Source: Actinomycetota bacterium (GTDB lineage: Bacteria; Actinomycetota; Geothermincolia; Geothermincolales; RBG-13-55-18). From it: a stretch of 44,362 nt of DNA. The DNA lies in the NCBI GenBank assembly GCA_028697145.1, contig JAQVFR010000011.1, forward strand, positions 1-44,362. Direction: 5' to 3'. The stretch's first letter is position 1. Every line of letters begins with the position of its first letter. The position numbers and the translations under genes were made by a program. Positions 1-44,362 of the stretch are shown in pieces. Below the pieces are notes generated by a model. The model searched no databases, was not told the origin of the DNA, and saw nothing but the letters and a program-made list of their open reading frames with translations.

Positions 1-1
1 G

Positions 2-901
2 GGCTTGCGGCGGGGGGTGTACGAGGACTGGCCCGGATTCTTCTATTCGGAGGGGATCATCGGCCTGGCCCGCCACAGCAGCCGCGCCCGCCCGCGGTCG
101 CGTCTCGTGGTCCTGCCCGACTACGTCAAGCTCGGCAGCTTTCCCCTGGTGGATTCGTTCCTCCACCCCCGCCGGACCCCCTTGGAGTACTCCAGCAGGA
201 AGGGGGCCGGGATAGACTATTACGGCGTGAGGGAGTTCCGCTCCGGCGATCCGTTGCGCCACGTGCACTGGAGGACCACGGCGCGCCGGGGAGAGCTGGT
301 GGTAAGGGAGTTCGAGCGGGAGTCGGGGACCCCGCTCGTGGTTCTGGTCGATAGCCACACCGGCAAGGACGGCCGCAGGGGAAGCTCGGCGCTCCTCGAT
401 TCCGAGGCGCGGCTAGCGGCCAGCGTGGTGCACTACGCCCATTGTGCCGGACACCCCGTCATCCTGGCGGCCTACCGGGGCGAGGCGGCGGAGCTCCATG
501 GCGTGTCGAGTTTCCGCGACGCGCTGAAATGGCTCGCCGCCCTGGAGCCCGGCCAGGGCGGCGGCCTGGAAGAACAGGCGGAGGGGCTATGGCCGGAGCT
601 GTCGCCCGGCTGCTTCCTCTGCTGCATACCCCCGGCGCGCACCATTGATCTCGGACGCCTCGCATCCGCGCTGCCCCTCATGTGCCATGCCGCCCTGGTG
701 CTTGTCGACCCCGTCTCACATGACGGCAATGGCCACGACCGCGATGCGGCCCGGGATTCCGAGCGTATCGCCTCCATGCTGGCCGAGTCCCCCTTCCCGG
801 GGCTTTTCAGCGTCTCCCTGTATCGTAAGGACGAGGATCTGAGGACATGCCTGGAAAAACCCTTGATTATATTCGACGACTCAACGCCCCGCGGGAGATA
901 G
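2..901 (+). CDS. DUF58 domain protein, 5' end outside the window
   Basis: This is the C-terminal part of a DUF58 protein; the reading frame is open to the left edge, so the true start lies upstream. The family signature is clear at about residues 70-105 of the visible part: a GIDYYGVREF stretch followed by SGDPLRHVHWRTTARRG and VREFERE. The rest looks like the degenerate von Willebrand A-like region that follows this motif. Family members usually have about 400 residues with two N-terminal membrane helices, which would be in the missing portion. DUF58 genes commonly sit between a MoxR AAA+ ATPase and a transglutaminase-like membrane protein. The downstream neighbour here fits that pattern, and its start overlaps this gene by 55 bases, suggesting coupled translation. 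The biochemical role of the family is not established; the MoxR link suggests a chaperone or envelope function. Confidence 0.88.
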   Translation, partial: GLRRGVYEDWPGFFYSEGIIGLARHSSRARPRSRLVVLPDYVKLGSFPLVDSFLHPRRTPLEYSSRKGAGIDYYGVREFRSGDPLRHVHWRTTARRGELVVREFERESGTPLVVLVDSHTGKDGRRGSSALLDSEARLAASVVHYAHCAGHPVILAAYRGEAAELHGVSSFRDALKWLAALEPGQGGGLEEQAEGLWPELSPGCFLCCIPPARTIDLGRLASALPLMCHAALVLVDPVSHDGNGHDRDAARDSERIASMLAESPFPGLFSVSLYRKDEDLRTCLEKPLIIFDDSTPRGR

Positions 902-3084
902 AGGATTCCCGTCCGCTGCGGCTGGCGGTCTGGGCATCCGTGACCATCTCCCTCGCCGCCCTTGCCCTGCAGGAGGTGAGCAGCCAGGCGCTCGTCCTGT
1001 CTTCCATCGCCCTGATAAGCGCGGGCTCTTACATAAGCTGGCGCCGCAGGTACCGCGCCAACATGTTGGTGAAGGTGGTGATCGTGGTCCTGACCGTGGC
1101 CGCCATGGTCTCCTTCATGCGGCAGGTCTCCCTGCAGCCCCATGACCCGCGAATCCCCCTCGCCGAGCTTTTCGTCTGGGTGCAGGTGTTGCACGGCTTC
1201 GACCTGCCGCGGAGCAAGGACCTGCTCCTCTCGCTCGTGAGTTCGCTGGTGCTGCTCGCCCTGGCGGGCTCTTTCGCCCTCTCCGCTTCCTTCGGCCTCA
1301 TCATCCTTCTCTGGCTCGCCGCAGCCCTGCCCGCCCTCTACCACATACAGGTGTCCCGCCTGCGCAAGCTGTCCGTCGAGCCGGAGCGCTCGAGCGTGTC
1401 CGGGCCGGGGAGGAAGCACGTGGTGGGGGTGCTCGTCGCGTTGCTTATCGCCGTCTCCATGGGCGGCCTCGCCGTGGGGGCTTTCGTGCCCCGCATAAAC
1501 AACAATTACCTGCGTTCGCTGCCGTTCTCCATACGCCGGGCCTTCGTCTCCGCCGACGGCTACCGCTTCGCCAACCCCGGATATCCCGACCTGCCCGCCA
1601 GCCCGCCGGAAAGCGCACTGGTAGTGAACCCGGAGGCCTACTTCGGCTTCGGCACCTTCCTCGACCTGCGCGCCCGCGGCACCCTGATCGACCTCCCGGT
1701 GATGAAAGTCCGCTGCTCGGAGCCGTCCTATTGGAGCGGCCTCTATTTCCGGGAATACAACGGCCACGCCTGGCTGAACCCGGCGGAGGAGCCGCGTGAG
1801 TTGAGCGCATCGACCCAGCCCTTCGATATAACCTACGACCCGATCCAGCCCCACGCCGCCACGCGCACGGTGGTCCAGACGTTCTACCTGGAGGCGGAGC
1901 AGCCGAACGTCATCTTCGCATCCTACCGCCCCTCCCTGCTATATTACCCGGCGGACCACGTCTACCAGGCGGAATCCGGGCTCAAGAGCCCGTTCTCACT
2001 CGACAGCGGCCTGGTATACAGCGCCATATCGAGCCATATAGTCGCCGGCAAGCCCCTCCTCTCCGCCCGCATGGAGGTCAAGGAGGGCACCCTCCTCCCC
2101 TACCTCGAGCTGCCGCAGATGCCGGAGCGGGTGCTGCGGCTGGCCGGGGAGATCGTACCCGACGGTACCGGGCCTTACGTCCGCGCCCTTGCCATCGAGG
2201 ACTTCCTGAGAGAGGAGTACGAGTATTCGCTCGACGTCCCGGAGCTGCCCAGCGGGGCGGACGCCGTCGATTTCTTCCTCTTCGAGCACCGCCGTGGCTA
2301 CTGCGAGCACTTCGCCTCCGCCTACGCGGTGCTGTGCCGCCTGTCGGGCATCCCGTCCCGGGTGGTGACGGGTTACTCCAGCGGAGACTACAATCCCTTT
2401 ACCGGCCTCTACGAGGTCAGCCTGGACGATGCCCACGCCTGGGTCGAGATATACCTGGAGGGCATCGGATGGGTCACCCGGGAGCCCACACCCGGTTTCT
2501 CCCTGCCCGACCACGCTGGGGGCAGCGGGAGCCTGTGGGTGCTCCGGGATTTCCTGTCCTGGGCGGGCCGCAATATCTCCATGTTGTTTCCCGCCCCCCT
2601 GCGCTCGGCCCTCAGGTCCGGCCTCGCGGCCGTTGCCTCGGCGGCCTCCAGCCTCGCCTCCGGCTTCCTCTATTCCGTGCGCGAGGCGCCCTGGCTCCTG
2701 CTGCCGCTGGCTTTTATCGTGCTCCTTCTGCCCCTCGCGTGGGCGGTACGCCGCCTGGGGCGCGCCAAGCCCCCGCCGCGCGAGCTGGACGGACCCGTTA
2801 TCGCCATGCGTGATTTCCTCCGGGGCCTTGCCTCGCTCGGCTTCGAGCGAGCCCCGAGCCAGACGGCGGGAGAATTCATGGGGTCTCTCTCCTCCGCCGT
2901 TCCCGGGCTTAACCTCTCGGGCGAACTCCTGCTCTTCGAGCGGGCGCGCTACGGGCCGCGGCCCCTGCCCGAGAACGACGCGCTGCGCCTGAGGCGGGGC
3001 CTGGACGCGGCACTCGAGCACGTGCGGTCATGCGCAAAGGAGCGCGGGCGCAGGCACATGCCGGGCGGCGGGGAGGGCGACTAG
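847..3084 (+). CDS. TgpA-type membrane transglutaminase-like protein (DUF3488/TGc/DUF4129)
   Basis: A 745-residue membrane protein. The N-terminal 220 residues contain about six hydrophobic helices (DUF3488-like). A large extracytoplasmic section follows, with a transglutaminase core in which the catalytic Cys486 (in GYCEHFA) and His530 (in DAHAWVE) are visible. The third position is Glu546 in REPTPGF, where most relatives have Asp in a DPTP motif. A last membrane helix near residues 615-640 leads to a cytoplasmic DUF4129-like tail. The ATG at 847 is inside the end of the DUF58 gene. Pseudomonas TgpA is an essential inner-membrane protein with a periplasmic transglutaminase domain; the substrate in this lineage is unknown. 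The stop codon overlaps that of the convergent exoribonuclease gene. An envelope role is inferred from topology and family. Confidence 0.9.
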   Translation: MPGKTLDYIRRLNAPREIEDSRPLRLAVWASVTISLAALALQEVSSQALVLSSIALISAGSYISWRRRYRANMLVKVVIVVLTVAAMVSFMRQVSLQPHDPRIPLAELFVWVQVLHGFDLPRSKDLLLSLVSSLVLLALAGSFALSASFGLIILLWLAAALPALYHIQVSRLRKLSVEPERSSVSGPGRKHVVGVLVALLIAVSMGGLAVGAFVPRINNNYLRSLPFSIRRAFVSADGYRFANPGYPDLPASPPESALVVNPEAYFGFGTFLDLRARGTLIDLPVMKVRCSEPSYWSGLYFREYNGHAWLNPAEEPRELSASTQPFDITYDPIQPHAATRTVVQTFYLEAEQPNVIFASYRPSLLYYPADHVYQAESGLKSPFSLDSGLVYSAISSHIVAGKPLLSARMEVKEGTLLPYLELPQMPERVLRLAGEIVPDGTGPYVRALAIEDFLREEYEYSLDVPELPSGADAVDFFLFEHRRGYCEHFASAYAVLCRLSGIPSRVVTGYSSGDYNPFTGLYEVSLDDAHAWVEIYLEGIGWVTREPTPGFSLPDHAGGSGSLWVLRDFLSWAGRNISMLFPAPLRSALRSGLAAVASAASSLASGFLYSVREAPWLLLPLAFIVLLLPLAWAVRRLGRAKPPPRELDGPVIAMRDFLRGLASLGFERAPSQTAGEFMGSLSSAVPGLNLSGELLLFERARYGPRPLPENDALRLRRGLDAALEHVRSCAKERGRRHMPGGGEGD

Positions 3085-4073
3085 CGGGGAACGTCCTCCC
3101 CCAGGTCCAGCTCCATCTCCTGGCTCATGGACCTGGGGGCATAGAGCGGGCGCTTGAAGAGGTTGCGCATGTCGGTCCAGGACGATTCACCTCCCGCCCT
3201 TCCGACTATCTCGCGGAAACTGTTCACCTTGGCGTCGAGGTTGTCCACGTGATGCAGGACTATGGCCTCCAGTGTCTTGGGGCGCTTCGGCGACCCCCAT
3301 TCCAGTTCCCCGTGATGGCTCAACACGGCGTGGCGCAGCCGCATGGCGAGGTCCCGCGGAAACTCAGGCATGCAGGCGATGCGCTCGCGGATCATCTCGT
3401 CGGACAACAGGAGATGGCCGAGGAACCTCCCGGCGTCGCTGAAGTCTATGCTGCGGTCGTAGTCGAGTTCCTGTATCTTGCCGATATCGTGCAGGGCGGC
3501 CGCGGTGATGAGGAGGTCGCGGTCTATGTCGGGATAGAGGTCGCAGATCATGCGGCATATGCGCACCGTCGTCGCCGTATGCTCCAGCAGCCCCCCGAGA
3601 TAAGGATGATGGTAATTCTTGGCAGCCGGGGCGGTGGTGAACCTGCGCATAAACTCCTGGTCGTCGAAGAAGGCCAGTAGCAGACCGCGCAGGTGGGTGC
3701 TGCGCACCTCCTCCAGGGCCTGGCGCAGCTCCCCCTCCAGTTCCGCCCGGTCCGTGCTCACCACGCGCAGAAAATCCGCGGCGTCCACCTCGTCGTCGCC
3801 GCAGCGGCGCAGGGAGTTCACGACTACCTGGAGCTGATCGCGGTATCTCTCCGCCCTGCCGCTTACCGCCACGTAGTCCTTCTCCGCGAAAGCGTCCTTG
3901 TAGCGGCCCACCCCGTCCCAGACGCGGGCGTCGACCTTGCCGCTCTTGTCCGCCAGTTCCAGGGCGAGGTACGGCGCGCCCGCCTTCGTCTTGCGCAACT
4001 CTTTCCTCGATACGATAAAGGCGCTCTTCACCTCCGCGCCCGGCTCGAGGTCCCCGATCAACTGCTTGGCCAA
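3081..4073 (-). CDS. yhaM: YhaM-like 3'-5' exoribonuclease (OB fold + HD domain)
   Basis: A 330-residue protein. Residues 10-95 form an OB-fold nucleic-acid binding domain (KSAFIVSRKELRKTKAG, then a VDARVWDG stretch). Residues 150-300 form an HD phosphohydrolase domain with metal-binding motifs HPYLGGLLEHT, AALHDIGK and HAVLSHHGELEWG. Bacillus YhaM has the same order and about the same length (314 residues) and is a metal-dependent 3'-5' exonuclease acting on single-stranded RNA and DNA. The start is a TTG at 4073 with a GGGAGGA Shine-Dalgarno five to six bases before it. A TATAAA hexamer (minus strand, 4102-4107) could be its -10 element. The last bases overlap the stop of the convergent transglutaminase gene. 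The function is assigned from family only. Confidence 0.88.
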   Translation of the reverse strand: MAKQLIGDLEPGAEVKSAFIVSRKELRKTKAGAPYLALELADKSGKVDARVWDGVGRYKDAFAEKDYVAVSGRAERYRDQLQVVVNSLRRCGDDEVDAADFLRVVSTDRAELEGELRQALEEVRSTHLRGLLLAFFDDQEFMRRFTTAPAAKNYHHPYLGGLLEHTATTVRICRMICDLYPDIDRDLLITAAALHDIGKIQELDYDRSIDFSDAGRFLGHLLLSDEMIRERIACMPEFPRDLAMRLRHAVLSHHGELEWGSPKRPKTLEAIVLHHVDNLDAKVNSFREIVGRAGGESSWTDMRNLFKRPLYAPRSMSQEMELDLGEDVPR

Positions 4074-4135
4074 CTCGTCCTCCCTCGTTATGTCGCACCC
4101 TTTTATATCTTCTTTCCCGCCCCCGCTTTTCCTCC

Positions 4136-4168
4136 GGCGGGCCTCCGCGTTCGTGGCGGAGGCCCGCC
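4136..4168. repeat. Perfect 13-bp inverted repeat (7-base loop)
   Basis: Arms 4136-4148 (GGCGGGCCTCCGC) and 4156-4168 (GCGGAGGCCCGCC) pair perfectly around a 7-base loop. No T tract follows on either strand, so it is not a textbook intrinsic terminator. It lies between tRNA-Ile and yhaM, both on the minus strand, and could stop or process tRNA read-through or shield the yhaM promoter. The role is inference. Confidence 0.7.
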
Positions 4169-4389
4169 GCGATGCGAGGACCTCGCCGGAGCATGCCCGC
4201 TGCGGGGAAGGCGGTTCTTTATCGCGGAAAGAGCTTCTCCCGTCGCGCCAGCCGGGGGCCGCGGGGTTATCGCTCTCACCCTTCTCCGTTAATGATATCC
4301 TCCGCCGCTGACACGGCTCCCCGGGCCCCGCGATCTCGACCTGCCCCGCCGCGGGGACATCGTCTCGCTTCCTCGCCGCTCAACGCCAA

Positions 4390-4419
4390 GGCCCGGGGGG
4401 CTTGGCTGCTCCCCGGGCC
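4390..4419 (-). terminator. Possible terminator hairpin after tRNA-Ile
   Basis: The arms GGCCCGGGG (4390-4398) and CCCCGGGCC (4411-4419) pair perfectly around a 12-base loop, starting eight bases after the tRNA CCA end in the direction of transcription. A clear U tract is missing (TTGG follows on the minus strand), so it may mark the 3' processing limit instead of termination. Confidence 0.45.
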
Positions 4420-4426
4420 GCAGTGG

Positions 4427-4503
<77 letters not shown>

Positions 4504-4515
4504 TCGCAACAAAAA

Positions 4516-4544
4516 ATTATAGCCGCATCACCGCGCCTTAACAA
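4516..4544 (-). promoter_or_regulatory. tRNA-Ile promoter
   Basis: On the minus strand TTGTTA (4539-4544) and TATAAT (4516-4521) are separated by 17 bases, a sigma-70-type arrangement. The -10 box ends 12 bases before the first tRNA base at 4503, so transcription would begin only a few bases upstream of the mature 5' end. Confidence 0.75.
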
Positions 4545-4675
4545 CACGGGGCGCTCGACGCGCTTCGAGCCGATTCTCTCCGCCCCATCGCACCGGCCCC
4601 GGGGGGTACGCGCAGCGGAAAGCGCCTTTCACGCCGACGCACGAGACAATCCCGCCTCCGCACGGGGCGCGGGGG

Positions 4676-4708
4676 TTGTCCACAATATCAACAACATGTT
4701 GTGCATAA
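4676..4708. promoter_or_regulatory. Inverted pair of consensus DnaA boxes around a palindrome
   Basis: TTGTCCACA (plus strand, 4676-4684) and TTATGCACA (minus strand, 4700-4708) both fit the TT(A/G)TNCACA DnaA-box consensus. They are inverted with 15 bases between them. A 12-bp palindrome, ACAACATGTTGT (4691-4702), lies inside and touches the second box. The site is upstream of the tRNA-Ile promoter and after the stop of the lipoprotein gene, about 12 kb from the putative origin. DnaA binding is inferred from motif matches only. Confidence 0.5.
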
Positions 4709-4773
4709 TTCCCTCGATAACACCCATATATTGTGTTTACACTGCCAGCACCGCCAGCAGGGGGCGGCGCGGC

Positions 4774-5364
4774 TCACTCCAGGGGAGAGAGCCCCTCCGG
4801 GAGCTGGAAGTTCGCGGCTGACACCGTGCCGACGCGTCGGTACTCCCACCTGATCTCCTTGAAGGGGACCCCCTGCGCCTCGGCCACCCAGGCGCTGGGC
4901 AGGAATTCCGGGCCCCCCAGGGAGATCAGTATGGACCTGCCGTCAAGGGTGTCCATGCGGAACTCCTCGCCGTCCCAGTACTGCTCCAACGCGAAATAGG
5001 GCTGGATCAGCAGGTGGGGCATGAAGTCCGCCTTGAGCAGGGCTTCGTCCTCGCTGATGGGCTCGTAGGTCTTTCTCGTGAGACTCACCAGCCACCCCTC
5101 GCCCGTCTCGCGGTTGAAGATGACCATGCGCGCGGACCCCTCCAGCACGATGCGGAAGGAGCCGTCGGAGTAGATCCCCACCCCCCTGGCCTTTCCGTCC
5201 TCGATGCCCTTGACCTGGTAGCTGCCCTCGGCCGTGATGCGCATGGCCTGCTCGCGGGGGGAGCCTTCCCCGCCATCCCCTGCCCCGCATCCGCAGGTAA
5301 GGGCCGGCGCCAGCACGATGGCGGCCACGATAGCCAGGGCCGCCCCCAGGCCTGCCCGCTTCAT
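4774..5364 (-). CDS. Putative secreted lipoprotein of unknown function
   Basis: The ATG at 5364 gives a 196-residue protein beginning MKRAG, with a hydrophobic stretch (about residues 5-22) and then LTCGCGAG, which could act as a lipoprotein signal with lipidated Cys. The lipobox is imperfect. A GAAGG ribosome site lies just before this ATG, whereas upstream in-frame starts would run back into rtcB. The mature part is rich in beta-strand-like segments (GSYQVKGIEDGKARGVGIYSDGSF is typical) and has no catalytic motif that I recognise. It loosely resembles LolA/LppX-like lipid-binding lipoproteins, but I cannot confirm that. It follows rtcB by 86 bases on the same strand and may be read from the same transcript. 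Confidence 0.65.
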   Translation of the reverse strand: MKRAGLGAALAIVAAIVLAPALTCGCGAGDGGEGSPREQAMRITAEGSYQVKGIEDGKARGVGIYSDGSFRIVLEGSARMVIFNRETGEGWLVSLTRKTYEPISEDEALLKADFMPHLLIQPYFALEQYWDGEEFRMDTLDGRSILISLGGPEFLPSAWVAEAQGVPFKEIRWEYRRVGTVSAANFQLPEGLSPLE

Positions 5365-5450
5365 GCCGCCTTCATGCCTCGCGGCGCTGCGTCCTCTCGA
5401 GGACATCCGCCGCTCCACCCCCTTCCGGCCGCGGGCCCGGCCTGCGGCGC

Positions 5451-6896
5451 TCATCCCTTTATCACCGCCAGGGGGCGCATGCGGGCCACCACGCGCGACA
5501 GCCCCGCCCCCTCGCATATCCGCACCACATCGCGAACGTCCTTGTAGGCCTCGGGGGCTTCCTCTGCCAGGCCCGCGAGGTGGTCGGTGCGCACCAGTAT
5601 CCCCTCCCTTTCCAGCCTCTCCTTGAGCTCGCCGCCGCGCACCCGCTTCTTCGCCGCCTTGCGGCTCATGGCCCGGCCGGCGCCGTGGCAGGTCGAGCCG
5701 AGGCTTCTCTCCATCGCCTCCTCGGTGCCCACGAGCACGTACGAAAAGGTCCCCATGTCGCCGGGGATTATGACCGGCTGACCGCTCCGCGTGAACTTCT
5801 CCCCCACCTCCGGACGGCTGCCCGGAAAGGCGCGCGTCGCTCCCTTGCGGTGCACGACGAGCTTCCTCTTCCTGCCGTCAACGGTGTGCTCCTCCACCTT
5901 CGCGAGGTTGTGGGAGACGTCGTAGAGCAGCTCCATTCCCAGTTCCCTCGCCCCCGCCCGAAAGACCTTCTCGAAGCATTCCCTTATCCAGTGGGTTATG
6001 GCCTCGCGGTTGCACATGGCGAAATTGGCAGCGCAGGCCATGGCCGCCAGGTAATCGCTCCCCTCCCGGGACCGTACCGGCGCGCACACCAACTGCCTGT
6101 CGGGGAGCCTGTAGCCGTATCGCCCCAGGGTGGCGCCCATCACCTCGACGTAGTCCGTGCACACCTGGTGCCCAAGGCCGCGCGACCCTGAGTGCGCCAT
6201 GACCACGACCTGGCCTTCGAACAGCCCCAGCCCCTCCGCCGTGGGGCTCACGTCCTCCACCGCCTGTATTTCCAAGAAATGGTTTCCCGAGCCGAGGGTT
6301 CCCACCTGGTCCCGCCCGCGCGAGAACGCTCGCTCGCTGACCTTGGCGGGGTCGGCGCCGGGGTAACGCCCGTTCTCCTCCATGGCCTCGAGGTCCTCTT
6401 CCCACCCTATGCCCCTGTCCACCAGCTCGCGCGCGCCCTTCCTCATCATGCGCTCCATCTCGCCGCGGTCGAGCCGCAGCCTGCCCTTTGTGCCCAGCCC
6501 CTTGGGCACCCTGGCGTCAAGCAGGTCGATGGCCTCGCGCAGCCTGTCCCCCATCTCGGCGCGGGTGATCGAGGTCTTGATCAGGCGCACGCCGCAGGAT
6601 ATGTCGTATCCCACGCCTCCCGGGGAGATCACCCCCAGCTCGTGGTCAGTGGCGGCCACGCCCCCGATGGGAAAGCCGTAGCCCCAGTGTATGTCGGGCA
6701 TGGCCATGGATGCTTTGACTATTCCGGGCAGGCAGGCGACGTTGGCGACCTGCTGCAGGGCGTTATCCCGGGCGGCCTTCTCCAGGAGTTCGCGGTCCGC
6801 GAAGACTATGCCCGGCACGAGCATTCCCTCCTGCGCCCACGGCGGTATCTCCCACGTGAAGTCGCCTATCTCCTTGACGGTTTCCAGGATTCCCAT
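5451..6896 (-). CDS. rtcB: RNA-splicing ligase RtcB
   Basis: A protein of about 481 residues, the normal RtcB length. RtcB joins RNA 2',3'-cyclic phosphate (via 3'-phosphate) to 5'-OH ends using GTP and Mn2+. The metal-site and guanylylation motifs are present in order: GGVGYDISCGVRL (Asp and Cys ligands), GSGNHFLEI, MAHSGSRGLGHQV, YDVSHNLAKVE, and the C-terminal STCHGAGRAMSR with the His that carries GMP. I prefer the ATG at 6896, nine bases after a GGGGAG ribosome site; the ATG at 6905 sits directly against that site. Archease, which helps RtcB turn over, is encoded 34 bases upstream in the same direction, so the pair forms an RNA-repair unit behind gyrA. Confidence 0.96.
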   Translation of the reverse strand: MGILETVKEIGDFTWEIPPWAQEGMLVPGIVFADRELLEKAARDNALQQVANVACLPGIVKASMAMPDIHWGYGFPIGGVAATDHELGVISPGGVGYDISCGVRLIKTSITRAEMGDRLREAIDLLDARVPKGLGTKGRLRLDRGEMERMMRKGARELVDRGIGWEEDLEAMEENGRYPGADPAKVSERAFSRGRDQVGTLGSGNHFLEIQAVEDVSPTAEGLGLFEGQVVVMAHSGSRGLGHQVCTDYVEVMGATLGRYGYRLPDRQLVCAPVRSREGSDYLAAMACAANFAMCNREAITHWIRECFEKVFRAGARELGMELLYDVSHNLAKVEEHTVDGRKRKLVVHRKGATRAFPGSRPEVGEKFTRSGQPVIIPGDMGTFSYVLVGTEEAMERSLGSTCHGAGRAMSRKAAKKRVRGGELKERLEREGILVRTDHLAGLAEEAPEAYKDVRDVVRICEGAGLSRVVARMRPLAVIKG

Positions 6897-6930
6897 CACC
6901 ACCATCTCCCCGCGGGCGCGGCCCGGGCGC

Positions 6931-7347
6931 TCACACGTCGAAGATCACTTGCGCCGTCCACACCCCTTCCCTCTCCCCCAGTTCCAGCATGTGGTATGTG
7001 GGTGCCTTGATCTCAAGCGCCGCGGCGTGCTTCACCGCGTCCAGGGGCTCTCCCTCTCCCCAGCCAGCGACCGCGACCTCGTCGATCTCGCCTACCTCGA
7101 AGGAGGCAAAGGCACAGCCTTCCGCCTCCACCCTGTAGAGTATCTCCGAGAGCCACGCGACCAGGAGGGACTTGGCGTCCATGCCCCGCGCGGACAGCTC
7201 GACGCGCCGCCGCGTCTCCACCCTGCCGGGATCGAGCATGAGGGACATCATGCCCACGGCGCAGTTCTCGAAGGCTTCCGCCATGCTGTCGCCGTAAGCG
7301 CGGATGCCGACGTCAGAGGTGTGCTCAACGACCTCAAAACGCTTCAG
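6931..7347 (-). CDS. Archease (RtcB activator), apparent CTG start
   Basis: Archease stimulates guanylylation and multiple turnover of RtcB. From the first ATG (7284) the product has only 117 residues and lacks the conserved N-terminus. The same frame remains open upstream and encodes [20 protein letters not shown], which matches the family's first strand and its metal-binding Asp. No ATG, GTG or TTG is in frame near it. The only reasonable start I see is CTG at 7347, whose last two bases are the first two of the gyrA stop TGA (a CTGA overlap). That gives 138 residues, the usual family length. GGAAGAGG upstream can serve as ribosome site. Conserved C-terminal features ([19 protein letters not shown]) are present. 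Alternatively the start could lie further inside gyrA. Confidence 0.85.
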
Positions 7348-9839
7348 GCCTCTTCCCCCCGGGTCTCTGTCTCTCCCCCCTGATCCGCTTCGGCCTCCTC
7401 GGCGACGAGCCCTTCCTGCGATGCCAGCTGGGCGATGGACGCCACCCTGTCCTCCGCGCCCAGCTTCATCACCCTTACCCCCTGGGTGGCGCGCCCCATG
7501 CGCGAGATGTCGTCTATGGACATGCGGATGACCACTCCCTCCACGGAGACCGCCATGAGCTCCTGGTTTTCCCGCACCACCCTGGCGCCCACCAGCAGCC
7601 CCTTGCCATCAACGAAGGTGATGGTCCGCACTCCCCTGCCTCCGCGGCGGTGCTTGGGATACTTCGAGATCGCGGTCCTCTTCCCGTATCCATGTTCGGT
7701 TATGACGAACAGGTCGGCGTCCTCGGGGGCTATCCCCATGGCAATGACCTCGTCGCCTTTGCTCAAGGTCATGCCCTTGACGCCCCGGGTATCGCGGCCC
7801 ATGGGGCGGCAGTCCGACTCGGAGAAGCGGATGGCCTGCCCGCCGCGCGTTACCAGCACCAGGTCGTTGTCGCCGCTGGTGAGGCGGGTGTCTATCACCT
7901 CGTCGCCCTCCACCAGGCTGATGGCGATGAGGCCGCCTGAGCGCGGTGAGTCGTAGTCCTTGAAGGCGGTCTTCTTTATCTTGCCCTGGCGGGTGGCCAT
8001 GACCAGGTAGGCGTCCTCGGGATAGTCCCTGGTGGCGATGACCGAGCAGATCTTCTCCCCCGAGGCCAGGGGCAGCAGGTTTACCAGGGCCTGGCCGCGA
8101 GCCGCGCGCGAGCCCTCCGGCAGTTCGTAGACCTTGAGGCGGTAGGCCTTGCCCCGGTTGGAGAAGAAGTGGATGTAGTGGTGTGTGGAGGCGACGAAGA
8201 GATGCTCCACGAAGTCACCCTCCTTGAGGTTCATCCCCATTACCCCGCGGCCTCCCCGCCTCTGGGTGCGGTAGGTGGTGATCGGCAGCCTTTTCACGTA
8301 CCCGGAGTGGGTGATGGTGACCACCACTTCCTCCTCGGCGATGAGGTCCTCTATCTCCAGGTCCTCGTAGTCGGGTACTATCTCCGTCCTGCGGGGGTCC
8401 GCGAAGCGTTTCTTTATCGCCAGCAGTTCCTCTATGATGATGGCCCTCAGCTTCGCCTCGTCGGCCAGGATCTCCTTCAGCCGCGCGATCTCTTTCTGCA
8501 GCTCCTTGTGCTCTTCCTTTACTTTCTCCCTCTCCAGCCCGGTCAGCCTCTGCAGCCTCATGTCCAGGATGGCCTGTGCCTGCTCCTGGCTCAGCTTGAA
8601 CTGTTTCATCAGGCCTTTTCTGGCATCGTCGACCGTGCGCGACTTCTTGATCAGCGCGATGACCTCGTCCAGGTGCTTGAGGGCTATGAGCAGCCCCTCC
8701 AGGATGTGCGCCCTCTTCTCCGCCTTGTCCAGCTCGAAGGCGGTGCGCCTGGTCACCACCCCCACCTGGTGCTCGACGTATCCGGCCAGCGCCTCCTTGA
8801 TGTTGAGGGTGCGCGGCACGCCGCCCACCAGGGCGATCATGATAATCCCGAAGGAGTCCTGGAGCTGGGTGTGCTTGTAGAGCTGGTTCAGGATCACCTG
8901 CGGCACGCCGTCCTTGCGCATCTCCACCACGAGGCGCATTCCGGTCCGGTCGCTCTCGTCGCGCAGGTCCGATATGCCGGTGATCTTTTTCTCCCTCACC
9001 AGTTCGGCGATGCGCTCCGTAAGGCGCGACTTGTTCACCTGATAGGGTATCTCGGTGATGACGATGCTGGAGCGACCGGCCTTGTTCTGCTCGATGTGGG
9101 CCCTGCCCCTGACCCTGATCACGCCGCGGCCGGTCTCGTATGCGTCTCTCAGCCCCTCGAGGCCCATGACCATCCCCCCGGTGGGAAAGTCCGGCCCCTT
9201 GACCAGCTTCATAAGCTCCCTGGTCTCTATCTCCGGGTCCTTGATCACCGCCACGGCTGCGTCTATCACCTCGCCCAGGTTGTGCGGGGGGATGTTCGTG
9301 GACATGCCCACGGCTATTCCCGACGAGCCGTTCGCGAGGAGGTTGGGGAAACGCGCGGGCAGGACAGACGGCTCCTGCAGTGACTCGTCGTAATTGGGCA
9401 CGAAGTCCACCGTCTCCTTGTCGATATCCCTGAGCAGCTCCATGCTTATGTGCGAGAGGCGCGCCTCGGTGTAACGCATCGCCGCGGCGCTGTCCCCGTC
9501 TATGGAGCCGAAGTTGCCGTGTCCGTCGATCAGCTCGTAGCGATACGAGAAGTCCTGGGCCATCCTCACCATGGTTTCATAGATGGCGGCGTCGCCATGG
9601 GGGTGATATTTTCCCATTACGTCCCCGACCACGCGGGCCGACTTGCGGTGCGGACGGTTGGGCGCGAGGTTCTGTTCGTACATGCCGTAGAGGATCTTGC
9701 GGTGCACCGGCTTGAGCCCGTCCCTCACGTCGGGCAGGGCGCGGCCGACGATGACGCTCATGGCGTAATCCATGTATGAGCGCCTCATCTCCTCTTCTAT
9801 CTCGATTGGCTTCACTTTCCCGACAAGGGCTTGTACCAT
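7344..9839 (-). CDS. gyrA: DNA gyrase subunit A
   Basis: The 831-residue breakage-reunion subunit of type II topoisomerase gyrase, which introduces negative supercoils with GyrB. The ATG at 9839 is preceded by an AGGAGG site and yields [18 protein letters not shown], a typical start. The active-site Tyr is in the region [11 protein letters not shown] (about residue 120). The quinolone-region sequence [17 protein letters not shown] is present. The C-terminal beta-pinwheel contains the GyrA box QRRGGRG near 8250, which distinguishes it from ParC. The last residues form an acidic tail. It lies 34 bases after gyrB, and its TGA overlaps the proposed archease start, so translation of the RNA-repair genes may depend on gyrA translation. 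Confidence 0.97.
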
Positions 9840-9873
9840 GTTCTTCCTCCTGTGGCTGCCGGGCCCGGCTCGA

Positions 9874-11793
<1,920 letters not shown>

Positions 11794-11851
11794 TTATCCT
11801 CCATCTCGCCTTGTTTTCTGTAGCGGCTGTGCCTTTTGTTTCAACAATCAA

Positions 11852-11860
11852 ATTATATCA
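11852..11860 (-). promoter_or_regulatory. Extended -10 promoter of gyrB
   Basis: The minus strand reads TGATATAAT, a perfect extended -10 element, 59 bases before the gyrB start. No good -35 hexamer is visible at 16-18 bases, which is common for extended -10 promoters. A small CGCC/GGCG hairpin (about 11879-11892) followed by AATTTT lies just upstream and may weakly end dciA transcripts. Confidence 0.6.
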
Positions 11861-11982
11861 TCCCGGGCACACAAAATTCGCCTGTTTGGGCGGTTTGATG
11901 TGGCTTTTTTATCGCTAACGAGCGTGGTCTTGATGGAGCGGGGAGCGCAGAAAAGACCTGCTCTCTCCCTTATAATAACCCT

Positions 11983-12288
11983 TTACTTTAGATTTACTTT
12001 TTTTACAACCACCTCGGCTATCTCCATGCCCAGGACCTCCCTTATCCCCCTCCGGATCTCCTCCTTGCGAAAGAGCGCGTCCTGGACCCGTGCGTGCGAC
12101 TCGACCCCCACGTAGAGCCTCCCCGCCTCCAGACGATACGGCCTGCTGAACGACGCCGTCTCCTCGCCGGCTATATCCTTCCACCGCTCCTTTATGTGCA
12201 GCAGGTCGTCCAGATCGCGCAGGCCCTCTCCCCGCAGGAACTCCCGCATGGCGTCCCTTATGTCCCTGACCTCGTCTTTATCCTTCAA
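11983..12288 (-). CDS. dciA: DciA-like DUF721 protein
   Basis: A 101-residue DUF721 protein. The family's pattern of an N-terminal helix, RWKDIAGEETASFSRPYRLEAGRLYVGVESHARVQDA-like core and an C-terminal IREVLG segment is present (the core lies at residues 35-70). DciA proteins interact with the replicative helicase DnaB and serve as helicase operators or loaders in bacteria without DnaC/DnaI; this has been shown in proteobacteria and mycobacteria. The ATG at 12288 overlaps the recF stop by four bases (ATGA), which suggests translational coupling. The position recF-dciA-gyrB is the one commonly seen in Actinomycetota. Confidence 0.85.
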   Translation of the reverse strand: MKDKDEVRDIRDAMREFLRGEGLRDLDDLLHIKERWKDIAGEETASFSRPYRLEAGRLYVGVESHARVQDALFRKEEIRRGIREVLGMEIAEVVVKKVNLK

Positions 12289-13325
12289 CGCCCTTCCCCC
12301 TGCCCGAGAAAGACCTTGTACAGGTGGTCGAATTCCGGCAGGTCGTCAGTGGAGGTAACGACCACCTGTTTCCATCTCCGCAGCTCCGCCATTACCCGGG
12401 CCCGGTTTTCCTCGTCCAGCTCCGACAGGCAGTCGTCCATGAGGAGCAGTGTCTTCCTTCCCGTGTTCCCGGCTATCGTCTTTGCCTGTGCCAGCCTCCA
12501 CATTATCGCCACCAGTTTTTGTTCTCCCTGCGAACACTCCCTTCTCGCGTTTCTCCCCGCCAGGCGTATCACCAGTTCGTCGCGGTGCGGCCCTATAAGG
12601 CTCACTCCCCTCCTTATCTCCGCTTCCTCCATTCCCGCTATCTTTTCCATGGTTTTTTTCTCATCTCCCACGTCTTCTCCCATGGTGGTGTAATATTTCA
12701 ACTCCAGCCTCCCCTGCCCCCATCTCTCCGCGATGTCCGACATCTCCCGGTTCATTTCTTTTACCGTCTCCAACCTCTCGCCGATCACTTCGCTCCCGTG
12801 CCTATATAAAAGTTTGTTCCAGCCCTTGATATATCCCCTGTCCCTTTCCCCCCTTCTCACCGACCTTATGGCCTCGTTCCTCTGTCTCAGTACCCGCTGG
12901 TATTCCCTCGCCACCTCCCTGTAACCCCTCTTTACGTCCGTCGACGCTTCGTCGAGGCACTTCCTTCTCGTCTCGGGCGGGCCTTTCACCATCCATATGT
13001 CGTCCGGTTGAAAAAGCACCGCTTGTATCTCCCTCGTCTCCCTTTTCGCGCGGTGGCTTCCCTCCCTCGTGATCACCATCCTTTTCTTAATCTCCCTTCC
13101 CGCATCGAAGCTCCCCTCTACCACCGCCTCATTCTGTCCGTGCATTATCAATTCCTCGAAATCCGCGGTTCTGTTGGGTCTCCCCTGCAGCAACAGATAA
13201 ACGGCCTCGAGAAGGTTGGTCTTCCCTCGGCCGTTGTCCCCGATCACCACATTTATCCCCGGTCTCATCTCCATCGCGAAACGGTGATGATTCCTGAAAT
13301 CATGCAGTTTAAGAATTCCCGTCAC
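12285..13325 (-). CDS. recF: DNA replication/repair protein RecF
   Basis: A 346-residue SMC-like ATPase that acts with RecO and RecR at single-strand gaps to load RecA. Walker A is GDNGRGKTNLLEA at about residues 31-43. The signature region HRDELV, QGEQKLVAI (the ABC signature, SQGEQK here) and Walker B TLLLMDDCLSELDEENR follow in the expected order. The N-terminal LHDFRNHHRF is typical. The gene lies 18 bases after dnaN and overlaps dciA by four bases. It and dnaN/dnaA are visibly richer in A/T and Lys/Arg AGG-AGA codons than the chemotaxis genes. RecR is encoded at the other end of the window; RecO is not seen. Confidence 0.93.
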   Translation of the reverse strand: MTGILKLHDFRNHHRFAMEMRPGINVVIGDNGRGKTNLLEAVYLLLQGRPNRTADFEELIMHGQNEAVVEGSFDAGREIKKRMVITREGSHRAKRETREIQAVLFQPDDIWMVKGPPETRRKCLDEASTDVKRGYREVAREYQRVLRQRNEAIRSVRRGERDRGYIKGWNKLLYRHGSEVIGERLETVKEMNREMSDIAERWGQGRLELKYYTTMGEDVGDEKKTMEKIAGMEEAEIRRGVSLIGPHRDELVIRLAGRNARRECSQGEQKLVAIMWRLAQAKTIAGNTGRKTLLLMDDCLSELDEENRARVMAELRRWKQVVVTSTDDLPEFDHLYKVFLGQGEGR

Positions 13326-13343
13326 GGCGTGGCTTTTTTCTCC

Positions 13344-14432
13344 TTATATTCTTATCGGCATGATTATATACATGAATTCTTCTCCCTCTTTCTCCTTTAC
13401 CACTCCCGGTTTGAGCGGCTCGGTTATGCCTAACACCACCTTTTCGCCGTCGATGCACTGAATGCCGTCCTCTAAAAACCTGCTGTTGAAGGCTATCTCC
13501 ACTTCCTCCCCTGCATACTCCGCGGTTATGTCTTCCTTTCCCTCACCCACCTCTTTGGACTCGCTGGCCATGGTTATTGCCTGCTGCCCCACTTTCATCC
13601 TCACCGTGCTGCTTATAAGGGACGCTCTCTTCAGGGCCCCCAGCACTTCCTCCTTGCCCACCTCGGCTCTCTTCTCCAAACTCTCCGGTATGAACTGTGA
13701 GTACTTGGGAAATTTTCCCTCAATAAGCCTAATGATGTAGTCGGAATCCCCCAGGTCGAACCTTACCTGGCCCCGGTTATCGTCCCTGTACATGTCCATC
13801 TTCCCGGACTTGCCCGCTATCCTCGCCAGGTTAACCATTGCCGACGCGGGGATAATAAACTGCCCTTCCTCCCTCTTTTCGTACCCTTCTTTCATCCTGT
13901 GGATGGCGAGCCTGTAACTGTCCGTGCTCACCATATTCAAGCCGTCCTCCCCTATCTCAACCAGGATACCCAGAAGGGAAGGCCTCTTTTCATCCCTTGA
14001 TGCAGCACGCGACACTTTCTGCACCGCCGGTATAAATATCTCTTTTTTGAGTTCCCCCAACACGGGTATCTCCACCACCGGCGCGTTAGGAAAATCCTCC
14101 GCCGGCATCGTAAACAGCTTTATCTCGCTCTTGTGCCCGCGCAGCTCCAGCTCGTTGCCGACCACTTCCACCGACACCTTCTCGTCCCGCGAATCCCTCA
14201 ATATATCCATCAATACCTTGTGACTTACTACGCACTCCCCCTCTTTCTCCACGCTGCCCTGACAACTGGTTATGGTGTAAGCCTCGAGATCCGTGGAATG
14301 CAGAATAAGCTTTTCGTCTTTGGCCTCCATCCTCACCCCGGACAATATGGGCATCATCCCCTTGGCGTTCGCCGAATACTGCACCGTCTGCATGGCATTC
14401 AACAGATCTTCCCTGAGAGCGTTGATTTTCAT
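13344..14432 (-). CDS. dnaN: DNA polymerase III beta sliding clamp
   Basis: A 362-residue beta clamp, the ring that tethers the replicative polymerase to DNA. Three topologically similar domains are apparent: MKINALREDLLNAMQTVQ at the N-terminus, PAEDFPNAP around residue 110, and GKFPKYSQFIP around 240. The C-terminus FMYIIMPIRI matches the family ending YxxMP(M/I)R. The start ATG at 14432 follows an AGGAGG site with a suitable gap. The 248-base spacer separating it from dnaA holds AT-rich and box-like sequences that may be part of the origin. Confidence 0.96.
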   Translation of the reverse strand: MKINALREDLLNAMQTVQYSANAKGMMPILSGVRMEAKDEKLILHSTDLEAYTITSCQGSVEKEGECVVSHKVLMDILRDSRDEKVSVEVVGNELELRGHKSEIKLFTMPAEDFPNAPVVEIPVLGELKKEIFIPAVQKVSRAASRDEKRPSLLGILVEIGEDGLNMVSTDSYRLAIHRMKEGYEKREEGQFIIPASAMVNLARIAGKSGKMDMYRDDNRGQVRFDLGDSDYIIRLIEGKFPKYSQFIPESLEKRAEVGKEEVLGALKRASLISSTVRMKVGQQAITMASESKEVGEGKEDITAEYAGEEVEIAFNSRFLEDGIQCIDGEKVVLGITEPLKPGVVKEKEGEEFMYIIMPIRI

Positions 14433-14680
14433 ACCACTCTTACCTCCTGTGATTACTATTCTTATAAAATATTAATCTATCAGTATTCGTAGTAGAGACT
14501 GTTGATGTTGTTGAAAAAGGCGTTCCGGCGAGGTCCGACCCCATAAAGAGTTGTAGAAAAAGGTGTTGATAAAATGAGGGGACGGAAGGAAAAAGCCGTG
14601 TTTTTAAACAGCGGTCCCCGGCGCGGCAAAGATACCGGCTTTTTAAACATTTAAAAACACAGCTTTTGAACATGATATCA
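14433..14680. other. dnaA-dnaN spacer with origin-like AT-rich element
   Basis: Reading the minus strand from dnaA toward dnaN, three degenerate DnaA-like boxes appear: TTATCAACA (14564-14572), TTTTCTACA (14552-14560) and TTTTCAACA (14509-14517). The first differs from TTATCCACA at one base. Two sit in 14-base near-repeats (14507-14520, 14550-14563) that start 43 bases apart. Next comes an AT-rich tract (about 14450-14495) with several TAG/TAA triplets, similar to the DnaA-trio and unwinding element of Bacillus. Unwinding here is inference from order and composition. Confidence 0.5.
14591..14667. repeat. 18-bp inverted repeat downstream of dnaA
   Basis: The arm AAAAGCCGTGTTTTTAAA (14591-14608) is the inverted copy of 14650-14667 with one mismatch; the gap is 41 bases. 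TTTTTAAACA also occurs as a direct repeat at 14601-14610 and 14640-14649. An alternative stem forms between AAAAGCCG (14591-14598) and CGGCTTTT (within 14636-14644). On the minus strand, that of dnaA, the stem ends in CGGCTTTTT, which could act as a terminator or attenuator between dnaA and dnaN. Confidence 0.65.
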
Positions 14681-16024
14681 TCACCCGTGCTTTATCTTGT
14701 TGGTGAGTTTTTGAACGGCGTCGTATATATCCCGTTTCTCCTCCATCAACTGTTTTATTTTATCGACGGAGTGAATCGTAGTCGAATGGTGTCTGCCGCC
14801 GAAGGCATTACTTATGGTAGGAAGCGATTCATTGGTCAACTCCCTGCATAAGTACATACATATCTGTCTGGCGGTGACGAGATTGCGGGAGCGGTTGGGG
14901 CTGGTGAGTTGTTTTATGGAGAGATTGAAGTGATCGGCGGTCACCTTCATGATGTGGTCGATGCTTATATCCCCGCTCTCTTCCTCGGGAAGGATGTCGC
15001 GCAAAACGTCCTTGGCCAGCTCCGGGGTGATCGGTTCCTTGGCCAGGCTGGAATAAGCGACGACGCGGATAAGGGCTCCCTCCAATTCGCGGATGTTCGA
15101 ATCGAAGCGGGAGGCGATGTAGTTTATGACCTCGTCGGGGACATCCTTGTTGTCGAGAGCGGATTTCTTGCGGAGGATAGCGATGCGGGTTTCCAGCTCT
15201 GGAGGTTGTATGTCGGTTATGAGGCCCCACTCGAAGCGTGATATCAACCTGTCCTGCAGGCCGGTTATCTCCTTGGGGGGGCAGTCGCTCGAGAGGACTA
15301 TCTGTTTGTTGTTGTTGTGCAGATCGTTAAAGGTATGAAAGAACTCCTCTACGGTCCTCTCTTTGTTGGCAAGGAACTGTATGTCGTCGATGAGCAGCAT
15401 GTCTATGGATCGGTAGCGTTTTTGAAACACCGGGATGCTGTTGGAGGTGAGAGAGTTGATGAAGTCGTTGAGGAACTGTTCTGAAGAACGGTAGAGTATC
15501 TTCATGTTCGGATAGAGGCGCTTGGTGTAGTGGCCAATAGAGTGGAGAAGATGCGTCTTTCCCAAGCCGACGCCACCATAGATATAAAGGGGATTATAAG
15601 AGGTGGGGTTCTCGGAGACGGAAAGAGCGGCCGCATGAGCGAAGCGGTTGCTCGCCCCGATGACGAAGGTGTCAAAGGTGAGTCGGGGGTTGAGATCGCC
15701 GGAACCAGAGTCGACCCCCTCCTCTGTGAGCATGTTCTCGTCCAGGTACACGGTGTCCCGCGACCCCCTTCTGCGGCGGTCTTTCAACACCACCTTCACC
15801 AGGTCAATCCCCGAAAACACCTCTGATGAAACCTCTTGTATAAGGTTAAGGTACCTCTTTTCCACCCACTCCTTGGTGAAGTTGTTGTTGGTGTAAAGGA
15901 CCAGCGTCGATCCCTCCACCCTGTCCACGTGCAGGTTTCTGAACCACATGGAGGAGGTGTCGGTGCCTCTCTCCTGCATGATTTTTTTGCATTTTTCCCA
16001 TAAAAGGTTCGTCTTTGCCGACAT
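14681..16024 (-). CDS. dnaA: Chromosomal replication initiator DnaA
   Basis: A 447-residue AAA+ initiator that binds DnaA boxes and melts the origin. Domain I (residues 1-80) interacts with helicase. Domain III begins around residue 110, with Walker A GGVGLGKTHLLHSIGHY and Walker B LLIDDIQFLAN, plus the sensor SSDCPPKEI. Domain IV has the DnaA signature with GGRHHSTTIHSVDKI near residue 415. Domain II is short, so the protein is at the lower end of the usual length. The ATG at 16024 gives MSAKTNLLWEKC. The gene lies 48 bases after the GHKL-HTH gene and is probably cotranscribed with it from the promoter in the putative origin. Confidence 0.97.
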   Translation of the reverse strand: MSAKTNLLWEKCKKIMQERGTDTSSMWFRNLHVDRVEGSTLVLYTNNNFTKEWVEKRYLNLIQEVSSEVFSGIDLVKVVLKDRRRRGSRDTVYLDENMLTEEGVDSGSGDLNPRLTFDTFVIGASNRFAHAAALSVSENPTSYNPLYIYGGVGLGKTHLLHSIGHYTKRLYPNMKILYRSSEQFLNDFINSLTSNSIPVFQKRYRSIDMLLIDDIQFLANKERTVEEFFHTFNDLHNNNKQIVLSSDCPPKEITGLQDRLISRFEWGLITDIQPPELETRIAILRKKSALDNKDVPDEVINYIASRFDSNIRELEGALIRVVAYSSLAKEPITPELAKDVLRDILPEEESGDISIDHIMKVTADHFNLSIKQLTSPNRSRNLVTARQICMYLCRELTNESLPTISNAFGGRHHSTTIHSVDKIKQLMEEKRDIYDAVQKLTNKIKHG

Positions 16025-16072
16025 TGAATCATCCCCCGGGGAGGGTCGCGGGTAAATCTCAGCGCTATTCTA

Positions 16073-16822
16073 TTACAGCGAGAGAAGACTCTGCAAGTAC
16101 GACCTTCCCAGCTCTGATAGGAATCTTTTTCCAGATTGGTTCACGTAAATCAGGCCAAAATCCTGGAGTTTTATAAGGTCCCTGTGGGCGGTGCTCACCC
16201 CGATGTTGAGCTCCGCCGATACCTGGGACGGACCGAGATGCTCTCCCTCCGAGAGCAGGAAAAGGATGTTGTTCTGGCGCTGGGTGAGGCGGATCTGGGG
16301 GCCGCCGCCCCCAGGGGCAAGGGAGGGAGCCGACCGCGAGAGGATCAGCTGGACGTAAGTCCCAGATCCGGGGTCGGACGCTATCAGGAGTTCCCCGCCG
16401 CGGGAACGCAGGTCCTCGCGGGCGAGATAGAGCCCCACCCCCACCCCCCGGATATAGGCGCGGTGCACGTCGCTCGCCGTGGAATAACCCAACTCGAAGG
16501 CGAGGTCGAGCCGGGGAATGCCGCCCCCCGTATCAGACACGAAGATGTTGCCCAACCCCGGCTCGACGACGACGGATACGGAACAGGGAAGCGCGTGGAC
16601 TATATTGTCCACGACTTCCCGCAGCGCAACGACCGGGACGTCCAGCCCCCTTTCGTCAAGGGCCTGCGCGACGAGGCTGACGAGGTTGTCCGCGAATTCG
16701 GGGAAATCCTCCCCCCCAACGTCGAGCACGTCGAACAGGCCGCCCTCCAGGGGGAGCGCGACTCGCGCGTGCGGGGGGAACAAGCCTTCAGCGGGACGGG
16801 TCAAGCGGTCTTTAGCGGCCAA
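16073..16822 (-). CDS. GHKL ATPase-winged helix protein upstream of dnaA
   Basis: A 249-residue protein with a histidine-kinase/anti-sigma type ATPase fold. N box ALREVVDNIVHA, G1 box SDTGGGIPRL and G2-like GVGVGLYLARE are visible between about residues 65 and 140. No phospho-acceptor His domain is present. Residues 170-249 look like a winged helix (LTQRQNNILFLLSEGEHLGPSQV, STAHRDLIKLQDFGLI), similar to MarR or DeoR-type DNA-binding domains. The start is TTG at 16822; an in-frame TGA lies three codons upstream, so it cannot begin earlier. It precedes dnaA in the same operon. A nucleotide-dependent regulator of dnaA or of origin use is inference from position only. A related combination exists in schlafen/AlbA-type ATP-dependent helicase-like regulators with C-terminal HTH, but they have a different ATPase domain. 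Confidence 0.75.
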   Translation of the reverse strand: MAAKDRLTRPAEGLFPPHARVALPLEGGLFDVLDVGGEDFPEFADNLVSLVAQALDERGLDVPVVALREVVDNIVHALPCSVSVVVEPGLGNIFVSDTGGGIPRLDLAFELGYSTASDVHRAYIRGVGVGLYLAREDLRSRGGELLIASDPGSGTYVQLILSRSAPSLAPGGGGPQIRLTQRQNNILFLLSEGEHLGPSQVSAELNIGVSTAHRDLIKLQDFGLIYVNQSGKRFLSELGRSYLQSLLSL

Positions 16823-16906
16823 TGTGTTTCACCGCCCTTCATGTCTCGGAGGAAAAGACCAGGAAAGAAAAACGGAAAGGCGCCGGAAAGCGGGAAAGCA
16901 GGAAAT

Positions 16907-16915
16907 TTATACACA
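16907..16915 (+). promoter_or_regulatory. DnaA box, perfect consensus
   Basis: TTATACACA fits TTATNCACA exactly. It lies in the leader region of the GHKL-HTH/dnaA operon, so bound DnaA could also affect its own transcription. Confidence 0.7.
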
Positions 16916-17016
16916 GGCGCGCGCCGGTAAACGCCACCGCATGAAGCGGAAAACAAGGGCGGAAAGGCGCGCGCGCCGAGGCAAAAAAACGGCCACCGAA
17001 GTGCGAAAACGATGCA

Positions 17017-17037
17017 TTGTACACAGCAATATCCACA
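17017..17037 (+). promoter_or_regulatory. Tandem DnaA boxes
   Basis: TTGTACACA (17017-17025), the TTGTNCACA form common in high-GC bacteria, is followed three bases later by ATATCCACA (17029-17037), with one mismatch to TTATCCACA. Same orientation and short spacing suggest cooperative binding. Confidence 0.65.
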
Positions 17038-17093
17038 GCTGTTGAAAACCCCCTCCGCAGAGCCTGCGTCAGATGCCATAAGCACAACTCGCT

Positions 17094-17122
17094 ATTATAG
17101 TAGCATGTGGACGGCCGGTTAA
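17094..17122 (-). promoter_or_regulatory. Promoter of the GHKL-HTH/dnaA operon
   Basis: On the minus strand TTAACC (17117-17122) and TATAAT (17094-17099) are separated by 17 bases. Transcripts would pass through all the DnaA boxes before reaching the first gene at 16822, a leader of about 270 bases. This allows autoregulation by DnaA as a road-block. Confidence 0.58.
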
Positions 17123-17286
17123 GGGGGAACGGGCAAGCTGTCCCGGTGGAAAGTAGACCGAGCACGGGGACGGGCAAGGCCGGGCCAGGAACCCGGCACA
17201 CCCGAGGCGGGAAGACGGCCGGCCGGAGGGAGATGCCGCCGGGAGCACGGCGAGCACCATGGATATGGAACTAGCTGGAGCTTTCC

Positions 17287-17315
17287 TTGACACCCCCGGG
17301 GGGCACGGATATAAT
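17287..17315 (+). promoter_or_regulatory. Consensus promoter of rpmH
   Basis: TTGACA (17287-17292) and TATAAT (17310-17315) match sigma-70 consensus perfectly with a 17-base spacer. The spacer contains a CCCCCGGGGG palindrome. A GGAGG ribosome site (17330-17334) precedes the rpmH ATG by seven bases. It is the strongest promoter motif seen in the window. Confidence 0.9.
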
Positions 17316-17341
17316 TTTGATGCTTTTTTGGAGGTAAAGCC

Positions 17342-17476
17342 ATGAAAAGAACGTATCAACCGAATACCAGAAAAAGGAAGAAAAACCACGGCTTCCGCAA
17401 GAGGATGAGCACGAGGTCCGGAAGGGCTATTCTTAAAAGGAGGAGGCAAAAGGGCAGAAAGAGGCTGAGTGCCTGA
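17342..17476 (+). CDS. rpmH: Ribosomal protein L34
   Basis: A 44-residue, very basic protein starting [18 protein letters not shown], the invariant L34 signature, and ending in [13 protein letters not shown]. It is a small component of the large ribosomal subunit. The gene starts the rightward cluster from the putative origin, directly after a consensus promoter and GGAGG site. Its position next to dnaA and rnpA is conserved in most bacteria. The last eight bases overlap the proposed rnpA GTG start. Confidence 0.98.
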
Positions 17477-17819
17477 AAGCCCGATGGAAACCCTGAAGAA
17501 CAGCCGCGATTTCAGGAGGGTGGTAGAAGGCGGTCACAGGAAATATCTGGAAACCATCATCACCTACAGGCTCCCCAATCAGGAAGGTAAAACCCGCATC
17601 GGTATCTCTGTTGCCAGAAAAACGGCTGGCGGCAGCGTTAGGCGCAATCGTATCAAGAGAAGGATAAGAGAAGCGATAAGAAGGAACGCGGCGCTCGTGC
17701 CTGCCGGCGAGGACATCGTGATCGTAGCGAGGCGCGGCATAGAGACGGCGGCCTTCGGGCAGATAGAGAAAGATATCATCAGGTCTTGTGGGGGAAATCC
17801 AGGTGAAAAAGGCGATTGA
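17469..17819 (+). CDS. rnpA: Ribonuclease P protein component
   Basis: A basic protein of 116 residues (or 111 from ATG 17484) that helps RNase P RNA cleave 5' leaders from tRNA precursors. The N-terminal [14 protein letters not shown] and the family motif [18 protein letters not shown] (RNR box) at about residues 55-75 are present. I favour GTG 17469, since AGAGG lies four bases before it and the overlap with rpmH would couple translation; the ATG alternative has only a weak ribosome site. The 3' end overlaps yidD, so rpmH-rnpA-yidD is a tight operon. Confidence 0.95.
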
Positions 17820-18042
17820 CGGGATCCTGCGGAAGGCCATAAAGACAGCCGTCAGGGGCTATCAGATATTTTTATCGAGCTGGATGCCGCCGACCTGCCG
17901 CTTCTACCCCAGCTGCTCGCAGTATATGATACAGGCGGTCGAGAGGTTCGGACCCCTCAGGGGGACATGGATGGGAATCAGGAGGCTGGCGAGGTGCCAC
18001 CCCTGGAACCCCGGAGGATATGACCCCCTGCCGGAGGGATAA
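17803..18042 (+). CDS. yidD: Membrane protein insertion efficiency factor YidD
   Basis: A 79-residue protein from GTG 17803 (an upstream GTG at 17788 would add five residues). The family pattern is clear: an amphipathic N-terminus, [22 protein letters not shown] with three conserved Cys, and [17 protein letters not shown]. YidD is a membrane-associated factor that supports insertion by YidC and Sec. GGGGG lies eight bases before the chosen start. The gene overlaps rnpA by 17 bases and is six bases from yidC. Confidence 0.95.
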
Positions 18043-18048
18043 GGGATT

Positions 18049-19122
18049 ATGAACATCTTCGGTGATATATGGAACGGGATAGTAGCGGGGCTTAATTTCC
18101 TGCTGCAGGCATTCAACGACTTCACCGGCAACTACGGCGTCTCCATCATCCTGCTCACCGTCCTCGTCAAGCTGGTTCTCCTGCCCCTCACCATCAAGCA
18201 GACGCGATCGATGGTCGCCATGCAGAAGATCCAGCCGGAGATAAAGAAGCTGCAGGACAAGTACAAGGACGACAAGGAGCGGCTTTCACAGGAGATGATG
18301 AAGTTCTACAAGGAGAACAAGGTGAATCCCCTCGGGGGATGCCTGCCGCTCCTCCTGCAGATGCCGATATTCTTCGCCCTGTTCACGGTGCTCAGGAAGT
18401 ACCTCTTGACCCCTCCGATGAACATCATCGGCAATACCTTCGCGGTGATCCAGAAGCTTCCCATGTACGCGGAGGGCGCACCGGTGCTGGGCAATGCCCT
18501 CTACAACATCCCCTTTACGAAGCGGGCGGGCTTCCTGTGGATAAGCAACCTCGCCGACTCAACCCGCATCGCGGACCCGACCTTTATTTTCATCATCCTG
18601 CTGGCCGCGACCACGTGGTTCTCGCAGAAGCAGGTGATGACCGACCCCAGGCAGAAGAACATGCTGATAATAATGCCCCTTGTCACGGCATTCATCGGTT
18701 GGAGCCTGCCGGCGGGCGTGTCCCTTTACTGGCTGACGACCAACTTTCTGCAGATAATCCAGCAGTTCGCGATGGAGTGGTACGAGAAGAGGCACCCCAA
18801 GGAGGCGCCGAAGCCGGGAGACGACAGGAAAACAGCCTCGGAAAAGGAGCCGGCGGCCAGGGGCTCGAAGGGGCCTCCCGCGAAGGCGCAGGCCGGCGCG
18901 CAGACCAGAAGGAGCGCGGCGGCAAAAGGCCAAGCCAAGCCCGCCGGCGAGAAGCAGAAAGCCGCGGCGCGGAAAGGCGCGCCACCACAGAAAAGCAAGG
19001 CAGCCGCCCAGAAGGGAGGAAAGAAGCCTTCCTCCCAGGTGAGAAGGCCAAAGGGGCCGCCGCCGCAGCAGAAGAAGCCCCAGAAGGGAGCCGGCGGCAA
19101 GGGCGGTACGCGCAAGCGATAG
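18049..19122 (+). CDS. yidC: Membrane protein insertase YidC/Oxa1 family
   Basis: A 357-residue insertase of the short (Gram-positive or Oxa1-like) type. Hydrophobic segments occur around residues 29-50, 103-122 and near 175-240. A cytoplasmic loop with QKIQPEIKKLQDKYKDDKERL is typical, and NPLGGCLPLLLQMPIFFALF is the family core. No cleavable lipoprotein signal is apparent. The last 100 residues are a low-complexity tail dense in Lys, Ala, Gln and Pro. Comparable basic C-tails in some YidC proteins bind ribosomes; that role here is inference. The SRP RNA gene in the same window belongs to the same targeting pathway. Confidence 0.95.
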   Translation: MNIFGDIWNGIVAGLNFLLQAFNDFTGNYGVSIILLTVLVKLVLLPLTIKQTRSMVAMQKIQPEIKKLQDKYKDDKERLSQEMMKFYKENKVNPLGGCLPLLLQMPIFFALFTVLRKYLLTPPMNIIGNTFAVIQKLPMYAEGAPVLGNALYNIPFTKRAGFLWISNLADSTRIADPTFIFIILLAATTWFSQKQVMTDPRQKNMLIIMPLVTAFIGWSLPAGVSLYWLTTNFLQIIQQFAMEWYEKRHPKEAPKPGDDRKTASEKEPAARGSKGPPAKAQAGAQTRRSAAAKGQAKPAGEKQKAAARKGAPPQKSKAAAQKGGKKPSSQVRRPKGPPPQQKKPQKGAGGKGGTRKR

Positions 19123-19139
19123 AAGAAGGAGATGCTGCA

Positions 19140-19595
19140 ATGGAACCGGTGGAGAGGGACGTGACGCCGAAGAGCGTCGTCGTGGACATCGTAAACCTCA
19201 TGGACCTCAGGACGCGGATTACCAGCTGGGAAGACGAGGAGGAGATCCACGTCGACGTATGGGGCGACGACCTGGGAATACTGATCGGAAGAGGAGGCTC
19301 AACCCTGCAGGCCTTGCAGGATCTGGTGACCACCATCGTACGCAGGACGTGCCCGGAAACGAGAAGGATCGTCGTCGACGTAGAGAGGTACAAGGAGAGG
19401 CGCAGGCAGAAGCTGCGGGAATATGCGGAGAGGATGGCAGACAAAGCCCTGAGCACAAGGAAGGCGATCAGGCTGGAGCCCATGACGCCGCGGGAGAGAA
19501 AGATCGTGCACGATGCGCTGAAGGACTACGCGGGCGTTGAAAGCAAGAGCGAGGGCGAGGACCCGCAGAGAAGAATAGTGATCTCACCTGCATAA
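19140..19595 (+). CDS. jag: Jag/KhpB RNA-binding protein (KH-R3H), lacking the Jag-N domain
   Basis: The ATG at 19140 follows AGAAGGAG and gives a 151-residue protein. Residues 25-85 form a KH-type fold with GDDLGILIGRGGSTLQALQ, containing the GxxG-like loop. The C-terminal part (ARKAIRLEPMTPRERKIVHDAL-like, STRKAIRLEPM here) is an R3H domain with the conserved RxxxH (RKIVH). Bacillus Jag and KhpB also have an N-terminal Jag-N domain, which is absent here. KhpB binds RNA and influences cell division in streptococci. The gene is 17 bases after yidC, the usual location. Confidence 0.92.
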   Translation: MEPVERDVTPKSVVVDIVNLMDLRTRITSWEDEEEIHVDVWGDDLGILIGRGGSTLQALQDLVTTIVRRTCPETRRIVVDVERYKERRRQKLREYAERMADKALSTRKAIRLEPMTPRERKIVHDALKDYAGVESKSEGEDPQRRIVISPA

Positions 19596-19751
19596 AGGGA
19601 GAACGGGTTTACATAACATTCATCGGATAGCAGGTTAAAACACGCAAAACGCGCACTCCGCCCGGCACAGCTCGCCACACTCCATCGCGCCCGCACGGTT
19701 GCCTGCAAGAGGCCTGCGCGGGGCGAGGCACGAACGCCAATCAGGCCATGC

Positions 19752-19767
19752 CGTTTCACGTGAAACG
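19752..19767. promoter_or_regulatory. parS site 1 (near-consensus)
   Basis: CGTTTCACGTGAAACG is a perfect 16-bp palindrome. It differs from the consensus TGTTTCACGTGAAACA only at the outermost bases. It should be bound by the ParB encoded at 22544. Confidence 0.9.
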
Positions 19768-20578
19768 CAAACTTTTCATGAAGAAGAGGGGTTAACGTAG
19801 CACAGCCGCGCCTGCGAGCGCATTCATGCGGTGGCGGATGAGCAGGGAACCGGCATAGCGGTGTGCCGGCAATAAGGGCCGGGACACCCTCTCGCTGCCG
19901 ATAAGCGCGCAGCCAGGCCTACCCTGAAACCGGGAGAGCGCATACCTTGCGGGCATGCTGCGTGGAAGAGCCGGAGAGAACTTCACCAGCGACAGTGTCC
20001 TGCAAGGTGCATGAACCCAGGTTTTAGCTCGTGTCCAGAGAAAATCCCTAAAACGCCACAAAAACGCTCCTTTGCGTCGAAACACCCCTCGTTTAAGGGA
20101 AATTATTAACGCCGGTCAGTGCCAAAGACGATCTTTCCGAAGGGATCTAAGCGTATATCGGGCAAAAAACGCCTTGGCCGTGACCCGGCCACAGGGAGGC
20201 GAACCCCAATATCCAGCAGAAACAGCGCCAGCGGGGCAATATTCTAAACGGCTACTTTAGGTTTATGCTTGCCATATGGTTCTATCCGGGTGAATCCGGC
20301 GGAATCATACAATGAAGCAATTGGCAAAAGGGTATCAGGTTGCATCTAGAGCATGGAGAACAGGCGGCATAGGCAAATTTACGGAATTATCGTGTAAACA
20401 TCGGAACCGGCATGGTGAAAACGGGAGAAAGCAAGAGGGAGGGAAATGCTGGTAGGAAAAGGGCAAGAGGCTGGAATAAAAAGTGCGGGAACGGCATAAT
20501 CGCGATGTTTTTGATCCAGTACGTGTACATGCTGGGCGAGAATGGAGGGGAAAAAGGAGAAAACGGAGGAAACAGGCT

Positions 20579-20594
20579 TGTTTCACGTGAAACA
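20579..20594. promoter_or_regulatory. parS site 2 (consensus)
   Basis: TGTTTCACGTGAAACA is an exact match to the Bacillus and actinobacterial parS consensus, a perfect palindrome. Confidence 0.96.
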
Positions 20595-20720
20595 ATAAAA
20601 CACAATTTCGTTTGTGGGTATTTTGGCGGGGGCAGGAAAACAGCGAAACCCCATGCAGTCGAAAACGAGGAGAGAGTAAAGGCGTGATTATATGAGCCGA
20701 CCGGCAGTGATCGGCGAGGA

Positions 20721-20736
20721 TGTTTCACGTGAAACA
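20721..20736. promoter_or_regulatory. parS site 3 (consensus)
   Basis: A second exact copy of TGTTTCACGTGAAACA, 126 bases after site 2 and about 150 bases before the chosen rsmG start. If rsmG were annotated from 20692, the palindrome would be translated as VSRET, an argument for the later start. Confidence 0.96.
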
Positions 20737-20871
20737 TCCCAAACCCTGGGCACCGGAGGCCTTAATGGGAATTATTCAAGGAAATGGTTAAAGGACAGTG
20801 GGATTATGCAAAGAAACTTTATGCAGGGGAGAACGATCTATAAAACAGGAATATCAATGCGTAAGGACGGC

Positions 20872-21564
20872 ATGGCAGCGGAAAAAGGGGAATTCGCGGA
20901 ACGATTGAGGCGCGCCGCAGAAAGGGCGGCCGCGAAAGCGGGCATCGAAGCGAGCGAAGATAATCTGACGAAAATGACGGTTTACGTCGAAGAGCTGCGA
21001 AAATGGAACAATGCTTATAACCTGGTGGGGAGAAAGGTGGGTGAGGAAGGGCTGGAGAGCCTGTTGAGGGATGCCCTGTCGCCCCTTATCATAAAGGGCC
21101 TGTTCGCGGAGGGGAAGGAGGTGCTTGATATAGGGAGTGGCGCGGGAATGCCCGGAATACCTCTTTACCTTGTTGCGGGGCCCTTTCCGCTCACGCTAGT
21201 TGAGTCCCAGAGAAAAAGGATCACATTTCTAAAGCACATATGCCGCAAGCTGGAGCTGGAGGAGGCAAGGGTCTACGGCGGAAGGCTTGAGGAAATGGCC
21301 AGGACGGAAGACCACCTCAATGCATATGAAGTGGGCATGGCGCGAGCGGTTATGGACCCGATGCGGCTTGTGAGGCTGGCGCGGCCGCTTCTGTGCGAAA
21401 AAGGAAGACTAGTGCTCTTTCTTGGCAAGAAAGATGCCGAAAACATAAGAAAAGCGGCGCTTGGATTGGCGGAAAAGGGATTTGAGCTGGAAGTCTTGAG
21501 ATCAACGCAGCGAATCGCCGGCAAAGAGAATTACCTGGCGGTTCTGAGAAAGGCGGGCCGCTGA
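20872..21564 (+). CDS. rsmG: 16S rRNA (guanine-527-N7) methyltransferase RsmG
   Basis: A 230-residue SAM-dependent methyltransferase (formerly GidB) that modifies G527 of 16S rRNA. The start of the conserved part, VEELRKWNNAYNLVG, is followed by SAM-binding VLDIGSGAGMPGIPLYLV and VESQRKRITFL. The family element ARVYGGRLEE and the C-terminal VLRKAG are also present. The ATG at 20872 has AAGGA directly upstream; earlier in-frame starts (20692, 20857) exist, but the first would translate the parS site. Position between jag and parA is conserved. Confidence 0.94.
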   Translation: MAAEKGEFAERLRRAAERAAAKAGIEASEDNLTKMTVYVEELRKWNNAYNLVGRKVGEEGLESLLRDALSPLIIKGLFAEGKEVLDIGSGAGMPGIPLYLVAGPFPLTLVESQRKRITFLKHICRKLELEEARVYGGRLEEMARTEDHLNAYEVGMARAVMDPMRLVRLARPLLCEKGRLVLFLGKKDAENIRKAALGLAEKGFELEVLRSTQRIAGKENYLAVLRKAGR

Positions 21565-21627
21565 ACAAGTGGCGCACAACCTGAGGGCGGAAGCGATTCA
21601 GGAGATGTCAGTCGCGAGGTGAGGACC

Positions 21628-22551
21628 ATGGAAACGGAAGAGACAATGGAAGAGGCCGGAAGGGGAGAGACGGCATGGGACATGGAAACGGAGGGAAACG
21701 AAGCCGTGGGGCAGGGAGCGGCCGGGATCGGCGGGGAGTCGAGCGAAACAAGACGGGAGACGGTGGCACCAGCGGTGCCTGCGCCTGACTACGCGAGGAT
21801 CGTGGCGATAGCCAACCAGAAGGGCGGAGTCGGCAAGAGCACCACGGCGATAAACCTGGGTGCGTATCTAGCCATGGAAGGCAAAAGGGTACTCGTGGTG
21901 GACCTCGACCCCCAAAGCAACGCAACAAGCGGGCTGGGGATAGGCCCGGGGGTGGGAGACCTGCAGATATACGATGTTCTGGTTAACGAGGTCTCCCTTG
22001 AAGAGATAATAGTCCGAACCTCGACGGAGGGTTTAGACCTGGCTCCGTCGTCTCTGCGCCTGGCGGGCGCGGAGGTGGAGCTGGTGTCGTTATATTCGCG
22101 GGAAGGACGTTTGAAGAAGAGCCTGGAGCCAGTCAGGGACCGTTATGACATAATCCTGGTGGACTGCCCGCCGTCGCTCGGCCTGCTGACCGTCAACGCA
22201 CTTGCGGCAGCGGACGAGGTGATGATCCCCATACAGTGCGAGTATTACGCCCTGGAGGGCCTGGTCCTGCTGCTGCGCACCATTGAGAAAATAAGAGTGT
22301 ATCTCAACCCCGACCTGCGCATAGGCGGCATACTGCTTACCATGCATGATGCGCGGACGAATATATCCAAGCAGGTCATGGAGGAAGTGAGGAAGCAGTA
22401 TCCAAACGAGACATTCGTCACGGTCATACCGCGTAACGTACGCCTCAGCGAGGCCCCGAGTTACGGACAGCCCATATCCCAGTATGATCCGCAATCGAGG
22501 GGCGCGCAGGCATACCAGGATCTGGCAAAGGAAGTGATATCCCATGGCTAA
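21628..22551 (+). CDS. parA: Chromosome partitioning ATPase ParA (Soj)
   Basis: A ParA/MinD-type Walker ATPase of 307 residues from ATG 21628 (GTG 21619 adds three). The deviant Walker A motif is ANQKGGVGKSTTAINLG; Walker A' is VVDLDPQSNAT and Walker B is ILVDCPPSLG. About 55 N-terminal residues rich in Glu and Gly precede the ATPase core, a loose extension seen in several actinobacterial ParAs. ParA forms ATP-bound dimers on DNA that drive ParB-parS complexes apart. The last eight bases overlap the parB start. Confidence 0.95.
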   Translation: METEETMEEAGRGETAWDMETEGNEAVGQGAAGIGGESSETRRETVAPAVPAPDYARIVAIANQKGGVGKSTTAINLGAYLAMEGKRVLVVDLDPQSNATSGLGIGPGVGDLQIYDVLVNEVSLEEIIVRTSTEGLDLAPSSLRLAGAEVELVSLYSREGRLKKSLEPVRDRYDIILVDCPPSLGLLTVNALAAADEVMIPIQCEYYALEGLVLLLRTIEKIRVYLNPDLRIGGILLTMHDARTNISKQVMEEVRKQYPNETFVTVIPRNVRLSEAPSYGQPISQYDPQSRGAQAYQDLAKEVISHG

Positions 22552-23398
22552 GAAAGGCTTGGGCAAAGGACTCGGCGCGCTGATAACCACGAGCACCGCA
22601 GCGGAACAGCCCAGACACGAGATGATACCCATCGACAGCATATCCCCGAACCCCATGCAGCCGAGGAGAAGGTTCAACGAGGAGAGCCTCGAGGAACTGG
22701 CGGCCTCGCTGAAGGAGCACGGGCTGGTGCAGCCCATAATCGTCAGGCCAAAAGGGACCGGCTACGAGATCCTCGTGGGCGAACGCAGGTGGAGGGCCGC
22801 CCAGTTGGCGGGAGCGAAGTCCATACCGGCCGTGATAAGGGACGCAGAAGCCTCTGAATGCCTGCAGATCGCGCTCGTGGAGAACCTCCATCGCGACGAC
22901 CTCAACGGCATAGAGGAGGCAACGGCGTTCAGGCAGCTTATCGAGGACTTCGGTCTCTCCCAGGATGAAGTTGCGCAAAAAGTGGGCAAGAGCCGCTCGG
23001 CCGTGGCCAATTCCCTGAGGCTTCTTCAACTTCCAGTAGAGGTTCAGGCAACGATAGTCGCAGAGGAGATCACGCCGGGACATGCCCGCGCCCTCCTGGC
23101 CCTGCAGGGCGACCCCTATCAGGCGGCGCTGCTGCAGCGAATCATCGAGGAAGACCTGTCCGTACGGCAGACGGAGGAGGTCGCGAGGGCGCGACTCGTC
23201 GGCAGCGGCGACGCCACGCAGAGGGAAAAGCCGCAGTCCCTGGGAGAATACGCGGAGCTCATATCCGCGAGCCTCGGCACGAAGGTGAAGGTCATGCAGG
23301 GAAAGCGCAAAGGGAAGATCATCATCGAGTTCAAGGGCGAGAAGGACCTGCGCCGCCTGATGGCCGAGCTAGGCGTGGGCGCCGGGGGGGCGGAGTGA
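22544..23398 (+). CDS. parB: Chromosome partitioning protein ParB (Spo0J)
   Basis: A 284-residue ParB. The N-terminal KKGLGKGLGALI probably contacts ParA. The CTP-binding domain holds GERRWRAAQLAG and ENLHRDDLNGIEEA; the latter has His where many relatives have Gln (ENLQR). A helix-turn-helix (LSQDEVAQKVGKSRSAVANSLRL, about residues 140-165) recognises parS. A C-terminal dimerisation segment ends the protein. ParB loads at parS and spreads as a CTP-dependent sliding clamp. The three palindromes 1.8-2.8 kb upstream are its expected targets. Confidence 0.96.
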   Translation: MAKKGLGKGLGALITTSTAAEQPRHEMIPIDSISPNPMQPRRRFNEESLEELAASLKEHGLVQPIIVRPKGTGYEILVGERRWRAAQLAGAKSIPAVIRDAEASECLQIALVENLHRDDLNGIEEATAFRQLIEDFGLSQDEVAQKVGKSRSAVANSLRLLQLPVEVQATIVAEEITPGHARALLALQGDPYQAALLQRIIEEDLSVRQTEEVARARLVGSGDATQREKPQSLGEYAELISASLGTKVKVMQGKRKGKIIIEFKGEKDLRRLMAELGVGAGGAE

Positions 23399-23416
23399 GC
23401 GGCGCCACGCTCCCCA

Positions 23417-24355
23417 TCAGGCATATTTTTCCATGGCTAGCCTGACCAGCACACGGACCAGCTCCTTGAACTCCATGCCGGCCGCTTCCGCCGCCATGGG
23501 GAGAAGGCTGGTCTCGGTCATACCAGGGCTGATGTTCAACTCCAGGACCTGGGGTACGCCCTCGGCGTCTATTATTATGTCCACGCGCGAGACGTTGAGG
23601 CAGCCGAGAGCCCGGTGCGCGCGCAGCGCCATCTCGACGACGAGGCGGGAAACTCCCTCGTCGAGCCGGGCCGGGCAGTAATACTCGGTAAGGCCGGGGG
23701 TGTAGCGGGAATCGAAGTCGAAGAAACCACTTTGGGGAACGGTCTCCACGAGGGGAAGAGCCTTGAGTTCGTCGTTGCCGAGAATGCTGACGGCCACCTC
23801 GGTGCCATTAACATATTTTTCCAGCAACACCCGGTCATCGTAATGCAGGGCCGTGCGGACCGCCTCCGGCACTTCCTCGTTTGAGGCGGCGATCCTTATC
23901 CCCAGGGCAGATCCCTGGGCCGCGGGCTTGACCACCAGGGGGAATCCGAGCTTCTCTCCCGCCGCCTCGAGCGCGTGCAGCGCCCCCATCTCGTGGAAAG
24001 TCGCCTCGCTCAAGACGAAAAAGGGCGGGGTGGGGATTCCCTCGCGCAGGAATATCTCCTTGGACACGGCCTTGTTGAAGCCGATGGTGCTGGAGAAAAC
24101 GCCGGGCCCCGTGTAAGGGATGTCCAGTATCTCGAGGAGCTCCTGCACGGTGCCGTCTTCCCCGAACTTGCCGTGCAGCGCTATGTACACCAGGTCAAGG
24201 TGCTCCCTGCGCAGAACGGGAACGAGGTTCTCGTTGACGTCGAGATCGAGGACCTCGTGCCCGAGCATGTCGAGCGCGCGGGACACCCTGCGCCCCGAAC
24301 GAAGGGAGATGTCGCGTTCGAGCGATCTCCCGCCCATAAGAACCCCTATACGCAT
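23417..24355 (-). CDS. ddl: D-alanine-D-alanine ligase
   Basis: A 312-residue ATP-grasp enzyme that joins two D-Ala for peptidoglycan precursors. From ATG 24355 it begins MRIGVLMGGRSLERDISLRSG, the typical Ddl N-terminus with the catalytic Glu in a SLERDIS context (xxEHxVS in many others). ALHGKFGEDGTVQELLE, VVKPAAQGSALGI and the C-terminal VLELNISPGMTETSLLP are the expected ATP and substrate motifs. An AGGGGG stretch is about ten bases before the start. The preceding aminotransferase ends 13 bases upstream, so they are probably cotranscribed. The enzyme is convergent with parB. Confidence 0.93.
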   Translation of the reverse strand: MRIGVLMGGRSLERDISLRSGRRVSRALDMLGHEVLDLDVNENLVPVLRREHLDLVYIALHGKFGEDGTVQELLEILDIPYTGPGVFSSTIGFNKAVSKEIFLREGIPTPPFFVLSEATFHEMGALHALEAAGEKLGFPLVVKPAAQGSALGIRIAASNEEVPEAVRTALHYDDRVLLEKYVNGTEVAVSILGNDELKALPLVETVPQSGFFDFDSRYTPGLTEYYCPARLDEGVSRLVVEMALRAHRALGCLNVSRVDIIIDAEGVPQVLELNISPGMTETSLLPMAAEAAGMEFKELVRVLVRLAMEKYA

Positions 24356-24368
24356 GCCGTTCAACCCC

Positions 24369-25652
24369 CTATTGTTCATCATGCGGCGGCGCTTCCCCGG
24401 GGCGCGGCACCTTGAACCCCAGGGACCCCGCCAGCGAGATCTCCCGTTTGACAACTTTTGCCAACCGCTTGATGCCCTCGTGGATCGTCTCGATGTCCGA
24501 ATAGCTGAAATTAAGGCGCATGCAGTTTTCGCCGCCCCGGTGCGGGTAGAACCCGTCTCCCGGTACGTAAGCGACCTTCGCGTCCAGGGCCGCCGCGAGC
24601 ATCTCAGACGCCTTGATGAAATCGGGAAGGATCACCCATACGAACAGGCCGCCCTCCGGGTGTGTCCACTCCGCTATCCCCGAGAGGTGCTCCTCCAGGG
24701 CGGAGAGCATAGCGTCGCGCCTGCTGCGATATATCTCCACGAGCTGTCCCACCTGCCCCCTCCAGTCCTCAGAGGTGAAATAGCTGTGCGCCACCATCTG
24801 GGTGAAGGTTGAGGTGGCGAGGTCGGCCGATTGCTTGGCCAGCACCACCTTGTCCAGTATGGCATGGGGCGCGGCCACCCAGCCGATGCGCATGCCCGCG
24901 GAGAATATCTTCGACATCGTACCCAGGTATATCACCCGGCTCTCGTCCAGGCTGCGCAGTGTCGGTGCGGCCGTCCCCCCGAAGCGCAGCATGCCGTAGG
25001 GGTTGTCCTCGACGATCAGGCAGTCGTAGTCGTTGGCAAGCTCCAGCAGCCCGAAGCGCCGCTCGCTGCTCAGGGTTATTCCTGCCGGATTCTGGAAATT
25101 CGGGATGGTATAGATGAACTTCGCCATCGCTCCTTCCGCGCTAAGCCCGGACAGCACCTCGCGCAGCCCGTCCAGGATCATGCCGTTCTCGTCCATGGGG
25201 ATCGTATGCACCCTGGGCTGATAGCTCAGAAAGCTGTTGAGGGCGCCCACGTAGGTCGGTGCCTCGGTGATGATGTGGTCTCCGGGGTTGATGAATATCT
25301 TGGAGATCATCTCCAGGCCCTGCTGTGCGCCGTTGGTGATGATGAGGTCCTCGGGATAGCACGGGGTGCCCTCCTCGCGCATCACCTCGATGATGCAGTG
25401 CTTCAGGGGAGCGAAACCGTCGGTGGGCCCATACTGCAGGGCTGCCGCATGGTCCTCCGCGAGCACCCTGCGCACCGACCTCATGATGGTCTCGGGGTCC
25501 AGTGCCTGCGTGAAGGGCAGGCCGCCGGCCAGGGAGATGATATCCGGCCGCGCCGTGACCGCGAGCAGGTCCCTGATCTCAGAAGAGAGCATGCTCTGCG
25601 TGCGTTGCGCGTACCGGTCTATGAATGGATCGAGGGTGAATCTCGGGGACAT
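24369..25652 (-). CDS. PLP-dependent aminotransferase, class I/II (LysN/2-aminoadipate type)
   Basis: A 427-residue fold-type I aminotransferase. ISLAGGLPFTQAL at residues 40-52, ITNGAQQGLE, IVEDNPYGMLRF and the Schiff-base Lys in GTMSKIFSAGMRIGW are present, as is the C-terminal RLNFSYSD with the carboxylate-binding Arg. Such sequences are usually annotated as 2-aminoadipate or aromatic aminotransferases related to MocR C-domains. The substrate cannot be told from sequence. ATG 25652 with GAGGTG about eight bases upstream is preferred over TTG 25658. Its partner ddl might suggest D-amino acid metabolism, but that is inference. Confidence 0.9.
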   Translation of the reverse strand: MSPRFTLDPFIDRYAQRTQSMLSSEIRDLLAVTARPDIISLAGGLPFTQALDPETIMRSVRRVLAEDHAAALQYGPTDGFAPLKHCIIEVMREEGTPCYPEDLIITNGAQQGLEMISKIFINPGDHIITEAPTYVGALNSFLSYQPRVHTIPMDENGMILDGLREVLSGLSAEGAMAKFIYTIPNFQNPAGITLSSERRFGLLELANDYDCLIVEDNPYGMLRFGGTAAPTLRSLDESRVIYLGTMSKIFSAGMRIGWVAAPHAILDKVVLAKQSADLATSTFTQMVAHSYFTSEDWRGQVGQLVEIYRSRRDAMLSALEEHLSGIAEWTHPEGGLFVWVILPDFIKASEMLAAALDAKVAYVPGDGFYPHRGGENCMRLNFSYSDIETIHEGIKRLAKVVKREISLAGSLGFKVPRPGEAPPHDEQ

Positions 25653-25943
25653 GCCCAAACACCTCTTTGCCGCGGCTTGCTTCCCGCCGGCGCCGTCCCA
25701 GTATATGAGATGTAGTATAAAGCATTACACTGGGGCTTTACAGCGGGAAAGCTCAGCCCCCCGGCGCAGGTTAAGAAAGGTTCTGGCTGCGTCGATAACT
25801 GCAGTGCAGGAGGCGGGGAAGCGCCCGAGAGGGAACGGACTTGCCGGGAGCGGGAACAACAGGCGGAAGACGACCCGCGGGCCGCAGGGCCGGGGGGTGG
25901 ACGACCGCGCTTTCCCGCATCCCGGAACGACCGCGGAGAAGCG

Positions 25944-26840
25944 ATGAACGGCTCTGACCTCAAAGACAAGCGAGAGGCGGCAGGCGCCGGCGACGCCGGC
26001 CTGGACATGTTGCTGCGCCAGCTGCACGAAGACATCGGCCTAAACCTGAAGCAGTACAAGCCGAACTACCTCAAGCGGCGCATAGGGGTCCGCATGCGGG
26101 CCACCGGATGCAGCGACTACCTTCAGTACCGCCGGTTCGTGAAGGAGCACCGCGAGGAAGGCAAGCGCCTGATAAACGACCTGACCATAAACGTCACCGA
26201 GTTCTTTCGCGACCCGGACGTCTACGAGGCGATAAGGAAACAGGTGATCCCGGCGATCATGCAATATAAGAGAGAGAGCCGGACAAGCAGCCTTCGTGCC
26301 TGGAGCGCGGGGTGCGCCACCGGGGAGGAGCCCTACTCGCTGGCGATCCTCTTTCAGCACGCACTGGAGTCTGAGCCGGATCCGCGGTCATGGACGCTCC
26401 GCATCACCGCCACGGACCTCGACGACAAAGCCCTCGAAAAAGCCAGGGAAGGCCGTTACGAATCGGCGAAGGTACCGACCGGGCTGGCGATCGAAGACTA
26501 CTTCGACAGGGAGGGAGACGAATATGTGGTCAAAGAAAGGGTCAAGCGGCCGGTAAGGTTCCTGCTCATGGACATCGTGAGACAACCACCCCTGCGCCAC
26601 CTGGACCTCATTCTCTGCCGCAACGTGCTCATCTACTTCGAGCGGGAAAAGCAGCAACGCATCCTGGATATATTCCGTCAGTGCCTGAGGCCTGGCGGCT
26701 TTCTCGTGCTGGGAAAGAGCGAGGCGATATTGGGACCGAGCGAGGGAGGCCTGGTCCCTTTCAGCCGGAGAGAAAGGGTGTATCGCAAGGAGGGATACCA
26801 GCTCATGGACAACGGCTCCAGGCGGCAGGGGGCAAGATGA
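25944..26840 (+). CDS. cheR: Chemotaxis protein methyltransferase CheR
   Basis: A 298-residue SAM-dependent enzyme that methylates Glu residues of chemoreceptors. The N-terminal helical domain includes LKQYKPNYLKRRIGVRM. The SAM domain has LRAWSAGCATGEEPYSLAIL, ITATDLDDKALEKAREG, and DLILCRNVLIYF. The C-terminus GKSEAIL is typical. It starts the rightward chemotaxis cluster, with a divergent 291-base spacer to the aminotransferase that contains TATAAA/TATACT boxes on both strands but no clear -35. The gene is followed by 273 bases with no gene and then the first receptor. Confidence 0.96.
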   Translation: MNGSDLKDKREAAGAGDAGLDMLLRQLHEDIGLNLKQYKPNYLKRRIGVRMRATGCSDYLQYRRFVKEHREEGKRLINDLTINVTEFFRDPDVYEAIRKQVIPAIMQYKRESRTSSLRAWSAGCATGEEPYSLAILFQHALESEPDPRSWTLRITATDLDDKALEKAREGRYESAKVPTGLAIEDYFDREGDEYVVKERVKRPVRFLLMDIVRQPPLRHLDLILCRNVLIYFEREKQQRILDIFRQCLRPGGFLVLGKSEAILGPSEGGLVPFSRRERVYRKEGYQLMDNGSRRQGAR

Positions 26841-27113
26841 CGGCATGCCGCGTCGCGTGTGCTAAGGTCCCGATGTCTGCATGCCATTCAGCAGAAAGGC
26901 GTGAGCGTCGAAATATATTTAGAGCGCGGCGAACGGGCGGAGGCGGCACGAAAGCCCCGGGGAAGGGAGAACGGTTCGCCGAGGATAAAACTAATACGTG
27001 CGATTAATGTGTGCGATGACGCCGGAAAGCAAGGAGGAGGCGTTTTCGGCCGGGCTCTGCCCGGAGCCGAAGAGAGCTGCCGCGGCGGCTTGGAGATAGT
27101 GGAGGGATAATCC

Positions 27114-28496
27114 ATGAAAAAAAGCGTTGACGCGGTCGAACTGGACCCCGAGAGCAGGCTCAACATACGCACGCTTGCTTATACGGCCGGCGCCCTGTTC
27201 CTCGCTCTCGTTCTGGTGTTCGGCATAGTCACCGTGGTGCTGCTGGCCACGGCGTCCTCCAGGACCGGCGATGCCGCCGTGACGACTGAACCGGGGGAGC
27301 GACAGGACCTCATCGATTCCGCCGACGGACTCATCAGCGGCGCCCTGGTCACCGCCATCGTCATCTTCGTGTTGGTGATCATCCTGGCGGGGATGGCTAC
27401 ATTCCTCTTCTTCCGCTGGCTTTACGGGTCCATGCAGGAGATGACCTGGCAGGTGCAGCAGGTCGCTGCGGGAGACGGGGACCTCACGCGCCAGATCGTG
27501 GTAAGGGACAAGCAGACCTTCGGAGGCCTGGCGGACTCCATCAACGTGATGATCAGTGCCCTGCGCGGCTCGGTGGCGGAGATCGGAAAGATAGCCGGAG
27601 AACTGAACAATAGCGCGGAACAGATGTCGGCGGTGATCCAGCAGATGAACGCCTCCAGCCAGGACATATCCAGCACCATATCCCATATAGCGAAGGGGGG
27701 AGAGGAGCAGGCGCACCGCGTACTGGACACCTCGCATACCATGGAGATGATGAGCACCTCCATGCAGGAGATGGCGGAAAAGGCGGACCTTTCCAATCAG
27801 GCGGCCATGGAAGCGATAGAGACCGCCCAGAGAGGAGCGGAGGCCGCGGTGGATACGGCCAGCGCCATGGACGTCATCCGCGGCGCGGCCGAGGCGGTGG
27901 TGGAGGCGAGCACCGGGCTCGAGGAACGCTTCATGCAGATCGGCATCATCGTCGACGTCATCACCAGCGTGGCCGACCAGACCAACCTGCTTGCGCTCAA
28001 CGCCGCAATCGAGGCGGCGCGCGCGGGAGAGCAGGGACGTGGCTTCGCGGTGGTGGCGGAGGAAGTCCGCAGCCTGGCGGAGAACTCGCGCAAATCAGCG
28101 GAGCAGATATCCAACCTCATCCGCGAGATACAGACGGGCGTGAACAAGATGAGGGGGAGCATAGACTCGGCCATCGACCAGGTCAAAGGAGGTACGGAGG
28201 TGGTTGAGAAGGCCGGAAGGGCCCTGCAGGAGATAGCCATCTCCATCGAGAGCACCTCGCGCTACGCCAGCGAGATCGCCGATACAACCCGCGAGCAGGT
28301 CCTCGGCAACGAGGAAGCCCTGAAGGCGATAACCGAGATCGCCAGCATCGCGGACGAGACGGCGGCCTCCTCCGAGGAAGCATCGGCGACGGTGCAGGAG
28401 CAGACGGCGTCCATGCAGGAGATGGCGGCGGCGGCGGCGGAGCTGGCGGCGATGGCGGAGAAGCTCAACCAGCTGGTAAGAGGGTTCAGGGTTTAG
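27114..28496 (+). CDS. Methyl-accepting chemotaxis protein with minimal sensor loop
   Basis: A 460-residue receptor. Two hydrophobic helices (about residues 18-48 and 70-100) are joined by roughly 25 residues, so there is no normal extracellular ligand domain. A HAMP domain (about 100-160, [27 protein letters not shown]) leads to a long coiled-coil. The signalling tip is [38 protein letters not shown]. No C-terminal CheR-binding pentapeptide is present. It may sense membrane or intracellular conditions. GGAGGG lies just upstream of the start. The second receptor follows 12 bases later. Confidence 0.94.
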
Positions 28497-28508
28497 ACGG
28501 GAGAGCGA

Positions 28509-29795
28509 ATGCAGACAGGAGATTCACAATACAGGCGGGAAGTCCTGAAGATACTGGCGATCGCGGCGGCCATAGCGCTCCCGCTCGGCGTGGGCGGGTG
28601 TATCGGCATCGCCTATGCGGCGGCGGGGCTGAACTGGTCACCCGTCCTGACGGGATTGCTGTTCGGCACCATCATGGTAGCGTCGATCATCTTCGTCGCG
28701 GTCTACTATATTACCCGCATCTACCTCCTGCCCCTCCGCGACCTGGAAAGCGCCCTGAGAAGGATGAACGACAGGGACTTCACGGTCAGCCTGGATGAGC
28801 CGTTCAAGGAGGGGATGTTCAAGGACCTCTTCGACGGGATGAACGAGCTGTCGGAGTCCATGCGCAGCATGCTCAGGGAACAGGCCTCCACCGCGGACCA
28901 GCTCGCTTCCGCCAGCGAGATGATGTCCAGCGTGTCGCGGGAGACCACCATGACGGCACAGGACACGGCGAACACCGTTTCGCAGCTTGCCCGCGGTTCC
29001 GAGGAGCAGGTGCACGCCATAGTCCAGGCGCAGGGAACGGTCAACGAGATCGTGGATGACATAAGGAGGGCTTCCGAGAGAAGCCAGGAAGCCGAGAAGT
29101 TCAGCGCCCAGACCAGGGAGACGGTGGAGAAGGGAGTCATGGCTGCCCGCAAGGCGACCAGCAAGATGCAGCAGATAAAGGAGACCGTCGACAACTCCGC
29201 CAAGGCCGTCAGGGAGCTGGGCGAACATTCCGCCCAGATCGGGCTTATCGTCGACGTGATAACCTCCATAGCCGACCAGACCAACCTGCTGGCGCTCAAC
29301 GCCGCCATCGAGGCGGCGCGCGCGGGAGAGCAGGGGCGGGGATTCGCGGTCGTCGCCGGAGAGGTGCGGACCCTGGCGGAGGGCTCCGCCAAGGCGGCCT
29401 CGCAGATCGCCAACCTGGTGAGAGAGATACAGCGCGGCATCGAGCACACCATAGAAGGCATGGAGGGAGGCACGCAGGAGGCGGAGGAGGGGAACCTCGT
29501 CGTGGCCGAAGCCCAGGCGATGTTGAGGGAGATCGACGAAGCTTCCCGCAGCATCGCGGAGAGGGTCTCGGCCATCTACGAGGCGACCCAGCAGGCCTCG
29601 GAAAAGAGCGGCCGGGTGGTGGATGTCATGAGCTCCATCGCCGGCATATCCCAGGAGTCTGCTGCGTCCACGCAGGAGGTCTCGGCCTCCATACAGGAAC
29701 AGACCGCGGCCATGCAGGAAGTGACGGCGGCGGCGCAGGAACTGGATGAAATTGCTAATCGTCTGCGCGAGATACAGCGCTTATACAGGATATGA
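28509..29795 (+). CDS. Methyl-accepting chemotaxis protein with near-absent sensor loop
   Basis: A 428-residue receptor. Two membrane helices (about residues 13-38 and 46-68) are joined by only about eight residues, so practically nothing is outside the cell. A HAMP-like linker follows ([25 protein letters not shown]), then the methylated helix bundle with tip [38 protein letters not shown]. It resembles the previous receptor in the signalling part but not at the N-terminus, so it is not a simple recent duplicate. Together the two could form mixed arrays with CheW and CheA encoded downstream. Confidence 0.94.
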
Positions 29796-29879
29796 TCCCG
29801 ACACCCGCTTCGTTGTGGGCGGGTAGGAGTTGGGATATATTGAGCTTGGGATGACGGCCTCACGCGGAAGGGGAGGATC

Positions 29880-30347
29880 ATGGCGGACGACACCAGGAGC
29901 GCGGATGAGATCCAGCTGGTAGTGTTCAGCCTGGGCCGCGAGGAATTCGCGGTGGAGGTGACCCAGGTACGCGAGATAATGCGCATGGAAGAGATCACGC
30001 GCATGCCGAAGAGCCCCGATTTCGTAGAGGGCATCATCAACCTGCGCGGCCAGATAATCGCCGTGGTGGAGCTCGCGAAGCGCCTGAACCTCGAGGCGGG
30101 CGAGAGAAGCGGCGACACCCGCATCATCGTGGTGGAGGCGGAGGATATCAAGGTAGGCATGATCGTGGACTCGGTGTCCGAGGTGCTGCGCGTGAGCGCG
30201 GACGCGGTAGAGCCGAGCCCGACACTTGCCACCGACGTGGCGGCCGCCTACCTGCGGGGGGTGGTGAAGCAGGACAACAGGCTTATCATCCTGCTCGACC
30301 TGACCAAGGTGCTCTCCCTGCAGGAGATGGCGGGGCTCGAGTTCTGA
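29880..30347 (+). CDS. cheW: Chemotaxis adaptor CheW
   Basis: A 155-residue adaptor that couples receptors to CheA. VVFSLGREEFAVEVTQVREIMRMEEITRMPKSPDFVEGIINLRGQIIAVVEL is the standard N-terminal half (residues 13-65), with the conserved INLRG near position 57. The C-terminal half includes GMIVDSVSEVLRV and LIILLDLTKVL. GGGGAGG precedes the ATG. The 84-base gap from the second receptor contains a CCCGC/GGGCGGG-type inverted repeat without a T tract and a TATATT box. Confidence 0.95.
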   Translation: MADDTRSADEIQLVVFSLGREEFAVEVTQVREIMRMEEITRMPKSPDFVEGIINLRGQIIAVVELAKRLNLEAGERSGDTRIIVVEAEDIKVGMIVDSVSEVLRVSADAVEPSPTLATDVAAAYLRGVVKQDNRLIILLDLTKVLSLQEMAGLEF

Positions 30348-30397
30348 CAAGAACGAGAGCCGTGATATAACGTAAGGGACAAGGAAAGGAGGAAAGG

Positions 30398-30763
30398 ATG
30401 GCGCCGACCGTGCTGATCGTCGACGACGCCCTCTTCATGCGCATGATGATCAGGGACATCCTGTCCAAGGACGGCTTTGAAGTGGTTGGCGAGGCCGAGA
30501 ACGGCGTTGAAGCGGTGGAGCGTTTCAAGGAGATGAGGCCGGACCTGGTGACCATGGACATCGTCATGCCGGAAATGGACGGCATCGAGGCGGTCAAGCA
30601 GATCATGAAAATAGACCCCGATGCCAAGATCCTGATGTGCAGCGCGATGGGGCAGCAACCCCTTGTGGTAGAGGCTCTGGAGGCCGGCGCGAAGGACTTC
30701 ATCATCAAGCCCTTTCAGCCGTCGAAAGTAATCGAGGCCGTGGAGAAAGCCCTCAAGGAATGA
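30398..30763 (+). CDS. cheY: Chemotaxis response regulator CheY
   Basis: A 121-residue single receiver domain. The acidic pair at Asp9-Asp10 (VLIVDDALFMRMM), phospho-acceptor Asp54 (VTMDIVMPEMDG), Ser/Thr in MCSAMGQ and Lys in IIKPFQPSK are all present. Without an output domain it fits CheY, which CheA phosphorylates and which acts on the flagellar motor or another output. AAGGAGG lies upstream of the start. The TGA overlaps an ATG in frame with cheB (ATGA). Confidence 0.93.
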   Translation: MAPTVLIVDDALFMRMMIRDILSKDGFEVVGEAENGVEAVERFKEMRPDLVTMDIVMPEMDGIEAVKQIMKIDPDAKILMCSAMGQQPLVVEALEAGAKDFIIKPFQPSKVIEAVEKALKE

Positions 30764-30798
30764 TCTGCTCTCCCCTGTGCGGGGAGGAGGTGAGCCTT

Positions 30799-31842
30799 TT
30801 GCCACAAAGAATCCGGGTACTTATCGTTGACGATTCCGCCCTGGTACGCAAGCTGCTGAGGGACGTCATCACCGGGGATCCCCATATGGAGGTCATCGGC
30901 ACCGCTTCCAACGGCGTGGAAGCCATCCGCGCCGTGGCCGAACTCGAGCCGGACGTGGTGACCATGGATATAAACATGCCGGAGATGGACGGCATAACCG
31001 CCCTGGAGTACATCATGCGCAAGCACCCCCTGCCGGTGGTGATGCTCAGCGCGTTGGCGCAGAAGGGGGCCGCGGCCACCCTCAAGGCGCTCGAATTGGG
31101 AGCCGTGGACTTCATAACCAAGCCCTCCCACTACCCCTCCGCCGTAAAGGAATTGCGTGAGGAGGTGCTGCTGAAGATAAGGACAGCGTCCCAGGCCCGT
31201 TCCCATATCACGAGGAAACACGCGCGCGGCAGGCCAGGAAAGAAGATAGCCGTCCCGGGGACGATGTCGGCGGGCGAGAAGCTCGTGGTGATCGGCTCCT
31301 CGGCCGGCGGGCCGAAGGCCCTGGCGGAGATAATGCCCCGCTTTCCGGTGGACACGCCGGCCGCCATCATCATCGTTCAGCATATGCCCGGCGTCTTCAC
31401 CCGGTCGTTCGCGGGGAGGCTGAACAGCGTGAGCGCGCTTGCGGTGAAGGAGGCGGAAGAGAACGAAAAGCTGCAGAAAGGCTCCGTCCTGATCGCGCCC
31501 GGGGACAAGGACCTCGTGGTGGTCTCGGACGGAGGCGGGGCGGGCCGGATCGAGCTGATGGACTCGCAGCACCGGGTGGGTGCCTCTCCTCATATAGATA
31601 CGGCCATGGTCACCGCCGCGGAGGTATACGGGGACAAGGCCATCGGCGTGATCATGACCGGGATGGGATCGGACGGCGCGGCCGGCATGGAGAGGATCAA
31701 GAAGAGCAAGGGACACACGGTAGCCCAGGACGAGGAAAGCTGCCTGGTCTTCGGCATGCCGAAGGTGGCCATAAAGAGGGGTTGCGTGGATTGGGTCGTT
31801 TCCCTGGACTTGATACCGGAAAAGATAATGGAGCTGCTATAA
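30799..31842 (+). CDS. cheB: Chemotaxis glutamate methylesterase CheB
   Basis: A 347-residue protein with an N-terminal receiver (VLIVDDSALVRKLL; Asp58 in VTMDINMPEMDG) and a C-terminal methylesterase. The catalytic Ser (IGSSAGGPKAL), His (VQHMPGVFT) and Asp (GMGSDGAAGM) are visible. It removes methyl groups that CheR adds and deamidates Gln in receptors. The TTG at 30799 follows two overlapping GGAGG sites by eight bases. The ATG at 30760, which overlaps the cheY stop, would add 13 residues of no family similarity; its ribosome site is too close. Confidence 0.94.
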   Translation: MPQRIRVLIVDDSALVRKLLRDVITGDPHMEVIGTASNGVEAIRAVAELEPDVVTMDINMPEMDGITALEYIMRKHPLPVVMLSALAQKGAAATLKALELGAVDFITKPSHYPSAVKELREEVLLKIRTASQARSHITRKHARGRPGKKIAVPGTMSAGEKLVVIGSSAGGPKALAEIMPRFPVDTPAAIIIVQHMPGVFTRSFAGRLNSVSALAVKEAEENEKLQKGSVLIAPGDKDLVVVSDGGGAGRIELMDSQHRVGASPHIDTAMVTAAEVYGDKAIGVIMTGMGSDGAAGMERIKKSKGHTVAQDEESCLVFGMPKVAIKRGCVDWVVSLDLIPEKIMELL

Positions 31843-31880
31843 AGACCTCGGGCGGAGCTGCGTGAAAGGGATGCTGCGAT

Positions 31881-34016
31881 ATGGACATGGACATATCCCA
31901 ATACAAGGAGCTCTTCATAAACGAAGCGCAGGAGCACCTGGAGGCGCTCAACCAGTCCATGGTGGACCTGGAGAAGGATCCCGGCAACCCCGACGTGCTG
32001 ACTGAGATCTTCCGTTCCGCCCATACGCTCAAGGGCATGTCGGCCACCATGGGCTTCGACCAGCTGACGGAGCTGTCCCACGAGATGGAGAACGTCCTGG
32101 ACGGCCTGCGCAGCGGGGATATCGAGGTAACCACGGATATCGTCGACCTTCTCTTCGGCTGTTTCGATATGCTGGGCGCGATGGTCGCGGACATCGCCGA
32201 GGGAAGCGGGAAGATACTCGACACCAGGACCTTGACGGAGGCGTTGAGGGCGGTTTACGTGGGCGAGAAGAGCGTCGCGGCGGGAAGCGAGGCGCAGACC
32301 AGGCCCGCCAGGAAAGAAAGGGTGAAGAAGAAATCAAAGAAGGCGCCTGCCGCCCGGGAGAGGCATGCAGCGGAGCCGCCGTCTCGGGAAGAAGCGGGAG
32401 AAGAGGAAAAACGAGGATCCGAGGAGGAGACCGGGGCGGAGGGCGGCGAGGGCGCAGCCGCGGTGGATCACGAGGCGGAGGAGGTCGCGGGAGAGCGCGC
32501 CATCCGCCTGAGGATAATCCTGGACAAGGACTGTGTCCTGAAGTCCGTGCGGGTTTTCATGATCTTCAAGAAACTCGCCCAGATCGGCCGCGTGGTGAGC
32601 TCGCGCCCCTCCATCGAGGATCTGGAGGACGAGAAGTTCGACCGCGCCTTCGAGGTGCTCTTCGCCACGGCGCAGACGACGGAGGCGGTACGCGGTGCGC
32701 TCATGACCATCGCCGAGGTACAAGGGGTGGAACTGCTTACGGCCGAGGCTGCCGCGGATATCGTGGTGGAGGAGGAAACGGCCGGCGACCTCATCTATGA
32801 AGAGACCGAGAGGCCCGAGGCGGCGGAGGTCAGGCTGGCCGACGATCTCGGTTCGTCGACGGCCCCGGTGCGCACCCAGAGCGTGCGCGTGAATATATCA
32901 CGCCTGGACAACCTGATGAACCTCATTGGGGAGCTGGTCATCAACCGCACCAGGCTGCAGGAGATCGCGTCCTCCCAGAGCAGCCCCGAGCTCAAGGAAG
33001 CACTGGCCCAGACCGCCCGGCTTACCGCGGACCTCCAGGACGAGGTGATGAAGACGCGCATGGTGCCGGTCGAGAACATCTTCAACCGCTTTCCACGCAT
33101 GGTCAGGGACCTGGCCAAGAGCAGGGGCAAGGAAGTGGATTTCGTGATGGAGGGAAAGGATATAGAGCTGGACCGCACCATCCTTGACGAGATAAGCGAT
33201 CCCCTCATGCACCTGCTGCGCAACGCGGTGGACCACGGCATCGACGATCCCGATGCGCGGGAGGCAAGGGGCAAGCCCCGGCGGGGAAGCATAAGGCTCG
33301 TGGCCAGGCGCGACCGCAACTATGTCTCCGTAGAGGTCTCCGACGACGGGCAGGGCATTGACACCAGGAAGGTATTCGACCTCGCCGCGGAAAAAGGGCT
33401 CATGTCACCGGAGGAGAAGAAGGCTTTTGGCGACGAGGACGCCCTCCGCCTCCTGGCCACGCCCGGCTTTTCCACCGCCGAGGAGGTAAGCGGCGTGTCG
33501 GGGAGGGGCGTGGGGCTCGACGTGGTGAAGAACAAGGTGGAATCACTCGGCGGCATGCTTGTCATGCAGAGCGTCAGCGGCGAAGGCACCAGTTTCGCAT
33601 TGAAATTGCCCTTGACCCTGGCCATAATCCAGGCGCTGCTGGTCAAGGTGTCGGGCGAGATATACGCCATCCCCCTGGGCGTGGTGGCGGAGACGGCGGT
33701 CATATCCACCCACGAGGTCAAATACGTCTCCAACCAGGAGGTCATCTTTCTCAGGGACGAGACGCTGCCCCTGATGCGCCTGGGCAGGTATCTCGGCCTG
33801 CAGGAGGAGAACGGGCAGGGGAGCTTCCCCGTTGTCGTGGTGGAGGTCGCCATGAAGAACGTGGCCATCGCCGTGGATGAGCTGATGGGGCAGCAGGAGA
33901 TAGTCATTACCAGCCTGGATCGTTATCTGAAAAGGATCCGCGGCTTTGGAGGGGCCACCATCCTGGGAACGGGAGAAGTGGCGCTTATACTGGATATCCC
34001 TACTCTGTTATCCTGA
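31881..34016 (+). CDS. cheA: Chemotaxis histidine kinase CheA
   Basis: A 711-residue kinase. P1 is an HPt domain with phospho-acceptor His48 (RSAHTLKGM). A charged Glu/Lys/Ala linker (about 130-205) precedes a P2-like domain (IRLRIILDKDCVLKSV to about residue 300). P3 dimerisation (RLDNLMNLIGELVINRTRL), a GHKL ATPase (LLRNAVDHGIDDP, GRGVGLDVVKNKVE) and a P5 CheW-like domain follow. It autophosphorylates and passes phosphate to CheY and CheB. The gene lies 38 bases after cheB. Confidence 0.95.
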   Translation: MDMDISQYKELFINEAQEHLEALNQSMVDLEKDPGNPDVLTEIFRSAHTLKGMSATMGFDQLTELSHEMENVLDGLRSGDIEVTTDIVDLLFGCFDMLGAMVADIAEGSGKILDTRTLTEALRAVYVGEKSVAAGSEAQTRPARKERVKKKSKKAPAARERHAAEPPSREEAGEEEKRGSEEETGAEGGEGAAAVDHEAEEVAGERAIRLRIILDKDCVLKSVRVFMIFKKLAQIGRVVSSRPSIEDLEDEKFDRAFEVLFATAQTTEAVRGALMTIAEVQGVELLTAEAAADIVVEEETAGDLIYEETERPEAAEVRLADDLGSSTAPVRTQSVRVNISRLDNLMNLIGELVINRTRLQEIASSQSSPELKEALAQTARLTADLQDEVMKTRMVPVENIFNRFPRMVRDLAKSRGKEVDFVMEGKDIELDRTILDEISDPLMHLLRNAVDHGIDDPDAREARGKPRRGSIRLVARRDRNYVSVEVSDDGQGIDTRKVFDLAAEKGLMSPEEKKAFGDEDALRLLATPGFSTAEEVSGVSGRGVGLDVVKNKVESLGGMLVMQSVSGEGTSFALKLPLTLAIIQALLVKVSGEIYAIPLGVVAETAVISTHEVKYVSNQEVIFLRDETLPLMRLGRYLGLQEENGQGSFPVVVVEVAMKNVAIAVDELMGQQEIVITSLDRYLKRIRGFGGATILGTGEVALILDIPTLLS

Positions 34017-34055
34017 TAGGGATCCGAATCGGTCTGACCCTCGAAAGGAGGAGCG

Positions 34056-34667
34056 ATGGCAGAGAGGAAAGGGCTCAGTCCGCTGCAGCTCGATGCCCTC
34101 AGAGAGGTGGGCAACATCGGTTCTGGAAACGCCGCCGTAGCCCTTTCCACCATGGTGGACAAGAAGGTCCTCCTGAGCGTGCCCCGGGCTTCCCTGGTGC
34201 CGCTCGTTAAAGTCTCGGACCTCGTTGGCGGGGCGGAGACACCCGTGGTCGGGATCTACCTGCATATCAGCGGTGACGCATCAGGAAGCATGCTCCTTCT
34301 GCTGGCGGAAACCAGCGCCACCGAGCTGGCCCACCTCATGGTGGCGGGGAGCGATGCGGGGGACCTGACCACGGTGGAGCAGTCCGCCCTGCAGGAGACG
34401 GGGAGCATCCTGGCGGGGTCATACCTCAACGCGCTGTCGCAGATGACCGGGATACTCCTGCGCCCCTCGGTGCCCGGCTTCGCCATGGACATGGCCGGGG
34501 CGATAGTGGACTTCATCCTGGTGGAGATAAGCCAGTCGGACGATTACGTTCTTGTGATAGAGACCGAGTTCGATATACTGGAGCACGTGATCAGAGGGCA
34601 TCTCATCCTCTTCCCGGATCTGGGGTCGCTGGACCTCATACTCGGGAGATTGGGAGTGAGCGACTGA
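34056..34667 (+). CDS. cheC: CheC-type CheY-P phosphatase with altered second active site
   Basis: A 203-residue CheC. The family has two pseudo-symmetric sites, each with Glu and Asn three residues apart. The first is intact: Glu17 and Asn20 in LREVGNIGSGNAA. The second reads ALQETGSILAGSYLNAL, with Glu114 but Ser117 where Asn is expected. In Bacillus CheC dephosphorylates CheY-P and binds CheD, which is encoded next. Loss of the second Asn should weaken or remove one site; activity is untested here. GAAAGGAGG precedes the ATG, 39 bases after cheA. Confidence 0.9.
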   Translation: MAERKGLSPLQLDALREVGNIGSGNAAVALSTMVDKKVLLSVPRASLVPLVKVSDLVGGAETPVVGIYLHISGDASGSMLLLLAETSATELAHLMVAGSDAGDLTTVEQSALQETGSILAGSYLNALSQMTGILLRPSVPGFAMDMAGAIVDFILVEISQSDDYVLVIETEFDILEHVIRGHLILFPDLGSLDLILGRLGVSD

Positions 34668-34711
34668 CATCAGGCTAAGCCGGCGTCCGGTTTGTGCGGG
34701 GAGCAGATCAT

Positions 34712-35314
34712 ATGCAGAACGAACGGGGGTCGTCTATGATGCTCAACGGAGCCGAAGCTCCCGGTAACGGACGCGAGAAAACACGGGGTGAGCTATCGGT
34801 GTTCGAGGAGGTCGTGAACGTAGGAGTGGCGGAGTATTTCGTCACCCACGACCCGCACGTATTGGCCAGCTTCGGGCTGGGGAGCTGCGTGGGGGTTGCC
34901 CTTTATGACCAAAAGCGCAAGATCGGCGGCCTCGCGCATATAATGTTGCCCGATTCGAGCTCCATGAGCAGGAAGGGCAACCCGGGAAAGTTCGCCGATA
35001 CCGCCATCGAGGCCATGGTCAGCGAGATGGAGCGGCTGGGCTCGAAGCGGACGGACATCAGAGCCAGGATCGCGGGCGGGGCGTGCATGTTCACCATCCC
35101 GGGAGCGGTCAATCCGCGCAACGTCCCCGGTCCATGCCTCGGGATGCAGATAGGTGAGCGCAACGTCGAAGCGGCCAAGGCCGTGCTTAAGGAAATGGGC
35201 ATTCAGCTGGTAGACGAGGACACGGGCGGAAACCACGGAAGGACGATGCGCTTCGACGTCTCGAGCGGCAGCGTGACCATAAACTCGATCAAACACGGGG
35301 TGAGGGAGCTGTGA
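34712..35314 (+). CDS. cheD: Chemoreceptor glutamine deamidase CheD
   Basis: A protein of about 200 residues (ATG 34712 preferred; GTG 34694 possible). The catalytic Cys is in FGLGSCVGVALYD and the His in GLAHIMLPDS. Thr/Ser partners occur in the KFADTAIEAM region. IAGGACMF and VDEDTGGNHGRTMRFDV are family elements. CheD deamidates Gln in receptors and also activates CheC, which precedes it by 44 bases. The conserved core begins at about residue 35, so the N-terminal 30 residues are a linker or a sign of a later start. The stop overlaps the next gene's GTG by four bases. Confidence 0.92.
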   Translation: MQNERGSSMMLNGAEAPGNGREKTRGELSVFEEVVNVGVAEYFVTHDPHVLASFGLGSCVGVALYDQKRKIGGLAHIMLPDSSSMSRKGNPGKFADTAIEAMVSEMERLGSKRTDIRARIAGGACMFTIPGAVNPRNVPGPCLGMQIGERNVEAAKAVLKEMGIQLVDEDTGGNHGRTMRFDVSSGSVTINSIKHGVREL

Positions 35315-35658
35315 AAGAGGACGTGAGGAGCGAGGGGATAGAGGTCTCCAGCGAGGCCATCGCGACGCTTGCCGCGCAAGCGGCGAATGAGGTGGAGGGC
35401 GCGACGGTCTATGTCGCACGGCCATCGAGCAGCATTACCTCGCGCGTAAAAAGGGAGTTCATGCACAAGGGGATCAAGGTCAGCCGCGAAGAGGATACCT
35501 GCCGCCTCGGCGTCTACCTCAAGGTCGATTACGGGACGAACATACCCGCCCTCGCCGAGGAGGTAAGGGCGAAGGTGAAGGAATACGTCGAGGGCCTCAC
35601 CGAGCTGAAGGTCGAGGACATCGAGATAGTCATCGAGGACATCGAACCTCCTGCATAA
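35311..35658 (+). CDS. Asp23/Gls24 family envelope-stress protein
   Basis: A 115-residue Asp23/Gls24 protein. The pattern EGIEVSSEAIATLAAQAANEVEGA, GIKVSREEDTCRLGVYLKVDYGTNIPALAEEVRAKVKEYVE is typical (residues 8-95). These proteins are associated with cell envelope stress and membrane anchoring of Asp23 in Staphylococcus; their molecular role is unclear. The GTG at 35311 overlaps the cheD stop (GTGA), so it belongs to the chemotaxis transcript. No membrane segment is seen. Confidence 0.88.
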   Translation: MKEDVRSEGIEVSSEAIATLAAQAANEVEGATVYVARPSSSITSRVKREFMHKGIKVSREEDTCRLGVYLKVDYGTNIPALAEEVRAKVKEYVEGLTELKVEDIEIVIEDIEPPA

Positions 35659-35706
35659 CCCCATCTTTGCGTCTGCCCGCCCCGGCTCGTTCTTTTCCCC
35701 GTAGGG

Positions 35707-35973
35707 TGGGGTCTGGTCTTGCGTTTTGCGCCGCAGGCGGAGCCGGAGGCGTGAAATGACAAGACCTGACAACAGTCGCCATTACCTCAGACAAGGGTAT
35801 CGATACATAGCTACCCCCATCGTTTGAGACCACCTTCCCTCCCGGGGCAACGCCGGGAGAACAAGAGCCGCTCGGACACAAGCCATGGGGGTCACGTCTT
35901 GCATGTACGCGATAAAACCCCAGTTGCCAACAGGCAACATACCGCGGTATGCAAAAAACAAGACCTGACCCCA
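35707..35973. mobile_element. Putative MITE-like element with 23-bp terminal inverted repeats
   Basis: The left end, beginning TGGGGTCTGGTCTTG (35707-35729), is the inverted copy of 35951-35973 with three mismatches in 23 bases. CAAGACCTGAC recurs at 35760-35770 and a related GTCACGTCTTGC lies at 35891. Inside the right end are two hairpins, GTTGCC/GGCAAC (about 35924-35937) and the 14-bp palindrome CATACCGCGGTATG (35938-35951). The 267-bp segment has no gene. I recall similar CAAGACCTGACCCC ends next to single-domain Y1/REP-type transposases, but cannot verify that. It may also act as a terminator between convergent transcripts. Confidence 0.7.
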
Positions 35974-35986
35974 GGATTATTCAGGA

Positions 35987-36976
35987 TTATTCGGTTGGGT
36001 TGAAGTAGGTAACGACCGACTTCGCAAGGGCGGGGACCAGGACGCCGAGGGCGTCCATCTCGGGGGGAGTTTCCACTATCACGCAGGGCATGCGGGTCTC
36101 CCGCAGCAGGGGATGGCTCCTCGCCTCGGGGGAGGGCAGCTCCCTTCCCGCCCGCGACTCTGTCTCGCGGTGTATGAGTTCCGCAAGGCGCCTGCCCCGG
36201 GGCGAGGAGTATCCCCTGCTTCCGAAGAAGAACACGCGCAGCCCCGGCTCGGCCGTTTCCCTCAGGCCCAGGACCAGGTCGGCGCCCAGGTCGTTGGCCA
36301 GGCGCGCCCGCCTGCTTTCGGACAGGGAGCCGCTGACCCCACCCGTTATCGACGCGGAAAGCCCGAGGGAAAGCAGTTCTACCGACACCAGGCGCAGCAT
36401 CTCCTCCGCGCCGGCGTCCCCCTCGGCCGCGTCGAGGACCACGCTCTTGCCCTCCAGACCCCTGGGGGTCGCCAGGTCCTGCAGCGCCTCATGCACCTCG
36501 GCCACGCTGGTGTCCTTCATGGCGTGCTTCAGTCTCTGCAGGCACGAGATGGTCGAAGAGCCGGCGATGCCGTCCACGGGCAGGGCCATGTTGTGCTGAA
36601 AGGCACGGAGCGCAAGATCGGTATCCCGCCCGAAAATGCCGTCCTCCCGGCCCGCGTTGAACCCCAGGCGGTTCAGGTATCGTTGCACTTCGCGCACGTC
36701 GTCGCCGCGGAAAGGGGGCACGCGCAGATAGAGAAACCTGTCCCCTAGACGGAAGGAGGCTTCAACCAGCTCCTGCCAGGTGGTCTCGTCGACCTCGCCC
36801 TCGGCGCGGAGGCCTCTCTCCTCCTGGAAGGCGCGCACGGCCCGGGCGGTGCTCTCCCCGAAACGGGCCTCCTTCATCTCGGCATCGAAGCCCGGGGGGG
36901 TGTAGCCCAGATCGAACAGCTTTTTCTGCACGTCGCTCACGGCGAGGCCGCTGTCACCCGGGCGGATGGTCTGCAT
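35987..36976 (-). CDS. cwlM: CwlM-like pseudo-amidase with two peptidoglycan-binding domains
   Basis: A 329-residue protein without signal peptide. Two PG_binding_1 domains (about 7-75 and 90-150; GDDVREVQRYLNRLGF) precede an amidase_3 fold. The Zn ligands are lost: the usual DPGHGG is DAAEGD (182-187), and the usual SIHAN is GLRET (237-241, His to Arg). Glu302 in IVETPPE remains. Mycobacterial CwlM has the same architecture, a comparable SLRCE segment, no secretion signal and a cytoplasmic role as a regulator of MurA. I therefore call it CwlM-like. It lies three bases after the histidine kinase gene, last in its operon. Confidence 0.85.
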   Translation of the reverse strand: MQTIRPGDSGLAVSDVQKKLFDLGYTPPGFDAEMKEARFGESTARAVRAFQEERGLRAEGEVDETTWQELVEASFRLGDRFLYLRVPPFRGDDVREVQRYLNRLGFNAGREDGIFGRDTDLALRAFQHNMALPVDGIAGSSTISCLQRLKHAMKDTSVAEVHEALQDLATPRGLEGKSVVLDAAEGDAGAEEMLRLVSVELLSLGLSASITGGVSGSLSESRRARLANDLGADLVLGLRETAEPGLRVFFFGSRGYSSPRGRRLAELIHRETESRAGRELPSPEARSHPLLRETRMPCVIVETPPEMDALGVLVPALAKSVVTYFNPTE

Positions 36977-36979
36977 CGC

Positions 36980-39076
36980 TCACTCCCCCCTGCTTATGGG
37001 AATGGTGAACTTGAACGACGAGCCGCGTCCGGCCTCGCTCTCCACCCAGATGCGCCCCCCGTGGCCCTCGATGATACCCTTGGAGATCACCAGGCCGAGA
37101 CCGAGGCCGCCAACGGAACGGGCGGAATCGGTCTCGGCCTGGTAGAACATGGTGAACAACTTCCCCTGCTCCTGCAGGGGGATCCCGGGACCGGTGTCGC
37201 GCACCTCTATCTCCACCATGTCCGGGTCCCCCGAACTCCTCGCTACCACCTCTATCGTACCCCCTTCCGGGGTGAACTTTATGGCGTTGCCGATGAGGTT
37301 TTCCATGACCTGGTGCACCCTCCAGACGTCGACGCTCACCGGAGGCAGGTTATTCTCCACGGAGAACAACAGTTCCTGCCCGCACTGCGCGGCACGGCCC
37401 TTGTACTCGGAGACGGCATTGGTGACCAGGCCGTCCACGGGCGCAGGCCACCTCTCGCCCACCAGGCGTCCTTCCTCCAGGCGCGTCACGTCCAGCAGAT
37501 CGTTGATGATCTTGGTCATCTGGTCGGCGCGCGCGTTCATTATCTTCACCTTGTCCATCTGGAACTCGGAAAGCTCACCGAGTTCCCCGAACTGGAAGGC
37601 GTCGGCATAACCCTTGATGATGGACAGGGGCGTGCGCAGTTCGTGCGAGGCGATGGCGATGAAGTCGGACTTCATCCTATCCAGGACCGAGAGTTCCTCG
37701 TAGGCCTTCTCCAGGTCCTGGTGGCTCCGCTCCACCATCTCCTCGAGCCTGCGGCGCTCGCTGAGGTTGTGGGCGATGCCCACGATGCCCGAGAATTTGC
37801 CGGCGCGGAAGAGGGGGGCCGAGCTCATCTGCACCGGCAGGGGGATGTCGCCGCGGCACCTGAGCAAGGTCTCGAAGAAGACCTTCTCGCCCCGCTCGTG
37901 CCGCTCCAGCATGCGCTCTATTTTCCGGCGCTCCTCGGGCATCACGATATCAATGGCGTTTCTGCGGAAGAGTTCGGCCGAGTCGCTGATGCCCAGCATG
38001 TCCAGGAACGCCTGGTTGCAGAAGGTGAACCCGCCCTCGGCGTCCATGGCGTAGAAGCCGTCGTTGAGGCTCTCGATGAGCAGGTTCAGGTAATCGGTGG
38101 TCTCGGCCAGGCGTCGCTCCAGCCTCACGTATTCGGTGACGTCCTCGTAGAGGAGCAGAGCCTCCCTCACGTTGCCGGACTCGTCCGTAAGCGGATGGAT
38201 GCGCACGCGGTGGAAATAGTCGATCCCCGCCACCGTCTGGTGAACGCGCGGCTGTTCAAAGGAACGGCCCTCCACCAGCACGCGCCGGAGTATTCGTTTC
38301 CAGTCCGCGCGGAATTCCTTGGGCATTATGTCCAGGGCGGGCGTCCCGATGAGCGCCCCTTCCTCGAGGTTGCAGGTGTCGTGGACCCACTGCATCATCA
38401 GCCGGTTACAGCGCGCCAGGCGGAAATTCCGGTCCAGGACGGCGATCTTCACGGGCACTCCCTCGAATACCCCCGCCTCCCGCTCCGATGCCTCGAGCAG
38501 GGCCACGTGCTCAGTCGCCTCGAGCGTGATGTCCTTGATCATGACGAGAAAGCGGTTATGCTCGCCCGGTCCCCCCTCGAGCAGGGAGGTCCAGACCTCG
38601 CAGAAACCCGTTTTTCCCTTGAGGAAATACTGCTCGCCGCGGCGGTCCAGCGGCCCCCTTCCGCCCCGGACCTCTTTGAGCAGGGGGCTCCAGTTCCCGA
38701 AGTAAGGGGGCAGGAAAGCCTCGTCCAGCGGCTTACCCAGGAAGTCCGAGGGCTCGCGCTCCATGCCTGGCACGAGCTTGCACGCGAGAAGGTTTATCTC
38801 CAGGATCGCGCCATCCTCGCTCACCAGCAGCGCTGGCGAGGGGAAAGACTCCAGTACGGTGTCGATCCGCAGGCGCGGCTGCGCGGCGGCGCGGGGAGCG
38901 CGCGGCCGTGCCAAGGCCGCCGCAAGGGCGAAGGCCGCGGACGCCGCGGCCAGGGCGGCGAAGACGATGGCGGGGATGCGCCAGCCGAAGGCGCTGGCCA
39001 CGAGGGCGATGCCCGAGAGGACCAGGAGCACCACCAGCGCGATGGAGAGACGGCGCAAGTGCCGCTCAGGCCTCAT
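36980..39076 (-). CDS. Multi-PAS membrane histidine kinase
   Basis: A 698-residue sensor kinase. Two N-terminal membrane helices (about residues 9-31 and 33-56) are followed by three PAS-like segments between about 70 and 455, with VLDRNFRLARCNRLMMQW and FYAMDAEGGFTFCNQAFLDMLG as typical signs. The HisKA domain holds phospho-acceptor His478 (IASHELRTPLSIIKGYA). The ATPase domain shows MENLIGNAIKFTPEGG, EVRDTGPGIP and GLGLGLVISKGIIEGHGG. The ligand is unknown. The ATG at 39076 overlaps the membrane protein gene upstream by 11 bases. The lone receiver gene in the same operon is its likely partner. Confidence 0.93.
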   Translation of the reverse strand: MRPERHLRRLSIALVVLLVLSGIALVASAFGWRIPAIVFAALAAASAAFALAAALARPRAPRAAAQPRLRIDTVLESFPSPALLVSEDGAILEINLLACKLVPGMEREPSDFLGKPLDEAFLPPYFGNWSPLLKEVRGGRGPLDRRGEQYFLKGKTGFCEVWTSLLEGGPGEHNRFLVMIKDITLEATEHVALLEASEREAGVFEGVPVKIAVLDRNFRLARCNRLMMQWVHDTCNLEEGALIGTPALDIMPKEFRADWKRILRRVLVEGRSFEQPRVHQTVAGIDYFHRVRIHPLTDESGNVREALLLYEDVTEYVRLERRLAETTDYLNLLIESLNDGFYAMDAEGGFTFCNQAFLDMLGISDSAELFRRNAIDIVMPEERRKIERMLERHERGEKVFFETLLRCRGDIPLPVQMSSAPLFRAGKFSGIVGIAHNLSERRRLEEMVERSHQDLEKAYEELSVLDRMKSDFIAIASHELRTPLSIIKGYADAFQFGELGELSEFQMDKVKIMNARADQMTKIINDLLDVTRLEEGRLVGERWPAPVDGLVTNAVSEYKGRAAQCGQELLFSVENNLPPVSVDVWRVHQVMENLIGNAIKFTPEGGTIEVVARSSGDPDMVEIEVRDTGPGIPLQEQGKLFTMFYQAETDSARSVGGLGLGLVISKGIIEGHGGRIWVESEAGRGSSFKFTIPISRGE

Positions 39077-39437
39077 CCCGCCTCCTTCCCCTGTCGCGGG
39101 AGCGCCCCAGCTCCTCCCAGATCCAGCTCCAGTATTTGGCCGTTGCGAAGACGGCCAGGGTGATACCGATGGTGAGCGGCACGGTGGCTACGACCACTTT
39201 GAGCAGCAGCCCGGTCTTCAGGGCGGGTTCGGGAATGCCCCAGGCTCTGGTGAGCAGCAGTATCCAGCCAACGGGAAGGGGGAGGACAAAGAAAAGGAGC
39301 GACACGTGATAGAGGCGGTAATACGGCGGCAACTCCAGGGCTTCGCCCAGGCGCTTGCCCAGGGACGCGAGTAGCACGAGCAGGACCCCCACCGAAAGGG
39401 GGCCGATCACAAAGAGGGCCGAGGCGAGATAGTTCAT
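39066..39437 (-). CDS. Small membrane protein of unknown function (four helices)
   Basis: From ATG 39437 a 123-residue protein beginning MNYLASALFVIGPLSVG. Three to four hydrophobic helices cover most of it, around residues 3-25, 43-65, and 78-105, ending in an Arg-rich tail (GRSRDRGRRRDEA). I recognise no family. The start overlaps the stop of the preceding small membrane gene (ATGA), and its stop lies inside the kinase gene start. These overlaps indicate coupled translation and suggest that the two small proteins are membrane partners of the kinase. This role is inference. Confidence 0.75.
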   Translation of the reverse strand: MNYLASALFVIGPLSVGVLLVLLASLGKRLGEALELPPYYRLYHVSLLFFVLPLPVGWILLLTRAWGIPEPALKTGLLLKVVVATVPLTIGITLAVFATAKYWSWIWEELGRSRDRGRRRDEA

Positions 39438-39739
39438 TTCCCCAACATCAAGCGATAGGACCTGTACACGACGACGAGAAGGAGCACGCCCGCGATCGCC
39501 GGCCACACGGCGTACCACATGTAGAAGGCCACGATGGAATCGGCCAGGGAGTAGATGAGGGTACTGGCAACCATGAGGAGAAAGAAGAGCGGCAGCAGAA
39601 AAGCATAGGTGCGGCCCTGGAACCTGCGCTCGGCCAGCCGGCATATGCCGTAGAAATAAACCAGGAGCATGGCCGTGGCGGAGGTGTTATATATCCACAG
39701 GAACAGGGAAAAAGTCTTCCACCAGTCGTTGGCTGTCAA
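39434..39739 (-). CDS. Small membrane protein of unknown function (three helices)
   Basis: A 101-residue protein with three hydrophobic helices: SLFLWIYNTSATAMLLVYFY (about 11-30), FLLPLFFLLMVASTLIYSL (about 47-65) and the last at about 72-92. Charged residues ERRFQGR lie between helices 1 and 2. I recognise no family. It sits 38 bases after the receiver gene and overlaps the next small membrane gene by four bases. The Trp/Tyr-rich helices and the tandem arrangement suggest a hetero-complex with it. Confidence 0.72.
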   Translation of the reverse strand: MTANDWWKTFSLFLWIYNTSATAMLLVYFYGICRLAERRFQGRTYAFLLPLFFLLMVASTLIYSLADSIVAFYMWYAVWPAIAGVLLLVVVYRSYRLMLGK

Positions 39740-39777
39740 GTGCCCCCCTTAACCATAGGCTCGCCGGACCCACGCGC

Positions 39778-40173
39778 TCACTGCCCACCCGAACCTCGTC
39801 TGCGCTCGTCCAAGATGCGCCTGACCTCGGTGAGCAGCTCCTGCTTGCTGAAGGGCTTGGTGATATACCCCGCCGCCTTCATCACCGAAAGGCCGATCAT
39901 CTTGTCTATGTTCTGGGTGCGGGCGGTGATAAAAGCCACCGGCGTGTTCTGGACTTCCGGATCGTTCTTGATGCGGCGCAGGACCTCCCAGCCGTCGATC
40001 TTCGGCATCATGATATCAAGGAGGATGAGGTCGGGCTTCTCCTTGAAGGTCTTCTCCAGCGCCTCCTCGCCGGAGAAGGCGGAAATGGTGACGAAGCCGG
40101 CGTTGCTCAGAAAGAGCTGTATGAGCTCGACCATCTCGCGGTCGTCGTCAACTACCAGGATCTTCTCGGCCAA
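39778..40173 (-). CDS. Single-domain response regulator
   Basis: A 131-residue receiver. Asp9-Asp11 (VVDDDREMV), phospho-acceptor Asp53 (LLDIMMPKIDG), Thr in AFITART and Lys in YITKPFSKQELL are present. There is no output domain, apart from a short Arg/Gly-rich tail. The start TTG at 40173 follows the stop of the KaiC-like gene with no gap (TGATTG); the ribosome site GGGAGGTGG is inside that gene's end. Its likely kinase is the multi-PAS protein 700 bases downstream. Output may be by protein contact, possibly with the KaiC-like ATPase. Confidence 0.93.
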   Translation of the reverse strand: MAEKILVVDDDREMVELIQLFLSNAGFVTISAFSGEEALEKTFKEKPDLILLDIMMPKIDGWEVLRRIKNDPEVQNTPVAFITARTQNIDKMIGLSVMKAAGYITKPFSKQELLTEVRRILDERRRGSGGQ

Positions 40174-40983
40174 TCAATCCACCTCCCCTTTCCCGGCGGA
40201 CCTCGCTTTCTTTCCGAACACCTCCATGAAGGCATCTATCTCCTTGCGGCGCGGCAGGCCGGACAGGACCCCCTCGCGGTCCGCGAAAGGCTCTCCGATC
40301 ACGATCCCCCGCTCCGTCACCCGGAACTCGCGGATGGACTTGTCGTGCGAGCTGGCGCGCTGCTTGAGGACCAGGATCGCCCGGCTGACGGAGGAGTCCA
40401 ACTCCACGTAGCGCAGGATGATCACCGCGTCCACGAGGTAGGATATGCCGTATTGCGCGGCGGTCATATCGCCGGTGATGTCTGGGTCCTCCTGGGTCAC
40501 GAGGGCGGTCAGTCCATGCCTCAGAAGGGCGTTGATGAAGGTGAAGGCCACCTCGCGCAGCCTGACCGGGTCGCGCGCCAGGCGCTCCAGGTGTGATATG
40601 GAGTCGATGAAGATGCGCCTGGCCCCGAGCTCCTGCACCATGGTGTCAAGCAGCCCGCCGGGGGTCTGAGCCTGCTCGAAGAATATCTCCGGGGAGGTGA
40701 AAAGGATACGCAGCTTGCCTTCGCGCTCCATCTCCTGGAGGTCGAAGCCAAGGGACGCCGCATCCCGCAGCAGCTTCTTGGGGAAATGCTCGAAGGTGAC
40801 GATCAGCCCGGGCTCCCCCATCTCCACACCGCGGGATATGAATTCCAGCCCGAGGCAGGTCTTGCCGGTACCGGGTGCGCCTACGACCAGGGTGACGGAT
40901 CCATTGAGCGGACCGCCCTCCATCATCTCGTCGAGATGCTTGTTGCCCGTGGGCGTCCTTTCCACGAGTTCGCTGTCGCTCAT
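40174..40983 (-). CDS. KaiC-like RecA-superfamily ATPase (single domain)
   Basis: A 269-residue KaiC/RAD55-type ATPase. Walker A is VVGAPGTGKTCLGLEFI near residues 30-46, followed by IVTFEHFPKKLLRDAASLGFD and a Walker B-like RIFIDSISHLE. The sequence ends with RVTERGIVIGEPFADREGVLSGLP, a KaiC-type strand. Cyanobacterial KaiC has two such domains; this has one, as in archaeal and bacterial KaiC-like signalling proteins. The ATG at 40983 has GGAGGTGAC directly before it. It is the first gene of the operon with receiver, two membrane proteins and kinase. A role in circadian timing should not be assumed. Confidence 0.88.
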   Translation of the reverse strand: MSDSELVERTPTGNKHLDEMMEGGPLNGSVTLVVGAPGTGKTCLGLEFISRGVEMGEPGLIVTFEHFPKKLLRDAASLGFDLQEMEREGKLRILFTSPEIFFEQAQTPGGLLDTMVQELGARRIFIDSISHLERLARDPVRLREVAFTFINALLRHGLTALVTQEDPDITGDMTAAQYGISYLVDAVIILRYVELDSSVSRAILVLKQRASSHDKSIREFRVTERGIVIGEPFADREGVLSGLPRRKEIDAFMEVFGKKARSAGKGEVD

Positions 40984-41042
40984 GTCACCTCCCGCTCGCC
41001 GCGGCCCCACAGCCCGGCATCGCAGCCACCGCTGTCTTTATT

Positions 41043-41048
41043 ATTATA
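41043..41048 (-). promoter_or_regulatory. Possible -10 box of the KaiC-like operon
   Basis: TATAAT on the minus strand, 60 bases before the ATG at 40983. I see no matching -35 element. It faces away from the SRP RNA promoter 70 bases to the right. Confidence 0.45.
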
Positions 41049-41113
41049 CACATAGCCCTCGCACCCCTTGCCGCGAGGTGCGGGACGGTTCATCCTTGTC
41101 GGTCGGCCGCGCG

Positions 41114-41122
41114 TGTTATACT
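41114..41122 (+). promoter_or_regulatory. Extended -10 promoter of SRP RNA
   Basis: TGTTATACT forms an extended -10 element (TGN-TATACT, hexamer 41117-41122), ending about eight bases before the first base of the SRP RNA. TTGTCG at 41096-41101 may be a -35 element with a short 15-base spacer. Confidence 0.7.
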
Positions 41123-41129
41123 GATTTTT

Positions 41130-41403
41130 GTGATCGTGCTAAGCGGGGAGCTAGCGGTGCCCTGAACCCGCAATCCGCTACAGCGGGGCCGAATCCCCAA
41201 CTGAGGCTCTCCGGCCTTGAGTATTGCGCGCAGGAAAGTGGTGTTGAAGGTCGGGTCCTGCGCAACGGGAAATTGTGAATCCCGTCAGGTCCGGAAGGAA
41301 GCAGCGGTAAGCAAACCTTCTCGTGTGCCGCAGACTAACCTGCCCGGAGCTAACTACCCGTGTAGCGCTTGGGACCGGAAGTCGAGGAAGGGTGCACGAT
41401 CAC
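41130..41403 (+). ncRNA. ffs: SRP RNA, large bacterial type
   Basis: The signal recognition particle RNA, partner of Ffh in co-translational targeting. The conserved domain IV, GTCAGGTCCGGAAGGAAGC followed by AGCGGTAAG, occurs around 41284. The ends pair: GTGATCGTGC (41130-41139) with GCACGATCAC (41394-41403). The length of about 274 bases corresponds to the long form with Alu domain, as in Bacillus scRNA, and not to the 4.5S type. dnaX follows immediately, the classic scr-dnaX order. Confidence 0.95.
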
Positions 41404-41456
41404 ACTAATTTCCATGCATGAGCGGGGCATTCCCCGGCCGTAGGGAAGTGGTGGCC

Positions 41457-43349
41457 TTGGCCTACGTGTCTCTTTACAGGAAATGGCGACCCCAGACCTT
41501 CGAGGAGGTCATCGGGCAGGAGTACGTCACCCGCACCCTGTCCAACTCGCTGCGCAACGGCAGCTTCGCCCACGCCTACCTCTTCTCCGGGCCGAGGGGA
41601 ACGGGCAAGACCAGCACGGCGCGCATCCTGGCCAAGGCGCTGAACTGCGAGCAGGGTCCCACGCCGAACCCCTGCAACCAGTGCAGGTCTTGCCGGGAGA
41701 TAACCGAGGGGACCTCGGTCGACGTCATCGAGATAGACGCCGCCTCCACGCGCGGCATCGACAGCATACGCGAACTGAGGGACAGGGTGATCTTCTCGCC
41801 TGCCGCGGCCCGCATAAAAGTATACGTCCTGGACGAAGCGCACATGCTGACCAAGGAGGCCTTCAACGCTTTCCTGAAGACGCTGGAGGAGCCGCCGCCG
41901 CACGTGGTCTTCGTCCTGGCGACCACCGAGCCCCACAGGATGCCCCCGACCATCCTCTCCCGCTGCCAGCGTTATGATTTCCGCAGCGTGCCGGTGCCGC
42001 TTCTGACGGCGCACCTGGCCGGGGTGGCGGAGGCGGAGGGGGTCGACGCAAGCGAAGGGTCCCTGCGCCTGATCGCCAGGAGGGCGCGCGGCTCGGCCCG
42101 CGACGCCCTGGTCATATTGGAGCAGGTCATCAGCTATGGGGACGGGGTGGTGGACGAGTCGGGTGTCGCCGGCTTCCTGGGCCTGTCGGAAGACGAGATC
42201 CTTGCCGAGCTGGGGGACCACCTCGTGAGCGGGGACGCCGCCGGGGTCATCGCCCTGGTGGAGAAGGCCTACGAGGAGGGAAGGGACCTTGCCCAGTTCG
42301 CGAGGGAAGCGCAGGAGCATTTTCGCCGCGTCTTCCTGCTGCAGCATGCCGACCTCTCCCCGGAGGACCTGGAGGTCGACGAGGCTGCTTTCGAGGCCAT
42401 CAAGCGGCAGGCAGGAGAGCTGCTCCCGGAGCGCACCTTTCACTTCATCACCTCGCTGCGCGAAGCGATAAGGGAGATGCAGACGAGCACCTCGTCCCGC
42501 CTGGTGCTGGAGGGGGCGCTTATCGCTATGGCCCGCAGCGAGCTGGATACGTCCACCGAGGCCCTGTCGGCTCGCCTGGGAAAGCTGGAGGGGGAGCTGG
42601 AGAGGGCGGCCAGGAAGATGGCGGGCGAGGCGCCTTCCGAGCCGGCGCGCCCGCGGGAGGCAGCGCATGCCAGGGAGGAGAAATCCGCCGCGGCGGGCTC
42701 CCGCGCCGAAGCGCGGGTGGAGGTGGCGGGCGGGACTGCACCCGGCCCGGAAGCGGAGGCCCAGCGGGCCCCCGCGCCGGCGGCGGGAGCGGCGCAGCTG
42801 GACCTCGCCGCGATAAGGAGGGCGTGGCCGCACGTCAAGGAGAAGGTCAAGGAGAGGAAGGTAACCACCCACGCGTTTTTGCTGGAGGGAAAGCCGCTCG
42901 AGTTCGACCGCGGGGAGCTGCTCATCGTCTTTCCCGCCGACCGCTCTTTCCACCAGGGCGAGCTGGACAAAAAGGACCACCGCGAGGTACTGGAGGCGGC
43001 CCTGGAGGAAGTCCTGGGGGTGGCGGTCGCGGTAAGGACGGGCCTTGAGGAGGACGAGAAAGACGGCCCCCGCGCGGACGCAGGCGCGAGAAGGGAGCGG
43101 CGGGCCAAGCCCTCCAACGCGGAGGAGGCCGGTCCCGTGCCGGCGGCTGAGGAGGCTGTGGCGCCGGAAGACGAGGCGCCGGGAAAAGAAGCCGTGCAGG
43201 AACCGGGGCCGCAGGACGAGACGTCGCGGGAACGGCGGGGGAGAGAGGCCGAAAAGGAGATGGCGGAGAAGCACGACGCCGGCAAGATCAAGCTGGTAAA
43301 GGATATCTTCGGGGCGGAGATAATCGAGGAGATCAAGCTGGGCGAGTGA
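41457..43349 (+). CDS. dnaX: DNA polymerase III subunits gamma/tau
   Basis: A clamp-loader ATPase of about 630 residues. From TTG 41457 it starts AYVSLYRKWRPQTFEEVIGQ, as DnaX proteins do; ATG 41418 would add 13 residues without similarity and is the alternative. Walker A is GPRGTGKTSTARILAKAL. Four Cys of a zinc module lie in CEQGPTPNPCNQCRSC. Walker B VYVLDEAHMLT and SRC (LSRCQRYDF) follow. After the AAA+ lid and collar domain (to about residue 365) comes a long Glu/Ala/Arg-rich region with a tau-like domain near 450-540. No obvious frameshift signal for gamma was seen. ybaB is 43 bases downstream. Confidence 0.94.
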   Translation: MAYVSLYRKWRPQTFEEVIGQEYVTRTLSNSLRNGSFAHAYLFSGPRGTGKTSTARILAKALNCEQGPTPNPCNQCRSCREITEGTSVDVIEIDAASTRGIDSIRELRDRVIFSPAAARIKVYVLDEAHMLTKEAFNAFLKTLEEPPPHVVFVLATTEPHRMPPTILSRCQRYDFRSVPVPLLTAHLAGVAEAEGVDASEGSLRLIARRARGSARDALVILEQVISYGDGVVDESGVAGFLGLSEDEILAELGDHLVSGDAAGVIALVEKAYEEGRDLAQFAREAQEHFRRVFLLQHADLSPEDLEVDEAAFEAIKRQAGELLPERTFHFITSLREAIREMQTSTSSRLVLEGALIAMARSELDTSTEALSARLGKLEGELERAARKMAGEAPSEPARPREAAHAREEKSAAAGSRAEARVEVAGGTAPGPEAEAQRAPAPAAGAAQLDLAAIRRAWPHVKEKVKERKVTTHAFLLEGKPLEFDRGELLIVFPADRSFHQGELDKKDHREVLEAALEEVLGVAVAVRTGLEEDEKDGPRADAGARRERRAKPSNAEEAGPVPAAEEAVAPEDEAPGKEAVQEPGPQDETSRERRGREAEKEMAEKHDAGKIKLVKDIFGAEIIEEIKLGE

Positions 43350-43392
43350 GCGGCGTCGTCCAGGCTCATACTCTCGAGTTGCGGAGGTGGAC

Positions 43393-43704
43393 ATGAACGG
43401 GAACATCCAGAAGATGATGAAGCAGGCCCAGAAGCTTCAGCGCCAGATGATGGAGGCGCAGGAAGCCCTGGCGGATGAGCGCGTGGAGGGGACCTCCGGC
43501 GGGGGCATGGTCAGGGTGGTTGCAGATGGCCAGCAGAACGTCGTGGAGATAAAGATCGATCCCGAGGCGGTGGACCCCGAGGACGTGGAGATGCTCGAGG
43601 ACCTGGTCCTCGCCGCCATAACGGAGGCGCTGAGAAAATCGCGGGACCTGGCCGAAGAGCGCCTGGGGGCTTTCACCAAGGGCATGAAGATCCCCGGGCT
43701 CTAG
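43393..43704 (+). CDS. ybaB: YbaB/EbfC nucleoid-associated protein
   Basis: A 103-residue YbaB/EbfC protein. MNGNIQKMMKQAQKLQRQMMEAQEALADERVEG is the typical N-terminal helix, followed by VEIKIDPEAVDPEDVEMLEDLVLAAITEAL. Members are small dimers that bind DNA and often lie between dnaX and recR, as here. The ATG at 43393 lies five bases after GGAGG; GTG 43387 overlaps that site and is less likely. recR starts 14 bases after the stop. Confidence 0.94.
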   Translation: MNGNIQKMMKQAQKLQRQMMEAQEALADERVEGTSGGGMVRVVADGQQNVVEIKIDPEAVDPEDVEMLEDLVLAAITEALRKSRDLAEERLGAFTKGMKIPGL

Positions 43705-43718
43705 GACGGGAGGCCCCG

Positions 43719-44315
43719 TTGCTTTACACGCCGCCCATTGCGCGCCTGGTGGAGGAGCTGTCGAAGCTGCCCGGTGTCGGGCAGAAGACCGCGCAGCGCC
43801 TCGCCTTCCACCTGCTCAAGATCCCCGGGGAGGAGGCGCGTTCCCTGGCGGATGCCATCATAGAGGCCAGGGAAAGGGTGACCTTCTGCTCCCGCTGTTT
43901 CAACTTCGCCCAGGGAGAGCTGTGCGATTACTGCATGGACTCCCGGCGTGACCCCACCCTGGTGTGCGTGGTGGAGAGACCACAGGATATCGTGGCAGTG
44001 GAGCGCACCGGGGAGTTCCGCGGGCTCTACCACGTGCTCGGCGGCGCCATATCGCCCATCGACGGTATCGGCCCCGAGGAGCTCAAGATCAGGGAACTGC
44101 TGGAACGCGTGCGCAAGGACGGGGTCAGGGAGATCATCGTGGCCACCAACCCGCGCGTGGAGGGCGAGGCCACCGCCATCTACCTCGCCGACCTCCTCAA
44201 GCCGCTCGGAGTCAGAGCCACGCGCATCGCCAGCGGCCTCCCCGTGGGAGGCGACCTCGAGTACGCAGACGAGGTTACCCTGGGCCGAGCCTTGAAAGGA
44301 CGGCTGGACCTGTAG
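43719..44315 (+). CDS. recR: Recombination mediator RecR
   Basis: A 198-residue protein that acts with RecF and RecO in gap repair. It starts with TTG: LYTPPIARLVEELSKLPGVGQKTAQRLAFHLL, containing the helix-hairpin-helix. A zinc finger CSRCFNFAQGELCDYC and the TOPRIM motifs (VVERPQDIVAVERTG, ATNPRVEGEATAIYL) follow. GGGAGG lies upstream. The protein is full length and ends at 44315. The remaining 47 bases of the window show only a small GCAAG/CTTGC-type repeat. Confidence 0.96.
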   Translation: MLYTPPIARLVEELSKLPGVGQKTAQRLAFHLLKIPGEEARSLADAIIEARERVTFCSRCFNFAQGELCDYCMDSRRDPTLVCVVERPQDIVAVERTGEFRGLYHVLGGAISPIDGIGPEELKIRELLERVRKDGVREIIVATNPRVEGEATAIYLADLLKPLGVRATRIASGLPVGGDLEYADEVTLGRALKGRLDL

Positions 44316-44362
44316 CGCTCAGCAAGCCCCTTGCGCTTGTTACCTCTCTACAAAACGTACCC

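Follow-up and report, generated by a model that had tools for sequence, protein, structure and literature searches.

Which partners serve a KaiC-family ATPase whose gene stands at the head of a run that also encodes a receiver, two small membrane proteins, a PAS kinase and a CwlM-like protein? Archaea are rich in KaiC-family proteins, which are also widespread in bacteria, yet to our knowledge few of their partners have been identified beyond the cyanobacterial clock and the archaellum. The window analysed here is a whole stretch of 44,362 nt from a 2.98-Mb actinobacterial draft genome, contigs of which (e.g. C39, C52) are given under the code G000. Our preferred reading, which we hold at a probability of about 0.55, is that the locus encodes a KaiC-based signalling cassette in which the two small membrane proteins, mp1 and mp2, would act as membrane partner for a KaiC-family switch governed by a phosphorylated receiver.

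All six genes lie on the reverse strand, beginning with kaiC (40174..40983, ATG start), which encodes a single-domain KaiC-family ATPase of 269 aa, and continuing with the gene for a stand-alone receiver of 131 aa (RR, 39778..40173, Response_reg at 97.7 bits). These are followed by mp1 (39434..39739, TTG start) and mp2 (39066..39437), encoding membrane proteins of 101 aa with three helices and 123 aa with three TM helices, each of an unnamed family, then by HK (36980..39076), for a histidine kinase of 698 aa with three PAS domains, HisKA and HATPase_c, and finally by cwlM (35987..36976). The junctions given in the earlier note agree with these coordinates: a zero-gap kaiC/RR junction, where the kaiC stop TGA abuts the RR start codon (TGATTG), a 4-nt ATGA overlap between mp1 and mp2, an 11-nt overlap between mp2 and HK and a 3-nt gap between HK and cwlM; one further junction, the 38-nt gap between RR and mp1, was missing from that list. 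Upstream, the operon is limited by a divergent SRP RNA gene (41134..41399, forward strand) that is followed by dnaX, ybaB and recR, and downstream by an Asp23-family gene (35311..35658, forward strand) at the end of a convergent cheA-cheC-cheD run.

Among named relatives, the locus is shared by Candidatus Solincola and Candidatus Geothermincola MAGs. Within the window's own, Solincola-type family (f1) the locus was found in 14 of 15 genomes, the exception being a genome that is 62% complete. The six-gene order lies on a single contig in 13 of these, and in G011 a contig break falls between kaiC and RR. The codes f2 and f3 denote other families of the taxonomic order to which f1 belongs, and f4 to f7 other families of its class. 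The kaiC-RR gap is 0 in most f1 genomes, the mp1-mp2 overlap is 4 nt in nearly all and the HK-cwlM gap is 2-3 nt in most. All six genes gave dN/dS values of 0.05-0.20 (NG86, versus a same-genus genome), denoting purifying selection, which marks mp1 and mp2 as genuine genes, and since both the order and near-identical junctions recur in the family while every gene is under such selection, the arrangement is not due to chance. Of the six products the receiver varies least, with 85-93% identity within f1. The proposal of one conserved operon running from a KaiC-like ATPase through a receiver, two unrecognised membrane proteins and a PAS kinase to a CwlM-like last gene is thus borne out by an order kept in the family.

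The sequence 5' of kaiC is unalignable across f1 except for an invariant TGTATAATAA block. In the window, a promoter-like box, TGTATAATA, is located at 41042..41050 on the reverse strand, about 59 nt 5' of the kaiC start codon. Across about 328 kb (the window and relatives) TGTATAAT occurs 15 times, at 13 of the 14 f1 loci (one with two copies) and at one f3 locus, and because all 15 occurrences precede kaiC, by 18-132 nt, we rejected it as a general housekeeping promoter. No conserved -35 element accompanies the TGTATAAT box. The position of the box is good evidence, albeit not proof, for a single predicted promoter at the operon head.

Does cwlM belong to the signalling unit? A six-gene system that ties a signal to envelope growth via CwlM, as the earlier note had it, would fit an adjacency of HK and cwlM that is constant in 14 family genomes, as well as the role of mycobacterial CwlM, a cytoplasmic protein that is phosphorylated on its C-terminal tail (T374), activates MurA and regulates peptidoglycan precursor synthesis (PMC4946905). 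The window protein resembles mycobacterial CwlM in that it carries no predicted signal or TM segment, two PG_binding_1 domains and an amidase_3 fold (Amidase_3 at a marginal 27.1 bits versus a cut-off of 27) and in being near-universal, its profile matching in 89 of 98 genomes across the phylum and as a single copy in nearly all. It differs in ending at the amidase domain, so that the phosphorylated tail is absent, in lacking the zinc ligands, and in lying beside a KaiC cassette in this order. The ligands are kept in the C52 amidase of the same genome and in the CwlM of sister family f4, and the two Amidase_3 genes that the genome has besides cwlM encode different proteins. Throughout the order CwlM has lost the zinc ligands wholly or partly (L161, L162, L070 and the window gene).

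Gene neighbourhoods argue against this six-gene system. CwlM is found phylum-wide and occurs without the cassette: in f4 (L163, L164, L166, L168) cwlM adjoins cheA-cheC-cheD, dnaX or both and there is no KaiC cassette, and two distant lineages (L171, L174) have it in a trxB-trxA-cwlM-parB-parA context. By descent CwlM stands outside the signalling unit, cassette-less sister families showing the same neighbours (cheA/C/D or dnaX). Moreover, both Geothermincola genomes (L161, L162) keep the cassette beside dnaX but have cwlM with che genes on another contig, so that separation of the genes in relatives holds for cwlM and not for the five-gene core, which stays together. As cwlM is also absent from the archaeal modules described below, and the tail that is phosphorylated in mycobacteria is missing, we consider control of envelope growth by a six-gene system improbable. 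The unit is a five-gene cassette (KaiC, RR, mp1, mp2 and HK) plus one neighbour, CwlM. The latter is, as its genomic contexts suggest, a phylum-wide single-copy amidase homologue encoded ancestrally near parB, and the about 13 kb that separate parB (22544-23398) from cwlM in the window are in keeping with an ancestral location at the parB side. The simplest reading would have the cassette inserted between dnaX and cwlM. Because the cassette is placed upstream of cwlM in Solincola, a single message would there carry both, and CwlM may be produced together with the signalling proteins; cwlM thus adjoins the cassette and is probably co-transcribed with it. Any link of the cassette to wall growth is at most transcriptional, and the tempting connection through CwlM is a neighbourhood effect, to be judged separately. 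A KaiC-like neighbour of cwlM that had been suspected in L169 turned out to be a glycosyltransferase. The stretch 7344-23398 of the window is a likely origin region, with dnaA, dnaN, recF and gyrase-like genes recognised from their sequence and parA (21619-22551) and parB assigned by Pfam, placing cassette and cwlM near the origin; a D-Ala-D-Ala ligase gene (23417-24454), convergent with parB, is a second peptidoglycan gene near cwlM.

The window KaiC matches PF06745 at 161 bits (cut-off 26.6) and has an intact Walker A motif (GAPGTGKT). Its catalytic Glu is kept and the second Glu of the pair is replaced by His (TFEHFP), a replacement seen in 17 of 17 cassette KaiC proteins of the order (E-H, or E-Q in two relatives). 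E-E is kept in a paralogue and in the KaiC of the archaeal modules (in its single or its C-terminal domain), the glutamate pair being typical of active PF06745 members though not of the family at large. Of the two glutamates in cyanobacterial KaiC, the former has the catalytic role and the latter binds Mg (PMC2777353); since the lost residue is the Mg-binding one and the catalytic Glu is kept, the site of the cassette KaiC is altered, not obviously dead. The combination of a KaiC-family ATPase with a histidine kinase and a receiver recalls the output pathway of cyanobacterial KaiABC with SasA/RpaA, but a Kai circadian or timing system is very improbable here. Clock KaiC is a double-domain protein with S431/T432, whereas the window protein has a single domain and the altered catalytic pair, with Ser kept at the S431 position and Tyr instead of Thr at that of T432; furthermore, the cassette receiver lacks an output domain, the membrane pair stands in place of KaiA/KaiB, and kaiA and kaiB were not recognised among the immediate neighbours.

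The phospho-acceptor residues of the receiver (Asp, Thr, Lys) are intact, and its domain content together with the HisKA and HATPase_c of HK fits a two-component system. Cassette receivers share Q.ID(K/R/T)MIGL.V and Y(I/L)TKPF, motifs that are absent from two contrast receivers of the lineage. No Pfam or NCBIfam model matches mp1 or mp2. Conserved in mp1 are an I.R..E..F...T(Y/F) region and a C-terminal MxG, and in mp2 the motifs (K/R)R(L/M)GxAL and (K/R)YWxWxxxE, which helix order and charge place on the putative cytoplasmic side. AF2 models of both proteins are three-helix bundles (pLDDT 80 for mp1 and 82 for mp2); a solved membrane fold was rejected for either, a Foldseek search of the PDB returning nothing below E 1. 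A defence system was likewise discarded, as the PADLOC matches were confined to weak, generic ones to receivers, none of them meaningful.

A genome-wide scan with the mp2 alignment recovered the Solincola/Geothermincola loci and three Methanosarcinales/ANME-2 contigs, on which the order is roadblock/LC7, double-domain KaiC, mp1, mp2, sCache-HAMP-PAS kinase and receiver (L104 ends inside the kinase). A follow-up profile search in 247 genomes of the Methanosarcinales/ANME-2 phylum added two more loci of the roadblock-KaiC-mp1-mp2-HK-RR type (L118, L119), two with a single-domain KaiC followed by mp1-mp2-RR (L121, L122) and one KaiC-mp1-mp2 locus (L123), these last three with no kinase alongside, as well as an orphan mp2 (L120); a weak match in G241 was dropped as spurious, being a 487-aa open frame with no KaiC nearby. 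Among 396 Actinomycetota genomes the profile detected 14 of f1, 2 of f3 and one distant genome, G455, whose contig starts inside KaiC and continues with mp1-mp2-HK-RR, the archaeal order. No mp2 was found on plasmids.

The bacterial and archaeal mp2 profiles match at E 2e-19. The corresponding mp1 match (E 8e-6, hhalign probability 84%) is weak on its own, and an mp1-versus-mp2 profile control gave 0.016. Searched with the window KaiC, all seven archaeal genomes with a KaiC-mp locus that were queried returned the mp-linked KaiC as best match. The window RR found the mp-linked receiver first in 6 of these 7 (the best match lies elsewhere in G119), and in the reverse direction the archaeal RR retrieved the window RR first in the window's genome, at 148 bits versus 113 for the next. 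The co-occurrence expected by the earlier note holds across genomes for KaiC, RR, mp1, mp2 and HK, which also recur together in archaea; KaiC-mp1-mp2 is the constant core across both domains, a specific orthologous receiver is usual and the kinase is optional. Because the same set recurs in methane-cycling archaea, mp1 and mp2 are probably a dedicated membrane partner and not random neighbours. A cassette that repeats in two domains of life, with the receiver and both membrane proteins fixed, singles out candidate partners for KaiC and might reveal the way in which a receiver governs a KaiC ATPase.

The sensor part of the kinase varies, with three PAS domains in the window, sCache-HAMP-PAS in ANME-2 and a Tll0287-like domain in G455. 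The redox or energy input suggested earlier has no counterpart in the window's genome, and only the distant G455 kinase has a Tll0287-like, CxxCH sensor. In that kinase (L215:806-2401) the Tll0287-like domain is extracytoplasmic and carries a CLKCH motif, making it a possible haem-based sensor. Could mp1 and mp2 themselves respond to the state of the membrane or to redox state and pass this signal to the PAS kinase, with KaiC as the output? Consistent with this, the window HK has two predicted N-terminal TM segments and itself lacks an extracytoplasmic domain, and its gene overlaps mp2 by 11 nt. Similarly, mp1, mp2 and HK have decayed together in the single f2 genome (G015, L070:8000-9390), where stops interrupt mp1, mp2 is cut short and HK, which has frameshifts, lacks its PAS part, with the kaiC, RR and cwlM reading frames open; this could be a decayed cassette or an assembly fault, and it is compatible with both the partner and the sensor reading. 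We nevertheless regard a sensor role as somewhat unlikely, since the archaeal and G455 kinases own sensors (sCache, Tll0287-like) while mp1-mp2 is still kept, and L121-L123 have KaiC-mp1-mp2 with no kinase alongside.

A constant KaiC-mp1-mp2, a usual receiver and an optional kinase with a variable sensor point instead to mp1 and mp2 as the membrane partner of KaiC, and to kinase and receiver as an interchangeable input. Gene content, linkage, homology and the intact phosphorelay residues are established by the sequences; from linkage and conservation we propose that mp1 and mp2 would form a small membrane complex, and that the cytoplasmic mp2 motifs (RLGEAL loop, YWxW tail) may hold a KaiC oligomer at the membrane. 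HK, with its lineage-dependent sensor domain, would phosphorylate the stand-alone receiver, which could dock on KaiC via its unusual alpha4-beta5 face and, once docked, switch the nucleotide state of the KaiC-mp1-mp2 complex. The output would come from this complex, through a target in the membrane or the cytoplasm; the five-gene cassette encodes no such target. In a wider form of the proposal, for which we see evenly balanced odds, mp1 and mp2 would be two new membrane protein families that jointly constitute a dedicated membrane receptor for KaiC-family ATPases, within a cross-domain signalling system built from a variable kinase, a dedicated receiver, KaiC and the membrane pair and common to methane-cycling archaea and deep-branching actinobacteria.

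The archaellum KaiC homologue ArlH works at the membrane with a membrane platform, and the cassette KaiC is proposed to resemble it as a KaiC-family protein at the membrane with membrane partners. It differs in scoring 42.9 bits on the NCBIfam ArlH model (cut-off 215), and mp1/mp2, at 100-120 aa, are too small for ArlJ. Makarova, Galperin and Koonin (2017; mBio 8:e01959-17) reportedly proposed KaiC-family proteins as archaeal signalling hubs. Like these hubs, the cassette joins a KaiC-family ATPase to receivers and histidine kinases, and the archaeal module copies belong there; it differs in the fixed pair of small membrane proteins, the distinct receiver and the presence in actinobacteria. 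The module may in part be described already in Makarova et al. 2017; that proposal is cited in the passages of PMC5847659 that were searched, and these passages contain no small membrane protein pair beside KaiC.

In a KaiC tree, bacterial and archaeal module KaiC do not form one clade, so that KaiC has possibly been recruited more than once; the placement of the bacterial cassette KaiC relative to the archaeal one is unresolved in this tree. A single recent transfer of the whole cassette is unsupported, as the cassette KaiC groups with a bacterial paralogue, that on C39. This paralogue (L073:8311-9114) is a second single-domain KaiC with E-E intact, followed by a 121-aa protein (7917-8282), perhaps an HTH protein, and a similar pair of KaiC and small protein is also present in G061 (L075). 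In G075 (L047:707-2223) a KaiC stands before two further small membrane proteins (104 and 139 aa, neither matching Pfam) and a protein that resembles the small one beside KaiC on C39, which makes this another, possibly unrelated, arrangement of KaiC with two membrane proteins. Finally, in f24 (L044, L045, L046) KaiC has a C-terminal extension of about 190 aa with several cysteines.
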